Source: Escallonia rubra
Taxonomy: Eukaryota > Streptophyta > Magnoliopsida > Escalloniales > Escalloniaceae
NCBI GenBank assembly: GCA_033065855.1
Contig: JAVXUO010002200.1
Location: 310,001-374,000 of the forward strand
Length of the DNA: 64,000 nt
Reading direction: 5' to 3'
The position numbers were made by a program, and so were the translations under genes. The notes beneath the pieces were generated by a model. The model was given only the letters and a program-made list of their open reading frames with translations. It did not search any database and was not told the origin of the DNA. This document shows positions 1-64,000 of the stretch, piece after piece (the first letter of the stretch is position 1; the number at the start of each line of letters is the position of its first letter).

Positions 1-704
1 CTAAGAAGCGTATTAACACCTTGATGCTATTTGCATATAACTTTTTTTTACCATTTACGTGAAAATAAGTTGGTTGAATTCCAATAACATGTCTGCAAGG
101 AGTTGGCTAACAATGTTTAAGTTCGGTACTTTTAGAACAGAAATTCGAAAAGCAAATCCAAACCAAAAAATTTGAGCTTGAAAAAATTGAAAGCGAGGAA
201 CTTTATTAGTGACCAAAAGAAGAGTGATAGTCACAATTTCTGTACTCTTCCAAACTTGCCTAAAAGGAAACAATTAAAAGGCTCTAGAAGATTAAGATGG
301 CAAGCGTTAAAGGGAGAAATAAATATGTAAAATGGTCCACATATTAGAGGAGTTTAGAGGTGGGAGTCTCTAAAACTAGTCAAAGTAAACTACCAAACAG
401 AGTAATACATGGAATTGGTCAAAACATGTGCACTCAAATTTCAATAACCCATTAGGTTAGGCAGTAGCGTCTATCCAATAATTGACTCACCTTGCAACCT
501 TATATTACATTATTAGTGCAAGTGGCCTCACTTGTCTTTGCCTAAACTGACTATGTGTTTACATCAACTTCAAACGCACGTCATACTTGTTATTCTAGGC
601 GTGTATACCTCATTAAACTACCCAAAAAGAGATGTATACAAGTATATTATATACCTCACTAAACTGTCAAAAGAATAGTTGTATACCTCGTTTTTTGACA
701 CTTC
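1..704. other. AT-rich intergenic DNA
   Basis: I see no gene, RNA or clear repeat boundary here. The short open frames lack codon structure or family motifs and look like chance reading frames in AT-rich DNA. Confidence 0.5.
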
Positions 705-1365
705 GGGTTCGTTTGACAATTTTTTTTTTTGTTTTCAGTTTTTAAAGAGCAGGTTTTTAAAGAGCAGCTTAATTTTTTTTTTTATAAAAACAAGTGGGTG
801 TTTGATAACCCCTTTTTTTTTTTGAGTTTTTTTTTTTTGTGTTTGGTAACCCTTTTTACTTTGACTTTTTTTTTTTTGGTGGTTTGCGGTGGTGGGGTGT
901 AGCGGTGGTGGTGGTGGTGGCCGGCGGCCGGAGTGGCGGTGGTCGCCGGCGGCCGGAGGTGGCTGCCGGTGGTCGCCGGCGGTGGCAGCCGGCAATCTCC
1001 GGCGGTGGTCACCGGCGGCCGGAGGTGGCTGCCGGTAGTCTCCGGCAGTGGTCGCCGGCGGCCGGAGGTGGTCGCCAGCGGCCGGCGGTGGTCGCCAGCG
1101 GCCGGCGGTGGTCGCCTGAGGTGGCGGCCGGTGGTGGTCGCCTGAGGTGGCTGCCGGCGGTGGGAGGGTGGTGGTGGTGGTCTAAGAAAAAAAAACCAAA
1201 AGTGAAAAAAAAAACCAGTTTCTTGAGTTTTTTTTTTTACTCTTCAGTTTAAAAACTGGTTTTTAAAATTGAAAAAAAAATGGTTACCAAACGCTTCTTT
1301 TTTTTTCAGTTTTTAAAAACTGAAAAAAAAAACGCGGAAATTTTTTTTTTCAAACCTAGCCTTCA
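705..1365. repeat. Inverted-repeat element with poly-T arms and a GGC-rich core
   Basis: The left arm (about 708-870) has T-runs, TTTTCAGTTTTTAAA-like text and GTTTGGTAACC. The same text recurs inverted in the right arm (about 1190-1362). The core (890-1180) is a GGC/GGT-rich simple repeat that creates open frames on both strands with only Gly, Arg, Val and Pro-type composition. This looks like a non-autonomous terminal-inverted-repeat transposon, but I could not find a convincing target duplication, so the class is open. Confidence 0.45.
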
Positions 1366-2479
1366 TCATGGGCTGCTAAGTTTCCGGATCTTCATCATTG
1401 GCTTTGAGTAAGATGTAGGATAAGAGCAAATATTGGAGTAGAAATGGTTTTTTTAAGTATTATAGCTAGTAGTCATCTTTATGTAATTCTTCTTTCTCGT
1501 TTGTCGGTTGAATAGTGTCATACTTATTCATCATATATTGAAGCGTTGTTTGTGTGATTGATGTCGAGGCCATAGGCGGAGATACCTCATTTTTGTAAGT
1601 TTTCTTTTCATATTTTGATACAGTCTAATCCAGATAGTTTATCTGTATTGGGTTTAGCGCATGTCAAACTCTGGTAGTCTATTGTGTCTGTAAACACTCT
1701 ATTGTTGCATTGTCGTATCCAGCTTGGAGTTACTTGGCATGTTTAATTTTTAAATTTTCACTCAAGTCTTGAAAAGTTTACAAACTATTTAGAAGTCAAA
1801 TTATGTACCAAAAACAGTTAGAAGTAAGTAAAATACTTGCAAAACAAATATTGTTAGGAAGTTCACACTTTCTTTATCTTAAACTTGCAAATCAATGACG
1901 GACAGTGATAAGGATGTGTGAATATGCTTAAGTTGGATCGATACTCGCTCAATATGGGCCATTGGATTATTTAAAAATGACTGATGTCATTAATTTCTTT
2001 TGTTTAAAGACAAAAATACCCTTAAAGCCTAACCTCTCTTGATAAATTGCAAATCTCTTGCTCAACTTCCCGACATCCTCTCATAAATGACCACCACTGT
2101 TGTCATTGCCACTACTACCTAAATCAAACTCCAACTACCCGTGTTTGCACAAAATCAAACCTCAACTTTGAATTGTTTGTAGTTTACATCCCGATCGTGA
2201 ATCACGTTGTCACTTTGTGGTGCTACAAAAGGGTGGGATTATCAGTTGTTAGAGTTGAGATCGAGGAGAGAAATTTTAGAGATGGCTGAAATTGGGAAAT
2301 TAAATAATCACTTAAATTCTTTAAATGAACAATAACATTATCTGAAAATGACTGTAATACAGTTTTGAGGATCAAGATCTTGTGCTGTACAGTAGAGGTG
2401 TTGTACAACATTTAGTGATAAAAGATTGTCACTGAAAGTATTTTGTCGTTGTTGCTGAAATTTATAATGATAATTTTAA
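1366..2479. other. AT-rich intergenic DNA
   Basis: I see no gene or recognisable repeat. The last nine bases (2471-2479, TAATTTTAA) are the left target duplication of the element that starts at 2480. Confidence 0.5.
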
Positions 2480-3650
2480 GGGTTAATTACTCACGGTACC
2501 TCTGAGGTTTACCCTAAATTACACACGGACCCCACTATCTTTGAAAATTACACTCCGCTCCAAAAATCTAGATTTCTTTGACGGTGTTAACGGCTGGTCA
2601 TAAAAAGACATTTTTGCCCTCTCTTTTTTTGCTCATATTCTTGATAATTTTTCCTATATTCTTATATTTCCTCCTTTATATTCCAAGAAAACCACGGATG
2701 CCCAACCATCTCCCAGTTCAACCTCACCTCCGCCGGACCCGTCTGCTCCGCCAAAGCGGGGCCGTGGACGGTCGCCCAAGGCCAAGGATCCGTCGTCTCC
2801 TAAAGTGACTGCCCCCTCCGCTCCCACCGGGCCCACACGCCTCACTGGCAGCCAACTCCAGCCTCACCTTTCACCAGCAGCATCGCGCCGCACATCCACG
2901 ACCACCATGTCGTGACCAAAGCACCGCTCATCACCACTTCCAAGCCGCATGCAATCGTTGCTGCAAGCATTGTATCCAGTATTTGATGGCCGATTTCGGC
3001 CGGTGCCACCAGCAAACAAACAACATGAAAAACTCTTGACGGCCCCGGCAGAAATTTCGGCTACGGATGCCCAACCAATGAAATTCCGGCGATGTCGAGG
3101 CAGCCACCATCCACACTGTCAAGTTCTATCACCAACTGCCACACCTTCTTCTCTGTAGCAGGGATGGAACGAACGCCGCAAACCATCTTCACCTTCACCC
3201 CTCCCTCTTCTCTACCGTCGAGAAGATCGTTTCCTTTCCTTTACCAATCTTGATTTCCCCGATCGCAACCGCAACCAACCCCACACGCCGTCCACCAATA
3301 CCGGCCGGAAAACAGCCACCCAAACGCCGCAACCAACACCGCACAAACGCCGCACAAATGCAGACCCAAATGGGTCTGCAAATGGGAAAGATAATGAAGA
3401 AGAAGAAGAAGAAGAAGAATCTTAAAGGGCAAGGGGTATTTATTCAAGAAAGGGAGGGCAATTTGGGGATGAAAAATCCAAAAAGTAAGGTGTCAGAGAA
3501 TCTTTAGACGGAGTTAGGGTCCGCGTCAATTTTGTGGGGCTCCGTGAAATGCGGGTACAAACCTGGGGGAACGGAGTGTAATTTTCAAAAGATAAGGGGG
3601 TCCGTGTGTAATTTATGGTAAACCTCAGGGGTGCCGTGAGTAATTAACCC
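2480..3650. mobile_element. Non-autonomous MULE (Pack-MULE), 1,171 bp
   Basis: The ends are inverted repeats of roughly 80 bp that begin GGGTTAATTACTCACGG at 2480 and end with the reverse complement at 3650. The element is flanked by a perfect 9-bp direct repeat TAATTTTAA at 2471-2479 and 3651-3659. Long TIRs with a 9-bp duplication are the hallmark of Mutator-like elements. There is no transposase. The interior is far more GC-rich than the flanks and contains a gene-like segment with an AT-hook motif, as expected when MULEs capture host gene pieces. A GAA/AAG simple repeat lies near 3397-3420. Confidence 0.9.
2694..2915 (+). pseudogene. Captured AT-hook protein fragment inside the Pack-MULE
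   Basis: One plus-strand frame from about 2694 to a stop at 2913-2915 reads as a Pro/Ser-rich segment, then PPKRGRGRSPKAKDPSSPK, then more Pro/Ser/Thr-rich sequence. The KRGRGR core (from 2754) is the minor-groove AT-hook signature of plant AT-hook and HMG-Y-like proteins. It has no start codon of its own and no partner domain is visible, so it is a fragment. The capture is inferred from its GC-rich codons and its position inside the TIRs. The parent gene is not in this window. Confidence 0.55.
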
Positions 3651-3737
3651 TAATTTTAATCATAAAAATATTCAGCAGCATTTTTTGGTATAGTACCTCT
3701 GCTGTACGACAAAGGATCCTGATTCCAGTTCTAGGGT

Positions 3738-4728
3738 AATACAGATTAATACCCTAAAAGTACACTAAAGTCTCACTTAAGGGCACTTGTTTTCAATATT
3801 TACACTTCAGGGTCTGGAGCTTTAACTATGCATTTAGTAAGTACTAAAACCCATTTTCCGTCCAAATTCCTAGCTGTGCTCCTGAAAAGTTAGGGGAAAA
3901 GCATCAATTTACTTGTAGTTGGGGTAACAAACTAATTTCTGCCCCGAAGCCCTACCGGCCACCGCCCTCTTCCTCTGCCACTGCCTACTTTCTCGAGCAG
4001 CCGACACACCAAACCCAATAGTGCCACATGCACTGCCCCTTCCTCAGCCACCTACCGCGACACCCCCCCCCCCCAAACAGTCTCACCCTTGATCACCCGC
4101 CACCACAAACATAAAAACACCACGTTGGCCCTATTCCCACCCTGTCCCCCCCCCACCTACACACACACGCATCGCCCCTCCCCCTCCCCAATCCTACACC
4201 ATACAGTCATACAAAAACACACCCATCCCTCCCCCCCAAACAACAGTAAGCCGATTGTTGTTACTTCTATTTGTTCGTACCTACCTATGCAATGAACTTA
4301 AGGCAAGACAGTCGCGACAAAGTGATGGTGTTAACATTGAAGAGAACATAACAGAGGGTTGTCGGAAGAGGGTGGGCAGATGCTGGAGATGGCAGGGTGT
4401 TGGTCTTGGCAGTGGTGTCTTCTCAGACTGGTGGTGGGTCTTGGTGTTTATATGGGGCTTGAGGTATGGCATCGAGGAAGGTAAGTGGGATGCAAAGGAA
4501 GAGAACATAAAAATAGAAAGAAAAAAAAACAGGACATAAAATTAACACAATAAGTACAGTATTTGGTAATAAGTGTAAACTAGTGTTTGACGAATATACC
4601 CCTAGCTCAACTTGGACAGAAAAGGGACTTAGGTACTTACTGATTGCATAATTAAAAGCTTAGACCTTGACGTGTATATAGGTCCTAAAGTCAGACTTTT
4701 GTAGACTTTCAGCGTATTAATCTGTATT
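3738..4728. mobile_element. Long-TIR element (MULE-like), about 1 kb, diverged
   Basis: The left end begins AATACAGATTAATACC at 3738. A related inverted sequence ends at 4728, with similarity continuing patchily for about 150 bp inward, including a shared TCAGTAAGTAC/TTAGTAAGTAC stretch. Long imperfect TIRs suggest a non-autonomous MULE. I could not align a target duplication. The interior (about 3940-4500) is C-rich on its left half and holds open frames with no motif I recognise. Confidence 0.6.
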
Positions 4729-4969
4729 TAAACTTGTCGTTCATCTCTAAATTTGTAAACAATGGAAATGAAAAAAGAGGTAAATACATTTTGCTCCCCT
4801 GTACTTTAGGCCGGAAGCAACATGGCCCCCCTCTTTTTTAAAAAGTTAAACTAAACTTATTTGTATTCCTCGAAAATGGGCATATTGGATGGATTCCGTC
4901 CAACATAACCTTATTTTTGGGCGAGAATTATTTGGCACCTTTTAAAGACCAAAATACCCATTCTATAAC

Positions 4970-5893
4970 AACACAAAACCACACACACAGACAACCCCAC
5001 CCCCCACACACACATACACCCACCCACACCTAACCCACCACGGTTGCCTCCTCCCCCTATAATCCACGAACACTCGCACCCTGCATGCACGTACGCAGCC
5101 ACACACACTATGGGTTGGCCCTCCCCCCTCCCTCTCATCACCTACCACCTCATGTACATACACACGCACACACAAACTATATGCATACACACTGAATAAA
5201 CAAAATCATATTACAGAACACGTGCAAACACACACCCATACCACCGCACACTAAGCATATGCACACCCATACACACATTGAACATGCACAACCACAGTAC
5301 ATGCATGCGCGCGCGCGCACATGCACACACACACACACATTGATGGGGATGAGAGGTAAGTGTGAGCAGAAAGGGAACGCGGATGAATGTGTATGTCTGC
5401 GTGTGCGCACGTGCACGTGCCGTGTGTGTACAGTGATGGGGATGATCAATGTGGGTGTGTGCTTGTGGGAGCAAGATGGGTGGGGTGTGTGTGTTTGTGG
5501 TTAAAGGGTGGGGGTGGGTGGGAGGGGGAAAGAAGGGGTTGACTATGTGTGTTGGGGTGTTTGTGTGTGAGGGGTTGGGGGGGGGGGGGGTTATTTCTCT
5601 ATGTCTTGTGGTGGGTGTGTATTGGGGGTGAATGATGGGAAATGTCTGCAAGGGGGTGTGTGTGCGCCTACGCGCGGCGCACGCGCGTGCGTGTGTGAGA
5701 GAGAGAGTTTGTGTTTGCTTGAGGGTGGGGGTGGGGGGACGGGGGTAAATTATGTGTGTGGGGTGGGGGTTAGTGATGGGTCTGAAAATGTGCATGTGTC
5801 ACGGGCGCGCGCGCGTGTGTGTGTGAGAGAGAGAGGGTTTGTGTGTGTTTGGGGAGGGGGGTCGGTTTGTATTCTCTGTTTTTCTCTGTGTGA

Positions 5894-5925
<32 letters not shown>

Positions 5926-5960
5926 AAGAAAGAGAGAGAGGGAGTTTGTGGTGTGAGTTT
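4970..5960. repeat. CA/TG, GA and GC microsatellite tract
   Basis: Positions 4970-5340 are CA-rich on the plus strand. Positions 5380-5900 are TG/GGT-rich, with alternating GC runs (5310-5320, 5805-5815) and GA runs (5695-5708, 5908-5942). The left and right halves are therefore crudely complementary. All open frames across it are simple-sequence artefacts. Confidence 0.9.
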
Positions 5961-6016
5961 GTGGCAGTGTTAAGTTTGGTGGGCGGCAGGGTGTGGGATG
6001 GGAAGGGGATGGCGGC

Positions 6017-8218
6017 TAAGGGTGAGCACGGTTCAGTTTGGGGGCTAAACCGCGAACCAAACAAATAGACCTCGGTTCACAAATCCTTGAACCAAACCGA
6101 ACCAATACACCTTGGTTTGAACGGTTCAAATTGAACGGTTCGGATCGGTTTGAGCGTTGTTAAACATTACTTCGTTTTAAGGAAAAATGAAAACCCACTA
6201 ACCAAAAGCTACACTACATGCCACAGTTACATTACATGATTAATTGAAAACACTAATCTGTCAACAAATAAAAGTTACATTACATGAAAAGTTCTAAAGA
6301 CCAAGCATCTAGAGATAAACAAAACAAGGCATTAGGAAGTCTGTTAACCAATGAAATAACTAAACAAGGCACTACGAATTCTAGTAACAAAAAGCTTCAC
6401 TGCAACACTTATGTCAAGATCCAATTTTACATTCCAGTAACAAAGAGCTTCATTTCAAGACTTATGTCAAGATCCAATTTGCCATCTTTCAGTTAATCTG
6501 CAAAACAAGTGGAAATCGCTGGCGACCGCAATGTCCAACATCATCAGAACAATATGATCAAATGCTCAACATCATCAAAAAGAATAACACAAGTACTATC
6601 AAACAACATAAGAAGCTAATGAAGGGCATACCTTTATCAACTACACATTTTTTACGCTTTTGTTGATGGCTCGACCCATTGCCTTGAATACGATTTATGA
6701 AGAACCTTTTTCCTACAAAGTACTAAATCAAGGACATGTAAGAAGAGCAGAACGAAATCAAACTCTCTTTGGACTAGAACCACGCTGAATTTACCTCAAA
6801 ACTTACAATGAAAAAGGAGTTATAACACCATGCTTCAGTTTAAAACTATACATATACAAGGACACCTAAAAGATTATATGGTACTCTAGATGCCTCATGC
6901 CAGTGCCAAGAAACTTGCAAACTATTAACTATATAAATTCAAGTCTTGAAAACTATTCACTTGCCTTTTTTCAAACGAATTAAAGTCACTACATTAACTA
7001 CATGGTATAAAACACCAAACACCACTACAAATTCACAAGACCGTAACGACACAACGTCATCATAAACATGGCAAGGAAGCACAATCACATACATCAAACT
7101 TATTCAACCAGAACAACTTTATTATATCACTCATCTTTATATTGACAAGCATGAAAATAATGCAAAACCTCAACTGACTTCATCAATGGATACTACATAA
7201 AATAAATTCCACATAGACGCTTCACTGTTATCCTTAATGCTCCCATTGCACATTTGCACCTTTGCCTTGAAGTATTATACAACGGCGTAATTAACTACAC
7301 AGTGTGAATAACCAACATAGGAACTTAGACATTTAATACACATTGCTTTTGACCATTACGGTATTATGACAAACCAAACAACCTAATTATAAAATTTAGA
7401 GATTCAAAAACATCTAATTGAATATTATTTAGTAAAGATGGTAAGTAAACTTGAAATAAACTCATAGCATAAGTGATATAGCTGCACATCCTTCCTTGGC
7501 TCCTAATCCGAATCTCATTCTCGTCAATCCGCGTTCAGCTCTCGACTTCTCCACCTTATGGTAGCAATCCATCTCCACGAATAAAAAACCTGTGCCAAAT
7601 CGCCAAAAACAAACACAAAAATCTAAAGAAAAATTGATAAAGATCACATGCAAAAAGAATAATTGACGGCGACGGCGACGGCGATTTCAATTAGAGACAT
7701 GTTTAGAGGTTTCTAGGGTTCAGTGGATTTATGGGTACCTTCTTCGAATTAACTGAAATTCCAAACCCATAAACTTCATGATCTAAATTAATCTGCAAAA
7801 TGAATATTGCGACGGCGATTTCTCTATGTATCCAAAGTTTCAAACACAGGTCCTTCAAGATCTGTTTCTCTATATATGAAGATTTATTGGGTATTGGGTA
7901 AGATCAAAGAAAAGCGTGATGTATAAAATTGGAGCGGCCGAAAAAGAGTGGGCTGAAAACATGAGTTAGGGTGAAATGAGGTGAACTAACTACTAACCAG
8001 GGTCAATGACAGGTTATCTTTAGTAGGGTAACTAGGGTAAGGTGTGTATATATATATATATAATGCCCCTCGGTTCGGTTCGGTTCAGTGACGGTTTGGA
8101 ATATTTGAACCGTGAACCGAACCGGCCTCGGTTTGAAATTTTTGAACCCAAACCGTTCAAACTCATCAACGGTTCGGATTCGATTGATTCGGTTTGATCG
8201 GTTCTTTGCTCACCCCTA
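6017..8218. mobile_element. Non-autonomous hAT element, 2,202 bp
   Basis: The ends are TAAGGGTGAGCA (6017) and the inverse of TAGGGGTGAGCA (8218). The flanking 8-mers ATGGCGGC (6009-6016) and ATGGCGGT (8219-8226) differ at one base. Short TIRs with an 8-bp duplication define hAT elements. Subterminal regions (6030-6170 and 8065-8200) are dense in CGGTTCGG/GAACCG motifs in inverted orientation, as expected for transposase-binding subterminal repeats. The interior (6180-8040) is AT-rich with no recognisable transposase or other gene. Confidence 0.85.
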
Positions 8219-8433
8219 ATGGCGGTAGATGAAAAAATGTTAGAAAATGGTTGGGGTTTAAAAATTTTGTGAATAAAAAGGGGTCGTTTTGACATTTCAA
8301 CAGAATCTGTTGTATCTGTTCAAATGTGCCCACTTTTCAATTGTACATGTATGTTTAGTTCGACTTTTTGAAAAAGGATTAGCCCATATTACTTCCGGCC
8401 CAATATATACGGAGGCAAAGTTGCATTTACCTC

Positions 8434-8908
8434 ATTTAAAAAACAAAAAAAAAATCAAGGAAAAGCATATGAAGTGTTGGTCAATAATAGGAGACCTTCA
8501 TTTTGTCTTCAAACTAAACTATCATCAAGATGACAGGGTCACAAAAATGAGTGGCCACACCCAATAACCTAATATGCATTTGACCTGCACTCCACTCTCA
8601 TGACTCGCAATCCAAAAAAGCAGTTGGACAAGAAGACCGTTGACAAGATTGAAATCAAACCACAGCCGTCGGATCAGAGGCGGCTGGGAGTCCGCCTCTC
8701 TCCGGATTACCGTCCAAACACGTCCTGGCGCGTTTTCGGACATCCTTCCTTGCACTTGCCAGGAACTCCCTCCCTCAGCTCCCCACTATTTAAAACCCTC
8801 TCCGGCGATCACCCAGTTTTACCACTTTTCAACACACTCAATTCTCATCCCCTCTGTTTCATCATCTTGGAGAGAGAAACCTTAGTTTTAGAGATAGAGA
8901 GGGAGGAC
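8434..8908 (+). promoter_or_regulatory. Putative promoter and 5' leader of the MPK3-type gene
   Basis: A TATA-like TATTTAAAA lies at 8787-8795, about 115 bp before the start codon. Upstream are two WRKY-type cores: TTGACC at 8580-8585 and TTGACA at 8640-8645. The interval 8690-8908 is pyrimidine-rich like a plant leader and ends with a GAGA-rich stretch before ATG. W-box control fits a defence-responsive MAP kinase, but this is inferred from motifs only. The left boundary is the MULE-like element end. Confidence 0.5.
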
Positions 8909-11601
<2,693 letters not shown>

Positions 11602-13479
11602 ATGCATGATCTAAACGAAACTTTTTATAGAATAAATACATGGGGTGAGTGCCTCACAAAAGTAAACACATCTTTGAATATCAACCTTGTAGCTTGCATA
11701 TCCAGATCATCCTGTCTGACCACGATCTTTAACAAGGTGAGTTCCTCGGAGGTCCTATTAGCCACGTATCTTCATGACTTTTGAGTGATGTTCCTTATAT
11801 AGATTTTTTTATTGGTTTATTTTTGTGTTATGTTATAGTAATGCTTTGAAACCAAGATTTTTGTGGTTTCTTCTTCAATGTATTTCATTCTTACGATGTA
11901 CAGTAAAACTTGGTCGAGTGTAATCGACGTTGTAACTTTTGTTGCAAAGGTATTTTATGAGAATCAATTTGTTCTACCCTTATTTAACAATTTCAAAGTA
12001 GTTATGGTGGTCCATCTGAAGTTTAGGATGACCAAGAACACTACCAAAGTAGCAACAAGTGCTATGCATATCATTTGAATTACCTCCTGAGACAGCATAA
12101 ATACAGGATGGTTCGTGGATTGATATATGTAAGGGGAGGGTGAACTTTTTGTCGAGAGATATAAACCCCACATCGGATAAATAATTAATAATATTTCAAT
12201 GTATAAGCTTTGTAGGCCTCTCCCCTTATTGCCAATTGTTTTTAAGTTGGATGCTTTCACACTTTTTCACTTTTAACAAGTGTTCTATATAGAGCTAGCA
12301 ATAGTTGACAATAATGGCGATGCATCTTTAATTGATGCATCGTTAATTCCAGGAGAGGACTGAGGAGTTACATCCTCAAAAATTTCAAACTGGAATCGTA
12401 CTTATAGTACAGTCTATCCGTGGTGCAATTGTTGACTGTTGTTCACTTGGAACCATCGTTGAATTCCGGGTGATGGCTTTGATCTTCTTGGGGAAATCAA
12501 GCAACAGAAGGGTTGAATGGTTTGGCTTTAATTGAATTTACGATGAAAAAAAACATCAAGCTCCACTAATTACAAAGATTAAACCATGCAAATATGTTAA
12601 TATCCCTAACTGATCTTCGATGGTGATACAATTGCGGGTCAACACAACTGCATAAGTGTATATAAGAAGGGGTCAAAATTCCTTTCCTCAACCCCCCTGC
12701 GAGACCAGATGAATGTGATTTAGACATTTATTTAGTCTAGAAGCTAAGCAAATGTCTCAAATTGATTGGCGGGGAAATTAAGATCTTGCACTTAATGTGT
12801 TGCCTTTCAAGCGAGACAATCCTCTCTCTACACAGAACTTTCAGAGGGAGCTTGTAGACTAGTTATATGTGTTTGGGCCAGTGATTGAACAGTTCAGATA
12901 GTATAGACGCATGTTATTGTCGCGACTCCGGCTATCATGTTCTTGCTTAAAAGGAACCTGTTTACCTAGCCACTGTACTAAGTTGGTTATGAGCTGAAGC
13001 ACTACACCAGATTCTATCTGATTAATGATTATACTCTGCAACACTTTGAACAAGAGAAAGTGTGGATTCACATGTTTAATTCAGGAAACAAAATGTATGG
13101 TCAATAGCTTCCGTAAGAACCAAATTGAAGCAAAACGCTCTGGAAAAGTATTGTTTGAAGGCTAGTTTCCCGAGGGGTACTGTTGCTACTCAGATACAGA
13201 TATCATCGGATGGAAAATCTGTTCCTGATTACCTGGATTCTCCCTATCCTGGGTAGCCATCCATGGATAATCTGAAAAAGCAAAGAGATTGACAGAATAA
13301 TGGTGGTCATAACTTTCTGAAGGGAAATACTGATGTAGTTTATCAAAGAGTCAACTGGCCATTGAGAATTTTTCCTCCAAGGATGCAGAAATCCTTAGAG
13401 AATTGTATAGTATATAAACATGAATAGCTGCCACTGACCATGGCACATATAGTAGCCATTCTTATCATTTAGGTTGCCT
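11602..13479. other. Intergenic region between the kinase and the first NPF gene
   Basis: It holds the 3' region of the kinase gene, a solo LTR (12150-12261) and otherwise AT-rich sequence. I see no coding gene. A short stretch near 13150-13260 has some codon-like bias but no identifiable family. Confidence 0.5.
12150..12261 (+). mobile_element. Solo LTR of a TRIM-like retroelement, 112 bp
   Basis: It starts TGTCGAGAGATATAAACC and ends GCTTTCACA, so it has the TG...CA termini of an LTR. A perfect 5-bp duplication CTTTT flanks it (12145-12149 and 12262-12266). It is clearly related to the LTR at 43978-44087 (shared blocks around CCCACATCG, CTTTGT and ATTGCCAATTG), where a tRNA-Met primer site confirms retroelement origin. 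A single LTR with its duplication is the product of LTR-LTR recombination. Confidence 0.8.
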
Positions 13480-16400
13480 ATGGACACTTCACTCTCTAGT
13501 GACAGAGAGGCGCAATCCTCATCCACCGATGACAAAAGAGGCGGCTGGATCACCTTCCCCTTCATCATAGGTCTCTCTCTCTCTCTCTCTCTCTCAGACA
13601 CTCGCACACAGTTCAGGCAAATGCATGCATACGACATGACTATGATCAATCTGATAATATGTGACGTATATGTGGAAACCATGCAGTCTCTATGGCAGGC
13701 TTGATTCTAGCAGGGGGAGGAGTATTTGGCAACCTTATTGTTTATCTAATTGAGGTGTTCCATCTGAAGAGCATTGACGCCGCTCAGGTTTCCAACATTA
13801 TTAATGGTGGCAGCAGCCTGATTCCTATCATTGCAGCAATCCTAGCTGACTCCTTCTTAGGCTGTTACTCTGTCATTTGGATCTCCTCTCTTGTTTCTTT
13901 GCTGGTAACTGGTTATCAATTTTCTTGAAGCCTAGTAGGTTCGCTTTGGTTTACTGTTATCAAATGCAAAAATTCAGTACGAGTAAAAGCAATTCCTCTA
14001 TCCAAATGCACAAAAAGGAAAAAAAAACAAAAACAAACAGACAAGTTGAATTACTTAAAATCACAATGATCTACCTCCAGATATTTTTCTTCTTTCATCT
14101 TTTACACTTGATTGGGGGGAAATAAAATGAGCAATATTAGTAGCTTGCGAAGAACATCTACAAAGAAATTTTTCCTTGAACAAATAGAACCTCGTGCATT
14201 TGCACGTCATAAGAGCTAGTATAGTTGGCTCTTGGCCCAGTGAATATCGCTTATTCTGGTCGTGTTTAGATTACCAGTAGTTGTGCATGATTATACCATT
14301 TGCCTTGATAATTATACATTACTCTCCCGACATCCTTTTTGTTAATGTCAGTACTTAAAATAAAATTTTCTGAACAAAACAACCTCTAACGCCATGCAGG
14401 GCACCATCCTGGTCTCTCTAACTGCAATCCTCCCTTCCTTGAGGCCTCAGCCATGTCAAAATGGACCAATGTGCAGAAGCCCGTCAAAGCTTCAATTTGG
14501 GGTACTATATGCAAGCATAGCACTAGCCTCAATAGGGCAAGGTGGCGTGCGCTTTACTGTGGCAACATTTGGAGCAAGCCAATTTCATAAGCCCAAGGAT
14601 CAAGGAGTTTACTTCAACTGGTTTTTCTTCACATACTACATTGTTGCTATAATATCAGCTACAGCCATTGTCTATGTTGAAGATAACGTGAGTTGGGCCT
14701 GGGGGTTCGGTCTGAGTGTCGTGGCTAATCTACTCGGTTTGACAGTTTTCTTACTGGGAAGCCAGTTTTATCGTCATGTCAAGCCCGAAAGAAGCCCGTT
14801 TGTTGGCATTGCTCAAGTAGTTGTGGCAGCAATCAGGAAAAGAGAGGTCAATTTGTCATCTAAAAGTGAGGATTATTATCATGGGCATGATGGCGTGACC
14901 ACAGTAGCTACTTCAAGTCCACCAACGAAAAGCTTCAGGTAATTAATCAGAAGAGTTGCTTTATCTTTTGCATATATTCTCTTCAGAAACAGTGGTTCTG
15001 TACTTCAAAATGGGAAACACATTTCAGAATGGTTCTAGTAGTTGCTCATGCTAGCTAATGATAGGCTATAACTCTTTTGCTCTTTCAGCATAGAACAGCC
15101 ACTTTGTTTTGGGTGACATTCACAAGCTGATTATGTCATATGTCGGATGGTTAATATAGGTCGCATTCGGATGGTACTATTTCTTTTGTAGATATCCGAG
15201 AAAGTTTAAGCATAGGTCACGTCCGAGATGAATATTCACCTTAATGTAAGTCAAAAAGATTCTATGCGTTGTTGATGCAATCGAAGCATCTAACAAGTTG
15301 CAGATTATTGCTTGTACGTTGGACTTCAATAAGAGTAATGATCTGCACGTGCTGAAATATGATAGATGAGATCTTAAAATATCATTAAATCCCCTTTATT
15401 TCTATCTTAACTCTCAAGTACCAACGCATAAAAGCAGAGAAGTATGAACTAAGACATGAAACGACCAAGCCTCCTAGTTATCCAAGCAATAGGTGGAAGA
15501 GTAAAGAAAAAGAGAGCTAGAGCTTTTATTAGTCAATGTAATCATCAGCCATGAAGATTCTGAAGATAGATGGGCTCCCATTCAATCATCACAAAGATTG
15601 AAGGTGGGGCTTGTAACCCACTAATTACATGTGATGAGAAGAATGGGAGAGCAATGGTGCCTTTGAAAAGTATGTGCACTGCGCATGATGGGGCTTCTCT
15701 TACCCACTGCACGCAGTATTAGAGATGGACCATCTCTTAGTAGTGGAATTGTGGAAGCTACACTTGCTAATGTAACATCGATTGAGTACCTTTTCCAATA
15801 TATTTTAGAATAGAATTATCCTTGGAGAAATTAGTCAATAGTTCAAGAAATGCAGTGAGTGAGTGGTGAGAAGATAAGGCGAAGTTCCCACTATGTGATT
15901 ACCCTGTAGGTCTGCTATGTATGCAGGGACGCGCTTTCCTGGTCTACAGTCGAGATGGAGAGCGAGATGCCATTTTATCGACTAATTGTGTCCTGGTCAT
16001 GTAAAAAATACACTAAGACAAGTGTGGCCTTGTTAGAGAAATGCAAAGAACTTTTGAACAGTTCCAATGTGTATGATCCGGTTGCCTGCTGGACCTAGCT
16101 TGGTTTAAGAAACAAAAAGGTGTCAAAATGTGAGCAAGCTTGATCACATAGCACTAGCCATTTTATATCCTAAGAAAACTTGGTTCATTTCTTTTATTGA
16201 TCATGCAGATTCCTAAATCATGCAGCAATAAAAACTGAAGGGGACGCGAAATCAGATGGCTCAATTGCGAAACCATGGAAGCTATGCACAGTGCAAGAAG
16301 TAGAAGACCTAAAAGCGCTACTTAGAATCTTCCCACTGTCGTCTACCAGTATATTCTTAGTAGCTCCAATCTGTGTGCAAGCCAACTTGGTAGTCCTCCA

Positions 16401-16989
16401 AGCCTTAACCATGGACCGTCGCCTAGGAAGTTCCCATTTCAGAATACCAGCCGCCTCCATGCTCGTTTTTGTCCTCGTCTCCACGGCAATTTCTCTCATA
16501 ATACTCGACTGGTTCCTATGGTCCGCGTGGCAGAAACTGGTCGGTCGACCACTAACACCGCTCCAACGAATAGGAGTAGGTCACGTGCTCAACGTAACGT
16601 CCATGGCAGTATCGGCCCTGATTGAATCAAAGAGGCGCAGCAAAAGCATTTCTTCTGTCTTGTGGCTGGTGCCACAGCTAGCCATTGTTGGCATTGGAGA
16701 AGCATTTCATTTCCCTGGACAGGTAGCATTTAACTATCAAGAGTTTCCTGCGTTGCTAAAGAACATGTCAGCTGCCTTGACAGCTATGGTTATCGGGATA
16801 ACTTTTTACCTGAGTAGTGCTTTGAGCGCTCTGGTCCGAAGGGTGACCGGATGGTTGCCGGATGACATAGATGATGGTAGACTAGATAATGTATATTGGA
16901 TTTTAGCTGTGCTTGGGACAGTGAATTTTAGTTATTATCTATGTTGTGCATGGTTTTACAAGTACCAAAATCTTGGTGGTGGGAGATAG
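13480..16989 (+). CDS. NRT1/PTR (NPF) transporter, NPF2/NAXT-like, copy 1
   Basis: It encodes a predicted 12-helix major-facilitator membrane transporter of the nitrate/peptide transporter family. The four exons are 13480-13570, 13687-13904, 14400-14938 and 16209-16989 (542 aa). Family features are RGGWITFPF before helix 1, LADSFLGCYSVIW at the helix 2-3 region, the VYVEDNVSWAWGFG block, a variable central loop split by the third intron, LTMDRRLG, and GIGEAFHFPGQ in the C-terminal half. The motif pattern suggests the NPF2 nitrate-excretion (NAXT) clade. The ExxE(R/K) proton-coupling motif usual in helix 1 of NPF proteins is absent, as I recall for that clade. I chose ATG 13480 because it fits the frame of the second gene's exon 1. 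Substrate is not proven. Confidence 0.88.
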
Positions 16990-18885
16990 TTCCAGCTCTA
17001 ATTAGTGATCTGTTAAGGACATAAATCCTATTTGGATCCACTTTTGTTATTGTAATTTAAACAGTGATGCATATGATCATATCAATCTGCGCGCGCCTGT
17101 GTGTGTGCCGGGGTTCTGGGTGGGGTGTTCAAGTACTTATCTGCATGTGTATACTTATTATGTCTGTATCCACAAAATCAGAAGCTATAGGCATGTCAAA
17201 AGAAACAGAAACAAGCACAATAATGTAGTCTGTTCCCTTTGCAATTTTGAGACAACTATATTGATTTATTACGCCACTAAGGCACCAAATTTAGTAAAAT
17301 GGTAGATTCAATGCTACAGTTGCGACGAGTCGACCTTTATTGGCGGGACAAATAGGTACCTCTAGTGTCAAAATAATCACCAATGCAGCTCCTCTGCGAA
17401 CTGTAGCGAACTCTAATTCGTTCGGCAGTTCGGCTCATATATTTTATCAATCGTGAAACAAGATGAAGCTCCCTGAGGAGTTTAGGATACACGCTTCACA
17501 AAGTATGACTTTGCATCATAACACTATGGAGCCGAGCCTCCGCTTCATGAATCAATCGAGGGTCAAAAAGTGGTTCAACCAGATAATGGAAGTCGTGACT
17601 AGTGAGCATAACAAGAAGTATGGGTGGAGCTACGCTGAAATAATAGCAAAATGGTAGACATCGATCCTAACAAATCTTGGCCGATTAAACTAACGTTCGC
17701 TCTTTTGTCTAGCTACAACATGTTGACCTGGTTTCGACATCACTCGAATAGATTAATGGATGCAAATATCATGTGTTGGAATCAATCTCATTGGGGTGGT
17801 TGAACGTGATCTGAGGTGCTGATTGTTTAAAGGACTGCTGGGAGTAGGTAGGTTTTGAGGGTCCGTGTTCAACAATAATTGTTATCCAAAAACAGCTAAC
17901 ATAAAGAGATAAATTTTTCCACTTTTGAAGTAAACAATGCCAACTTGCAAAGGTTTTGCTTTATTATCTCCCCCCTACCCCCCCCCCCCCCCCCACCACC
18001 CCCGGATGTGTAAGAAGAAAACTTTGTACCTTTTGTCTTTAACTGTGTATAATCTATCAATTGTGTCAATGGATATTCCTATGTCCAGCGGGAATCACGC
18101 GATGGAGAGAATCCAGGTGTGAAGTACCTCAGTGAGTCTCAAGTCCTTTTCTTAGTATGCTTCTTTTTATTTTTTGTTAGACGGTAAGGAGTATCCTCGA
18201 GCCAGCCTTAGCGTCGATCGAGACTAAGTCCCCTCTCCGGGCGATCTTAAGGGCGCACCCCCCACATCGGCCTGGTGCATGCAGACCTCTGGGTGCTGGC
18301 CCCAAGGCTTGAACCCACGAAATCAAGGTAGGGATACCTCCTTGACCACCAGGCCAATCCCTTGGAGTTCCCTTAGTATGCTACTTTGTTGTTGTTGTTC
18401 TTCTTCTTCTGTTATAATGATGTTAAAACTCGTTGCAAATGTCCAAATCTCAACCTTGCTTGACCAAATCTTGTTTTTTTAAGCCTAAATGTGACAAGAA
18501 ATGTAAAGGTGCAAGTGATATGTACATACCAGTGTATGAGATTCGGGATGCCTTTTCGTATGTGTTGAAACTTAAAAGCAATGCATGTTGGAGAAATTGA
18601 CAAAAATAGTTTCAAAGAATGAAGTCCCAAGCAAAGTCCACTTCCCAAGTTTTGTGAAAACGTCTTCTAACAATGATATATCCAAAATTAGTCTAGTGTG
18701 AGATCGCGAAAGCATTAAGTTATGCCCCAATTAATTAATATAGCCATGGTAGGTGAAGGGAATATATGAGTTTACTTGCGTACATCAACATTGTTGGACA
18801 GGCCCTGCATATAAAACCAGCCCCACACAGTGCACTGCTAAGCAGCAGCCACTGAGATAGAGAGTTGGGTTGCTGCACTTCCACC
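16990..18885. other. Intergenic region between the two NPF genes
   Basis: It contains a SINE (18162-18371), a C-run at about 17975-17993 and AT-rich sequence. A 64-codon frame at 17463-17657 has no recognisable family and I do not call it. The last few hundred bases are presumably the promoter of the second NPF gene, though no clear TATA is assigned. Confidence 0.5.
18162..18371 (-). mobile_element. tRNA-derived SINE, about 210 bp
   Basis: Read on the minus strand it begins near 18371 and carries a pol III box A (TGGCCTGGTGG, 18346-18356) and box B (GGTTCAAGCC, about 18306-18315), with spacing as in tRNA-headed plant SINEs. It ends in an A-rich tail at 18162-18180. A perfect 11-bp target duplication CTTAGTATGCT flanks it at 18151-18161 and 18372-18382. 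The boxes, tail and duplication together make the call firm. The named SINE family is not assigned. Confidence 0.88.
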
Positions 18886-21865
18886 ATGATCGACGATGGC
18901 TCGCTCATCGGACGTGAAGAAGCAAGGCCGTCCGCGTCCCCTCGCACACGAGGTGGTTGGATCACCTTCCCCTTCATCTTAGGTATTATCTCTTTCTCCA
19001 ACTCTTGTTCTTTGGAGTATAACATTTCTAGCTAGAGTTGAGGGTTTGTGTCACGACCACATTCTAGCGACAAATTTTTGTTAGAGGAGTGCCAAAAAAG
19101 CGAAAAAGAAACAACGTACATGGTCTTTTGCAGCAACTATGGCTGGCTTGACCCTAGCGGCTGGAGGATGGACAGTGAATCTCATAGTATATCTGATAGA
19201 GGAGTTCAACGTGAAGAGCATCGATGCTGCTCAGATATCCAACGTCGTTAATGGCTGCGCCACCCTGTTTCCTGTCCTCGGAGCGATCCTTGCAGACTCC
19301 TTTATGGGCTGTTACTCCGTCATTTGGATCTCCTCTCTTGTCTCTTTAATGGTAACTTCTCACTTTTGCTAATTTGGGGGCTTTATCAATTCATATTTCT
19401 AATCAACTTGTAAACTAGTGGTAAGACAAAGGAAGGGTCTGCCTCAACACCCTTTCATCCTATTTACAGTTCATGTTGCATCAGGATGCTTGGAGGAAGT
19501 TTGCTCCAATAGGAAGAAAAGATTGGCTCCTATTTAGCAACACATTTTGAGCTGAATTGGATTAGCATTTTATGCAATATTCACCAATGCAGTAATCAAT
19601 CTCTAGATCACCTTACATTAATCGTTTGGAAAGCGATCCATTGAGTTATCTTCTTGATCTGCAGGGAATAGTACTTTTAACCCTCACGGCGACACTGGAT
19701 TCCTTAAGGCCTTCACCATGTAAAACTGGAACTAGCATTTGCGCACACCCGTCAAGGATCCAATCTGCAGTCCTATTTTCTGGTATAGCTTTGGCAGCTT
19801 TAGGGATGGCAGGTACGCGCTTTACTTTAGGCACTATGGGAGCGAATCAATTCCTGAAGCCGAAGCACCAAGGGATTTTCTTCAACTGGTATTTCATCAC
19901 CATGTACACATCAGTTGTACTAAGCGTCACGGCCATCATATACGTCGAAAATAATGTGAGTTGGGGGTGGGGGTTTGGCCTCTGTGTCTTGGCAAACGCA
20001 CTTGGCTCCGCCATTTTTGTGCTCGGAGGCCGTTTCTATCGCAAAGTAAAGCCACAAGGGAGTCCATTCATGGGTTTAGCTTGCGTCCTCGTCGCAGCAA
20101 CAAGGAAGAGAAAATTGTTACTTTCGCAGAAAGGCGAGGATTATTACCATGAGGCACATGATGGAACCACAAAGATGGTGGACAACACAGCTCCGACAAA
20201 TACCTTCAAGTAAGCCTTTCTGTTCCTTTTCGACTCCATATACGGTGTCAACAATGGTTGTTAGTTTTTATGCACTTGACAGTCGATCATTTCAATTATT
20301 TAGAGATGGCATTTCGATAAAATATACCAACCATGACCCCAAGATAAACCAAATTGGTTCCTAAATAATTCATTTTCCTTCTTGACTACCTTCATTGCGT
20401 GTGTACAAGACACAACCACCCATTTGACTGTACGAGTGACGACAATGAAATATGAGATTTTTTATCGCCAATCTAAATATAATTTTTTCCTTCTCTACTT
20501 TAACTTAGTAGGTTGTATCCATGCTTTCATAGTTTATAGGATGCTATCCCGTCTTTCGAATTGACAATCTGCTTTACTCAAATTAAGGCTGGAGATCACC
20601 TAAAAAATTTATACTACGCATGAGGACGAATTTAAATCGACTATACATAGGGACTGAAAAGATTCATATATCTGGTGGGCTTCTCCTTCCTATGGATATG
20701 CTTTTGGATTAACTATATATATTAGACTTTATTGCTTCAGAAAAACTCATTTCCCAACTCAAACATGAAGATTAAGCCAATAAGTGGACTAAACACCAAA
20801 GCTTTCAAACATAGGGTTCAAACATTTCCAAAAATTGTTAGTCAAGCATCATATGTTCATATTTTCAGTTTTCAAGCTTCAGCCTGTTTCCATCTTTATA
20901 ACACTAAAATTTTCTGGAAATGCAAAAACGAACGGGCAAGAAAGCTTAACCAGTCAGGACCTAAAGAATATTCCGTTCCTTCTCCAACTTAAGAGAGTTG
21001 TCACCATATATGCAGGTTCCTAAACCATGCAGCACTGACAGGTGAAGGAGACACTCGATCAGATGGCTCGATCGCAAAACCATGGAGGCTATGCACAGTG
21101 CAGCAAGTTGAAGATCTCAAAACGCTAATTAGAATCTTACCGCTCTGGTCGACTGGCATTTTTCTAAGCACTCCACTTGGCATCCAAGCAAGCTTAACAG
21201 TACTCCAAGCTCTGACTATGGACCGTCGCCTCGGACCTCATTTTAAAATCCCAGCCGGAACCATGATAGTCTTTGTACTCATACCCACTTCCATTTTTCT
21301 CACCCTCGTGGACCGCTTCATTCTCCCGACATGGAAGAAGCTGACCGGCCGTTACCCAACACCCCTCCAACGAATAGGAGTCGGCCATGTCCTAAATGTG
21401 CTTAGCATTGCGGTGTCGGCTTTGGTGGAAGCGAAGCGGCTCAAAGCAGCACAGTCACCCCACCTCCAGGACCAAAACGGCTCATCCGTCGTGCCCATGT
21501 CCGTGTTTTGGCTAATCCCTCCTCTGGCCATTACTGGCATCGGAGAAGCATTTCACTTTCCTGGGCAAGTGGCATTGTACTACCAAGAGTTTCCTGTATC
21601 TTTGAAAAGCACATCCACGGCGGTGGTGGCTTTGTTTATTGGGGTTGCCTATTATTTGAGCACGGCCATGGTGGACTTGGTGAGGAGGGTAACAGCATGG
21701 CTACCAGACGATATAAATCATGGGAGGATAGATGATGTGTATTGGGTGGTGGTTGTGATAGGGGTACTGAACTTCGGTTATTATCTGGTTTGTGCGTGGT
21801 TCTACGAGTACCGAAGCCTTGGAAAGGTGGAGGATGAGAGTTCCGCTTCTGATAATAGTGGATAA
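18886..21865 (+). CDS. NRT1/PTR (NPF) transporter, NPF2/NAXT-like, copy 2
   Basis: This is a tandem paralogue of the gene at 13480-16989. The exons are 18886-18982, 19134-19351, 19665-20209 and 21016-21865 (569 aa). Intron positions and phases match copy 1 exactly, and exon 2 is 218 nt in both. Shared landmarks are RGGWITFPF, LADSFMGCYSVIW, VENNVSWGWGFG, LTMDRRLGPHF and GIGEAFHFPGQ. Copy 2 has a longer central-to-C-terminal loop (an extra SPHLQDQNGSS-type insert) and a longer acidic tail (DESSASDNSG). It also lacks the helix 1 ExxE(R/K) motif. Both copies look intact, so sub- or neofunctionalisation is possible. Function as a nitrate or related anion transporter is inferred from family. Confidence 0.88.
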
Positions 21866-23124
21866 ATGTTTTCAAACATTCACCGTTCACGTCAATTTAC
21901 GTTAACGTTTCCTGTTCTAAGTGATTTAACTGATTTACCAGGGTCCAGCAAAGAGTGAACATATTTCTACTGGAAGATTACAACCCCACCCCCCACCCAC
22001 ACACACACAAATCTTTCCTATTTTTTATTTTTTTTAGATATATATAAGAAATATATCTCACCAGATGAGGAACATGAGGCTAACATCCCTGGCTCTAGAG
22101 ATTACTGAACACGAGGCTAACATCCCAGACACTAGAGATTACAGTGGGACAACATAAAAACCAACCGAAAACCTTCATGTGCATTTAAATTTGTATTTTT
22201 ATTAATTTTTCTATTTTATATTTTTATTGTGTTTTTTCATTCCCTATAAGTCCAAGGTGTTAGGCCTTAAATTTGTTGTTTAGGTTTTAAGTAATCTACC
22301 GGAGTCCAGCCGAGGTAAATCATATTTCTGTGGCACTGAGTAGGTTTGACCCTTACAATTCCTAAGAAGGATCACAGAAGATAATGGCCAATAACCATAT
22401 CTAACAACTAATTATTGTTACTATACAGAAAATGTTGCAACCAAAAAGGAATTTGTACTCTTTTAGAGGTGGAAAATAAAAAATTTCTTTCTTTAATCCT
22501 ACTCCGTTGTGCTGCACAGATTTTCTTACCTTAAATCCTATCCAGCTGCACTGCCATTTAACGTGCCTTGTATATGAATTACAAACTACCAAAAAAAAAG
22601 ATATCTTGAACGGTTGCGAAACACTTTGTAAGAGAGAATTCCCGTTAAAACACAGAAAATAATCCTATTTATTGAGCGACTAATGAGAAGTCTTGATTGG
22701 TTTAGAAATGCTCCGCTAGACTGTTGCATAGCATATTTGAGTGACTAATAAGAAAATAATTGCGTTATGTCTGAATTCCTATTTATAGATACATATATCA
22801 TTGTATAAACTTTGGAACAGAGGACATGACAACTTTCATTCGTACTTTTCTATAACCCAACAATTATTGTTCATGCTCGTTGCCCATGCATGCATTCACC
22901 ACTGTATTAGTCTATTACAACGAGGTAGACACTCACATGACTCGATTTTTGTTAGGAAAAAAAGGAAAAGAGAAGGAAAAAGAAAAGACACTTATGACTC
23001 GATTTTTGTTAGGAAGATACTGTTGTTAAGCAATTATATCTGCGTAAGGTAGTTTACGAATTATGTCGGTCCAGATAAGTCATTGTAAGGAAAATAGGAC
23101 AAATTTGAGTCAAACCAAAGTTGG
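21866..23124. other. Intergenic region with small duplications
   Basis: There is no gene. Short direct repeats are visible: GAGGCTAACATCCC occurs at about 22076 and 22111, related GTCCAGC...CATATTTCT segments occur at about 21943 and 22306, and GACTCGATTTTTGTTAGGAA occurs at about 22939 and 22997. The NPF and minus-strand genes converge here, so their 3' ends and poly(A) sites lie in this stretch. Confidence 0.55.
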
Positions 23125-26100
23125 TCAATCAGAGTCGGCAGGCAGAATGTTGGTACACTTGGTGCAATCAAATGGTCCAATCTGATTGTTTTTCCGCTTC
23201 ACCTGGAAAACATAGCAGCATAGATAGCCAGATTAGATACAGTCAGTAATAAATAATGTTAAACCTCTGCATAGTACTAGAAGTCATCGGATTCAATGTC
23301 TTTCAGCTAAATAGTATGCAAATAGGAGTATTGCAATATATAGTAATGACACTAACTGGAAATATAAAAACCAATCTAAAAGTGAATTTGGAATAAACTT
23401 CAGCAGGTTCAATTTTCTGAGGGGCAAATAAGTCCATTTATGGAGTTGAATTTTCCAAAAACATCAGGATGCAGCAATTAGTCAAGAATCAAAGTTCGTC
23501 AACAAATGCCCGAAAAGGGTTTTGCCCCTATGCATGCTATACCGCTTAAAGCCATCTTCAACACAAATATGACAAACAAAACCTATGTGCTACGACGAGC
23601 CCAGTGATAAAATTGAGAAGAATCTCCTAACTGATTGCAGGTTAATTTGCCGAAAAGTATATCTGAAAATGAAACAACTGAAGTGTGCATGGTCACTGTT
23701 CAATTTGTATGCCACTCTGGTTGATGCACCTTGATTGTGCTTCTCACATTTACAATATGCGTCTTAAGAGAATCCCTTGGCTTTCAATTCAATATATATG
23801 ATCTATTTGATTTGCTGCAAGCAACAGTTGTGCCGCAGTCATGGATAAACGACACATTCAAATCTTTACATTACAAGATGATTATGAAGCCATAGAACTA
23901 ATCATTTTCCCCAAATTTCTCCTCCACCCTCCACTCAAACAACAAAAATGACAGGGGATCATTAAGATTCATAATCTTGGCTGATAATGTTTTATAAATT
24001 AACTACAGAAGGAAAGGAAAGCTATAATGTTGTGAACATGTTTCCTTAGTGCATATGAACATCAAGAAAGAAGGGCCATACCGGAGACCATGGACCTGGC
24101 TCAGGTTGAGATTTGTCAGGGGGTGAATTTGTTACGGCACCACTTTTCATAGTCAAAATATCCTGTATAGCGACCACAGTGAAAGTGTACATATTATGGA
24201 TCTTTGCATGCGAGTATAATCCACTTGGTTTACAGATAAAATCATGAACCACAACACTTGTGAACATTCTCAAATAGGTGAAGTAAAACATCGTGCCGTA
24301 GCATACAGGACTCTACTGAAAGCATGTACGATACCAAAATTCAGAAGTTGCTATTTTCAACCTAGACAATCAACTATCTAAGCCCATGTGCAATCTTCGG
24401 AAAGTTCACTGATGTTAAAACACACTTGGATGTTTGAAATTTTCCTACATAGCCAGTTTCCAGTCGAGATCATATTCTCCTAAAAGTAACAAGTCACTGT
24501 AGGAACCTTTGCATTATAACTCTAATGAGAAATGCATGTAAATTGATCTACTCCCCAAAAAAGTTGCACAGAGACCAATGAGAGAGAGAGAGAGAGTTTC
24601 AAGCTGTGAACGTAACAAATATAGGGAAAGAAGGTGATGATAAAGCCTAATGGCCCAACCACCTAAAACAGAAATACAGGATGCACAGGTGGTCGATAGG
24701 AAATGAGACTCATCAGCTATTTGAGGTTCAGGGTCCAAAAACAAAAGTAAGACAAGGGCACTACTGCAGGAAGTGATGCAATGACTAAAAATTATCATGG
24801 GAATGATGTGTCTTACACCTAATGAAAGACGTAGAATGATCCAAAACAGCTCAAGTGTCCAAGACAGTGGTGCAGCAACAGATAACAAAGACACAAAGGA
24901 CCATAGAATCAACTGCCTTTTGAGAATTAGAAGGCTATACTTGTCAAAAGATTGTAGATTACCTCTCCAGCAGCCTCAATGGCAGCCAACCATTCGTCAC
25001 TAAAAGGAATTGCATTTGGTGGAGGTCTTTTCACATGATTATCTTGCTTCATCCCGTTGTCAAATCCGAGATTTCCCTTACTAGGGGGGAAAAGAAAACC
25101 AAAGGAAGACAACTTAGAGCTATTTCCCAAATTTAGACTTAACAACAGCACACTCATGGAATGAGTCAAAATCCTAGGAAACAAACAAACAAGTACATAA
25201 GCTAGCTATGAGTTACTTACGCTGCTGCCTTCTCCTTTTCAACACATATGTCATCGTCCAACACATAGCACTGGTCACCTACAGGGCTTTCACTGTCCTT
25301 TGCAATCCTTTCCAATCCTTTGGGTCCTAATTCCTCTTGGCAACTTCCTCGTGCGAACATCTGATATCCTTCAACTGATAAAACTTCTTCATTGGATGAA
25401 CAAGTTTCTGCACAAGTAGTGGTTCTCATCGTCAAAGCTGAACCAAATTCCAGATTTGTGTCATGTCTGTCAAAAGATATCTCATCACTTTCGGCTAAAA
25501 ACTGGGTCCGTGCAGAACCTGATGGCCCCTCCATATGTGGCTGGTTTGTTGGTGAAACAGCACAAATGTTGGCACAAGTAGTGCTTATTATCTTCAAAGC
25601 TGAATCAAATTCCGGGTAGGTAACTCGACCACTATTTTCTGAGTCATCGCAATCAGAAGAGAACTTGTGATTCTCCTCTGAAGACTTGGTTTGCGCAGAA
25701 CCTGAAGGCCCCTCCATATGTAGCCCGTTTTTTGGTGAAATAGCAGAAACTTCTGCAATAGTAGTGGTTCTTATCTTCAAAGCTGAATCACATTCAGGAT
25801 GGGTAACTTGACCAAGATAGGTAACTTGACCACTGTTTTCTGTGTCATGTCTCTCAGCAGAGGACTCGTGATTTTCGGCTGAAAACTTCGTTCCTGAAGA
25901 AACTAATGGCCTCTCCATATGCGGCTGGTTTTTTTGTGAAACAGGACAAGATTCTGTACAAGAACTGGTTCTTATCTTCAAAACTGAATTATATACTGGA
26001 GAGGTAACTTGACCACTGCTTTCTGTGTCATGTCTATCAGAGGTGAACTCGTGATTTTCAGTTGAAAATTTGGTTGCTGCAGAGCCTGATGTACCCTCCA

Positions 26101-29100
26101 AATGCGGCCAGTTTTTGTGTGAAACAGCGGTAGGTGCAGAAAATGCAGAACATTGCATACTGGGGCTCACATCTCTACTAGGACTGGGAGTGATGTCATT
26201 GACCAATTTGGGAACTTTTCCTGATGCATGTAAGGGCCTAAACTCGCCAACTTTTCTCAGGCCAAGGATACTAGAATCAGCCAAATTGCATGGCTGAGTA
26301 TCTTTATCTGATAAGCTTTGTAAACCTGAAGCTTTTGGCTGCAGGTCATTATGTCATCAAGACAAGCCAACAAGAACGCATCATTTAGATGATTTTAAAA
26401 GCACAAAGTGAACAACAACATACGCGATTGACTGAATTTACCTGACTGAAAAACCCTAGTGATGGTGATGGCATTCTCAAACCTGATGGTTTCATCTGTT
26501 CAGATTTCGTATTCCCATGAACACTCTTGGTCTTCTGAGTAAAAGATGCTACAGGTAATGTGGATCCTTCTCTGCCTTCAGATGAATGCAATTGGGTAGA
26601 TGGAACTACATCACGATTTACCTCTATACCACTTCTAGTTTCTCTAAGCAGTAATGGTCGTGGATTGGTTGATATGTACGCTTCCACTGGCGAGTCGACC
26701 TGCACAAATGGAGTTAATTTGAAGCATACAACTAGTGCTTGATATATGAATGTAATTATTTCTAAAGATTACTCTAAAAAAGTTAGCTGAAAAGAAAAGT
26801 TTGAAAAAAAAAATAATAATTCCAAGTTGTTACCAGATTCCTTCGGGCCAGGTGAGCTGAAACTTTGGCAGGAGAAGGGAGGCAAGCAGCACCTTTTGCT
26901 TTCACTTCAGTTATTTTTACATTTTTATAGGAGCATTTCACTGCAACATTCTTTTGCATGTCAATTGCTGCATTATTAAATGGTCAATAAGATGTACGGA
27001 CAGAAAGTGAACTCTAATTTGTAAGCAAGGAAATTCAGTTCTTCAGAGATACTGAAATAGTTGAACCAAATTCAGTTCTAAACAGATATCATACTACCCT
27101 GTCAAAACACCTATTTAAATAATGCAGATGAAACTACTTGATTCAAAAGAGGCTCAATAAATACATAAGTAAATGAAAGAAAGTACCAGCTTTGTCAATC
27201 TGATTATGCTTCAAGTGGCTTGCACTATATATAGCACTCTTAGTAGTTGCCGGAAGCGAACATGGGCCTGGCCGGGAAACTGGTAGTTTTGGAATTTTTG
27301 ATTCCTTTGTTGCAGCTTTACAACTGTTTACATTAGGAGGCCTCCGTAAAGTAAAAAGAGTCAAGGCTATTACTCGTCAACTTATAATCCATGGATAAGG
27401 GCTGACTAAAGTGGAGCTCATGAACCTCTTTGAAATATAAAAAAAGGATATGATGACGGAGCCACAGGTTTTGGGCAGCCACCACCTCTAGACGCCATCC
27501 TGCTACCACCAGGGGTTGGAATAACTTTTCTTGTGGCCTGGGAACATGTTTGACAACACTAAGTTAGGCTGGACTTCTGAAAAAGAATTGACTACTTTGA
27601 AGTTTAGAACTTACCACAGAAGTTGGAGTGGAGCCATCATGAGCAGATGAATTATGCCCTGCCACTAAAGAACCACCCTTATCTCTGTTTTCACTTGAAG
27701 CAATATCAGAAACTTCTGTGGATGAGATTTCTCGAAATGCTCGCACATCTACATATTTAATTGTAGGCTTGGAATCACCAGAGAATACATTTCTTCCTTC
27801 TTCATTGATCACGGACAATGGCTCTCCACTTGACTTTCCAAAAGTTCCAGTAATCATAGATAATTCAAGGGGATCTAAAACACCTAAAGAACAAACGCAC
27901 GTGTCTCCCATATTTATGGACCAAGAACATATAAGATTAAAAAAATTATAATTATGCCAGAGAAAAAATTTTGAACCTTCATCAGTGAAAAAAGCTCTAT
28001 CCCAAGCTAAGCTTTTCCGCAGATTACATCCTCCGCCTTTCTTTCTTCTCTTCATTTGCAGTGGCTCCATACTTAACCTTGGCACTTCAATTTGGTTCGA
28101 ATTTATATTCTCCTTGTTACAGCTGCCTTTGGGGGACGAATAACTAGGTTTTGCTGTATCAATAATATCCTGCAGTCCATCTGCAAGTGCATCATCTACA
28201 TAAGTAAGAGGCTTAAATGAATATTTACATGTGTGAGTATGTTTGTCCGTCTGTGTACAGAAATATGTAGGTAAGTGTGTTGCTATGTTGTGTTTAACGA
28301 CCCGATCCACGACCCACCACAGGGTTGCCTCCCTCAAAGGGCTAGCCAAGTAGGTACTTCGAAGATCATATGCGAGGTCTCATAAGGGCAATCTCATAGT
28401 ATCCCACAGCCGATGTGGGATATCACAATCTCCCTTCCATATGCCTTAGCGTCCTCACTAAGGCTTGATCACACATAGCCCAGAATCTTCGTCTCTAGCC
28501 AATGTGGGATATACCTGGCTCACCCTTTGTTACCCCAACCATCCTCTTACCTGGGCTTGGCTTCGTCTCCCCCAACCATTGGCAACCCGACTGGATAGCT
28601 GAGCCCGAGCTTTCAACAACCTGGCTTTGATACCATCTGAGACGACCCGATTCACAGCCCCACCACAAAGCAATGCCTCCCTCAAAAGGGCTAGCCAAGT
28701 AGGTAATTCTAAGATCATAGGCATGGTCTTATAAGGGCAATCTCATATTATTCCACATCCAATGATATCACATTGTGGGTGTCATGTGTGTATGAGGTCA
28801 GGATGTCCTTTACCCAGATCACCAGGGTGATGGCACAGATAGCCTCGATTTACCTCAACTAACTCGACTACCCAAGTACATTCTTATAGGTTAAAATTCA
28901 TTTACAGACAACGTTTCTCTGAGGGCATCACTCTTGACTTATTCCCCTTCCTCTCCATAGTCGAATCTTAACCAAATATTCTCCCCATTCATGGCGTAAA
29001 GTGGCTAAATGTAATTTTAGACACCACACATTAAAGAACAACAAACAACTTCTTGAAGTTACTTATTCAAATTAAACAAAAATGGACACAAAAGAAAATA

Positions 29101-30944
29101 GAAAGCATAATTTGGTCAGAAACTGCAACATACAAATCACAATAGGCAAACCAGAGTCAGAAAAATAATGCACAAAGACAAGTTCAATCCCTGTTGTCCA
29201 GATTGAAAGAAATCAATCAAGACAGGCATAAAACTAAACATCAACTGAAGTGTTCAGGAATCTAGCAATAAGTTGACACCCACAAGGCTTATGTATTTAC
29301 GTGATTATCACTTGTTTCCCAGTGCCGAATTCATATTCCCAAAATTAACCGTATAAAAGACTGAATCATGCAAAAGGTAGGTCAACTAACCCGGGAATTC
29401 CTTCTTTCTCCAATCCTGAGAAAAAAGTACCAGTCTTTACATATATGTAAAAGGGTGAAGCATTCACTCAGAATTGTGAGAAGTAGGATTTTAAGAGCTC
29501 TTATTTTTACGCCACATTAGATTTCAGGCATTCGTCCTTGCTTGCCTCATAGGATTCAACTACCATTCTCAGACACTCCCTGTATTATTAGAACTCCTCC
29601 CAACCGGCCATCACACCAACCAGCGAACACATCAGCGAGCACATCACTCTTTTAAAAAGAAAAAGAAAAAAGAAAACTCCTCCGTCTGTAGAGCTGCTTA
29701 AACTACTATTCAGCAGAGAAGACTACTTGAATCCATCAGTCTCCTCTTCCTCCACTGCACACGCTTCAACTCAATGCTTCCCTCGAGCTCCACCTCCACC
29801 CTGACCTACACCTCTCCTTCGCCATATCTATACCAGGTTACCCAGCCGCTCTCTCTCTTTGGTGGATTGCTCTCACTTATTGCATATCTCGGTGCTGCCC
29901 TCGACCTGCACCTCCACCCTGACCCACACCTCGCCCTCGCCGTCTCTATACCAGGTAATCCTACCGCTCTCTTCCTTTGGTGGATCGCGATCACTTAATT
30001 CATGCATCAATTGGTTTTTGCATGCATACAAACACATAACAGAGATGCACACACCGTCGAACGGGCGCTCACACACATAGTACCTCAAGCATCTAGCAAT
30101 TCAGACTTCTGTGACCTCAATACAGAAGTGCAATGGAACTTTAGACCTTAATGTTACTGAAACATAATAAGAATTTAATTCGCAAAAGGATCTTAGACCC
30201 CTTTCAACCATTAAAGGCAACTATACTAATTGCCTAGGATATATATATGAATTTATACATGCATGTTACGTATATACAAACACACACTACAGACGTACAC
30301 ACAAAGTCGCATAGAAATTTAAAGGGCCTTGGACCCCTTTCAACCATTAAACGCAAATACACAAGTTCCCTAGGTATTAAGTTTGCTCGCACCTTTTTCC
30401 TCTTCTGAGTTCGGCTGTACTAAAAAATAAAGAAACACGCAAGTTGGTATCATGCTCCTGCTCTAGATATCTGCTCTACAAATCAAATTTTGCGATAAAG
30501 ATGCAAAATTGAAAGAGCTTTTTAAATTAAATCAGTAAACTATATGTCCAGATTCTATGCAATGCATTGGTGAAAAGGGTCAAAGCATTTGCGTTCCTGT
30601 ACCTTTGTTCTCCCCAAAGGTGAGTCCAGATTCTTTGAAATACACTAGTTCCCTAGGTGTTGAGTTTGGTCATACCTTTTTTCCTCTTTTGAGTGTGACT
30701 GTACTATATAGTACAGTAACAATGCAAGTTATATGATGCCCTGCTCTAGGAATCTGCTCTAGAAATCAAATTTTCTGTCAAAGTTAAAAATAAGAGGAGT
30801 TGAAAGAGCTAAATCAGTGAACTATATGTCCTGATTCTATGAAAAGCATTAGTAAAAGGGTCTAAGTATTTGCTTTCCTGTACCTTCGTTCACCACAGAA
30901 AAGGGTTCCAAACAATAGCTAAGTTGGTAAGTTCTATTTTGCAT
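23125..30944 (-). CDS. Unrecognised plant protein with internal repeats, about 13 exons
   Basis: I do not recognise this gene. Exons in transcript order are 30944-30884, 30698-30676, 29415-29391, 28195-27977, 27883-27615, 27537-27426, 27366-27187, 26967-26834, 26699-26442, 26338-25221, 25080-24963, 24162-24082 and 23202-23125. All junction phases agree and give 891 aa. The first three small exons are tentative, and the 27426/27366 junction implies a very short intron, so its donor may be wrong. Visible blocks are a basic NLRKSLAWDRAFF motif near residues 95-107, then Ser/Thr-rich low-complexity sequence, and four tandem repeats in the large exon. The C-terminus reads FSDEWLAAIEAAGED, EPGPWSPVKRKN and GPFDCTKCTN and looks conserved. 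There is no signal peptide or membrane helix. The protein looks largely disordered with short conserved ends, and I assign no function. Confidence 0.65.
25440..26140 (-). repeat. Four tandem coding repeats of about 183-201 bp
   Basis: Within the large exon a unit beginning HxEGxSGSAxTKF, followed by ENHE...DRHDTE.SGQVT...ALKIRTT, recurs four times. The HMEG/HLEG codon blocks lie near 26097, 25914, 25713 and 25530, so the spacings are 183, 201 and 183 bp, all multiples of three. The reading frame is therefore kept. The longer spacing comes from a small extra duplication of the GQVT segment. Confidence 0.85.
28293..28772 (-). mobile_element. Complete TRIM retrotransposon, 480 bp, in an intron
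   Basis: Two 135-bp direct repeats (28638-28772 and 28293-28427) are the LTRs, starting TGTGATATC on the minus strand. Just inside the first is TGGTATCAAAGCC, a primer site complementary to initiator Met-tRNA. Just before the second is a purine tract GGAAGGGAGA. A perfect 5-bp duplication TTGTG flanks the element on the plus strand (28288-28292 and 28773-28777). It has no coding capacity, as expected for a terminal-repeat retrotransposon in miniature. It lies in the intron between candidate exons 29415-29391 and 28195-27977, about 100 bp from the latter's acceptor. The LTR ends differ (TCTCA and TTAAA), so it is not brand new. Confidence 0.92.
29779..29998. repeat. Tandem duplication, period about 117 bp
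   Basis: The segment with CACCTCCACCCTGACC...ATATCTATACCAGGT...CTTTGGTGGAT at about 29789-29880 is repeated at about 29906-29998. It lies in an intron of the minus-strand gene. Open frames across it on both strands are due to the repeat and not to a gene. Confidence 0.8.
30355..30900. repeat. Direct duplication of about 260 bp around a candidate microexon
   Basis: The stretch from about 30358 to 30612 (starting AGTTCCCTAGGT) is repeated with divergence from about 30648 to 30895. Shared landmarks are the CTCTTTTGAGT/CTCTTCTGAGT block, CTGCTCTAG..ATCTGCTCTA, CAGT(A/G)AACTATATGTCC and CTGTACCTT(T/C)GTTC. Each copy contains a potential small exon on the minus strand: 23 nt at 30676-30698 in the gene-proximal frame, and 22 nt near 30390-30415 in the other copy. 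Confidence 0.75.
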
Positions 30945-32034
30945 CTCCTCTTTTTGCTCTTAAATCAGTTAACTTCCGACGACATCCTAATAGATATTGC
31001 ACTATTTCCACTTAAAATTCTTCACCCTTCCATATCTGGCAGTGACCAATCCTTTGTTAGATTACTCTTCCATAAGCAATTGCACGGTTCCCTTCCATCA
31101 ATCAGATTCGAACAATATAGAGAAGCCAGGGCACAAAGGACATGCAGCCCGGCTCAGAAACCCATAACCAGTTCATAGCAAAGGAAAGCACTTGCGAATA
31201 TGATGCATGGACCATCAACCTCGGACTATGTTTACCAAGAAATCAATGGACTCAAGTCCAGGGCTAAGCATATTAGGTAATATCCATTCCCAAGTTTGTG
31301 TAGGACAATTTAGCAAGACAGCATACCGAAATGCAAATAGAGTCGATCAACATACAGTCCCTCGTACAAGTTTCCTGTGCTGTATCTTTTGCAGCCAACG
31401 TAAATGTTGTGGGGAGTTTTTCGTCTGCAAGTATCAATTAAGTTATGGGCTAAATATAATTAACAATGTCACCTTTCCAAAACGAGCATGTGGAGAACCA
31501 TATCCTCTGCAATTGACGTTGAAGGCCCTTACATCAGGACATCAGGTATATCGGGCCCACTACTGTTAATATCAATGCCTTAAACACGGGCTAACTATTT
31601 TAACCGCTTAGCATGTCAGGACCAAAAAAAGGAACTGAAAGAGAAAACCTACTGCTGTAAAATGTTAAGCTAGATCAGGTATTGCATTACACTCTTCCAA
31701 GAGGGTCTGCATGAAATAAAGTTGTTTAAAGGCCTCGCTTCGGCGATGAAAATATATAGATATGCAAGGTTTTTTGCAACCTTTGTCTAACTTTGGCATG
31801 CTAGAGCAAGAAACGGGGCTTAAAATCAATGGACATCGAGATGTAAATAGCATGTAGCAAGTGCTATATATCTGTTGGCCTCGCTTCGGAGATGTGAGTA
31901 TGCTTATACGCAAGGTTTTTTGCAACCTTTGTCTAATAAGGCAGAAAACCATGCTAGGGCAATTAAAAAGGCTGAAAAGAAAAGGACATCGAGATGTAAA
32001 TAGTTTTCAACTTTAACGATTCATATAGAACCCT
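30945..32034. other. Upstream region of the minus-strand gene, with a local duplication
   Basis: There is no gene that I can support. A duplicated unit reading GGCCTCGCTTCGG.GATG...GCAAGGTTTTTTGCAACCTTTGTCTAA occurs at about 31731-31790 and 31873-31936. Its inner part is itself palindromic (AAGGTTTTTTGCAACCTT). The region may include the promoter of the minus-strand gene. Confidence 0.5.
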
Positions 32035-32590
32035 TAGTTGCACGAAGTGGGGGCGGGTGGAGGGAGCGTAGGCACCTGGAAGAACATAAGGTTGGAAGCA
32101 GCTTGAATAAATAAATGCATACAGAGTATTACTATTTGTTTAATATATTCTAAACTTAATTATGGTGTACAAACTTTTTTCATTGAAAATACCACAAACG
32201 AGAGTCAATTGTTACTTTATACTTGCCCTTAAAATAACGAAGGTAAAAGCAATTCTACTGCTGTTGTTCACTTCTCAAGATATTTCTAGGCGGCACATCT
32301 CCCATCTAATAGGATTAGACATGGGGCCAAATTGAAGAGAGAGAGGGGGGGGGGGGGAGAAAGACTGCAGTCGTTGACAAGCTCCTAGTGAGGGTAGGGA
32401 AACAAAGAATTGAGTCGATAAAGGCTTGATTTTCAGATACTTTCTCACATGTTCCATTCATCTCTGTCCAGCTGACGGGATCGAGTTCCTATGTTAGCTT
32501 GGGACGCGATCCCATGAAGGTCCTAACTTGGGATTGCAAAAGCGAGTTTCCTAGAGAGAAGCGTCACCATATGCAAAGCTTCTTGCTGCT
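32035..32590 (+). repeat. Dispersed repeat, copy 1 (upstream of Helitron Rep remnant)
   Basis: Two blocks, about 32035-32150 (TAGTTGCACGAAGTGGGGGCG...CTTGAATAAATAAATGC) and about 32398-32575 (GAATTGAGTC...CTCTGTCCAGCTGACGGGAT...AGAGAAGCGTCACCATATG), recur in the same order at 36290-36712. The insert between the blocks differs in length, and each copy has a GA/G-rich microsatellite in the middle. Confidence 0.8.
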
Positions 32591-33739
32591 ACTAAGACAA
32601 ATCCTAACTTCTATATGACAACTGGACCTTTAACTTGGGCAGACACTGCACTGAACATGGTCACGCTCAATCAAGTTTATCATACATTATTCGAAATAGC
32701 TTTTGTTCTGACCCTAAAATGCAAGTATTTCCCTCGACCTTTGAAAAATGATTAAAATTCATCAGATTTCCAAGCGTCAAAGGTAAGGCACTAAGGCTGC
32801 ACCGCCACAACATCGTTAAAGAGAAAAAAGCAACAGTTCAATTGGGTCCAAAGAAGTAGTTATTTGTTTCTTGCATGCATTACATGCCAGGGAATCTGGG
32901 GCTGACAAATGCAACGGTGGAAACAGACTCGCAAGCATTCAAAGACTTCATTTTGTCAAAGATAGTAGCTACCTTATTACAGCTACAAATTGAAAATTAT
33001 CTCACGTATATAGAGAGGGTAACAAATGTCCAGATCATTTGGCCAAGTGTTGGTGTGCAACAAGGGGATTCTTTTGTGTATTTCATGCAACCACCGGAGG
33101 TGGTTATCCCCTTGTTAGCAGCTGTTGTAGCAGGAATTACCCATGTTAGGTTGTACACTGTGTTAGTTATATTAATTTTTGTTGCACCAAAAAAAAACAT
33201 GAAATTACTACGATTCGTGCCAAGGGGCAACCACAGAGATATCGGAAACCTTTAAATCAGCTACATGATATTGTTTTTCCCAATAACACTAAATATTTCC
33301 CTAAGTCTCAATTCATTAAAGCACACTCTACCACCATTGAAACTTTGGTAGATGCTCAAATGAAGAGAGGTACCAAGGTGTCAAGAGCAAGGATGCAGTG
33401 ACACACCATCGCAAAAAACAAGAAGTGGACAGGTTAAATTCCAATGGAAAATTGTTGGGTTATTTCTTTTCAAACTGTAGATGCTATTAGGCACTAAAGC
33501 TATTCTTTGATACACAGAAGAACAAGTACGTAGAAGAGAAAAGCACCCAAAGCGTGTCCACCGGGAAAGCTCATCTTTTGGTATATGTTTTACGCTCTTA
33601 ATTGCTTTAATTTCGCACCAAATTCGCAAGCATCTGATCGAGTAACTCTATCCATCATGCAGACAACTACTGAGAACCGGATAAAACACTGCTATGCGGT
33701 AGTCTCATACGAGGAAGGGACTGTCAAATCTAGGGAAAC
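32591..33739. other. Degenerate sequence upstream of the Rep remnant
   Basis: A frame at 32875-33255 (126 codons) has amphipathic stretches but no motif I recognise. Given the position it may be a decayed Helitron segment, but I cannot show that. Confidence 0.35.
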
Positions 33740-35035
33740 CAATGCACCAAAGTTCTCTATATGTTGTCGGCAAGGAATGGTCGGTTACCATAATTGGAAC
33801 AGGCGCCACAAGAACTATAAGAACTTTTGGATTATAACTCAATGAATGAGCTTCAAAATTCAGGGATCAATCAGGGTTCACAATTCTATGTTCACCTTCA
33901 CGTCTATTCAGGGAAGGATCGACATCATGATAGATGATGGCAAAGAACTGTATGTCTTTCAGTTAGGTAAGCCAACTATATATGCCCAGTGCAGGTCACG
34001 CTCACGGGTCTTTATTGACACCTGAAGGTAAGCCAACTATATATGCCCAGCTGTACATCGATGACAGTCATGACCAAGTAACTAATAAAATGGCTGCATT
34101 CACCATGGAGGATGGTCATGCCAACCTTGACTCTGAAATTGTTGAAAAGTTAGTGCGCATGTTTGACATAAATAATGAGATTGTAAGGATGTTTTTTAGC
34201 CTGCTAGAGAATGAGTTGCCAAACATTCATTTGGGATTGCTTGGTAGTCGTACAACAAATGGTCGAGTATGCCACTTGCCGGTTGCTTCTGACGTCACTA
34301 CTTTGGTACCGGGAGATAATGTCCATTACACTCGAGATGTTATCATTGACCACAGAGCTGATGGATTAAACCGACTTAGCGCCTTGCTCCCAGTTTCATG
34401 CCTGTGCAATATCCTTCATTGTTTCCTCACAGCGAAGATGAACATAGATAAGGTATTTTGCAAAAAATTGTACTTGAAAACAACAAAGAGAAACCATCTG
34501 ACAATTCGAGATTACTATGACTCCCACAGGTATGTTGAAAGCCATACATTGCTGCCGGGAGGCAATTTATTCCAGCAATTTGTGTGATGCATATACGTTT
34601 ACTGAGCACAGTAAATTATGTTGGGTGCTTTCTAACCAAGAGAACCTCAGAGCTGAGTGGCTGACCTATATAACAACGCCGTAGATGCTGTCGTCAGAGA
34701 TCATACATGCCCGAAGATTGTTGGTAATTGAGTACTATTGCCAGCCTCTTTCACCGGTGACCCAAGATATATGAAACAAAACTACCAGGATGCTCTTGAC
34801 AAAAGTCGAAAGTACAGCTATCCGGATTTCACTACGTTTACATGCAACACAAAGTGCCCAGAGATACAATACTTTTTGGACCTTATTCCTAAACAAAAGC
34901 TAGAAGACCGCCTAAACATTGCTACCTTTGTATTCCAAATTATATTGGATGAACTTATGACAATAAAGAAAGGGACAAGTTTGGACGAGGTTTTTTCAAA
35001 TGTATTAAAAATAATATGCCTTCTTGCATAGAATT
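33740..35035 (+). pseudogene. Helitron Rep/helicase-like N-terminal domain, degraded
   Basis: Successive frames carry the characteristic plant Helitron_like_N blocks in order. They are a CC..G zinc-ligand-like segment (near 33750-33780), FTFTSIQGRIDIMIDDG then YVFQL (33890-33970), PTIYAQLYIDD (about 34030-34065), a RDVIIDHR segment (34330-34360), and finally LPASFTGDPRYMKQNYQDAL...YSYPDFTTFTCNTKCPEIQ (34735-34870). The blocks lie in different frames and are broken by stops, and I see no helicase motifs downstream. This is a non-functional remnant of an autonomous Helitron. Helitrons transpose by rolling-circle replication. Confidence 0.8.
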
Positions 35036-36289
35036 CCATATAAGATATTCAAATAAATATGTAAGTGAACATAGAATTGAATTGAGTCCATATTGAACTT
35101 TCAAATTATCATTCTTTCATAGCTTTTTACTCAACTAAATTCCAAAAAAGCTCTTCCACATGCACAAATCTTAGTTTGGCTTTCGCAATCAGAGAAGCTC
35201 TGCACTTCTACAGATGTGGATCTGTTTTTATCAGCTGAGCTACTGGATGTATTGAAGGATCCTAAATACCCACTATGTGCATGAATGGAACCATGACATG
35301 GTTCCATCTTTCCTTCAATCATCACCTTAAGTACCCACTACATGCATGAATGGTTAAGTTTGCTTTTGATGAAAAGCTCAAAGACCGTCAGAAGGAAGAG
35401 AAGGGGAGTGAAAGTCGCAAAGAGGTTAGGTCCTCAGATGAGGTAATAGAAAGGCTATAAGATAGGAAATAGCAGAGTCGAAATTTACTTGCTTTTTCTA
35501 GTAGTTTTTATTAAAAGTTAAAGAAGGTTAGGCATCATCTACAAGAGAAATGGTGAACCAGGTGGTGTATGTTTTAAGGTATCACTAAATCATCAATAAC
35601 AATGCACCTCATGCATCCTCATAATTTGGTCGCTGCGATGTGAGCAGCATATGAATGTAACAAGCATACATGTAGAACTATCTCGGTTGCCGTCCAGCAA
35701 AGGGGTGTCCAGGGTATATAGCTGTGAGACTGAAATAGAGGGTTCAAGCAGCGAGTTGTTTAAGATAAGATATGGGCTAAGTATAGTGTCCATCAATGAA
35801 AAGGGGAAAGAATTTAAGATTAGTGTGATGGCTCCGTCGGTAGATATCAGAACGGTGTCCCATAACATTGCGTGTGTATAACCAATGACCATAGTCCATA
35901 AGTTTTGTTAGTGAGCTAAGTTATTGCATTAGAGATGGTAATTTACATATAACTGGCTTCAGCTTTTGCTACTTAAGTCAATTAACAACAAAATGCAAGA
36001 GAAAATCAATGAAATCATATTTACATCTACTAAGTAATAAGCTTACATAATTACTTTTAAGCTTTAACCAAGTCTGATGATCGACCAACCTATCAACTAC
36101 GCATCTTCAAGTTTAAAAGCATATACTCGTACAAGCTCCTATTTTGATTTGTATTAGCAGAAAGAGAAGTCCATGTTGATATAGCTTCAATAATTTGATG
36201 TTTTGTTGTAACAGAGATGCGCCAACTCAAACCCAATTGGAAAGGCTACCCCTCGATTTATGATCTGAAAACAGGTGGTAGCGAATACC
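35036..36289. other. Spacer between Helitron remnants
   Basis: There are no Helitron helicase motifs in this spacer. A plus-strand frame at 35651-35881 (76 codons) has no recognised family. The rest is AT-rich. Confidence 0.4.
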
Positions 36290-36712
36290 AGACCTTAGTT
36301 GCACAAAGCGGGGGCAGGGACGGGAGCAAGAGCGGGAGCAGGAACGGGGGACGAGGAGCGTAAGAGCCTAGAAGAATTTAAGGTTGGGAGCGGCTTGAAT
36401 AAATAAATGCGTTAAAGTCAAAGAGTATTACCATTTCTTGAATATAGTTTGAGAGAGAGAGAGAGAGGGGGAGGGAGGGAGGGAGGGCAACAACAAAACA
36501 AGGAGGCTTTAAAGACTTAAAGGAAGAGAGAAATAAGGAATTGAGTCAAAAAGGGCTTGATTTTAGGTACTCTCTCACTTGTTCCATGCATCTCTGTCCA
36601 GCTGACGGGATGGAGTTCCCATATGAGCTTAGGACGAGATCTCATGGAACTCCTAACTTGGGATCGCAAAAGCGAGTTTCCGAGAGAGAAGCGTCACCAT
36701 ATGAGGAGTTTC
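36290..36712 (+). repeat. Dispersed repeat, copy 2 (upstream of RPA-like remnant)
   Basis: This is the same ordered blocks as copy 1 at 32035-32590: TAGTTGCACAAAGCGGGGGC...CTTGAATAAATAAATGC, a GA/GGGA microsatellite (36450-36486), then GGAATTGAGTC...CTCTGTCCAGCTGACGGGAT...GAAGCGTCACCATATG. The copies are diverged but collinear, and the RPA-like remnant begins immediately after this one. Confidence 0.8.
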
Positions 36713-38345
36713 CTGCGACTAAGTACCGGACCATAAAGGTCAGAATTGTCCAAATGTGGGACAAAGAAAATTCGAACACCTCTGCATGGAATAATGTTGC
36801 TCATTTGGTTTTATAGGCAAAATCAATTCATGCAATAATTGGAAAAACCAGAGAGCCGTTTTTTCCCCAAAATTAAAAGAAGGCAACAAGAAGATACAGC
36901 CCCTGCCTTAACCAAAACTCTTTATAACTATCTTCTTTGGCCCAAAGATCGAGCATCTCCCACGGGATCTTCCAACAATCCCTAGGCACAAGTTTCAATT
37001 CCTGAAGTTTAACAAGATCAATGACCTTGTTGATGTTCTAACGTACCTACTGGTAATATCGACAACTATGTTTTGTGTGCTTCTTACAAAAGCATGCTCT
37101 TTTTAATTTGAAAAATAAATCTGGTGTCACAATATCCCATTGGTTCAATTTTAGATGTTATTGGCAGATTAAAAGAGGTTTGGGACACAGAAGAAATTGA
37201 AGCAAATCCAAAAAAGGACATTGTCATAACAAATCAAAGGTTTATCCTCTCGTACTCTACATGAGAAGTTAATGTGTATTATGAATTCCATAAAATATCA
37301 AAGGTTTGTCACACATTAATGACTGCATGTCATTGAATGGAATACATTTACAGGGCAGAAAAACACACAATCAAATTATGGGGTAGCAAAACTTCAGATC
37401 TTGACAGACTCCTTGATACACAAACATCAGCAGTTGTGGTTTCTTGTCTATGGTGGTAGCATAAAGGCATATCGCGGTATACCTACATGTTTATACAAAA
37501 ACTTTAAAAGTACTGTTCCAACAATGTTTTCCCTCTTTCTTGTATGGTGATGTGCACATATCCTCCGCAATGCAGATATTGACCTCGATGAAGTGCACGA
37601 GCTTATGCAGATCATGGAAAATACACCCAACAAGAATTTTGAAATTTAGCAAGTACGAGTTTCCAAAAGACCCAATTTTTTTAAAATAATTGCAAACAGT
37701 TTAACCATCAGTCCAATACAATTTCCATCATAGTTATATTTTTAATAACACTAAATGTTGACAAAATTTTCTTAGAAGGGCAATGGTTTTTTTGGTAAGA
37801 TTGGGAATTCGTAAGCGAGTTGACAAAGGTTCCGAAAATATCAGTGGACCATTTCTTCAAAGATGAGGATGCTATTAGCAATGACAAACTAGCTGAAAAT
37901 AAAGAGGTATGCAAATATTACTTAAAGTATTTTATAAACTTCTATCCATTACATACACAAATTTAGTAATTTGAATCAGGATAGTGAAGAAAATCGTGGC
38001 AACTCGCAAATGTCAAGCACCAAAAATGTTAATATAAGGCATATCGAGAACAAAGCAAATGTTGAAGATAGAGTGGCTGATGAATTACATGATAATGATG
38101 CTGCAAATGTACTATTGAGCACCCTTAATACCAAAACTCCAAAAAAAAATTAAAGGAAGAAAAGAGCTACATAGGTGACCTATGACAATGTGAAAAAGAG
38201 ATGCCTCCAAAAGAAGCAAGCCAATGTCGAAGAGGGAGTAGGTGATAAATTACAAGATGTCGATGTAAGTGTTACATTGACCACGCTCAGTGCCAAAAGT
38301 GAAAGGAAGAACAGAACTAGGAAGATAATCTACGATGATTAGCAT
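36713..38345 (+). pseudogene. RPA70-like (OB-fold) gene of Helitron type, degraded
   Basis: Fragments resemble the replication protein A large-subunit DNA-binding domains carried by plant Helitrons. They are RTIKVRIVQMWDKEN (about 36728-36772), KFQFLKFNKINDLVDV (about 36990-37038), DVIGRLKEVWDTEEIEANPKKD after a TTTTAG acceptor (37153-37220), and TIKLWGSKTSDLDRLL after an ACAG acceptor (about 37365-37413). A DIDLDEVHELMQ segment follows at about 37575-37612. A Lys/Asn/Asp-rich tail continues to about 38345. Intact exon borders alternate with frameshifts and stops. The N-terminal block abuts the dispersed repeat, which may have supplied its leader. Confidence 0.7.
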
Positions 38346-38587
38346 TATCCATGATGAACCAGAGTTGAATAATTACTAAGTATTCCATTTTCATGACATT
38401 ATTTACGTATTCTTTGGTTGAACATTAAAATATTCTACTCATAAACTTAACAAAAAAGGCGGATTTAATCCCACCCTGTGCATCTTCACTGGTCCATTAA
38501 CTAGTATGGTTAAAATCAATAAAAGCAATCAAATGCTCCTTCGCATAACTTTTGTCCACTTTTCACTTTTTCCAAAGTCTAAAATTG
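38346..38587. other. AT-rich spacer
   Basis: This is a short AT-rich stretch between the RPA remnant and the LTR remnant with nothing recognisable. Confidence 0.4.
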
Positions 38588-39735
38588 TTATATAATGTTA
38601 GATCATTCTAGATTTGGCATAAGAGTAACATGTAGATAAGTAGATAAGATGTAATTATTATCAATTGAGATACTATTGTTAGGTTTAATTAATTGGTAAA
38701 GTTGAATTATCCTCCACCACCCCCTCCACCACACCCACATATAGTTGTATCCAATCAACAATGATGAATGAAAACCCTAATTATGTTTCTAAATGGTATC
38801 AGAGCAAGACGATTCCTGTTTTGAGAGTCCTCTAACTGCTTCCGCATTCCGACAGATGGCCTCATGCCGTTCACCCGGCGAAATCTTTTTTCTCTTCCTC
38901 TTTTCTTAGTAAGCTATGCTTCAATAAACTATGATTTGAAGTTTCTAGCTTCTGATCTAATCAATTATTCTACATCCCCAGTTTGATCTCCAACCGTATC
39001 TCAAGAAGAAAAAAAGGAACTTTTGACAAATTTGAACACCGCTGCCATCTTATATGTTGCATCTTTGCTAACTATCTTACTCTACTTTTTGCTACTCCTC
39101 CACTAATGCATTAGTAACCTTTCATAATTACGGATAGTCTCTCTAGCATACAATAGCTATCTCATTCTCTTTTTATGTATGCTTCTTAATTTCCTGAAGA
39201 TTGGAAAGGTCTTTCTACCTTTTTCTAATTGTTCTCTCTCATTTTTATTCTATAGACTATGTTGATTATCTCGTAGTTCTCAAAGAGTCATTTTATTTCA
39301 TAGACTTAGTTTGATTATCTCGTCGTTCTGAAAGAGCCATTCTCTTCAAGCTCACACTTTCTTGTGCTTAAGCACTTCGTTTCTACATGTTCACAATCTG
39401 CTTTCAGTCCTGTAGAATAAAAACTGGCATGCCTTCCATTGGCTTATGGATTATAAAGGAGTGATCTCTCGCAAGTACATGCATTATGAAAACTCTTGCC
39501 AGACTTTTTAGTTTAATTTTTCCTTCAGGTTAAATTTGTAACAAAACATATGGAAATTTTACTCAAAATACCTAGTGTTCGGCGGCGGGGCGGAGGGAGG
39601 GGGGTTGCGCGCAGGGTTGTGTTGGAGGTTAGATAAAGTTAGATCGTTCTAGATTTGAGATGAGAGTAACATTTATATAACATGTGATTAGCTATAATTT
39701 GAGATAATAGTGTTGGTTGAGATAATTGGTAGAAA
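38588..39735 (+). mobile_element. Degraded small LTR retroelement
   Basis: A primer site TGGTATCAGAGC occurs at about 38795, matching initiator Met-tRNA. Upstream text TTAGATCATTCTAGATTTG...AGAGTAACAT (about 38599-38635) recurs as TTAGATCGTTCTAGATTTG...AGAGTAACAT at about 39630-39672. The second copy follows a purine-rich tract (about 39580-39603). This fits 5' and partial 3' LTRs of an element of about 1.1 kb with no gag or pol. Exact LTR ends and a target duplication are not resolved. Confidence 0.6.
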
Positions 39736-41857
39736 CAAATGAAAAGCCAAACTAGTACAAGAACAAGGTATTGGCAACAAGTCAATGCGTACAAGTCGGA
39801 ATCCTATTCAAAAAAAAGGCAAAAAGTGAAAGTTGGAAAAAAAAAAATAGAAGGCATGAAGTATTCGGAGACACAACATGACACACAAGCAAAGCTTGAT
39901 AAAACCCTAGAAAGCCGAGTCAATAAACTAGATCTCAGAATAAACCAAACGTAGGCTCCAAATATAGGCGAAATCGACATACTGAGTGTGTGCGGGCGTG
40001 TGCATGAATACGCAATTGCAAATTGAAGATCAAATGTAGAGCAGGACTCACCGTTGTAGTTCAATTTAGCGCTAATAGATACAGTGTCTTCATTTGTGGA
40101 CTCTGGCGTGGCAGATTGGTAATTACTGACGCGAGCGCGGTCAACGCGAGAGAGGGAGTTTAATGAAGACGATCTGAAAGGCCCATCGCCGCCGCAAATC
40201 ACGGCGGTGGAGTGACTGGACCGGTGCGGTGCATTTTCATAGAAAGTCGTGGGCGGTGGTGGACGAAGCGGCAACGGCGGCGCCGTGGTGGTGATGACAG
40301 TAATGACGGTGGTTGTGGTAAGCGGTTGTCGGCAGTATTCGAATTTTGGTGGTGGGGGGAAATGAGCAACATAGAAAAGAGTCGGGCTGTTTGGTGGGCC
40401 TAGGATCCTTATGTACATAAAAGATACAGCAAAATATACTAGTTAAAAATCTATCCTTCTAAATTTTAGCGACCGTAACGAAATATTTTTCACGATAATC
40501 TTTTGTCACTAAAAACTGTTAGAATCGGGATGTTGTATTATATAAAATATAATTATCCAGTTTGGTGATAGCATTTAGAGTACTCTGGTTCATCTTATCT
40601 TCCTTTCCTTTTGATTGCAAGGAAAATAGATGACATAATTACTACGAGGTTATCACTTCAATTACATCCATATAAATTGGATTGTGTACGGTAGAGGCTT
40701 CAAAGTGCCAGCAAAATTTTGTCATAATTTTGAAATAATTTTTTTTATAATACTTTTGTGTCGAACAATGATTGGCCATCACTTGATTATCGAAAATTAT
40801 AAAATGTTAAAATAAAAAATTGTCAAAATCACATATAGAAAAATGACAATGACATTTAATCATAATCTATAAATTTAAGTTGGTGTTTTTTTGGATTTTT
40901 AGCCTCCTCTCTCGTATCTTTCTCATTCCAGATGCCTCACGTCTAAAAGGGCCTTTTCACCACTATTGTTGGAGTAAATCATTCAATTTAGTAAAGGTTA
41001 TGATCTGGAGTGCATCATACATTCTTAACAATTTTTCCTACTATACGAGCAATATCAACTGCTCAAAAATTATTATCAAATAATTAAATGTTGTAATTCT
41101 TCAAAATTAATATTGAAGGCCAAATCATGATGGGTTTGTTGGACCCACCAACGTGAAAAATATTTGCTGATCTGATGGTAATTTTCTGATCATTGAATAG
41201 CAAGATAGTTGTTTACACTGCATAAAATTTGGAACCACAAATAAATTGAGAGACCGGCCAAAAAACTTCACTCAAGGCATATTCGTTTTAAAGAGTCGTG
41301 GTTCTTAATAAATTGTCTAATCAAAGCAAGAATGGTTTATTTATGTGTAGCCAGTTCTGAATAAAGAATTGACACATGGCTCACTTACATAGGGTAAGGA
41401 ATCTTAACTGTGCAGTGTATGACCATGAGAAGAAGTGTAAAAAATGTGGTAAAGGTTAGATAAAAAAATTAGGGCAAGAAGGTAAAAAATGGTCATATCA
41501 AGTCTCATTACGTGCCAAGGTCAGATCAAATCAAGGACAATTAACGTGGATGGCAAGGTAAAACAGGTATGCCTATAAACGTGGCAACTCTCAATTGGAT
41601 CAACATAAGATTAATGAATGAAAGTCCAAGTATAAAAGTCATATATGTTGTATTAATATTCTCTTCAGCACCATAACAAACTACCCTTTAAACACTCAAG
41701 AAAGTATAGTGCTCTTGAAATGTTTAATCCATGCATCGTACCACTGTGATATCCCTTGAAACCACTATTTACCCAAGTATACATTAGCCTACTAGAAAGA
41801 ACATATGTTACTTCTAGGAAATATAAATGTGACCTACTTGTTAAGTATTATATAATA
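39736..41857. other. Intergenic region with one exon-like segment
   Basis: A minus-strand open frame (40418 down to about 40050) has GC-rich codon-like composition and ends at a good donor (ACG|GTGAGT, about 40049). It could be a first exon or captured exon, but I find no partner exon and recognise no family. The remainder (40430-41857) is AT-rich with nothing supported. Confidence 0.4.
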
Positions 41858-42147
41858 CTCCCTCCTTCCTAAAAAAATTAATCATATTTTCTTTTGAGTT
41901 GTTCCAAAAAATTTAATCATTTTTCAAATTAAGAAAAATTCTGTAGTTTTTTTTTTTGTTTCCTATCTTTACCCTTTTTACACTTATTTTACTCTATTTT
42001 CTCTCACTGCATTTAATCCTCCACAAATTCACTTTTTCTGTCATGACCCACTTTATTCTGGAATATAATGAAAAACTCTTAAATATGACTTATATCCTTA
42101 ATAAGCGTGCAAGTCAAACACGATCAAATATATCAGGATGGAGGGAG
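41858..42147. mobile_element. Stowaway-type (Tc1/mariner) MITE, 290 bp
   Basis: It begins CTCCCTCC at 41858 and ends GGAGGGAG at 42147, the diagnostic Stowaway terminus, with TA target duplications at 41856-41857 and 42148-42149. The interior is AT-rich and non-coding. Similarity between the arms extends beyond the termini (TTAATCATATTTT-type text). Confidence 0.9.
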
Positions 42148-42699
42148 TAAATCTTACCCCGATTAAGCATAAGTTTTCCTTCGTTGCAACTTTGATCACC
42201 TTTCAAGGTACATCTTTCTCTTTTTCTTTCTCAGTCAATCATGTTATTTATATGTTTTCTTGTTTATGGATGGAAATGCTATACGTTTGTCCTCTATCGT
42301 TTTGAGTTCTTTTGTTGTTAAAATGATACCTAACCTTTCATGAATTTTTTAATGTAAAATGTCAGCACAGCATAAAGCCATGACAAGTTGGAAAATGTAA
42401 GGTGTCCACGGAGAATAGATGGTAGCATTTGGTCTGCAACAGAGAAAAATAGAGAACGAAATCATTTTTGATAAAAGTATAAGATCCACCATTAACGAGC
42501 ACAAGATTTCAAATTTCTTTTGGGTTTCAACCCCCCCCCCCCCCCCCACGAGCTTAAGATGTTCTGATCGGCCTTAAATCTCAAGATTCACAAAAACTCC
42601 TTCTCCTCTGAATTCCATGCATTGATAGGCAACGAACAATATCTTCGCGTTTGTGACGAAATAATAAATAATACCTAAGGTAGTTGATCCATTGTCATC
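42148..42699. other. AT-rich intergenic DNA with a C-run
   Basis: There is no gene. A homopolymeric C tract lies at about 42531-42547. Confidence 0.5.
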
Positions 42700-43766
42700 G
42701 GTAGCAACTTAGCTAAGTTGTTAGCTCTAGCCTGGCTATCCATATGCATTCGGTGGATTGCCCAAATCTTTTTTTTAACATTCTTTTTAAGTTTGTCCGT
42801 CCTATATGGGCCGGACATGACTTTTTAATTTTTTACTCCTTTAGGTATGATAAAAAAAATTGTAATATCCCTGTCTGCCCATTCTGGGACAGACGATCAT
42901 ACATTAATCTTCAGCTCTTTCTAGGTCTACGCTAATTCACTAAAGGGCAGCCTTTCATCTTCTCCCCTCTAATTTATTTTTCATCACCATTTGAATTTAT
43001 ACCCAGTATTCATCTTCCAAGGAAGCAAAATGAAATCGCAAGCAAGCAAGCAGGATCAAAGGGTGATTAGAATGACCGCAATACTGCATTATTTCAAATC
43101 TTAACCCCATATCTAAGGTGAATCCAGATCTAGTCCAACCACATAACCTATAATGAAAATAACCCAATCATACAAACAACATCCTACCAATTGAAGCTTT
43201 CTTAAGACCACCAGGCCTTCTCGATTGAATTTGTTATAGAAACTTTCAAGCGACATACTAAAAAATATACCAATTACATAATAGATTTTTTGCCAATGAG
43301 CATAAATCTGATAGGAGTAGAATTTTATTAGAGTTAAAAAACAAAAAGTGATTGGGTAGTCTTAGTCTCGCTGTAGTCTCGGCCAACCGCCATTGTCAGT
43401 CTTGGCCAACCACCACAGCATTGGCTCCAATATGTCCATCACCCTCCAGAGCTCGACCCAAGTCCTCCTTCGTCGTGCACGATTGCCTCGCGTTGCCCTC
43501 TGTTGCTACTCTGCCGCCCTTGACTGCCTCGAGCAGTGGCTTCACTGGCTACCGTTGTTAATTGTGGTCACCTAAAGAGGGGGAGGGGTGGTGGATCGGA
43601 CAAATCGAGAGAAAGACCTAAGTGTTGTTAAGGGAAAAAATGTAACTAACCATCCAGCCTATTATAGGGGCGAACGGTTAAATATGCAAAAAAATAATGC
43701 ACTATTGGCCGTTCATTGACCGCGTATGAACGGCCAGATCAGCGCTAGCAACTTAGTTAAGTTACC
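42700..43766. mobile_element. Long-TIR (MULE-like) element, about 1.07 kb
   Basis: The left arm starting GGTAGCAACTTAGCTAAG (42700) matches, inverted, the right arm ending at about 43766 (GTTAACTAAGTTGC-type text reading outward), with similarity over about 60 bp. No convincing target duplication was found. A plus-strand GC-rich segment (43352-43561) is codon-like but unidentified and could be captured sequence. Confidence 0.55.
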
Positions 43767-44087
43767 ACCGGTGGCAGTGAATAAGCTCTCAATAACGATT
43801 ACTTCAATATGTAAATCTTGTGAGCCTTTCCACACATTACCAATGAGTTTTGAATTGAATGTTTTCACATGGTATCAGATCAGTCAATTCAGACCCAGCA
43901 GACAATTAAAAATTACATTCATTTTCACTCAGTTTAATTCATTCACATGTTTGGCCCTGGCCGCACATGAGGTGACGTGTTTAGATATAAATTTCACATC
44001 GAGAAAATAATAATTGATACTTCGATATATAATCTTTGTGAGCCTATTCACACATTGCCAATTGATTTTGAGTAAAATATTTTCACA
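43767..44087 (+). mobile_element. TRIM-like retroelement remnant
   Basis: A primer site TGGTATCAGATC starts at 43870, directly after a truncated 5' LTR (to 43869, ending TTTTCACA). A 3' LTR at 43978-44087 begins TGTTTAGATATAAA and ends TTTTCACA. The LTRs share CTTGTGAGCC..TCACACATT.CCAAT text with each other and with the solo LTR at 12150-12261. The 5' LTR seems cut off where the long-TIR element ends. Confidence 0.7.
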
Positions 44088-45086
44088 TTTGTAACAAAAG
44101 ATATTTGAATTGTCTCATATGAACATGATATGTTATTATATGTTTATGAAAATGCCTACATTCATAAAGTAAAAAAGCCCAAGTTTTTATGTGTGACTGC
44201 TTGGCTTGGGCCGTTTACATGGGAGGCAAGCTAAAGGTTTGGTAGAATTTTCTGTTAACCATACATATGAATTTCAACCCAACTTTAACCTTGAGTTGAC
44301 CAAGATTGACCGGATGCACCACATGTCATAATTTAATAGGTGCATAGTCCAAATTTTACTATATCAGTATCTAACAAGCAAGTTCCAAGTTCGAATAAAG
44401 CAACATTTGTCGTTATGCAAGGCTCACATTTTCAACATCCCCATGTAAATCATGAAAGATCCTTGATGATGACATGACGAGAGCTTTATGCCTGACAAGT
44501 TTTCATGACCTTAGAACCTAAAGAAACTCCTCTCTTCACAAAAAAATAAAAACAAGAAAGAAGGATGAGTAACATTTAGATCGCACAAATCTTGCATTCC
44601 TAGTTAACTCATGCCTGCCCCACGATATTGCATGTATGTTTTACATACACCTCAAAAACTTAAAACCTTTCACTAATCCATTACAATCTTCAATTTGGTT
44701 ACCTATCATGGAGCAAGTTTCTTCCTCTTTCTTCAGCACTTAAGTCATCGACATTTAGCCCCCTTCTAGTTGCACAATTCTAATACCAATGCAAAAGGCA
44801 AATTAAGTGCCTCCCAAGCTACTACGGCCGCCACCTACTTCAGAATTTGGTTAGCTTTAATTCCTTCCGACATACCAACATAAAAAATCCCTTGCTACCA
44901 CAATAACTAAGTCAACCAAATGCATTGTATTCTTTGGAGGGAAAATTAGCTTTTGACCACTTGTACTATACCTTATGTAGGTGATTTCCCCCTTCACTTT
45001 ATAATGATGCACTAAACCCCTTTACAGTTACAATAAGACTGCACCTTTGACATAAATTGTTACTTTTAATAGAAAGTTAAAGTCAT
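44088..45086. other. AT-rich intergenic DNA
   Basis: I see no gene. Part of this stretch (44940-45080) reads like the arm of another transposon (TTTTGACCACTTGTACTATACC), but I found no matching end. Confidence 0.4.
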
Positions 45087-47768
45087 GCAAAATTGCACTT
45101 AACCCTCTTAGATTTACATCATCTACCCACTTAAAACCCTATGGTTTCAATTGGATCACATAATACCCTAACGTTTTTAATTGGTTCAAACTGAGTCCAA
45201 AATCGTATCTCTATTTAGAAAAAGATGGACGGTCATCCACCCCCTTCTCCCCACCACCCACACCTTGCACACACTCAGCCCCCCCCCCCCCCCCTCCCTC
45301 AAGATCTTCCTCGAGAACGTTTTTCGTGACTCTATCACCAACACTGACCACGTTAGAGGTGTCAAACGGGCTAAGGCCCATGGATCAGCCCAGAAAAAGC
45401 CTGGGCCAGCCCGACCCAAAGAGTGAACAGTGCAGGCCCAGTCCGAAGGGCCTAGGGCCTGGACTAGAGTTAGGCCCTTTTTTTCCCCCCAAAATGCCCT
45501 AGCCTGTTTTAAATCCAAGCACGGCCCATTATTCAGCCCGCAGCCTGGCCCTTTCAATATCCCCCCTTCTGCCAACGGCCATATTTTTTGAAAATTATAT
45601 TTTTACTCCTCCAATATATATGTAATGGCTAGTTTGAGGGGTAATTTTGTACAATCTTGTTCCAGCAACTATCTTATGCACTTTTATATATTTGTCCTCC
45701 AACAACTAACAACTAATTTTTAGAGGTTTTTTGGTTTTTTGTGAGGTTCGAAAAATCTGGATTTGATTCCTTCTTCTTCACATTATTTAAACCAATTAAC
45801 TACTCTCTTTTATCTACATTCTCAAGCTTTGTTGTGCATTCTTCTTTGTTACTAGATATTAACCCTCTCAGTATCATAATTACAAGTCAATAGATTTTGG
45901 CTAAACATTTGTTACTTACTTTTATTTGTTACTTACTTGTTATTTAGTACTTTTACTCTTTAACTATTTAATTAGTCTTATCAGTTTTTATTTTTATTTT
46001 TTATCTTTCAAATATTTTAAAAAAATATCTCTACTTCAAAAGGATCAAAATCATGTAGCCAAAAATGTTGACCACCACGAACACCACTATGTGAAAAGTG
46101 AGCACCATAATATCAAGAGCAAGCACTAGTCGGTATAGACATGCAAAATTCTTTTTGGTTTTTAACCAAAAATTTCCTAATTTTCAATACATCATAGATT
46201 CACACCATTTTAGTCAAGAATGTAGCTCAGTTGGCAACACTAATAGTCCAATGCACAATTTTCACCCGATGAGTGGTTGTGGAGAGGAAGGACCGAGCAA
46301 TCTTACCTCAAGTCTACCAGAAGCCCAAAAGGCAGATAAAAAGCTCAAGCTAAATGTTTGGAGCATTTTATAAGAGTTATGCTTCATGGTGTACCCAAAG
46401 TTCAATGTAAGTATTGTTTAAAACATTTTACTTGTGGCAGTGGTAATTCACATCTTAATTGAATTTCCAACAACGTACATCTACACAAGGCCGTGTTGCT
46501 GAGATCAACACGCAACTATCTTTTGACGGTAAATTGTTTATTTACAATCAGCGACAACAAAGAGACGTCTTTACTGAATTTACTGTGCACAAAGGAAAGA
46601 ACCTTTTAAGTTTACTTACAATGAAAAGTATACCATATATATGAATAATTACATACAACCTTTGTATAAAAAGGTTCATTGAAATACTACAAGGCCTTAA
46701 TTGATTAATTTGAAAATTTTGATGTTAAAGTTAGTCTTACGTCTGATGTTTGAAGATCTTCTTATATTATGCTTAATTATTCTTGTTTGACGGCACATTG
46801 GATTAATTATGATTGGTTATGCATAAGACAATCATTACTTTTGAAATCTTTCCATATTCACATGATGCATCACACGTTGCTGAAATTATACTCCAAGCAG
46901 GTAACACCTTTAAAATAGATGATAAGATAATGAATGTTAGTTTTGATTAAACTGACAATTTTCTATCCGTACCCGCGGGTCGATTTGTACCCGGCCAAAA
47001 ATCTCGGGTACGGGTAAATATATGTGCTACCCGCTGAAATTGGACCCGTACCCGAACCGAACCGTAATTTTCGGATCGGTCCAGGTCGGGTTACGGGTTA
47101 CCCACGATTTACCCATTTTTCAAACTATATATAGAACCGTTTGTGCCCTAAGCCTCTCACTTTCATTTTTCTTCACCCTTCTTCTCACTCCTTATACCGC
47201 CGTTGCCGCCCGTTCTTCTTTGTCGCCCCCCGTCGCCCCTCTCACTCGAGATCTACCACCGGTGACCCTTTACTCCGTCTTCGCCCTCACTCTCAGCCGC
47301 CCTCGTCGTCAATCCTTTACCGCAGCCACGGATCGTGTAAGTCACTGACTGTCGCCCTTCGTCTCTCCGTCAGCGATGGTCACTTCGTCGTCAATCTTCT
47401 CTCCGTCAACACTAGATCTACTGCTGACTGTCGCCAGTCGCCACAAGATCTATTGATCTTGTATTTTTTTTTTTTTGGTTTTATTTTCTTTATTCAAGAA
47501 TCCTGATCTTGTAGTTTTTTTTTTTGTTTTTTTTTGTTTCTTCAAGAATCTTGATCTTGATTTTATGGAGATTGTGTAATAAATGTTAATGGAGATCGAT
47601 TATTGTGATTGGTAATGTTGATCTACGATTGATAGATCTACTGATCATGAGTTGGGTTCTATTTTGTATATTCAAGAGTCCTGATCTTGATTTAATGTTG
47701 CTGTGTAATAGATCTTAATGGAGATTGATTATTGTAGTAATTGGTAATGTTGAAGATCTGATTGTGTT

Positions 47769-47891
47769 GGATTAAATGCACAGGAAACCCCATACTTTGG
47801 GGTCATTTACACGGAACACCCCATGATTTGAATTTTGACCCAAAACACCCCAAACTTCCAATTCTGGTGCACGTAGCACCATTTGACGGAT
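47769..47891. repeat. MULE left terminal inverted repeat
   Basis: This 123-bp repeat matches 54567-54689 inverted with no difference that I can see. It probably holds the transposase-binding site and the promoter of the GRF gene, which starts 243 bp further in. Confidence 0.93.
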
Positions 47892-48134
47892 TTTACTCCT
47901 TTCCTTGGGATGTCTGTTAGAAGCCAAAAGATACAAAGGTAACTTCCTCCATAAATCCAACATGGCAGCCACGTCAATTCCCTCCATAACTCTCCCTCAT
48001 ATCTGAGAACCCCACTTTCTTTTCCCGCCAAAACCATATATATATATATATACACACATCTTCACAATCCACACTGAATTAGGGTTTATGAAATTGGGGA
48101 TATCTTAAATTGAATTTATTAGACTCAATTGGAG

Positions 48135-48674
48135 ATGAGCTCGAGTAGTAATTCACACAACAATCAATACGCTGTTAGATGCCACTGTGGAGTGTCTCGG
48201 GTCATGCACTCTTGGACATCGGACAATCCTGGAAAAAGGTTTGCAGGTTGTGGAAATTATAAGGTAAGTAATTCATGTGGCCATTTTGAGTGGGTTGATC
48301 CTGAGGTTTGTGATCGTGGCAAAGTATTTGGCAGGATGATATTGAAGAAAAATAAAGAATTGCGTGAAAGGTATGAAGAAGAGGAGAAGCAAATTGGGTT
48401 GCTACTGAAGGTTAACGAAGAAGGGGAAAAAAGGGTTCACGGTGTGATGAAGATGAATGAAATATTGATTGAGAAGAATGAAGAGCTTAGGGCAGAGATT
48501 CAGATGTTGAAGGCCAAGAAAGAAGCTACTGAAGGGCAGCTGAAAATCAAGGGCAAACAGCTCTTAGTATGTTGGCTGTCAATTCTGTTACTCACTTTAG
48601 CCATATGGTTAGGATCAAGGAATTACACACTGAATTCCAAGGACAATGAAAGATTGTTCTTAAACCATGTTTAG
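48135..48674 (+). CDS. MULE accessory protein: GRF zinc finger, coiled coil and membrane segment
   Basis: The 179-aa product starts at ATG 48135, the first ATG after a leader of about 240 bp from the TIR. Residues about 15-55 form a GRF-type zinc finger (CHCG..., then GKRFAGCGNY, CGHFEW and a following Cys), a fold that binds single-stranded nucleic acid in other proteins. Residues about 70-140 are Lys/Glu-rich and read as a coiled coil. Residues about 145-162 (VCWLSILLLTLAIWLG) form a single predicted transmembrane helix. Small plant GRF proteins of this layout are common and often sit inside transposons. A role in transposition is inferred only from position. It is convergent with the transposase gene and uninterrupted. 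Confidence 0.85.
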   Translation: MSSSSNSHNNQYAVRCHCGVSRVMHSWTSDNPGKRFAGCGNYKVSNSCGHFEWVDPEVCDRGKVFGRMILKKNKELRERYEEEEKQIGLLLKVNEEGEKRVHGVMKMNEILIEKNEELRAEIQMLKAKKEATEGQLKIKGKQLLVCWLSILLLTLAIWLGSRNYTLNSKDNERLFLNHV

Positions 48675-49650
48675 AAAAAGTGCTTGGAACCTTGTTTAGT
48701 TTGTTTTCCGTATGTGTATTTGTTTCTATGAATGAGCAATGTAGTGCTCTGTTTTGTTTGAGGTTTGTGCATTGAGTTTTAGGTCATATATATAAATTTA
48801 GATGTGTAATTTTATCATGGCAAATTGTGCTTTTATTGTTGCTCAATTAATTCACAAACAAATAAATAATAGGGCTTTGTATTATGCCATTAAAACAGCA
48901 AAAGAAATGAAATTGGACTGCATTATGCCATCAAAACAGCAAAAGAAAATGCAATTGGACTGCATTAAACATCAACAAAACAATTGGGCTCTGCAGTATG
49001 CCATTAAAACAGCAAAAAAAATGCAATTGAACTGCATTATGCCATCAACTGTAAAAAAACAAGTTGAACTCCATCAAAATAGAAAACTGCATTATGCCAT
49101 CAAATGCATTATGCTGTTTTGATGCCACTGCATTATAGCATCAAAATTGCAGAACAACATATCAGATTCCCACCAAGGCAATAGAGCTATACTAATGAAC
49201 CATTCCCACCAAAGCAATAGAGCCATACTAATGAACCATTCCCACCAAAGCAATAGAGCCATACTAATGAACCATTCCCCCTTGCACAACATATCACAAT
49301 CCCATCAAAATAGCAGAACAACATATGCCCATGTGTGCATTAGTCATACTAATTAACCATCCCATCAAAATAGGCAAACTGCAAGTGTGCATTAAAATAC
49401 TTCTTCATATATCAATGAACTTCAATAGGTTTACACTGTCAATAACAAGAGCCTGAATTGGTGCTTTAATTAAGGGCAATACAATTCTAATTGTGCCATA
49501 TACAAAAGGCTCCACAATTCTACTTCAGCCATGTACAAAAGGATTCCACAGTAGTTAGGCCATATACAAAAGGCTCCACAATTCTAGTTCAGTCATATAC
49601 AAAAGTACCCACAATAGTTAGGCCATATACAAAGGCGCCACAATTATAAT
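48675..49650. repeat. MULE intergenic region with three short tandem-repeat families
   Basis: Between the convergent genes lie CATTATGCCATCAAAACAGCAAAA-like units (about 48885-49110). These are followed by three copies of a 37-bp unit containing CACCAA.GCAATAGAGC.ATACTAATGAAC (about 49170-49275). A third family of GGCCATATACAAAAGGCTCCACAATTCTA-like units spaced about 60 bp apart lies at about 49495-49700 and overlaps the 3' end of the transposase gene. Open frames across these are repeat artefacts. The poly(A) sites of both genes probably lie here. Confidence 0.75.
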
Positions 49651-52600
49651 TCAGCCATATACAAAAAGACTCCACAATACTATACAAAAGGACTCCACAA
49701 TTCTATTTTTTTTAGACACTTGATCCTTCTTGAGCTGCTGAGCCCTTTGAAGAGATGATAGGGAAGCTGAAGACTTTCCTTTCCAACTAGCATTTGTACT
49801 TTGAACAATCATTCCTCCTACTCTTGCTACTTGGGGATCAACATGTGGTTTTCTTGGATGCACAACACTATTGAGGAAGTGTGTATTCATGCTTGATGAA
49901 TCACTAGCCTGGTTTATGAAGACAAGATATTACAATAAGTTTGATGCAATAAATAAGACTATAACAATAAGCATTAAAAGCAATATTTTTTACAGTCACC
50001 TTGTCATGTGCATGAATAAATCCAGGTGTTGGAATCATTGTTTCAGCTGCACTCTCTTGTGTTGATAGGTATGGTTGTGAACTCTCTTGAGTTGGAACTG
50101 GTGTTGGAGCTGCATTATCTTGACTCATTTCCACCTGATGAGCCATGTTCCTGATACTAACTTCAGTAGCCACCATATAACTCCTCTTTAGCTGCAAATC
50201 AATGGTTTAAGTTACCATGGGTTCACAAAATTGAGTAAGTAGCCATCAAGCCAAGTTGCTTATTGGAAGTTTAGGCATCCTTTGAGGTTGGACAGGAGGC
50301 ATGTGAGGAATAAATAAGGGTGTCCTTGGTTGTGCTGTAGGTTGCTGACAATAATAAATGAACATAAGTAATGAGTTTCCCATTAAAAAAAAACTAACAT
50401 TGTAACTTAGTAAGCATAATTCAACTTACATTTGGCATTGCACCTCTGTTATTTGCACTTGCAGCAGCCCTGTTACTTCCCCTTGCAACACCCCTGGTAC
50501 TCCCCCTTGCAGCACCCCTGTTATTTGCACTTGCAACACCCATGTTACTTCCTATTGCAGCACCCCTGTTACTTCCCCTTGCAACACCCCTGGTACTCCC
50601 CCTTGCAGCACCCCTGTTATTTGCACTTGCAACACCCATGTTACTTCCTATTGCAGCACCCCTGTTACTTCCCCTTGCAACACCCCTGGTACTCCCCCTT
50701 GCAGCACCCCTGTTATTTGCACTTGCAACACCCATGTTACTTCCTATTGCAGCACCCCTGTTACTTCCCCTTGCAACACCCCTGGTACTCCCCCTTGCAG
50801 CACCCCTGTTATTTGCACTTGCAACACCCCTGTTACTTCCTATTGCAGCACCCTGTTACTTCCCCTTGTAGCATCCCTGTTACTTCCCCTTGCAGCACCC
50901 ATGTTATTTGCACTTGCAACACCCCTGGTACTCCCCCTTGCAACACCCATGTTACTTCCCCTTGCAGCATCCCTGTTACTTCCCCTTGCAGCACCTCTGT
51001 TATTTCCACTTGTAGCACCTATGTTCTTTCCCCTATGAGCACCCTTATTGTTGCCCCTTGCAGCACCCCTGTCATTCCCCCTTGCTACACCCCTTGTTGT
51101 AGTTTCACCACCAGCCCCACCACTATCACCACCTCCAACACCACCACCAGCCCCAACACTGTCAGCCCCAGCCCCACCAGGCCCAACACCTGCACCACCA
51201 GACCCAACACTGTCACCACCATCAACTGCTCCTTCAAAGCCTTTGCATGTTCTTTTGTTATGACCTGATTTATGGCACTTGGTGCATCTAATGCCTGTTA
51301 GGCCTCTTCTCAACTTATTCTCAACAGCTATGGGGGGTGCATTTTCATCTGGTTTTCTCACTCTAGACTTCTTAGGTCTGCCAGGTTGTGGATGAGGAAT
51401 TGGAGGTAAGATGGGTGTCTTACCTGTCTTAGGCCACATGTCAGAGCCATTCATGGGGTAGATCATGTGCTCATACCCCCTCATAAATGTCTCTTTCCTA
51501 TAACAGTCAGCCACAAATAGGTCTGGGTCCAGCCCCTTGTAGTACATTGCAGCAATTGCATGTTTACATGGAATACCAGTCAAATCCCATTTTCTACATC
51601 TACAGCTATGTGTTTCCAAGTCTACTGTGAACTGTCCACCATAAGTCATGGAAACTTGATATGTTCCCCTCCCAGACCATGTTGCATTTCCTTGGGCAGC
51701 TTCTATCTTGTTCTTCTCTAGCATAGCTTCAATTCTAGGGCAGAATGGTCTTTGGTGCAATATTTTCCTCATTTTTTCCCTTTCTTTAGTAAGTCTATTC
51801 ATTAGATAATTTCTTATCACCTCAAGACATGTAATGATTGGTTTGTCTCTTGCCCCTAGAATTCTCCCATTAAAGCTCTCACATGGATTATTAGACAAAA
51901 TGTCACACTTGGGATAAGTTCTAAAGTGTGACCTAGACCAGTGACAAGCAGCCTTGTCTGACAACCACTCAAAGGCATTCTTAGATGTCTCTCTCATTTT
52001 AGCCATACACCTGTCAAACTGCTCTGGATAAGTAGCTTTTGCTGCATCCCAAAAAAGATCCTTGAATGTCAAACCCCTAAAACCTGCAGTCTTGTAATTC
52101 TCAAACATGTGCTTTGCACAATTCCTTTGTTCTGCATTTGGCACCACCCTCTGAAGTGCATTAAGTAAACCCTTCTGTTTATCTGACAAAAATGTCCACC
52201 CACTGTCATTAATTCTCAAGTCCTCAACTAAAAGCTCTAGAAACCAAGTCCATGTACTGGTAGATTCTACTTCCACCATTGCATATGCTACTGGAAACAT
52301 ACCATTATTTGCATCCACTCTAAGTATTTGTCCCTCACAAACTCCTTTAAGGAAACACCCATCTAAGCCAATCACTGGTCTACACTGCTCTAAAAACCCT
52401 TTTTTAAGTCCCTCCAGGCAAATATAGATCCTCTCAAACATAGGTTGATCCCCACTGTTATCAACTTGTATCTCAACAGTGGTATCAGGATTTGATCTCT
52501 TCAATTCCTCAGCATAGTCCCACAACTGAGAGAATTGTTCTTCATAATCCCCATAAATCAAAGATAGAGCCCTCTTTCTAGCCCTGTATGCCTGCCATTT

Positions 52601-54360
52601 AGAAACCTCTACCACAAAGTCCTGCTCCACTGTGGATTTAAAAGCTTGCACTGGCCATGTTGGGTTACTCCTCCAATTATTCTTGTACTGGTTGCCCAAA
52701 AAAACAGAGGATGCATGCTTCACATTATGACTTCTTGGGCAAGTATGAATTGGGTTCAACCTCTTAATCTGAAAACTGCTCTCACCATGCTTAAGGGATG
52801 CATATACTTCCCATGTACATCCCCCTTCTGCCCTATTATCTTTTGCTTTCTCTGGTTGACAAACTGCTAACACCCTTCTTGACTCAGATGTCTTGAACGT
52901 AATATGTTGTTTACCATGCTTGATTGTATGTACCTTAATGGCCTCTTTGAATTGATTAGCATCCCTAAAAACCATACCAACCTCAAACTTAATATCCTTC
53001 ATTGTATCATTATCTCTAAAACTCAAACAACTTCTTTCAAAGTTGGGAAACTCTGGCTTTCTGGTTTTCCTAGTTACCCTTTCATCATCTGAGTCTTCAC
53101 AACTTCTCATGTCATCACTGTCACACAAATCATCCTCACTCTCACCACCCTGCAGCTCTGTTGTGGCAGCAGGCTCTGTTGAAGATGGCCCTGCAACACC
53201 AGCCTTTGTGGCAGGTTGCTCTGTGGCAGCAGAGTCTGTAGCAGCAGGCTCTGTAGTAACAGCCACAGAGGCATGTGCCTCTGTGGCATCATCCTCAGAA
53301 ACTTCATCCATCTGATACTCACTATCACAAAAAGAACCATCACTTTCTTCATCTCCAAGATTTACCCCACCAGACTCATTCAAACCTTCCATATTCATTG
53401 CACCTTCGGCCAAATTGTTTTCATCTTCTTTATTATGTTCATTTTCATCACCATTCAAGTCATCCATGTCAAACAGGTCTGCATTTGTTTGGTCAACAAC
53501 ACCTGGCTGAGTTTGCTCAACAACATCTGGCTGAGTTTGCTCAACAACATCTGGCTGAGTTTGCTCAACATTAGGTTCACTACTAGGTGGTGGCAGGGCA
53601 CAAAGCCCTCCAGGGTTTATCAGAAAAAACTCAGCAACTCTATTAGGACCCATTAGCTCACAGACAGTCATTACATTCAGGTCACTTCCTACATGCACTA
53701 ACCCATCATCCAAACTACAGCCAGGGGCTATGTAAAGGAAAACAGTAGACTCCTCTGGATACCCTAATTTTGCTCTTATCTTACTCAATTCCAACATCCC
53801 TACCCTGTCCTCATCAATATTGTCAAAATAACTGACTTTCCCCCCAACATAAGCCTTACAACCAACATTACGTAATTGCCCTCCATGGTGCAATTTCAGA
53901 GTAAAATATGTGTCCTTTGGATCTACAAAATAAATAATTCAAACATGCTTAGAGTATGGGATACTACAAAACCCTAATTTTAGCCCCAAAACTGATCAAA
54001 GCCCGTAAAAAAATTATCTTCGTCAATGTTCTTATACATAATTGAGACATGCATGTCAAGCTTGATACATTACTGTACGACATGCATGAAAAAAAAAAGA
54101 CAAAGCTCTGTATGGCATAAACTCTAAACCAATCACCAAAACCCATTATCAAACCATACAGACAGATCGCAATAAACCCTAAAACACAAATACATTGCGA
54201 AAGTAACCCTAGAATTAGCATTATGCCCAAAATTTTCAACATAAAAACAAAAAATGGTCTTCGTGTAAACTATTGCAGTATGTACGGAGTACTTACCGTA
54301 TTCCGGCGTGTAGCAATCTTCACAGAACGCCTCATCCCTCATCTCGAAACCTTCTCTCAT
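49651..54360 (-). CDS. MULE transposase (MURA-like), multi-exon
   Basis: Exon 1 is 54360-54297 and exon 2 runs from 53922; phases agree. Exon 2 encodes about 1,020 aa. An acidic, repeat-bearing N-terminal region (EQTQPDVV copies and Ala/Thr/Glu-rich stretches) is followed by a MULE DDE core with GLDGCFLKG and FLSDKQKGLLNAL carrying catalytic-type Asp residues. A SWIM zinc finger CRCRKWDLTGIPCKHA and a CCHC knuckle CTKCHKSGHNKRTC come next, then a Gly/Arg/Asn-rich tail. In this copy a one-base C deficit near 50850 shifts frame and stops it at 50840. The original frame continues to a donor at 50430. Further exons are likely at 50344-about 50255, 50195-about 49985 and 49904-49651 (borders uncertain). 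The core is intact, so the tail truncation may be tolerated. Confidence 0.88.
50430..51060 (-). repeat. Coding minisatellite in the transposase tail (27-bp units in 108-bp blocks)
   Basis: Nine-residue units of the type GSNRGAARG vary in a fixed order, and four of them form a 108-bp higher-order block. The block repeats nearly perfectly at about 50473, 50581 and 50689 and then becomes irregular to about 51060. Near 50850 one unit has CCC where the others have CCCC, which breaks the frame. Confidence 0.88.
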
Positions 54361-54566
54361 CTTTTTTCCTCTGATCTTCGATCAATGTCCACGAATGAGG
54401 GTGATGAACGTTGTGACTGTTTGATTATTGTGTGAGAAAGATACAGAGGGGGGATAGAGGGGTCAAACTCCAACATTCGGGTGATGTGGCTGCCAACAAG
54501 GACATTTTAATGAAGTGCCCATTTTGACCTCAAGATTATAACAGCCGTCTTCATATTATGAATTTC

Positions 54567-54689
54567 ATCCGTCAAATGGTGCTACGTGCACCAGAATTGG
54601 AAGTTTGGGGTGTTTTGGGTCAAAATTCAAATCATGGGGTGTTCCGTGTAAATGACCCCAAAGTATGGGGTTTCCTGTGCATTTAATCC
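54567..54689. repeat. MULE right terminal inverted repeat
   Basis: This 123-bp repeat is the inverted match of 47769-47891. The transposase start codon (54358-54360) lies 207 bp inside it, so the TIR likely supplies the promoter. Confidence 0.93.
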
Positions 54690-55750
54690 GATTGTGTTTT
54701 GTGTAATAAAAGAAGAAAGAAAAGGGAAAAAATCATTTAAGAAGGAAGGAATATTTGATTAAAAAAATTATAAAAATTAATGTTTTACCCTCGGGTAATA
54801 CCCTACCCGCCTGGGTAGGGTACGGATCCAGGAAAAGTCTAACAGAGAAAAATTGGGTAAAATTTACCCAACCCGTTTTTATCCGAACCCGATCAGATTT
54901 TACCCGTACCTGGCGGGTATACCCGTTTGCCAGGTCTAGTTTTGATAATGCTTTCAGTAATAATATTGCTGTTGAATTATTAAAGAAGAATCTCAAACTT
55001 GTAATATCATTTTTTTATATTCAATGTGTTTGTCATATAACTAATTTAGTTGTTCAAGATGATTTAGCTGCTGCAGGACTAAATATTTCAAAAAAATTGT
55101 TATGGTTATGTCTGTTAATTCTTCGGGCCTAAAAATACAAGAATTTAAAGGTTTGTGTCGTTCAATAGAATTTGTCTCGTAAAAGACCTATTGCAGATGT
55201 TCACCACATGCTGAATTCTACATATCATATGTTTTTACATGTTATGGTGTACAAACAAGTTTATATTCATTGCCTACTAACCAAGTTTGCACAAGGCTTG
55301 CCAACTCCGGATGAATGCCAGTTAGTAACATACATGGTTAAAATTTTTGGAGGCTTTTCATATATCTATTGTTCTATTGTCTGGTATGTACTATCTCGCA
55401 TTTTCCTTCGTTATACCAGATATACTACAAAGGGCACAAGTTTTAAATAGATTGAGATATATGAAAATGTTTAATGAGATAGTGAAAAAAATGGACATCA
55501 AATTTAATAAAAATTGGAAGGAGTTGCCGGTTATTTTTGCTATTGCCATTGTTTTGGATCCTAGATTCAAGTTGTATAGTGTAAGCTATTCAACTACAAA
55601 AATAGGTATAAAAATGGACTATGGGCCAACTGCGGCAGACACGATTACAAGTTCCTTGAGTACGATATTTGAACGACTTTATAACCATTATCAGAACTCC
55701 GCTGACGTGCGCATGCATGCGGTAAATATATTATGGATCGTTTCTTAAAT

Positions 55751-56455
55751 GTAATGAAATGTAGTGGCAAAACAAGCGACGGTAGAAGAAACTTCCCCTT
55801 TTTCTCTTTTAATAAATTGATTTATATGCAAACACTAATCGCTATTCTTTATTGTCAATAGATGTGTAGAAGGAATTTGATTTATTTAATTTTTAGAAAC
55901 AAAATAAAAGGTTTAATGTGTTTTATTCCTAATTGTCCATGATGTACTACCGATGCAAGCCTCTACAGTTGCTTTAAAGTCATGTTTTTTAGCGAACGGG
56001 AGGACATTCGATGACAAGAAGAGTTATCTTAGTCCCTAATCATTGGAGTTATGTATTTGTTGGAAGAATTATCTTGATATAAAATCCAGGAGCAAAATAA
56101 ACTAATAGATGACAGGAAGGGCAGCCATGACAGCATCAAAGATCTTCCAAATGATTACGTAATTTCGTTTTTTTTTCTTTTCTCAACTTTTTAGAATAAA
56201 ATTTTCTCAAAATTTAGTTTACTTTGTTGCCGTAGATATTTTTTAAACAAATTAATTATATTTAAAGTAAAAAATACATATAAACATGCTTCACTTTTTT
56301 GAACAATTAATTTTTTAATATAAAAACATAGGTAACTTCACATGTTTATTTACAAGCAGCCATTACCAAGCCTGAATTAAAGGAGGGTCTGTAAACAGAT
56401 TTATCATAAGTTTAAGTTTATTATAAAATTAAAATAAATTGAAAAAATAAATAAT
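55751..56455. other. 3' part of the outer hAT element, non-coding
   Basis: This is AT-rich sequence after the transposase remnant and before the GGCCC-rich subterminal region. No gene is visible. Confidence 0.5.
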
Positions 56456-56699
56456 TTTAGGCCGGCCCGGGCCTGGCCCAAGCCCGACCATGAACTTTGG
56501 GCCAAGGGCTTGCACTAGGGCTGGGCCCTTATATTTTTTAGGGAGCCCGGTCATGCCTGACCATTTTCCTCCAGGCTCAAGCCCGACTTATTGACACCTC
56601 TAGACCATGCATGTTGTAAGACAATGACGGCCATGGACGTGGTCTACGCGCTCAAGAGGTAGGGCAAGACCTCTATGGCTTCGATGGTCAGATAGATAG

Positions 56700-57400
56700 A
56701 TTGCTCTGTTAAGGTTTATGGTTGATCTATCAATAATAACTAATAACTGTAGATCTTAGGCTTGAAAGTGTTATTAGTAATGTTGTTAGCTTGAAATTTC
56801 AATCCACAATCTGTATTTGAAGCAATAAAAGCTTGCCATCTTTTAATTTTAGGTTGCTATATATTGGGTATTTGACTAAGTTTGGTTGACGAGATACTGG
56901 AGGAATGTAAAACTTGGTGGGGGGCAGACTGCGTGTGTGGGTGTAAAATGTTTTTGCGAATGGTGGGTGATTAGGAGCATGGTAGGGGGGGAGGGGGGGA
57001 TACCACTGTGTGTTGGTGTGTGCAGATGTTGTTGGGTGATAGGGGTGGTGCCAAGGTGTGGGTGGTAGAGGAAAGTGGTGGGTGTGTTGGTGACTTTTGA
57101 GAGGGAGGGGGGTGCAATGTTGTTGTATGTGGCTGGGTGTTTCTATGTGCGTGTGTAGACGGGGTTGTGTGTAGGTAGGTGATGAGGATGATTGAGGGAT
57201 GTGGGTGTTCTCTCTTTGTGTGTGTATGCGTGCGTGCATGTGCATGTGTGTTGGTGGATGTGTGTTGGTGGATGATTGGGGGTACATGTCGTGATGGAGT
57301 GTGTGCATGTTGGTGGATGATGGGTGCTGGCAACTTTCGTGGGGTGTGGGTGTTTCTATTCGTGTTTGTTTTGAGAAAAAAAAAGGTATTTGCCCCTCCA
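56700..57400. repeat. TG/GGT-rich cargo of the outer element
   Basis: Positions 56900-57370 are dominated by TG, GGTG and GTGTG runs, similar in character to 5380-5900. Long open frames on both strands are compositional artefacts. Confidence 0.7.
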
Positions 57401-57505
57401 TGTAGAAGCAATTTCAAATGTTAGGGTGTTATGTGATGCAATTGAAACTATAGAGTTTTAAGTGAGAAAACGAATTTACACTTAGGGAGTTAAGTGCAAT
57501 TTACC

Positions 57506-58092
57506 TTTTATTGATGTTTCTGCCTTTCTCTCATATTTTGTTGTCATGACTTTACGCTCATCTCATACCATACATGCCCCCCCGCCCCCAAAGCCACCAA
57601 CAAATGCAACCATCTCACCACCACCAAAACTATGACTACCCAAACCCACACAACCAACAACACACCCAAACCTTCAATCCCTTCGACCGCCTCGAACACC
57701 CGACACACAACCTTGGTCCCGGCTCTGCACAATCAGTGCTTCTTAGAGTGAGATCTTCGCACCACAACTCCTCGTTCGACTTGTACGAGCAGTCTAGGTT
57801 TTCGAACCCGCGCAACTTCTTCAAAATGGTCATGAAATTTATGTAGTTGGCAGAGGACGTGGAGCCACTATTTTCCTCTTCCTTCTCTCTGTGTAATTTA
57901 GTGTGTGTGGGGGTTGGGGGGTGGGGGGTGAAATTTGGTGATGTTGGGAATCAAAAAGCAGTTGGGGAAAAGTACATTTATAGCATTTCCAATCCATATT
58001 TAAAGGTTATTAGGATATACCCTAGTTCCTGGTGTTAGCATCTATAGTGGTATGAGATGTTTGAATTAGGAGTTTAAGAGATCTTGGTGGCA
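57506..58092. other. Intergenic DNA with an unidentified codon-like segment
   Basis: The plus-strand frame 57574-57846 changes from His/Gln/Pro-rich to LLRVRSSHHNSSFDLYEQSR-type sequence and could be a captured exon. I recognise no family. G-rich simple sequence follows at 57900-57930. Positions 58093-58097 (AGATC) are the left target duplication of the Copia element. Confidence 0.4.
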
Positions 58093-58097
58093 AGATC

Positions 58098-58352
58098 TGT
58101 AAAGAACAAATGTTTGATGTTTCCCTTGATTTGTTCAAGATTCCTTTTACAATAATATATACAAAAGGCTCCACGTGAGGTGAGTGAACTGTGGAGAGAT
58201 ACATGGACTTTGGTTACATTTGAAAACATTTGAATTGTGAAATCTAAATCCAAAGAGATTGAGGCAGTAGCACAACTATGTGGATAAGTCAGCTTCACGG
58301 TTGGAGTGTTACTTGGCAAGGTGATTGCTTGCATGGCAGGATATTGCTAACG
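58098..58352 (-). repeat. Copia 3' LTR
   Basis: This 255-bp repeat ends in TTTACA. Its first bases are CGTTAGC where the 5' LTR has TGTTGGC, so the canonical TG start is mutated. Confidence 0.95.
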
Positions 58353-61300
58353 CGCCCCCGCAAGATCGAGGCGCCATTGGTGACTCCGATCTTGGATTTA
58401 AGACGATGAAGTTGCGGACGAGAAATCGGCTTCATAAGGATGTCAGCGAGTTGATCTTTGGAGTTGACATGATGGACACGGAGTGAGCCATTGCTGACAC
58501 ATTCTCGAACAAAGTGGTAATCCAGAGCGATATGTTTCATTCGGGAGTGGAAGACAGGATTTGCATAGAGATATGTAGCTCCAGTGTTGTCGCAAAAGAG
58601 AGCAGGGGTTTTGGAAGGTGTAACGCCAAGCTCATGCAAAAGATTGGTGACCCATAGTATTTCAGCGGTAGAGTTGGCAATGGCTTTGTATTCAGCTTCA
58701 GAGGATGATCGAGAGACTGTTTTTTGTCGAGTTGATTTCCAGGAAATTGGATTAGAGCCAAGGTAGAGAATATAGCCAGTGGTGGAGCGGCCATTGTCAT
58801 GGTCACCACCCCAGTCAGAGTCACTAAAGGCCTGAAGTGTGAGAGGGATGCCGCGACGGAGATAGAGGCCATGATGGATGGTTGCCTTTAGATAACGGAG
58901 AACACGTTTGAGAGCTGTCCAGTGACGTTCAGTGGGAGAGTGCATGAATTGAGAGAGACGATTGACCGCAAAACAGACATCTGGCCTAGTGAGAGAGAGG
59001 TATTGGAGGGCACCGACCAATTTTCGATATGGTGTCGGATCAACATGTGAGGAGCCATCATGGATAGTGAAAGAAGAGGAGGTGCACATGGGGGTGTGGA
59101 CCTCTTTGGCACCTGCCATGGAGAATGTATGCAAGAGCTCATTAATGTGACGATGTTGGGAAAGGAATAAGCCATCGTTGGTGTTTATGACTTCGACACC
59201 CAAAAATTGGTGAAGTGAGCCGAGATCCTTAAGAGAGAATCGGTGATCAAGAGTTTTGACAAACGAGTCCAGGAATACAGAGTTGTTGCCCGTGAGAATA
59301 ATATCATCAACATATAGTAGAAAATATGCAGTGATAGCATCCTTGTTGTAGATGAATTTCGGCAACTGATTTAGTGAAACCGGCTTGTAAAAGATAGCCC
59401 TTAAGTTCTTGATACCAAGCACGTGGTGCTTGCTTCAGTCCATAGATGGCTTTACGGAGCTTGCAAACATGGTGAGGTAAGGAGGAATGGAGAAATCCCG
59501 GAGGTTGAGCCATGTAAACATCGTCATGTAGAGTGCCGTGCAGGAAGGCATTGTTGATATCAAGTTGTCGAAGTGGCCAGTTGTGGGATAGTGCAAGACA
59601 GAGAACAACACGAATGGTGGCGGGTTTTGTGACCGGACTGAAAGTGTCAGCATAATCAAGTCTCGGACGTTGGTGAAATCCTTTCGCCACGAGGCGAGCT
59701 TTGTATTTGGCAATGGAACCGTCGGGATGACGCTTGATGCGGAAAATCCATTTGCAACCTACAATATTTTGATCGGATTTCGGAACAAGATCCCAAGTAC
59801 CATTTCGGAGTAGAGCATCAAATTCTTCGGACATGGCATTACGCCAATGAGGATCATTTAGAGCTTGAGAGAGACAAGTGGGTTCAAGGGCGAGCGGCAG
59901 AGGATGAGTCGTAGTGTGATTAATGAATTTTGGGTTGAAATATTTTGGGTTTGGGTGTCGGTTTCGTGTGGGACGTGAGTTGGATAAATGTGTAGAAGTG
60001 GGAATAGTGAGAGTAGAGGGAGAAGACGATGCAGGCGTGGAAGGAGTGGCTGATGTGCAAGGAGGGCGTGTATTTGGTAAAGTGGAAATGGGTAAGGGAG
60101 ATAAAGATAAAGATAAAGAAGGAGAAGCTTGTGGAGAGGATTGTGGCAGATTCGGTGGGGAATTTTGTGGGAATTCGGAAGAGGTGGGATTTGTTTGATT
60201 TGAGGGGGATGTGGACAAGTTTGAAAGTGGCAGATTGGATGATGACAAGTTTGAATTTGGTAGATTGGGTGAGGACAAATTGGAAGGAGATAAAGTGGTT
60301 GGTTGGATAAAGAAGGAGCTTGAATTTGAATTCAAATCCGGTGAGTGATTGTTGACAGAATGGTTGGCCAGTGAAGTAGGAGCTGGTGCGTGGAAGTCTA
60401 GCTCGTGCAGAACCAAGCCTTGCGTAGGAAGTAATTGATGTTTACGGCCACCACCTTGCATGGGAAAAATATGCTCAACAAATTTCATGTGACGAGAAAT
60501 ATATAGTTTTTCGGAAACGGGATCGAAACATTTGTATGCTGCTTGGGTAGTGGAATATCCAAGAAAAATACATGGAGCGGAGCGAGGTTGTAGTTTGGAG
60601 GAAGTGTATGGACGGAGCCAAGGGTAACAGAGGCAACCAAAAATTTTGAGACGAGTGTAGTTGGGTTGCCGGTGATGTAGCATTTCAAAAGGAGACTTGA
60701 ACCGGAGAACGACAGTGGGAAGGCGGTTGATGAGATAAACGGCAGTGAGAAATGCGTGTGGCCAAAATTTGAGCGGAAGAGAGGCAGTTTGAAGAAGTGT
60801 TTTTCCTGTTTCAACTATGTGCCGATGACGACGTTCGGACGTACCATTATGTTCGGGTGTGTGGGGTGGAGTGGTGAAATGAGAGATGCCATTGATAGCA
60901 AGAATTTTGTTTAGAGATTCATATTCACCACCATTGTCAGAGTAAATGGACATTATTGGTAGTTGGAAGAATTTTTCAACGAGGGCTTTGAATTGAGGAA
61001 ATAATGTATGAACGTCTGATTTTCGTCGCATAGGATATAGCCAAATATATTTTGTGTAATGATCAACGAAAATAAGATAGTAGCGAAAACGTTCATATGA
61101 AGGTTCAGTTGGTCCCCAAACATCTGTGTAAATTAATTGTAATGGCTGAGAGCTAGTGAGAGAATTGGTGCGAAAAGGTAACTTATGACTTTTATTACAA
61201 TCGCAAAAGTTACAATGAAGGGAGTTGCGATAAGATAAATGAGAACCTAATTTTTGAGACTCAAGGACTGAACGTAGAACACGAAGTGATGGGTGACCAA

Positions 61301-62731
61301 GGCGCTGATGCCAGTCAGTGAAATTTGATTTGGAGATAGAATGTGCTTGTGGAGCAGGTAGAGATGGTAGGCAGTAAACATCATTTGCATTCTTCCCGCG
61401 AAGAAGTGGCGCCCCCGTGCTCAGATCCTTCACCAAAAAATAAGAAGGAAAAAATTCAAGTGAGACACGGTTGGAATGACAGAATTTTGCAACAGAAATA
61501 AGATTCTGATTAATAGAAGGAGCACATAAAACATCATTTAAGGCAAAAGTAGCGTGAGGGGTACGCAATTTTGCATGTCCAATATGTGATATGCGCAAAC
61601 CTGAACCATGACTGATGTGAATTTCATCGGGACCGCCATAGTCCGAATAGGAATGAAGGTTAGTAGTATCACTGGTGACATGATGGGATGCGCCAGTGTC
61701 AAACAACCAAGGTGGGGAGGTGGGACGGTTAAGGGAGGTGACATTGACTGTTGGGGTGGCAAGTTGAGGTGATTGCACTGGGTGAATGGTTTGAACGTCA
61801 TTTTCTCGGAGAAAGCGAGCAAGCTTGCGACATTCATTTGTGGCGTGCCCAGCGCGGTCACAGAAGCGACAATAAAGAGAAGAGCGAGGTATAGATGCAC
61901 GGTGTTGGGTGTTTGGGCGTGATCAATTTTACGGTTGGTAAGATGGGTTGTGGGACGACTAGGGAAGGACTCGTGGCTGCGAGGAGTGAAATTTTCAGAG
62001 TGGCGCCCAGAGGAGGCGTTCCCATGAGGTGAAGAGTGCTGTGACTGGAGTCGATGTTGGCGGTGAGTGTAGTTTGCAGTGGCGATGGAAAGTGAAGGGG
62101 TAAGATCATCCTTCTTGAGTTGGAGTTCATAATCTCCAAGCTTGTCATAAAGTTCGTCAAAAGAGATGGGTGTGTCCCGAGCGCGGAGAGCAGCAGCAAT
62201 TTCCTTAAACTCAGGGCCTATGCCGACAAGAATATATAGGACAAGATCATCTTCAGAGATAGGATTGTCGACGAGAGCAAGATCATCAGCGATAGCCCGC
62301 ATCTGTTGTAGATATTCTGGAATAGAACGGTTGCCGCGAGGATTGTTAAGCAGTCGTTCTTTGAGAGACATGACTCGCGAACGAGATTTGTTTGCAAAGA
62401 GAATGATGAGACGTTCCCATGCTTCCTTCGAGGAGGAAACGGTGGAGATGTGAGGCTGGATAGTATCAATACAACTGCCAAGCATGGCATTGAGTACGAG
62501 TTGATCTTGGCGATGCCAGATGACATAGTCCGGATTTGGAATTTTTTCTGTGGAAGTAGAGGACGCAGGAATTGTTTGAGGTGGTGGGGAAATGGAACCA
62601 TCAATGAAACCCAGCAAATTGTGGCCAATTAGACCTAAGTAAAGTTGAGTTCTCCACACTGTGAAGTTGGTATATGTGAATTTAGTGGGAAGGTGTGAGG
62701 GTGCATTGAAGAGAATTATAGGGTTTGCCAT
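58295..62731 (-). pseudogene. Copia gag-pol polyprotein with two frameshifts
   Basis: Gag starts at 62731 ([12 protein letters not shown]) with a retrotransposon Gag segment. A CCHC knuckle [14 protein letters not shown] lies in a different frame from the gag start, because the frame shifts near 61925. Next come the protease motif [11 protein letters not shown] (about 61700), the GAG-pre-integrase WHQRLGHPS, and the integrase (TDVWGP, SDNGGEY, TPEHNG.SER). The RT follows, from [18 protein letters not shown] to [12 protein letters not shown] second break near 59360 separates the RT N-terminal part from the YVDD part. RNase H follows, with DSDWGGD, TTGY and [11 protein letters not shown], and ends inside the 3' LTR at 58295. 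Copia elements normally use one continuous frame, so this copy is probably non-autonomous. Confidence 0.92.
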
Positions 62732-62777
62732 GGATCGAAAAAATAGAGCTTTAACTCAAGGAGGGCTTCTGATACCA

Positions 62778-63032
62778 TGTAAAGAACAAATGTTTGTTGT
62801 TTCCCTTGATTTGTTCAAGATTCCTTTTACAATAATATATACAGAAGGCTCCACGTGAGGTGAGTGAACTGTGGAGAGATACATGGACTTTGGTTACATT
62901 TGAAAACATTTGAATTGTGAAATCTAAATCCAAAGAGATTGAGGCAGTAGCACAACTATGTGGATAAGTCAGCTTCACGGTTGGAGTGTTACTTGGCAAG
63001 GTGATTGCTTGCATGGCAGGATATTGCCAACA
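62778..63032 (-). repeat. Copia 5' LTR
   Basis: This 255-bp repeat begins TGTTGGC and ends TTTACA, directly followed by the primer-binding site. It has the promoter role by position. Confidence 0.95.
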
Positions 63033-63037
63033 AGATC

Positions 63038-64000
63038 TAGCTTTTGGGGGGTGGGGGATTTGAGCTAATCAGGGCCCAACGGATGGTGGTGATGACAACA
63101 GTGGTGGCAATGACGACAGTGTTAGGCAATCCTTGGAAGTTTGTGGTGGCGGTAAAATCTGGCAAGGGGTAGAAATTGGAAGATATGCAAATAATTATGG
63201 GGTTACTTTCGTCACTCAATTTAATCGGCGACTATTTTCTCCAAGGTGCAGTATTTTCCTAACCGGAAGGGCTTTAGTGCATCATTTTGAAAGTGAAGGA
63301 GAAAAATTCGCACCCCAGATACAGACTTACAGTACGGGGGATCAAAAAGCTGATTCCCCCTTCTTTGAACAAGGCTGCGTCGAAATCAACTTTCGTTACT
63401 CCAGTTGGTGGAGAAGCCCGATCGCAGCATACGAGAGGGACTTTCTTTGGGTGATCGCAAACTTCCTAAGCTTTCTTAAACTGGTCCAGCACACGAAAAG
63501 CCATTGTGTCAATTGTGCATAATACTGTTCCTGTTATTCCAAGGGCACCAACGTAACATCATAAGAAGTCGAAATCATCAGAGACTTGTCCCTACACTTT
63601 CAGCCACCATTCATACACTGAACCTTGGCAAATCCAGCTTGGATGCTTCATACGAGATTAGAGTCTTTCATATATGGTACACGGCCTCATCTTCATTCCC
63701 ACATATGGCGTAAATTTTCCATTTAAATCTTCCTCTTGCAGAAGTTTGAACCCGCTGGTAACGCATTAAGGCATGCTCCCCATCCCAAAATTCCAAACTG
63801 TCCGGTACAGTCCTATTCCCGAGGAAACTGTCACTTCTGTAACCCACTCGAGCTACTTTCCTCCGCATTGCTGTTGCTAATCTTCAGTTCGGGCACGGGT
63901 CAATTGTTCATTAGCACTAAGCTGGAGTGTTTTCGGCATTGACTGAATCGTCAACGCGTACGCTCAGGGCAGCCATCTATCATCGCAGATCTCAATCATT
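63038..64000. other. Unassigned sequence at the window edge
   Basis: From about 63180 the composition becomes more balanced than the AT-rich flanks. A plus-strand frame (63133-63522) reads plausibly (ALVHHFESEGEKF..., SSWWRSPIAAYERDFLW) and is followed by frames at 63504-63713 and 63736-63942. I recognise no domain. It could be part of a gene continuing past the window, an organelle-derived insertion or decayed sequence. Confidence 0.35.

Follow-up and report, generated by a model that had tools for sequence, protein, structure and literature searches.

We resolved a transposon-in-transposon stack five deep in Escallonia rubra, in which the elements are nested in the order E0 > E1 > hAT1 > hAT2 > MULE. 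The main stack consists of DNA transposons throughout and holds two stacked captured gene fragments, one of H4 and one of a D-3-phosphoglycerate dehydrogenase gene. The nest was analysed in a window of 64,000 nucleotides (the whole stretch of DNA under study), and empty-site tests and paralog searches were performed in the host's own genome (566-Mb assembly). The nest is real: hAT1, hAT2, the MULE, a Copia element and E0 (8/9) are insertions with target duplications, in a definite order. Successive cut-and-paste insertions, together with a MULE lineage that carries a convergent GRF accessory gene, would explain the whole, a reading to which we assign a probability of roughly 0.9. The new part of the analysis is this second gene of the core MULE. 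A first-pass annotation of the same DNA had proposed four levels; its nesting order and its hAT and MULE identities stand, but it undercounted, having missed the enclosing E0 and its near-matching target 9-mers. All features are collected in Table 1.

Table 1 Features of the transposon nest (positions within the window)
Feature	Position	Strand	Characteristics
E0, outermost Pack-MULE-like element	44939..63360		TIRs 111/141
E0 left target 9-mer TTCTTTGGA	44930..44938		8/9 vs 63361-63369
E0 right target 9-mer TTCTTTGAA	63361..63369		8/9 vs 44930-44938
E0 cargo, D-3-phosphoglycerate dehydrogenase gene, two pieces	57670..58001 (57670-57814, 57833-58001)	-	79% and 74% to host
Copia LTR retrotransposon inside E0	58098..63032	-	LTRs differ at 3 of 254 bp; AGATC on both sides
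E1, H4-carrying long-TIR element	45087..57505		TIR 78/98; no target duplication
Captured H4 fragment, left of hAT1	45297..45353	+	abrupt left edge; alignments to host H4 genes
Captured H4 C-terminal codons and 3' flank, right of hAT1	56611..56892	+	best host gene aligns to ~56892
hAT1, with decayed transposase	45354..56602	+	TIR 12/12, TSD 6/8, PF14372
hAT2, non-autonomous	46948..54938		TSD GTTTTGAT 8/8 at 46940-46947/54939-54946
MULE, innermost	47769..54689		TIR 123/123; TSD GATTGTGTT 9/9 at 47760-47768/54690-54698
MURA-type transposase, long exon (1017 codons)	50840..53893	-	PF10551 1.6e-13, SWIM 8e-11, PF03108 4.6e-9
Second MULE gene: GRF zinc ribbon, long helix, hydrophobic C-terminal segment	48135..48674	+	PF06839 E 2.1e-4

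The three inner insertions (hAT1, hAT2 and the MULE) pass the empty-site test at paralogous sites of the host genome, and empty-site support is confined to these three levels. All seven fetched hAT2 paralogs (28 listed) are empty of the MULE (6921 bp), and all nine fetched hAT1 paralogs (39 other copies listed) are empty of hAT2, with a junction gap of 0. The hAT1 site in H4 is spanned by alignments to 9/9 host H4 genes and is gap-free in the four whose alignment was inspected base by base; these host genes also support a single copy of the 8-mer before hAT1 insertion. The continuity on excision that the first-pass annotation had predicted was thereby found at all three inner levels, and the positions and duplications it gave for the MULE, hAT2 and hAT1 were reproduced. 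Through empty paralogs it is possible to prove an insertion order of which TSD and TIR similarity gives no more than a suggestion.

The two hAT levels differ in preservation. hAT1, 3250 bp of its own, has terminal 12-mers TAGAGGTGTCAA that match throughout, flanking 8-mers GACCACGT/GACCATGC of the 8-bp length of hAT duplications, and hAT transposase domains (PF14372 at 2.7e-13, above cut-off; PF05699 at 5.4e-4 and 20.1 bits, just under the cut-off of 21.4); a PDB search with the piece right of hAT2 gave no match. No ORF of at least 100 aa was recognised in hAT2 (1061 bp of its own). Its perfect 8-bp duplication is accompanied by poor TIRs in the nest copy, the ends matching ungapped at 5/12 and, in a 60-bp comparison, no better than shuffles (237/500 reach the score). 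Short TIRs are seen through its paralogs: TAGACCTGGCAA stands at both ends of the copies L006 and L007. In 3/7 hAT2 paralogs the flanking 8-mers picked out by the script matched at 5-6 of 8 positions, short of a good TSD.

E1, the outer TIR pair with H4 cargo, lies where it had first been placed and measures 1162 bp of its own. Its TIRs (79.6% identity over 98 bp) were equalled by 0/500 shuffles, and in the genome search for E1, 37 of the 40 matches listed (two are E1's own ends) stop at 57502-57505. DNA alignment of the cargo with host H4 genes is strong and begins at 45297 (n = 7) or 45298 (n = 2) in all nine genes. H4 residues 59-76 left of hAT1 are weak alone (E 0.03-0.05), residues 75-98 to its right reach E ~1e-5, and the overlap of the two is the hAT1 8-mer. 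E1 has the captured host gene fragment of a Pack-MULE and lacks the 9-11 bp duplication: its termini match at 2/9, no duplication was found at lengths 3-11, and the best 9-mer of a +/-12 scan matched at 6/9, a value reached by 279/300 random scans. Relatives of E1 have target duplications of 9/9, 8/8 and 8/9 in 3/3 fetched (best of a +/-4 scan).

E0 combines MULE-type TIRs, a target duplication within the 9-11 bp of Pack-MULEs and a captured host gene fragment. Its TIRs were likewise equalled by 0/500 shuffles; a 9-mer match as good as its own occurred in 14/2000 random site pairs (7x7 offsets), and three of the six other genome matches of the left TIR start at 44939-44940. The cargo pieces align to C1176:277884-278473, with ~280 bp of host sequence absent between them, and the host frame of this source gave Pfam 2-Hacid_dh at 2.1e-30 and PDB D-3-phosphoglycerate dehydrogenase at 2.1e-60. 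The Copia within E0 is young.

We propose that an old Pack-MULE-like E0, bearing the phosphoglycerate dehydrogenase fragment, would have come to hold the H4-carrying, MULE-type E1. hAT1 then entered the H4 fragment of E1 with an 8-bp duplication, the small non-autonomous hAT2 landed in the hAT1 transposase motif, parting its D codon from its N codon, and a recent MULE inserted into hAT2 with a 9-bp duplication; Copia entered E0 as a separate event.

The route by which E1 came to lie within E0 is one that we infer. E1 may not have inserted plainly, because it has no TSD although the older, enclosing E0 keeps 8/9, and since E0 retains this match, age alone is a doubtful explanation of the missing duplication. 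It is quite possible, if somewhat short of even odds, that E1 is not an insertion and that the H4 stretch and inner TIRs are filler from the formation or rearrangement of E0, that is, a MULE with internal TIRs. The missing duplication fits this account, the start of E1 adjoins the point where similarity of the E0 left TIR ends, and PMC3310237 describes MULEs that have additional TIRs in their interior. The ends of E1, however, are those of a family whose members generate their own target duplications on transposition, and its right end lies ~0.9 kb from that of E0 (Copia discounted), which is not a tandem arrangement. That the assembly wrongly joined unrelated transposon pieces is scarcely credible: the nest is known from the assembly alone, but exact duplications sit at termini common to paralogs, and the contig is 537 kb long.

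The first-pass annotation had further claimed that hAT2 disabled hAT1 by landing in the DNA(S) motif region of its transposase. The motif, DN(A/S), is indeed split, the D and N of S(F/L)DN being separated by hAT2 at a site that we take to lie near a catalytic Asp of hAT transposases. The disabling itself is unsupported, because hAT1 carries other lesions, with further stops and frame changes in its coding region on both sides of hAT2, and 8/9 hAT1 paralogs without hAT2 have stops within the same 120-codon stretch; that this insertion killed hAT1 is improbable.

The order of insertion comes from geometry alone. The first-pass annotation had read an internally consistent age order from duplications that grow cleaner, and TIRs that grow more alike, toward the core, but this signal is not clean: the fully matching ends of hAT1 enclose the poorly matching ends of hAT2, and the duplication of the older E0 is better than those of both E1 and hAT1 (6/8). 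Since TIR and TSD decay does not run monotonically through the levels, we discarded it as a measure of age. A better independent signal of age is how closely each element matches the nearest relatives that were found, with 81-82% identity for hAT1 (401-bp query), up to 94% for hAT2, 98% for the MULE transposase and 100% for the MULE TIR. The core MULE is the youngest element of the main stack.

This MULE has the long TIRs, a TSD within the 7-12 bp (mostly 9) of Mutator-like elements and a MULE transposase with a SWIM zinc finger. The long MURA-type exon ends within a coding minisatellite, and frame and splice signals point to a putative first exon at 54297-54360. A weak Rab GTPase likeness of the SWIM region in PDB (best E 0.005) was judged spurious. 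No viral contigs with relatives of MURA or of the GRF gene were found.

The GRF gene encodes 179 residues with a hydrophobic segment at residues 143-161 (Kyte-Doolittle 2.28) and is convergent with the transposase gene. The core-MULE copy scores 21.8 against PF06839, under the cut-off of 25.9, which two relatives exceed (32.5 and 29.0). Structure prediction, alone and with 10 sequences, gave a confident long helix and low confidence for the zinc-ribbon part; the best PDB match reached E 0.09 only, and the protein presumably resembles plant genes named At4g04775-like. A GRF gene lies within 10 kb at 42/83 transposase loci compared in this one genome, 41 of them convergent, where 0.66 are expected by chance; these are not 41 independent events, because linked copies are partly close kin. 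Five GRF loci chosen by hand, for which no neighbour had been listed, all have a transposase (36-59% identity) in convergent orientation within 6 kb. Of the 43 transposase loci at 40-50% identity, 34 gave no GRF match. The 179-codon frame is uninterrupted in each of the 13 close copies that are full-length. A TIR stands 331-406 bp upstream of the gene at 13/15 loci examined, and the 9-mers flanking these TIRs differ, one pair excepted.

Linkage and convergence with the MULE transposase are direct observations. The protein is most likely an accessory for mobility or its regulation, and the lineage to which the MULE belongs would have two genes, one for the transposase and, convergent with it, one for a GRF-zinc-ribbon protein whose C-terminal tail is hydrophobic. 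Capture of a host gene fragment by chance, Pack-MULE fashion, is very unlikely. Gene capture by MULEs is documented in part of PMC3310237, two captured fragments lie in this same nest, and pN/pS among close GRF copies is a weak 0.71; yet the gene holds the same convergent place beside transposases of ~36-100% identity, dN/dS to a relative at 53% identity is ~0.155, though dS is saturated, and zinc ribbon, helix and hydrophobic tail are seen again in diverged copies. More tentatively, the accessory gene may mark a large plant MULE lineage with a resident tail-anchored GRF protein; this counterpart of mudrB would hold the machinery of transposition, or its DNA intermediate, at a membrane (nuclear envelope or ER). 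If the gene is resident, many GRF-type annotations in plants would refer to transposon genes, and the naming of some plant GRF genes would be corrected. A conserved second gene of this kind, with zinc ribbon and hydrophobic tail and found widely in a single plant genome, opens a new way to ask what MULEs require beyond a transposase; open-licence full texts yielded no paper that connects GRF zinc fingers with MULEs.

The nest is an ordinary, well-resolved case of layered insertion. Nested plant transposons are very common in repeat-rich plants, according to a passage of PMC10741241, and share with this nest elements within elements in several layers; here the main stack is all DNA transposons with two stacked gene fragments, and three levels are proven by empty paralogs, a difference of degree. 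Like Pack-MULEs, E0 and E1 have MULE-type TIRs around host gene fragments, and their own lengths (~1.06 kb for E0, discounting nest and Copia, and 1.16 kb for E1) fall inside the tomato peak of 1000-1200 bp reported in PMC3310237, whereas E1 lacks a target duplication. With the hAT superfamily (Ac/Tam3) the nest shares 8-bp duplications, short TIRs and, in hAT1, the hAT RNase-H domain; hAT2 differs in that it lacks a transposase and its left end is decayed. MuDR of maize (mudrA and mudrB) likewise pairs a transposase gene with a second gene in a MULE of autonomous type; PMC3276141 gives mudrB as the known second gene, with reports confined to Zea and no known function, and the second gene of the core MULE would differ from it in coding for a GRF zinc ribbon that bears a hydrophobic tail. 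With GRF zinc ribbon proteins (Pfam PF06839; NEIL3 in PDB) the core-MULE protein shares a zinc-ribbon signature that in its own case scores below the Pfam cut-off, and it differs from them in its long helix and hydrophobic tail and in being transposon-borne.

The nest is five elements deep on its main line, with a sixth element, a Copia, at its side (see table). We searched 566,129,122 bases of the Escallonia rubra genome (3,222 contigs; the window is C1503:310001-374000). The MULE, hAT and Copia found here are of plant type and, with a chloroplast-type phosphoglycerate dehydrogenase, fit a plant source. The first-pass annotation had claimed four levels, namely a long-TIR element with H4 cargo (E1), a hAT (hAT1), a hAT-like element (hAT2, here taken as a non-autonomous hAT) and an innermost MULE; the ends of all four were located, but a fifth, Pack-MULE-like element (E0) encloses them. 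The left flank at 44985-45060 pairs with 63231-63305 in inverted orientation, and the identity of the full E0 TIR pair was equalled by 0 of 500 shuffles. The match outside these TIRs is reached by 14 of 2000 random site pairs with seven by seven offsets allowed. The E0 TIR has six further genome matches, starting at 44939-44940 in three, and E0 contains two pieces of a chloroplast-type D-3-phosphoglycerate dehydrogenase gene. The Copia within it is young, with its reverse transcriptase split over two frames. Elsewhere in the window, two adjacent POT/PTR2 transporter genes (13682-21865; DNA 67–76% alike) represent a local gene duplication, and an ORF of 355 codons (25217-26284) is built from internal repeats (71–76%) and has no Pfam match.

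Elements of the nest and the second MULE gene; own lengths discount inner elements
Feature	Coordinates	Strand	Terminal repeats	Target duplication	Own length
E0	44939-63360		TIR 111/141 identical	TTCTTTGGA/TTCTTTGAA, 8/9	
E1	45087-57505		TIR 79.6% over 98 bp	none	1162
hAT1	45354-56602		terminal 12-mers identical	6/8	3250
hAT2	46948-54938			GTTTTGAT, 8/8	1061
MULE	47769-54689		TIR 123/123	GATTGTGTT, 9/9	6921
GRF gene ORF	48135-48674				179 residues
Copia	58098-63032	minus	LTRs 251/254 identical (3 differences)	AGATC both sides	

Target duplications had been proposed to become cleaner with each inner level; they are complete in the MULE and hAT2 and partial in hAT1, and E1 shows none. The chance of an exact match at fixed ends is 2e-5 for an 8-mer and 5e-6 for a 9-mer. 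Staggered cuts of 8 bp for hAT and 9 bp for MULE insertions are established in both families, as passages in PMC3310237 and PMC10741241 describe. The termini of E1 show no target duplication, although the enclosing E0 retains its own. The TIR family of E1 is real: 37 of the 40 matches listed end at 57502-57505 (two being E1's own ends), and all three relatives fetched have 8–9 bp duplications in a ±4 scan. Insertion of E1 followed by loss of a flank through deletion would fit, as would uptake of E1 by E0 as filler. Because alignments to host H4 genes start abruptly at 45297 (seven genes) or 45298 (two) and the best reaches ~56892, in the 3′ flank, the captured piece comprises H4 codons from about 58 onward plus 3′ DNA.

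Paralogs are clear at the insertion sites of the three inner elements. Of 1279 candidates in a search for hAT2 and the MULE TIR, 40 were scored as matches: one is the window, 28 cover hAT2 only and 11 the MULE TIR only. In 7/7 hAT2 paralogs fetched from these 28 the MULE site is uninterrupted, with a single copy of (G/A)ATTGTGTT, two bases shorter in two. Their own duplications are 7/8 at loci L004 and L008 and only 5–6 of 8 by scan at L002, L003 and L005; L006 and L007 carry TAGACCTGGCAA at both ends and, since their 8/8 target duplications are also the same, may be one insertion, duplicated. These two loci lie 13 kb apart on contig C2325, probably by segmental duplication. The hAT1 search returned 40 scored matches out of 1031 candidates, those other than the window 74–82% identical, and the hAT2 site is continuous (gap 0) in 9/9 paralogs fetched. 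The H4-side search returned the window and nine host genes (10 matches), all nine with a full H4 frame; alignments to all nine cross the hAT1 site, without a gap in the four printed, so that H4 is contiguous once hAT1 is removed, as predicted. Host genes read GAGCACGC, versus GACCACGT and GACCATGC flanking hAT1, which would fit a single GACCACGC target, each copy since changed once.

The order of insertion follows from nesting alone and agrees with that claimed. The closest relatives found are, moving inward, 81–82% (hAT1), up to 94% (hAT2), 100% (MULE TIR) and 98% (MULE transposase) identical. MULE TIR divergence is at most 0.024 (one-sided 95% bound), which at a rate of ~1.3e-8 substitutions per site and year would make the MULE insertion younger than about 1 million years; gene conversion between TIRs could lower this divergence.

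As proposed, hAT2 lies within the hAT1 transposase motif. In the paralogs this motif varies around S(F/L)DN.(S)NNN, and hAT2 separates its D and N codons. Excision restores hAT1 locally, the short joined flanks being open through HDASHVAEIILQAGNTFKIDDKIMNVSFD|NAFSNNIAVELLKK, but further stops and frame changes persist on both sides. The claim that hAT2 disabled hAT1 is not supported, given these lesions and the stops in 8/9 hAT2-free paralogs (120 codons printed).

The MULE carries a second gene, encoding a GRF zinc ribbon, a long helix and a hydrophobic tail, convergent with its MURA-type transposase gene. The transposase core gave 86 matches in 83 loci (1817 first-look candidates). With the best 150 of 159 matches to the window GRF protein, at least 35/83 transposase loci have a GRF locus within 10 kb, convergent in 35/35 (0.34 expected). 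Together with a second search using a diverged GRF protein (best 150 of 156 matches), and with rows repeating one locus removed by hand, the count is at least 42/83, 41 convergent (0.66 expected); some transposase loci are close to contig ends, and linked GRF copies are partly close kin and thus not independent events. Among the matches listed, GRF neighbours occur at 10/12 transposases of 90% identity and over, 19/23 of 60–90%, 4/5 of 50–60% and 9/43 of 40–50%, and the sole non-convergent pair within 10 kb is on C1142. Beyond 10 kb, a convergent pair lies 17.9 kb apart on C2003 and a non-convergent one 10.9 kb apart on C2973. From the GRF loci with no neighbour on the list, five were picked by hand, two of them belonging to one family; each has a convergent transposase within 6 kb (36–59% identity). 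C1308, C2235, C2127 and others hold mostly open transposases (~48% identity) with no GRF match within 10 kb among those listed. The GRF gene moves together with the MULE, because a MULE TIR lies 331–406 bp upstream in 13/15 loci examined and the flanking 9-mers differ between loci, save L010 and L011. Towards its C terminus the MULE transposase contains a coding minisatellite of 24/96-bp units (50440-51094), and the long reading frame stops within this array.

The window GRF protein scores 21.8 bits against the PF06839 cut-off of 25.9, which two relatives pass. Structure prediction gives a long helix, with the zinc-ribbon part at low confidence; residues 143–161 are hydrophobic, and similar tails, judged by eye, occur at L062, L067, L068, L069 and L070. 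Among the close copies, the 13 that are full length all have an open frame; pN/pS is 0.71. For the window copy, dN/dS is 0.56 versus L021, 0.43 versus L018 and 0.155 versus L036, the last with dS saturated at 2.8; versus L017 there are zero synonymous changes. An intron splits the L036 gene, and the window family is intron-free at 48240-48300. Because a splice-donor-like GTAAGTAAT-like stretch is still kept in frame there, loss of the intron through DNA deletion is suggested.

Among open-licence full texts, we found no literature on GRF genes in MULEs. The GRF protein most likely acts beside the transposase; the odds of any role in mobility are about even, and those of a membrane tether specifically are lower. 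It would perhaps tether to membrane, or bind single-stranded DNA as other GRF domains do.
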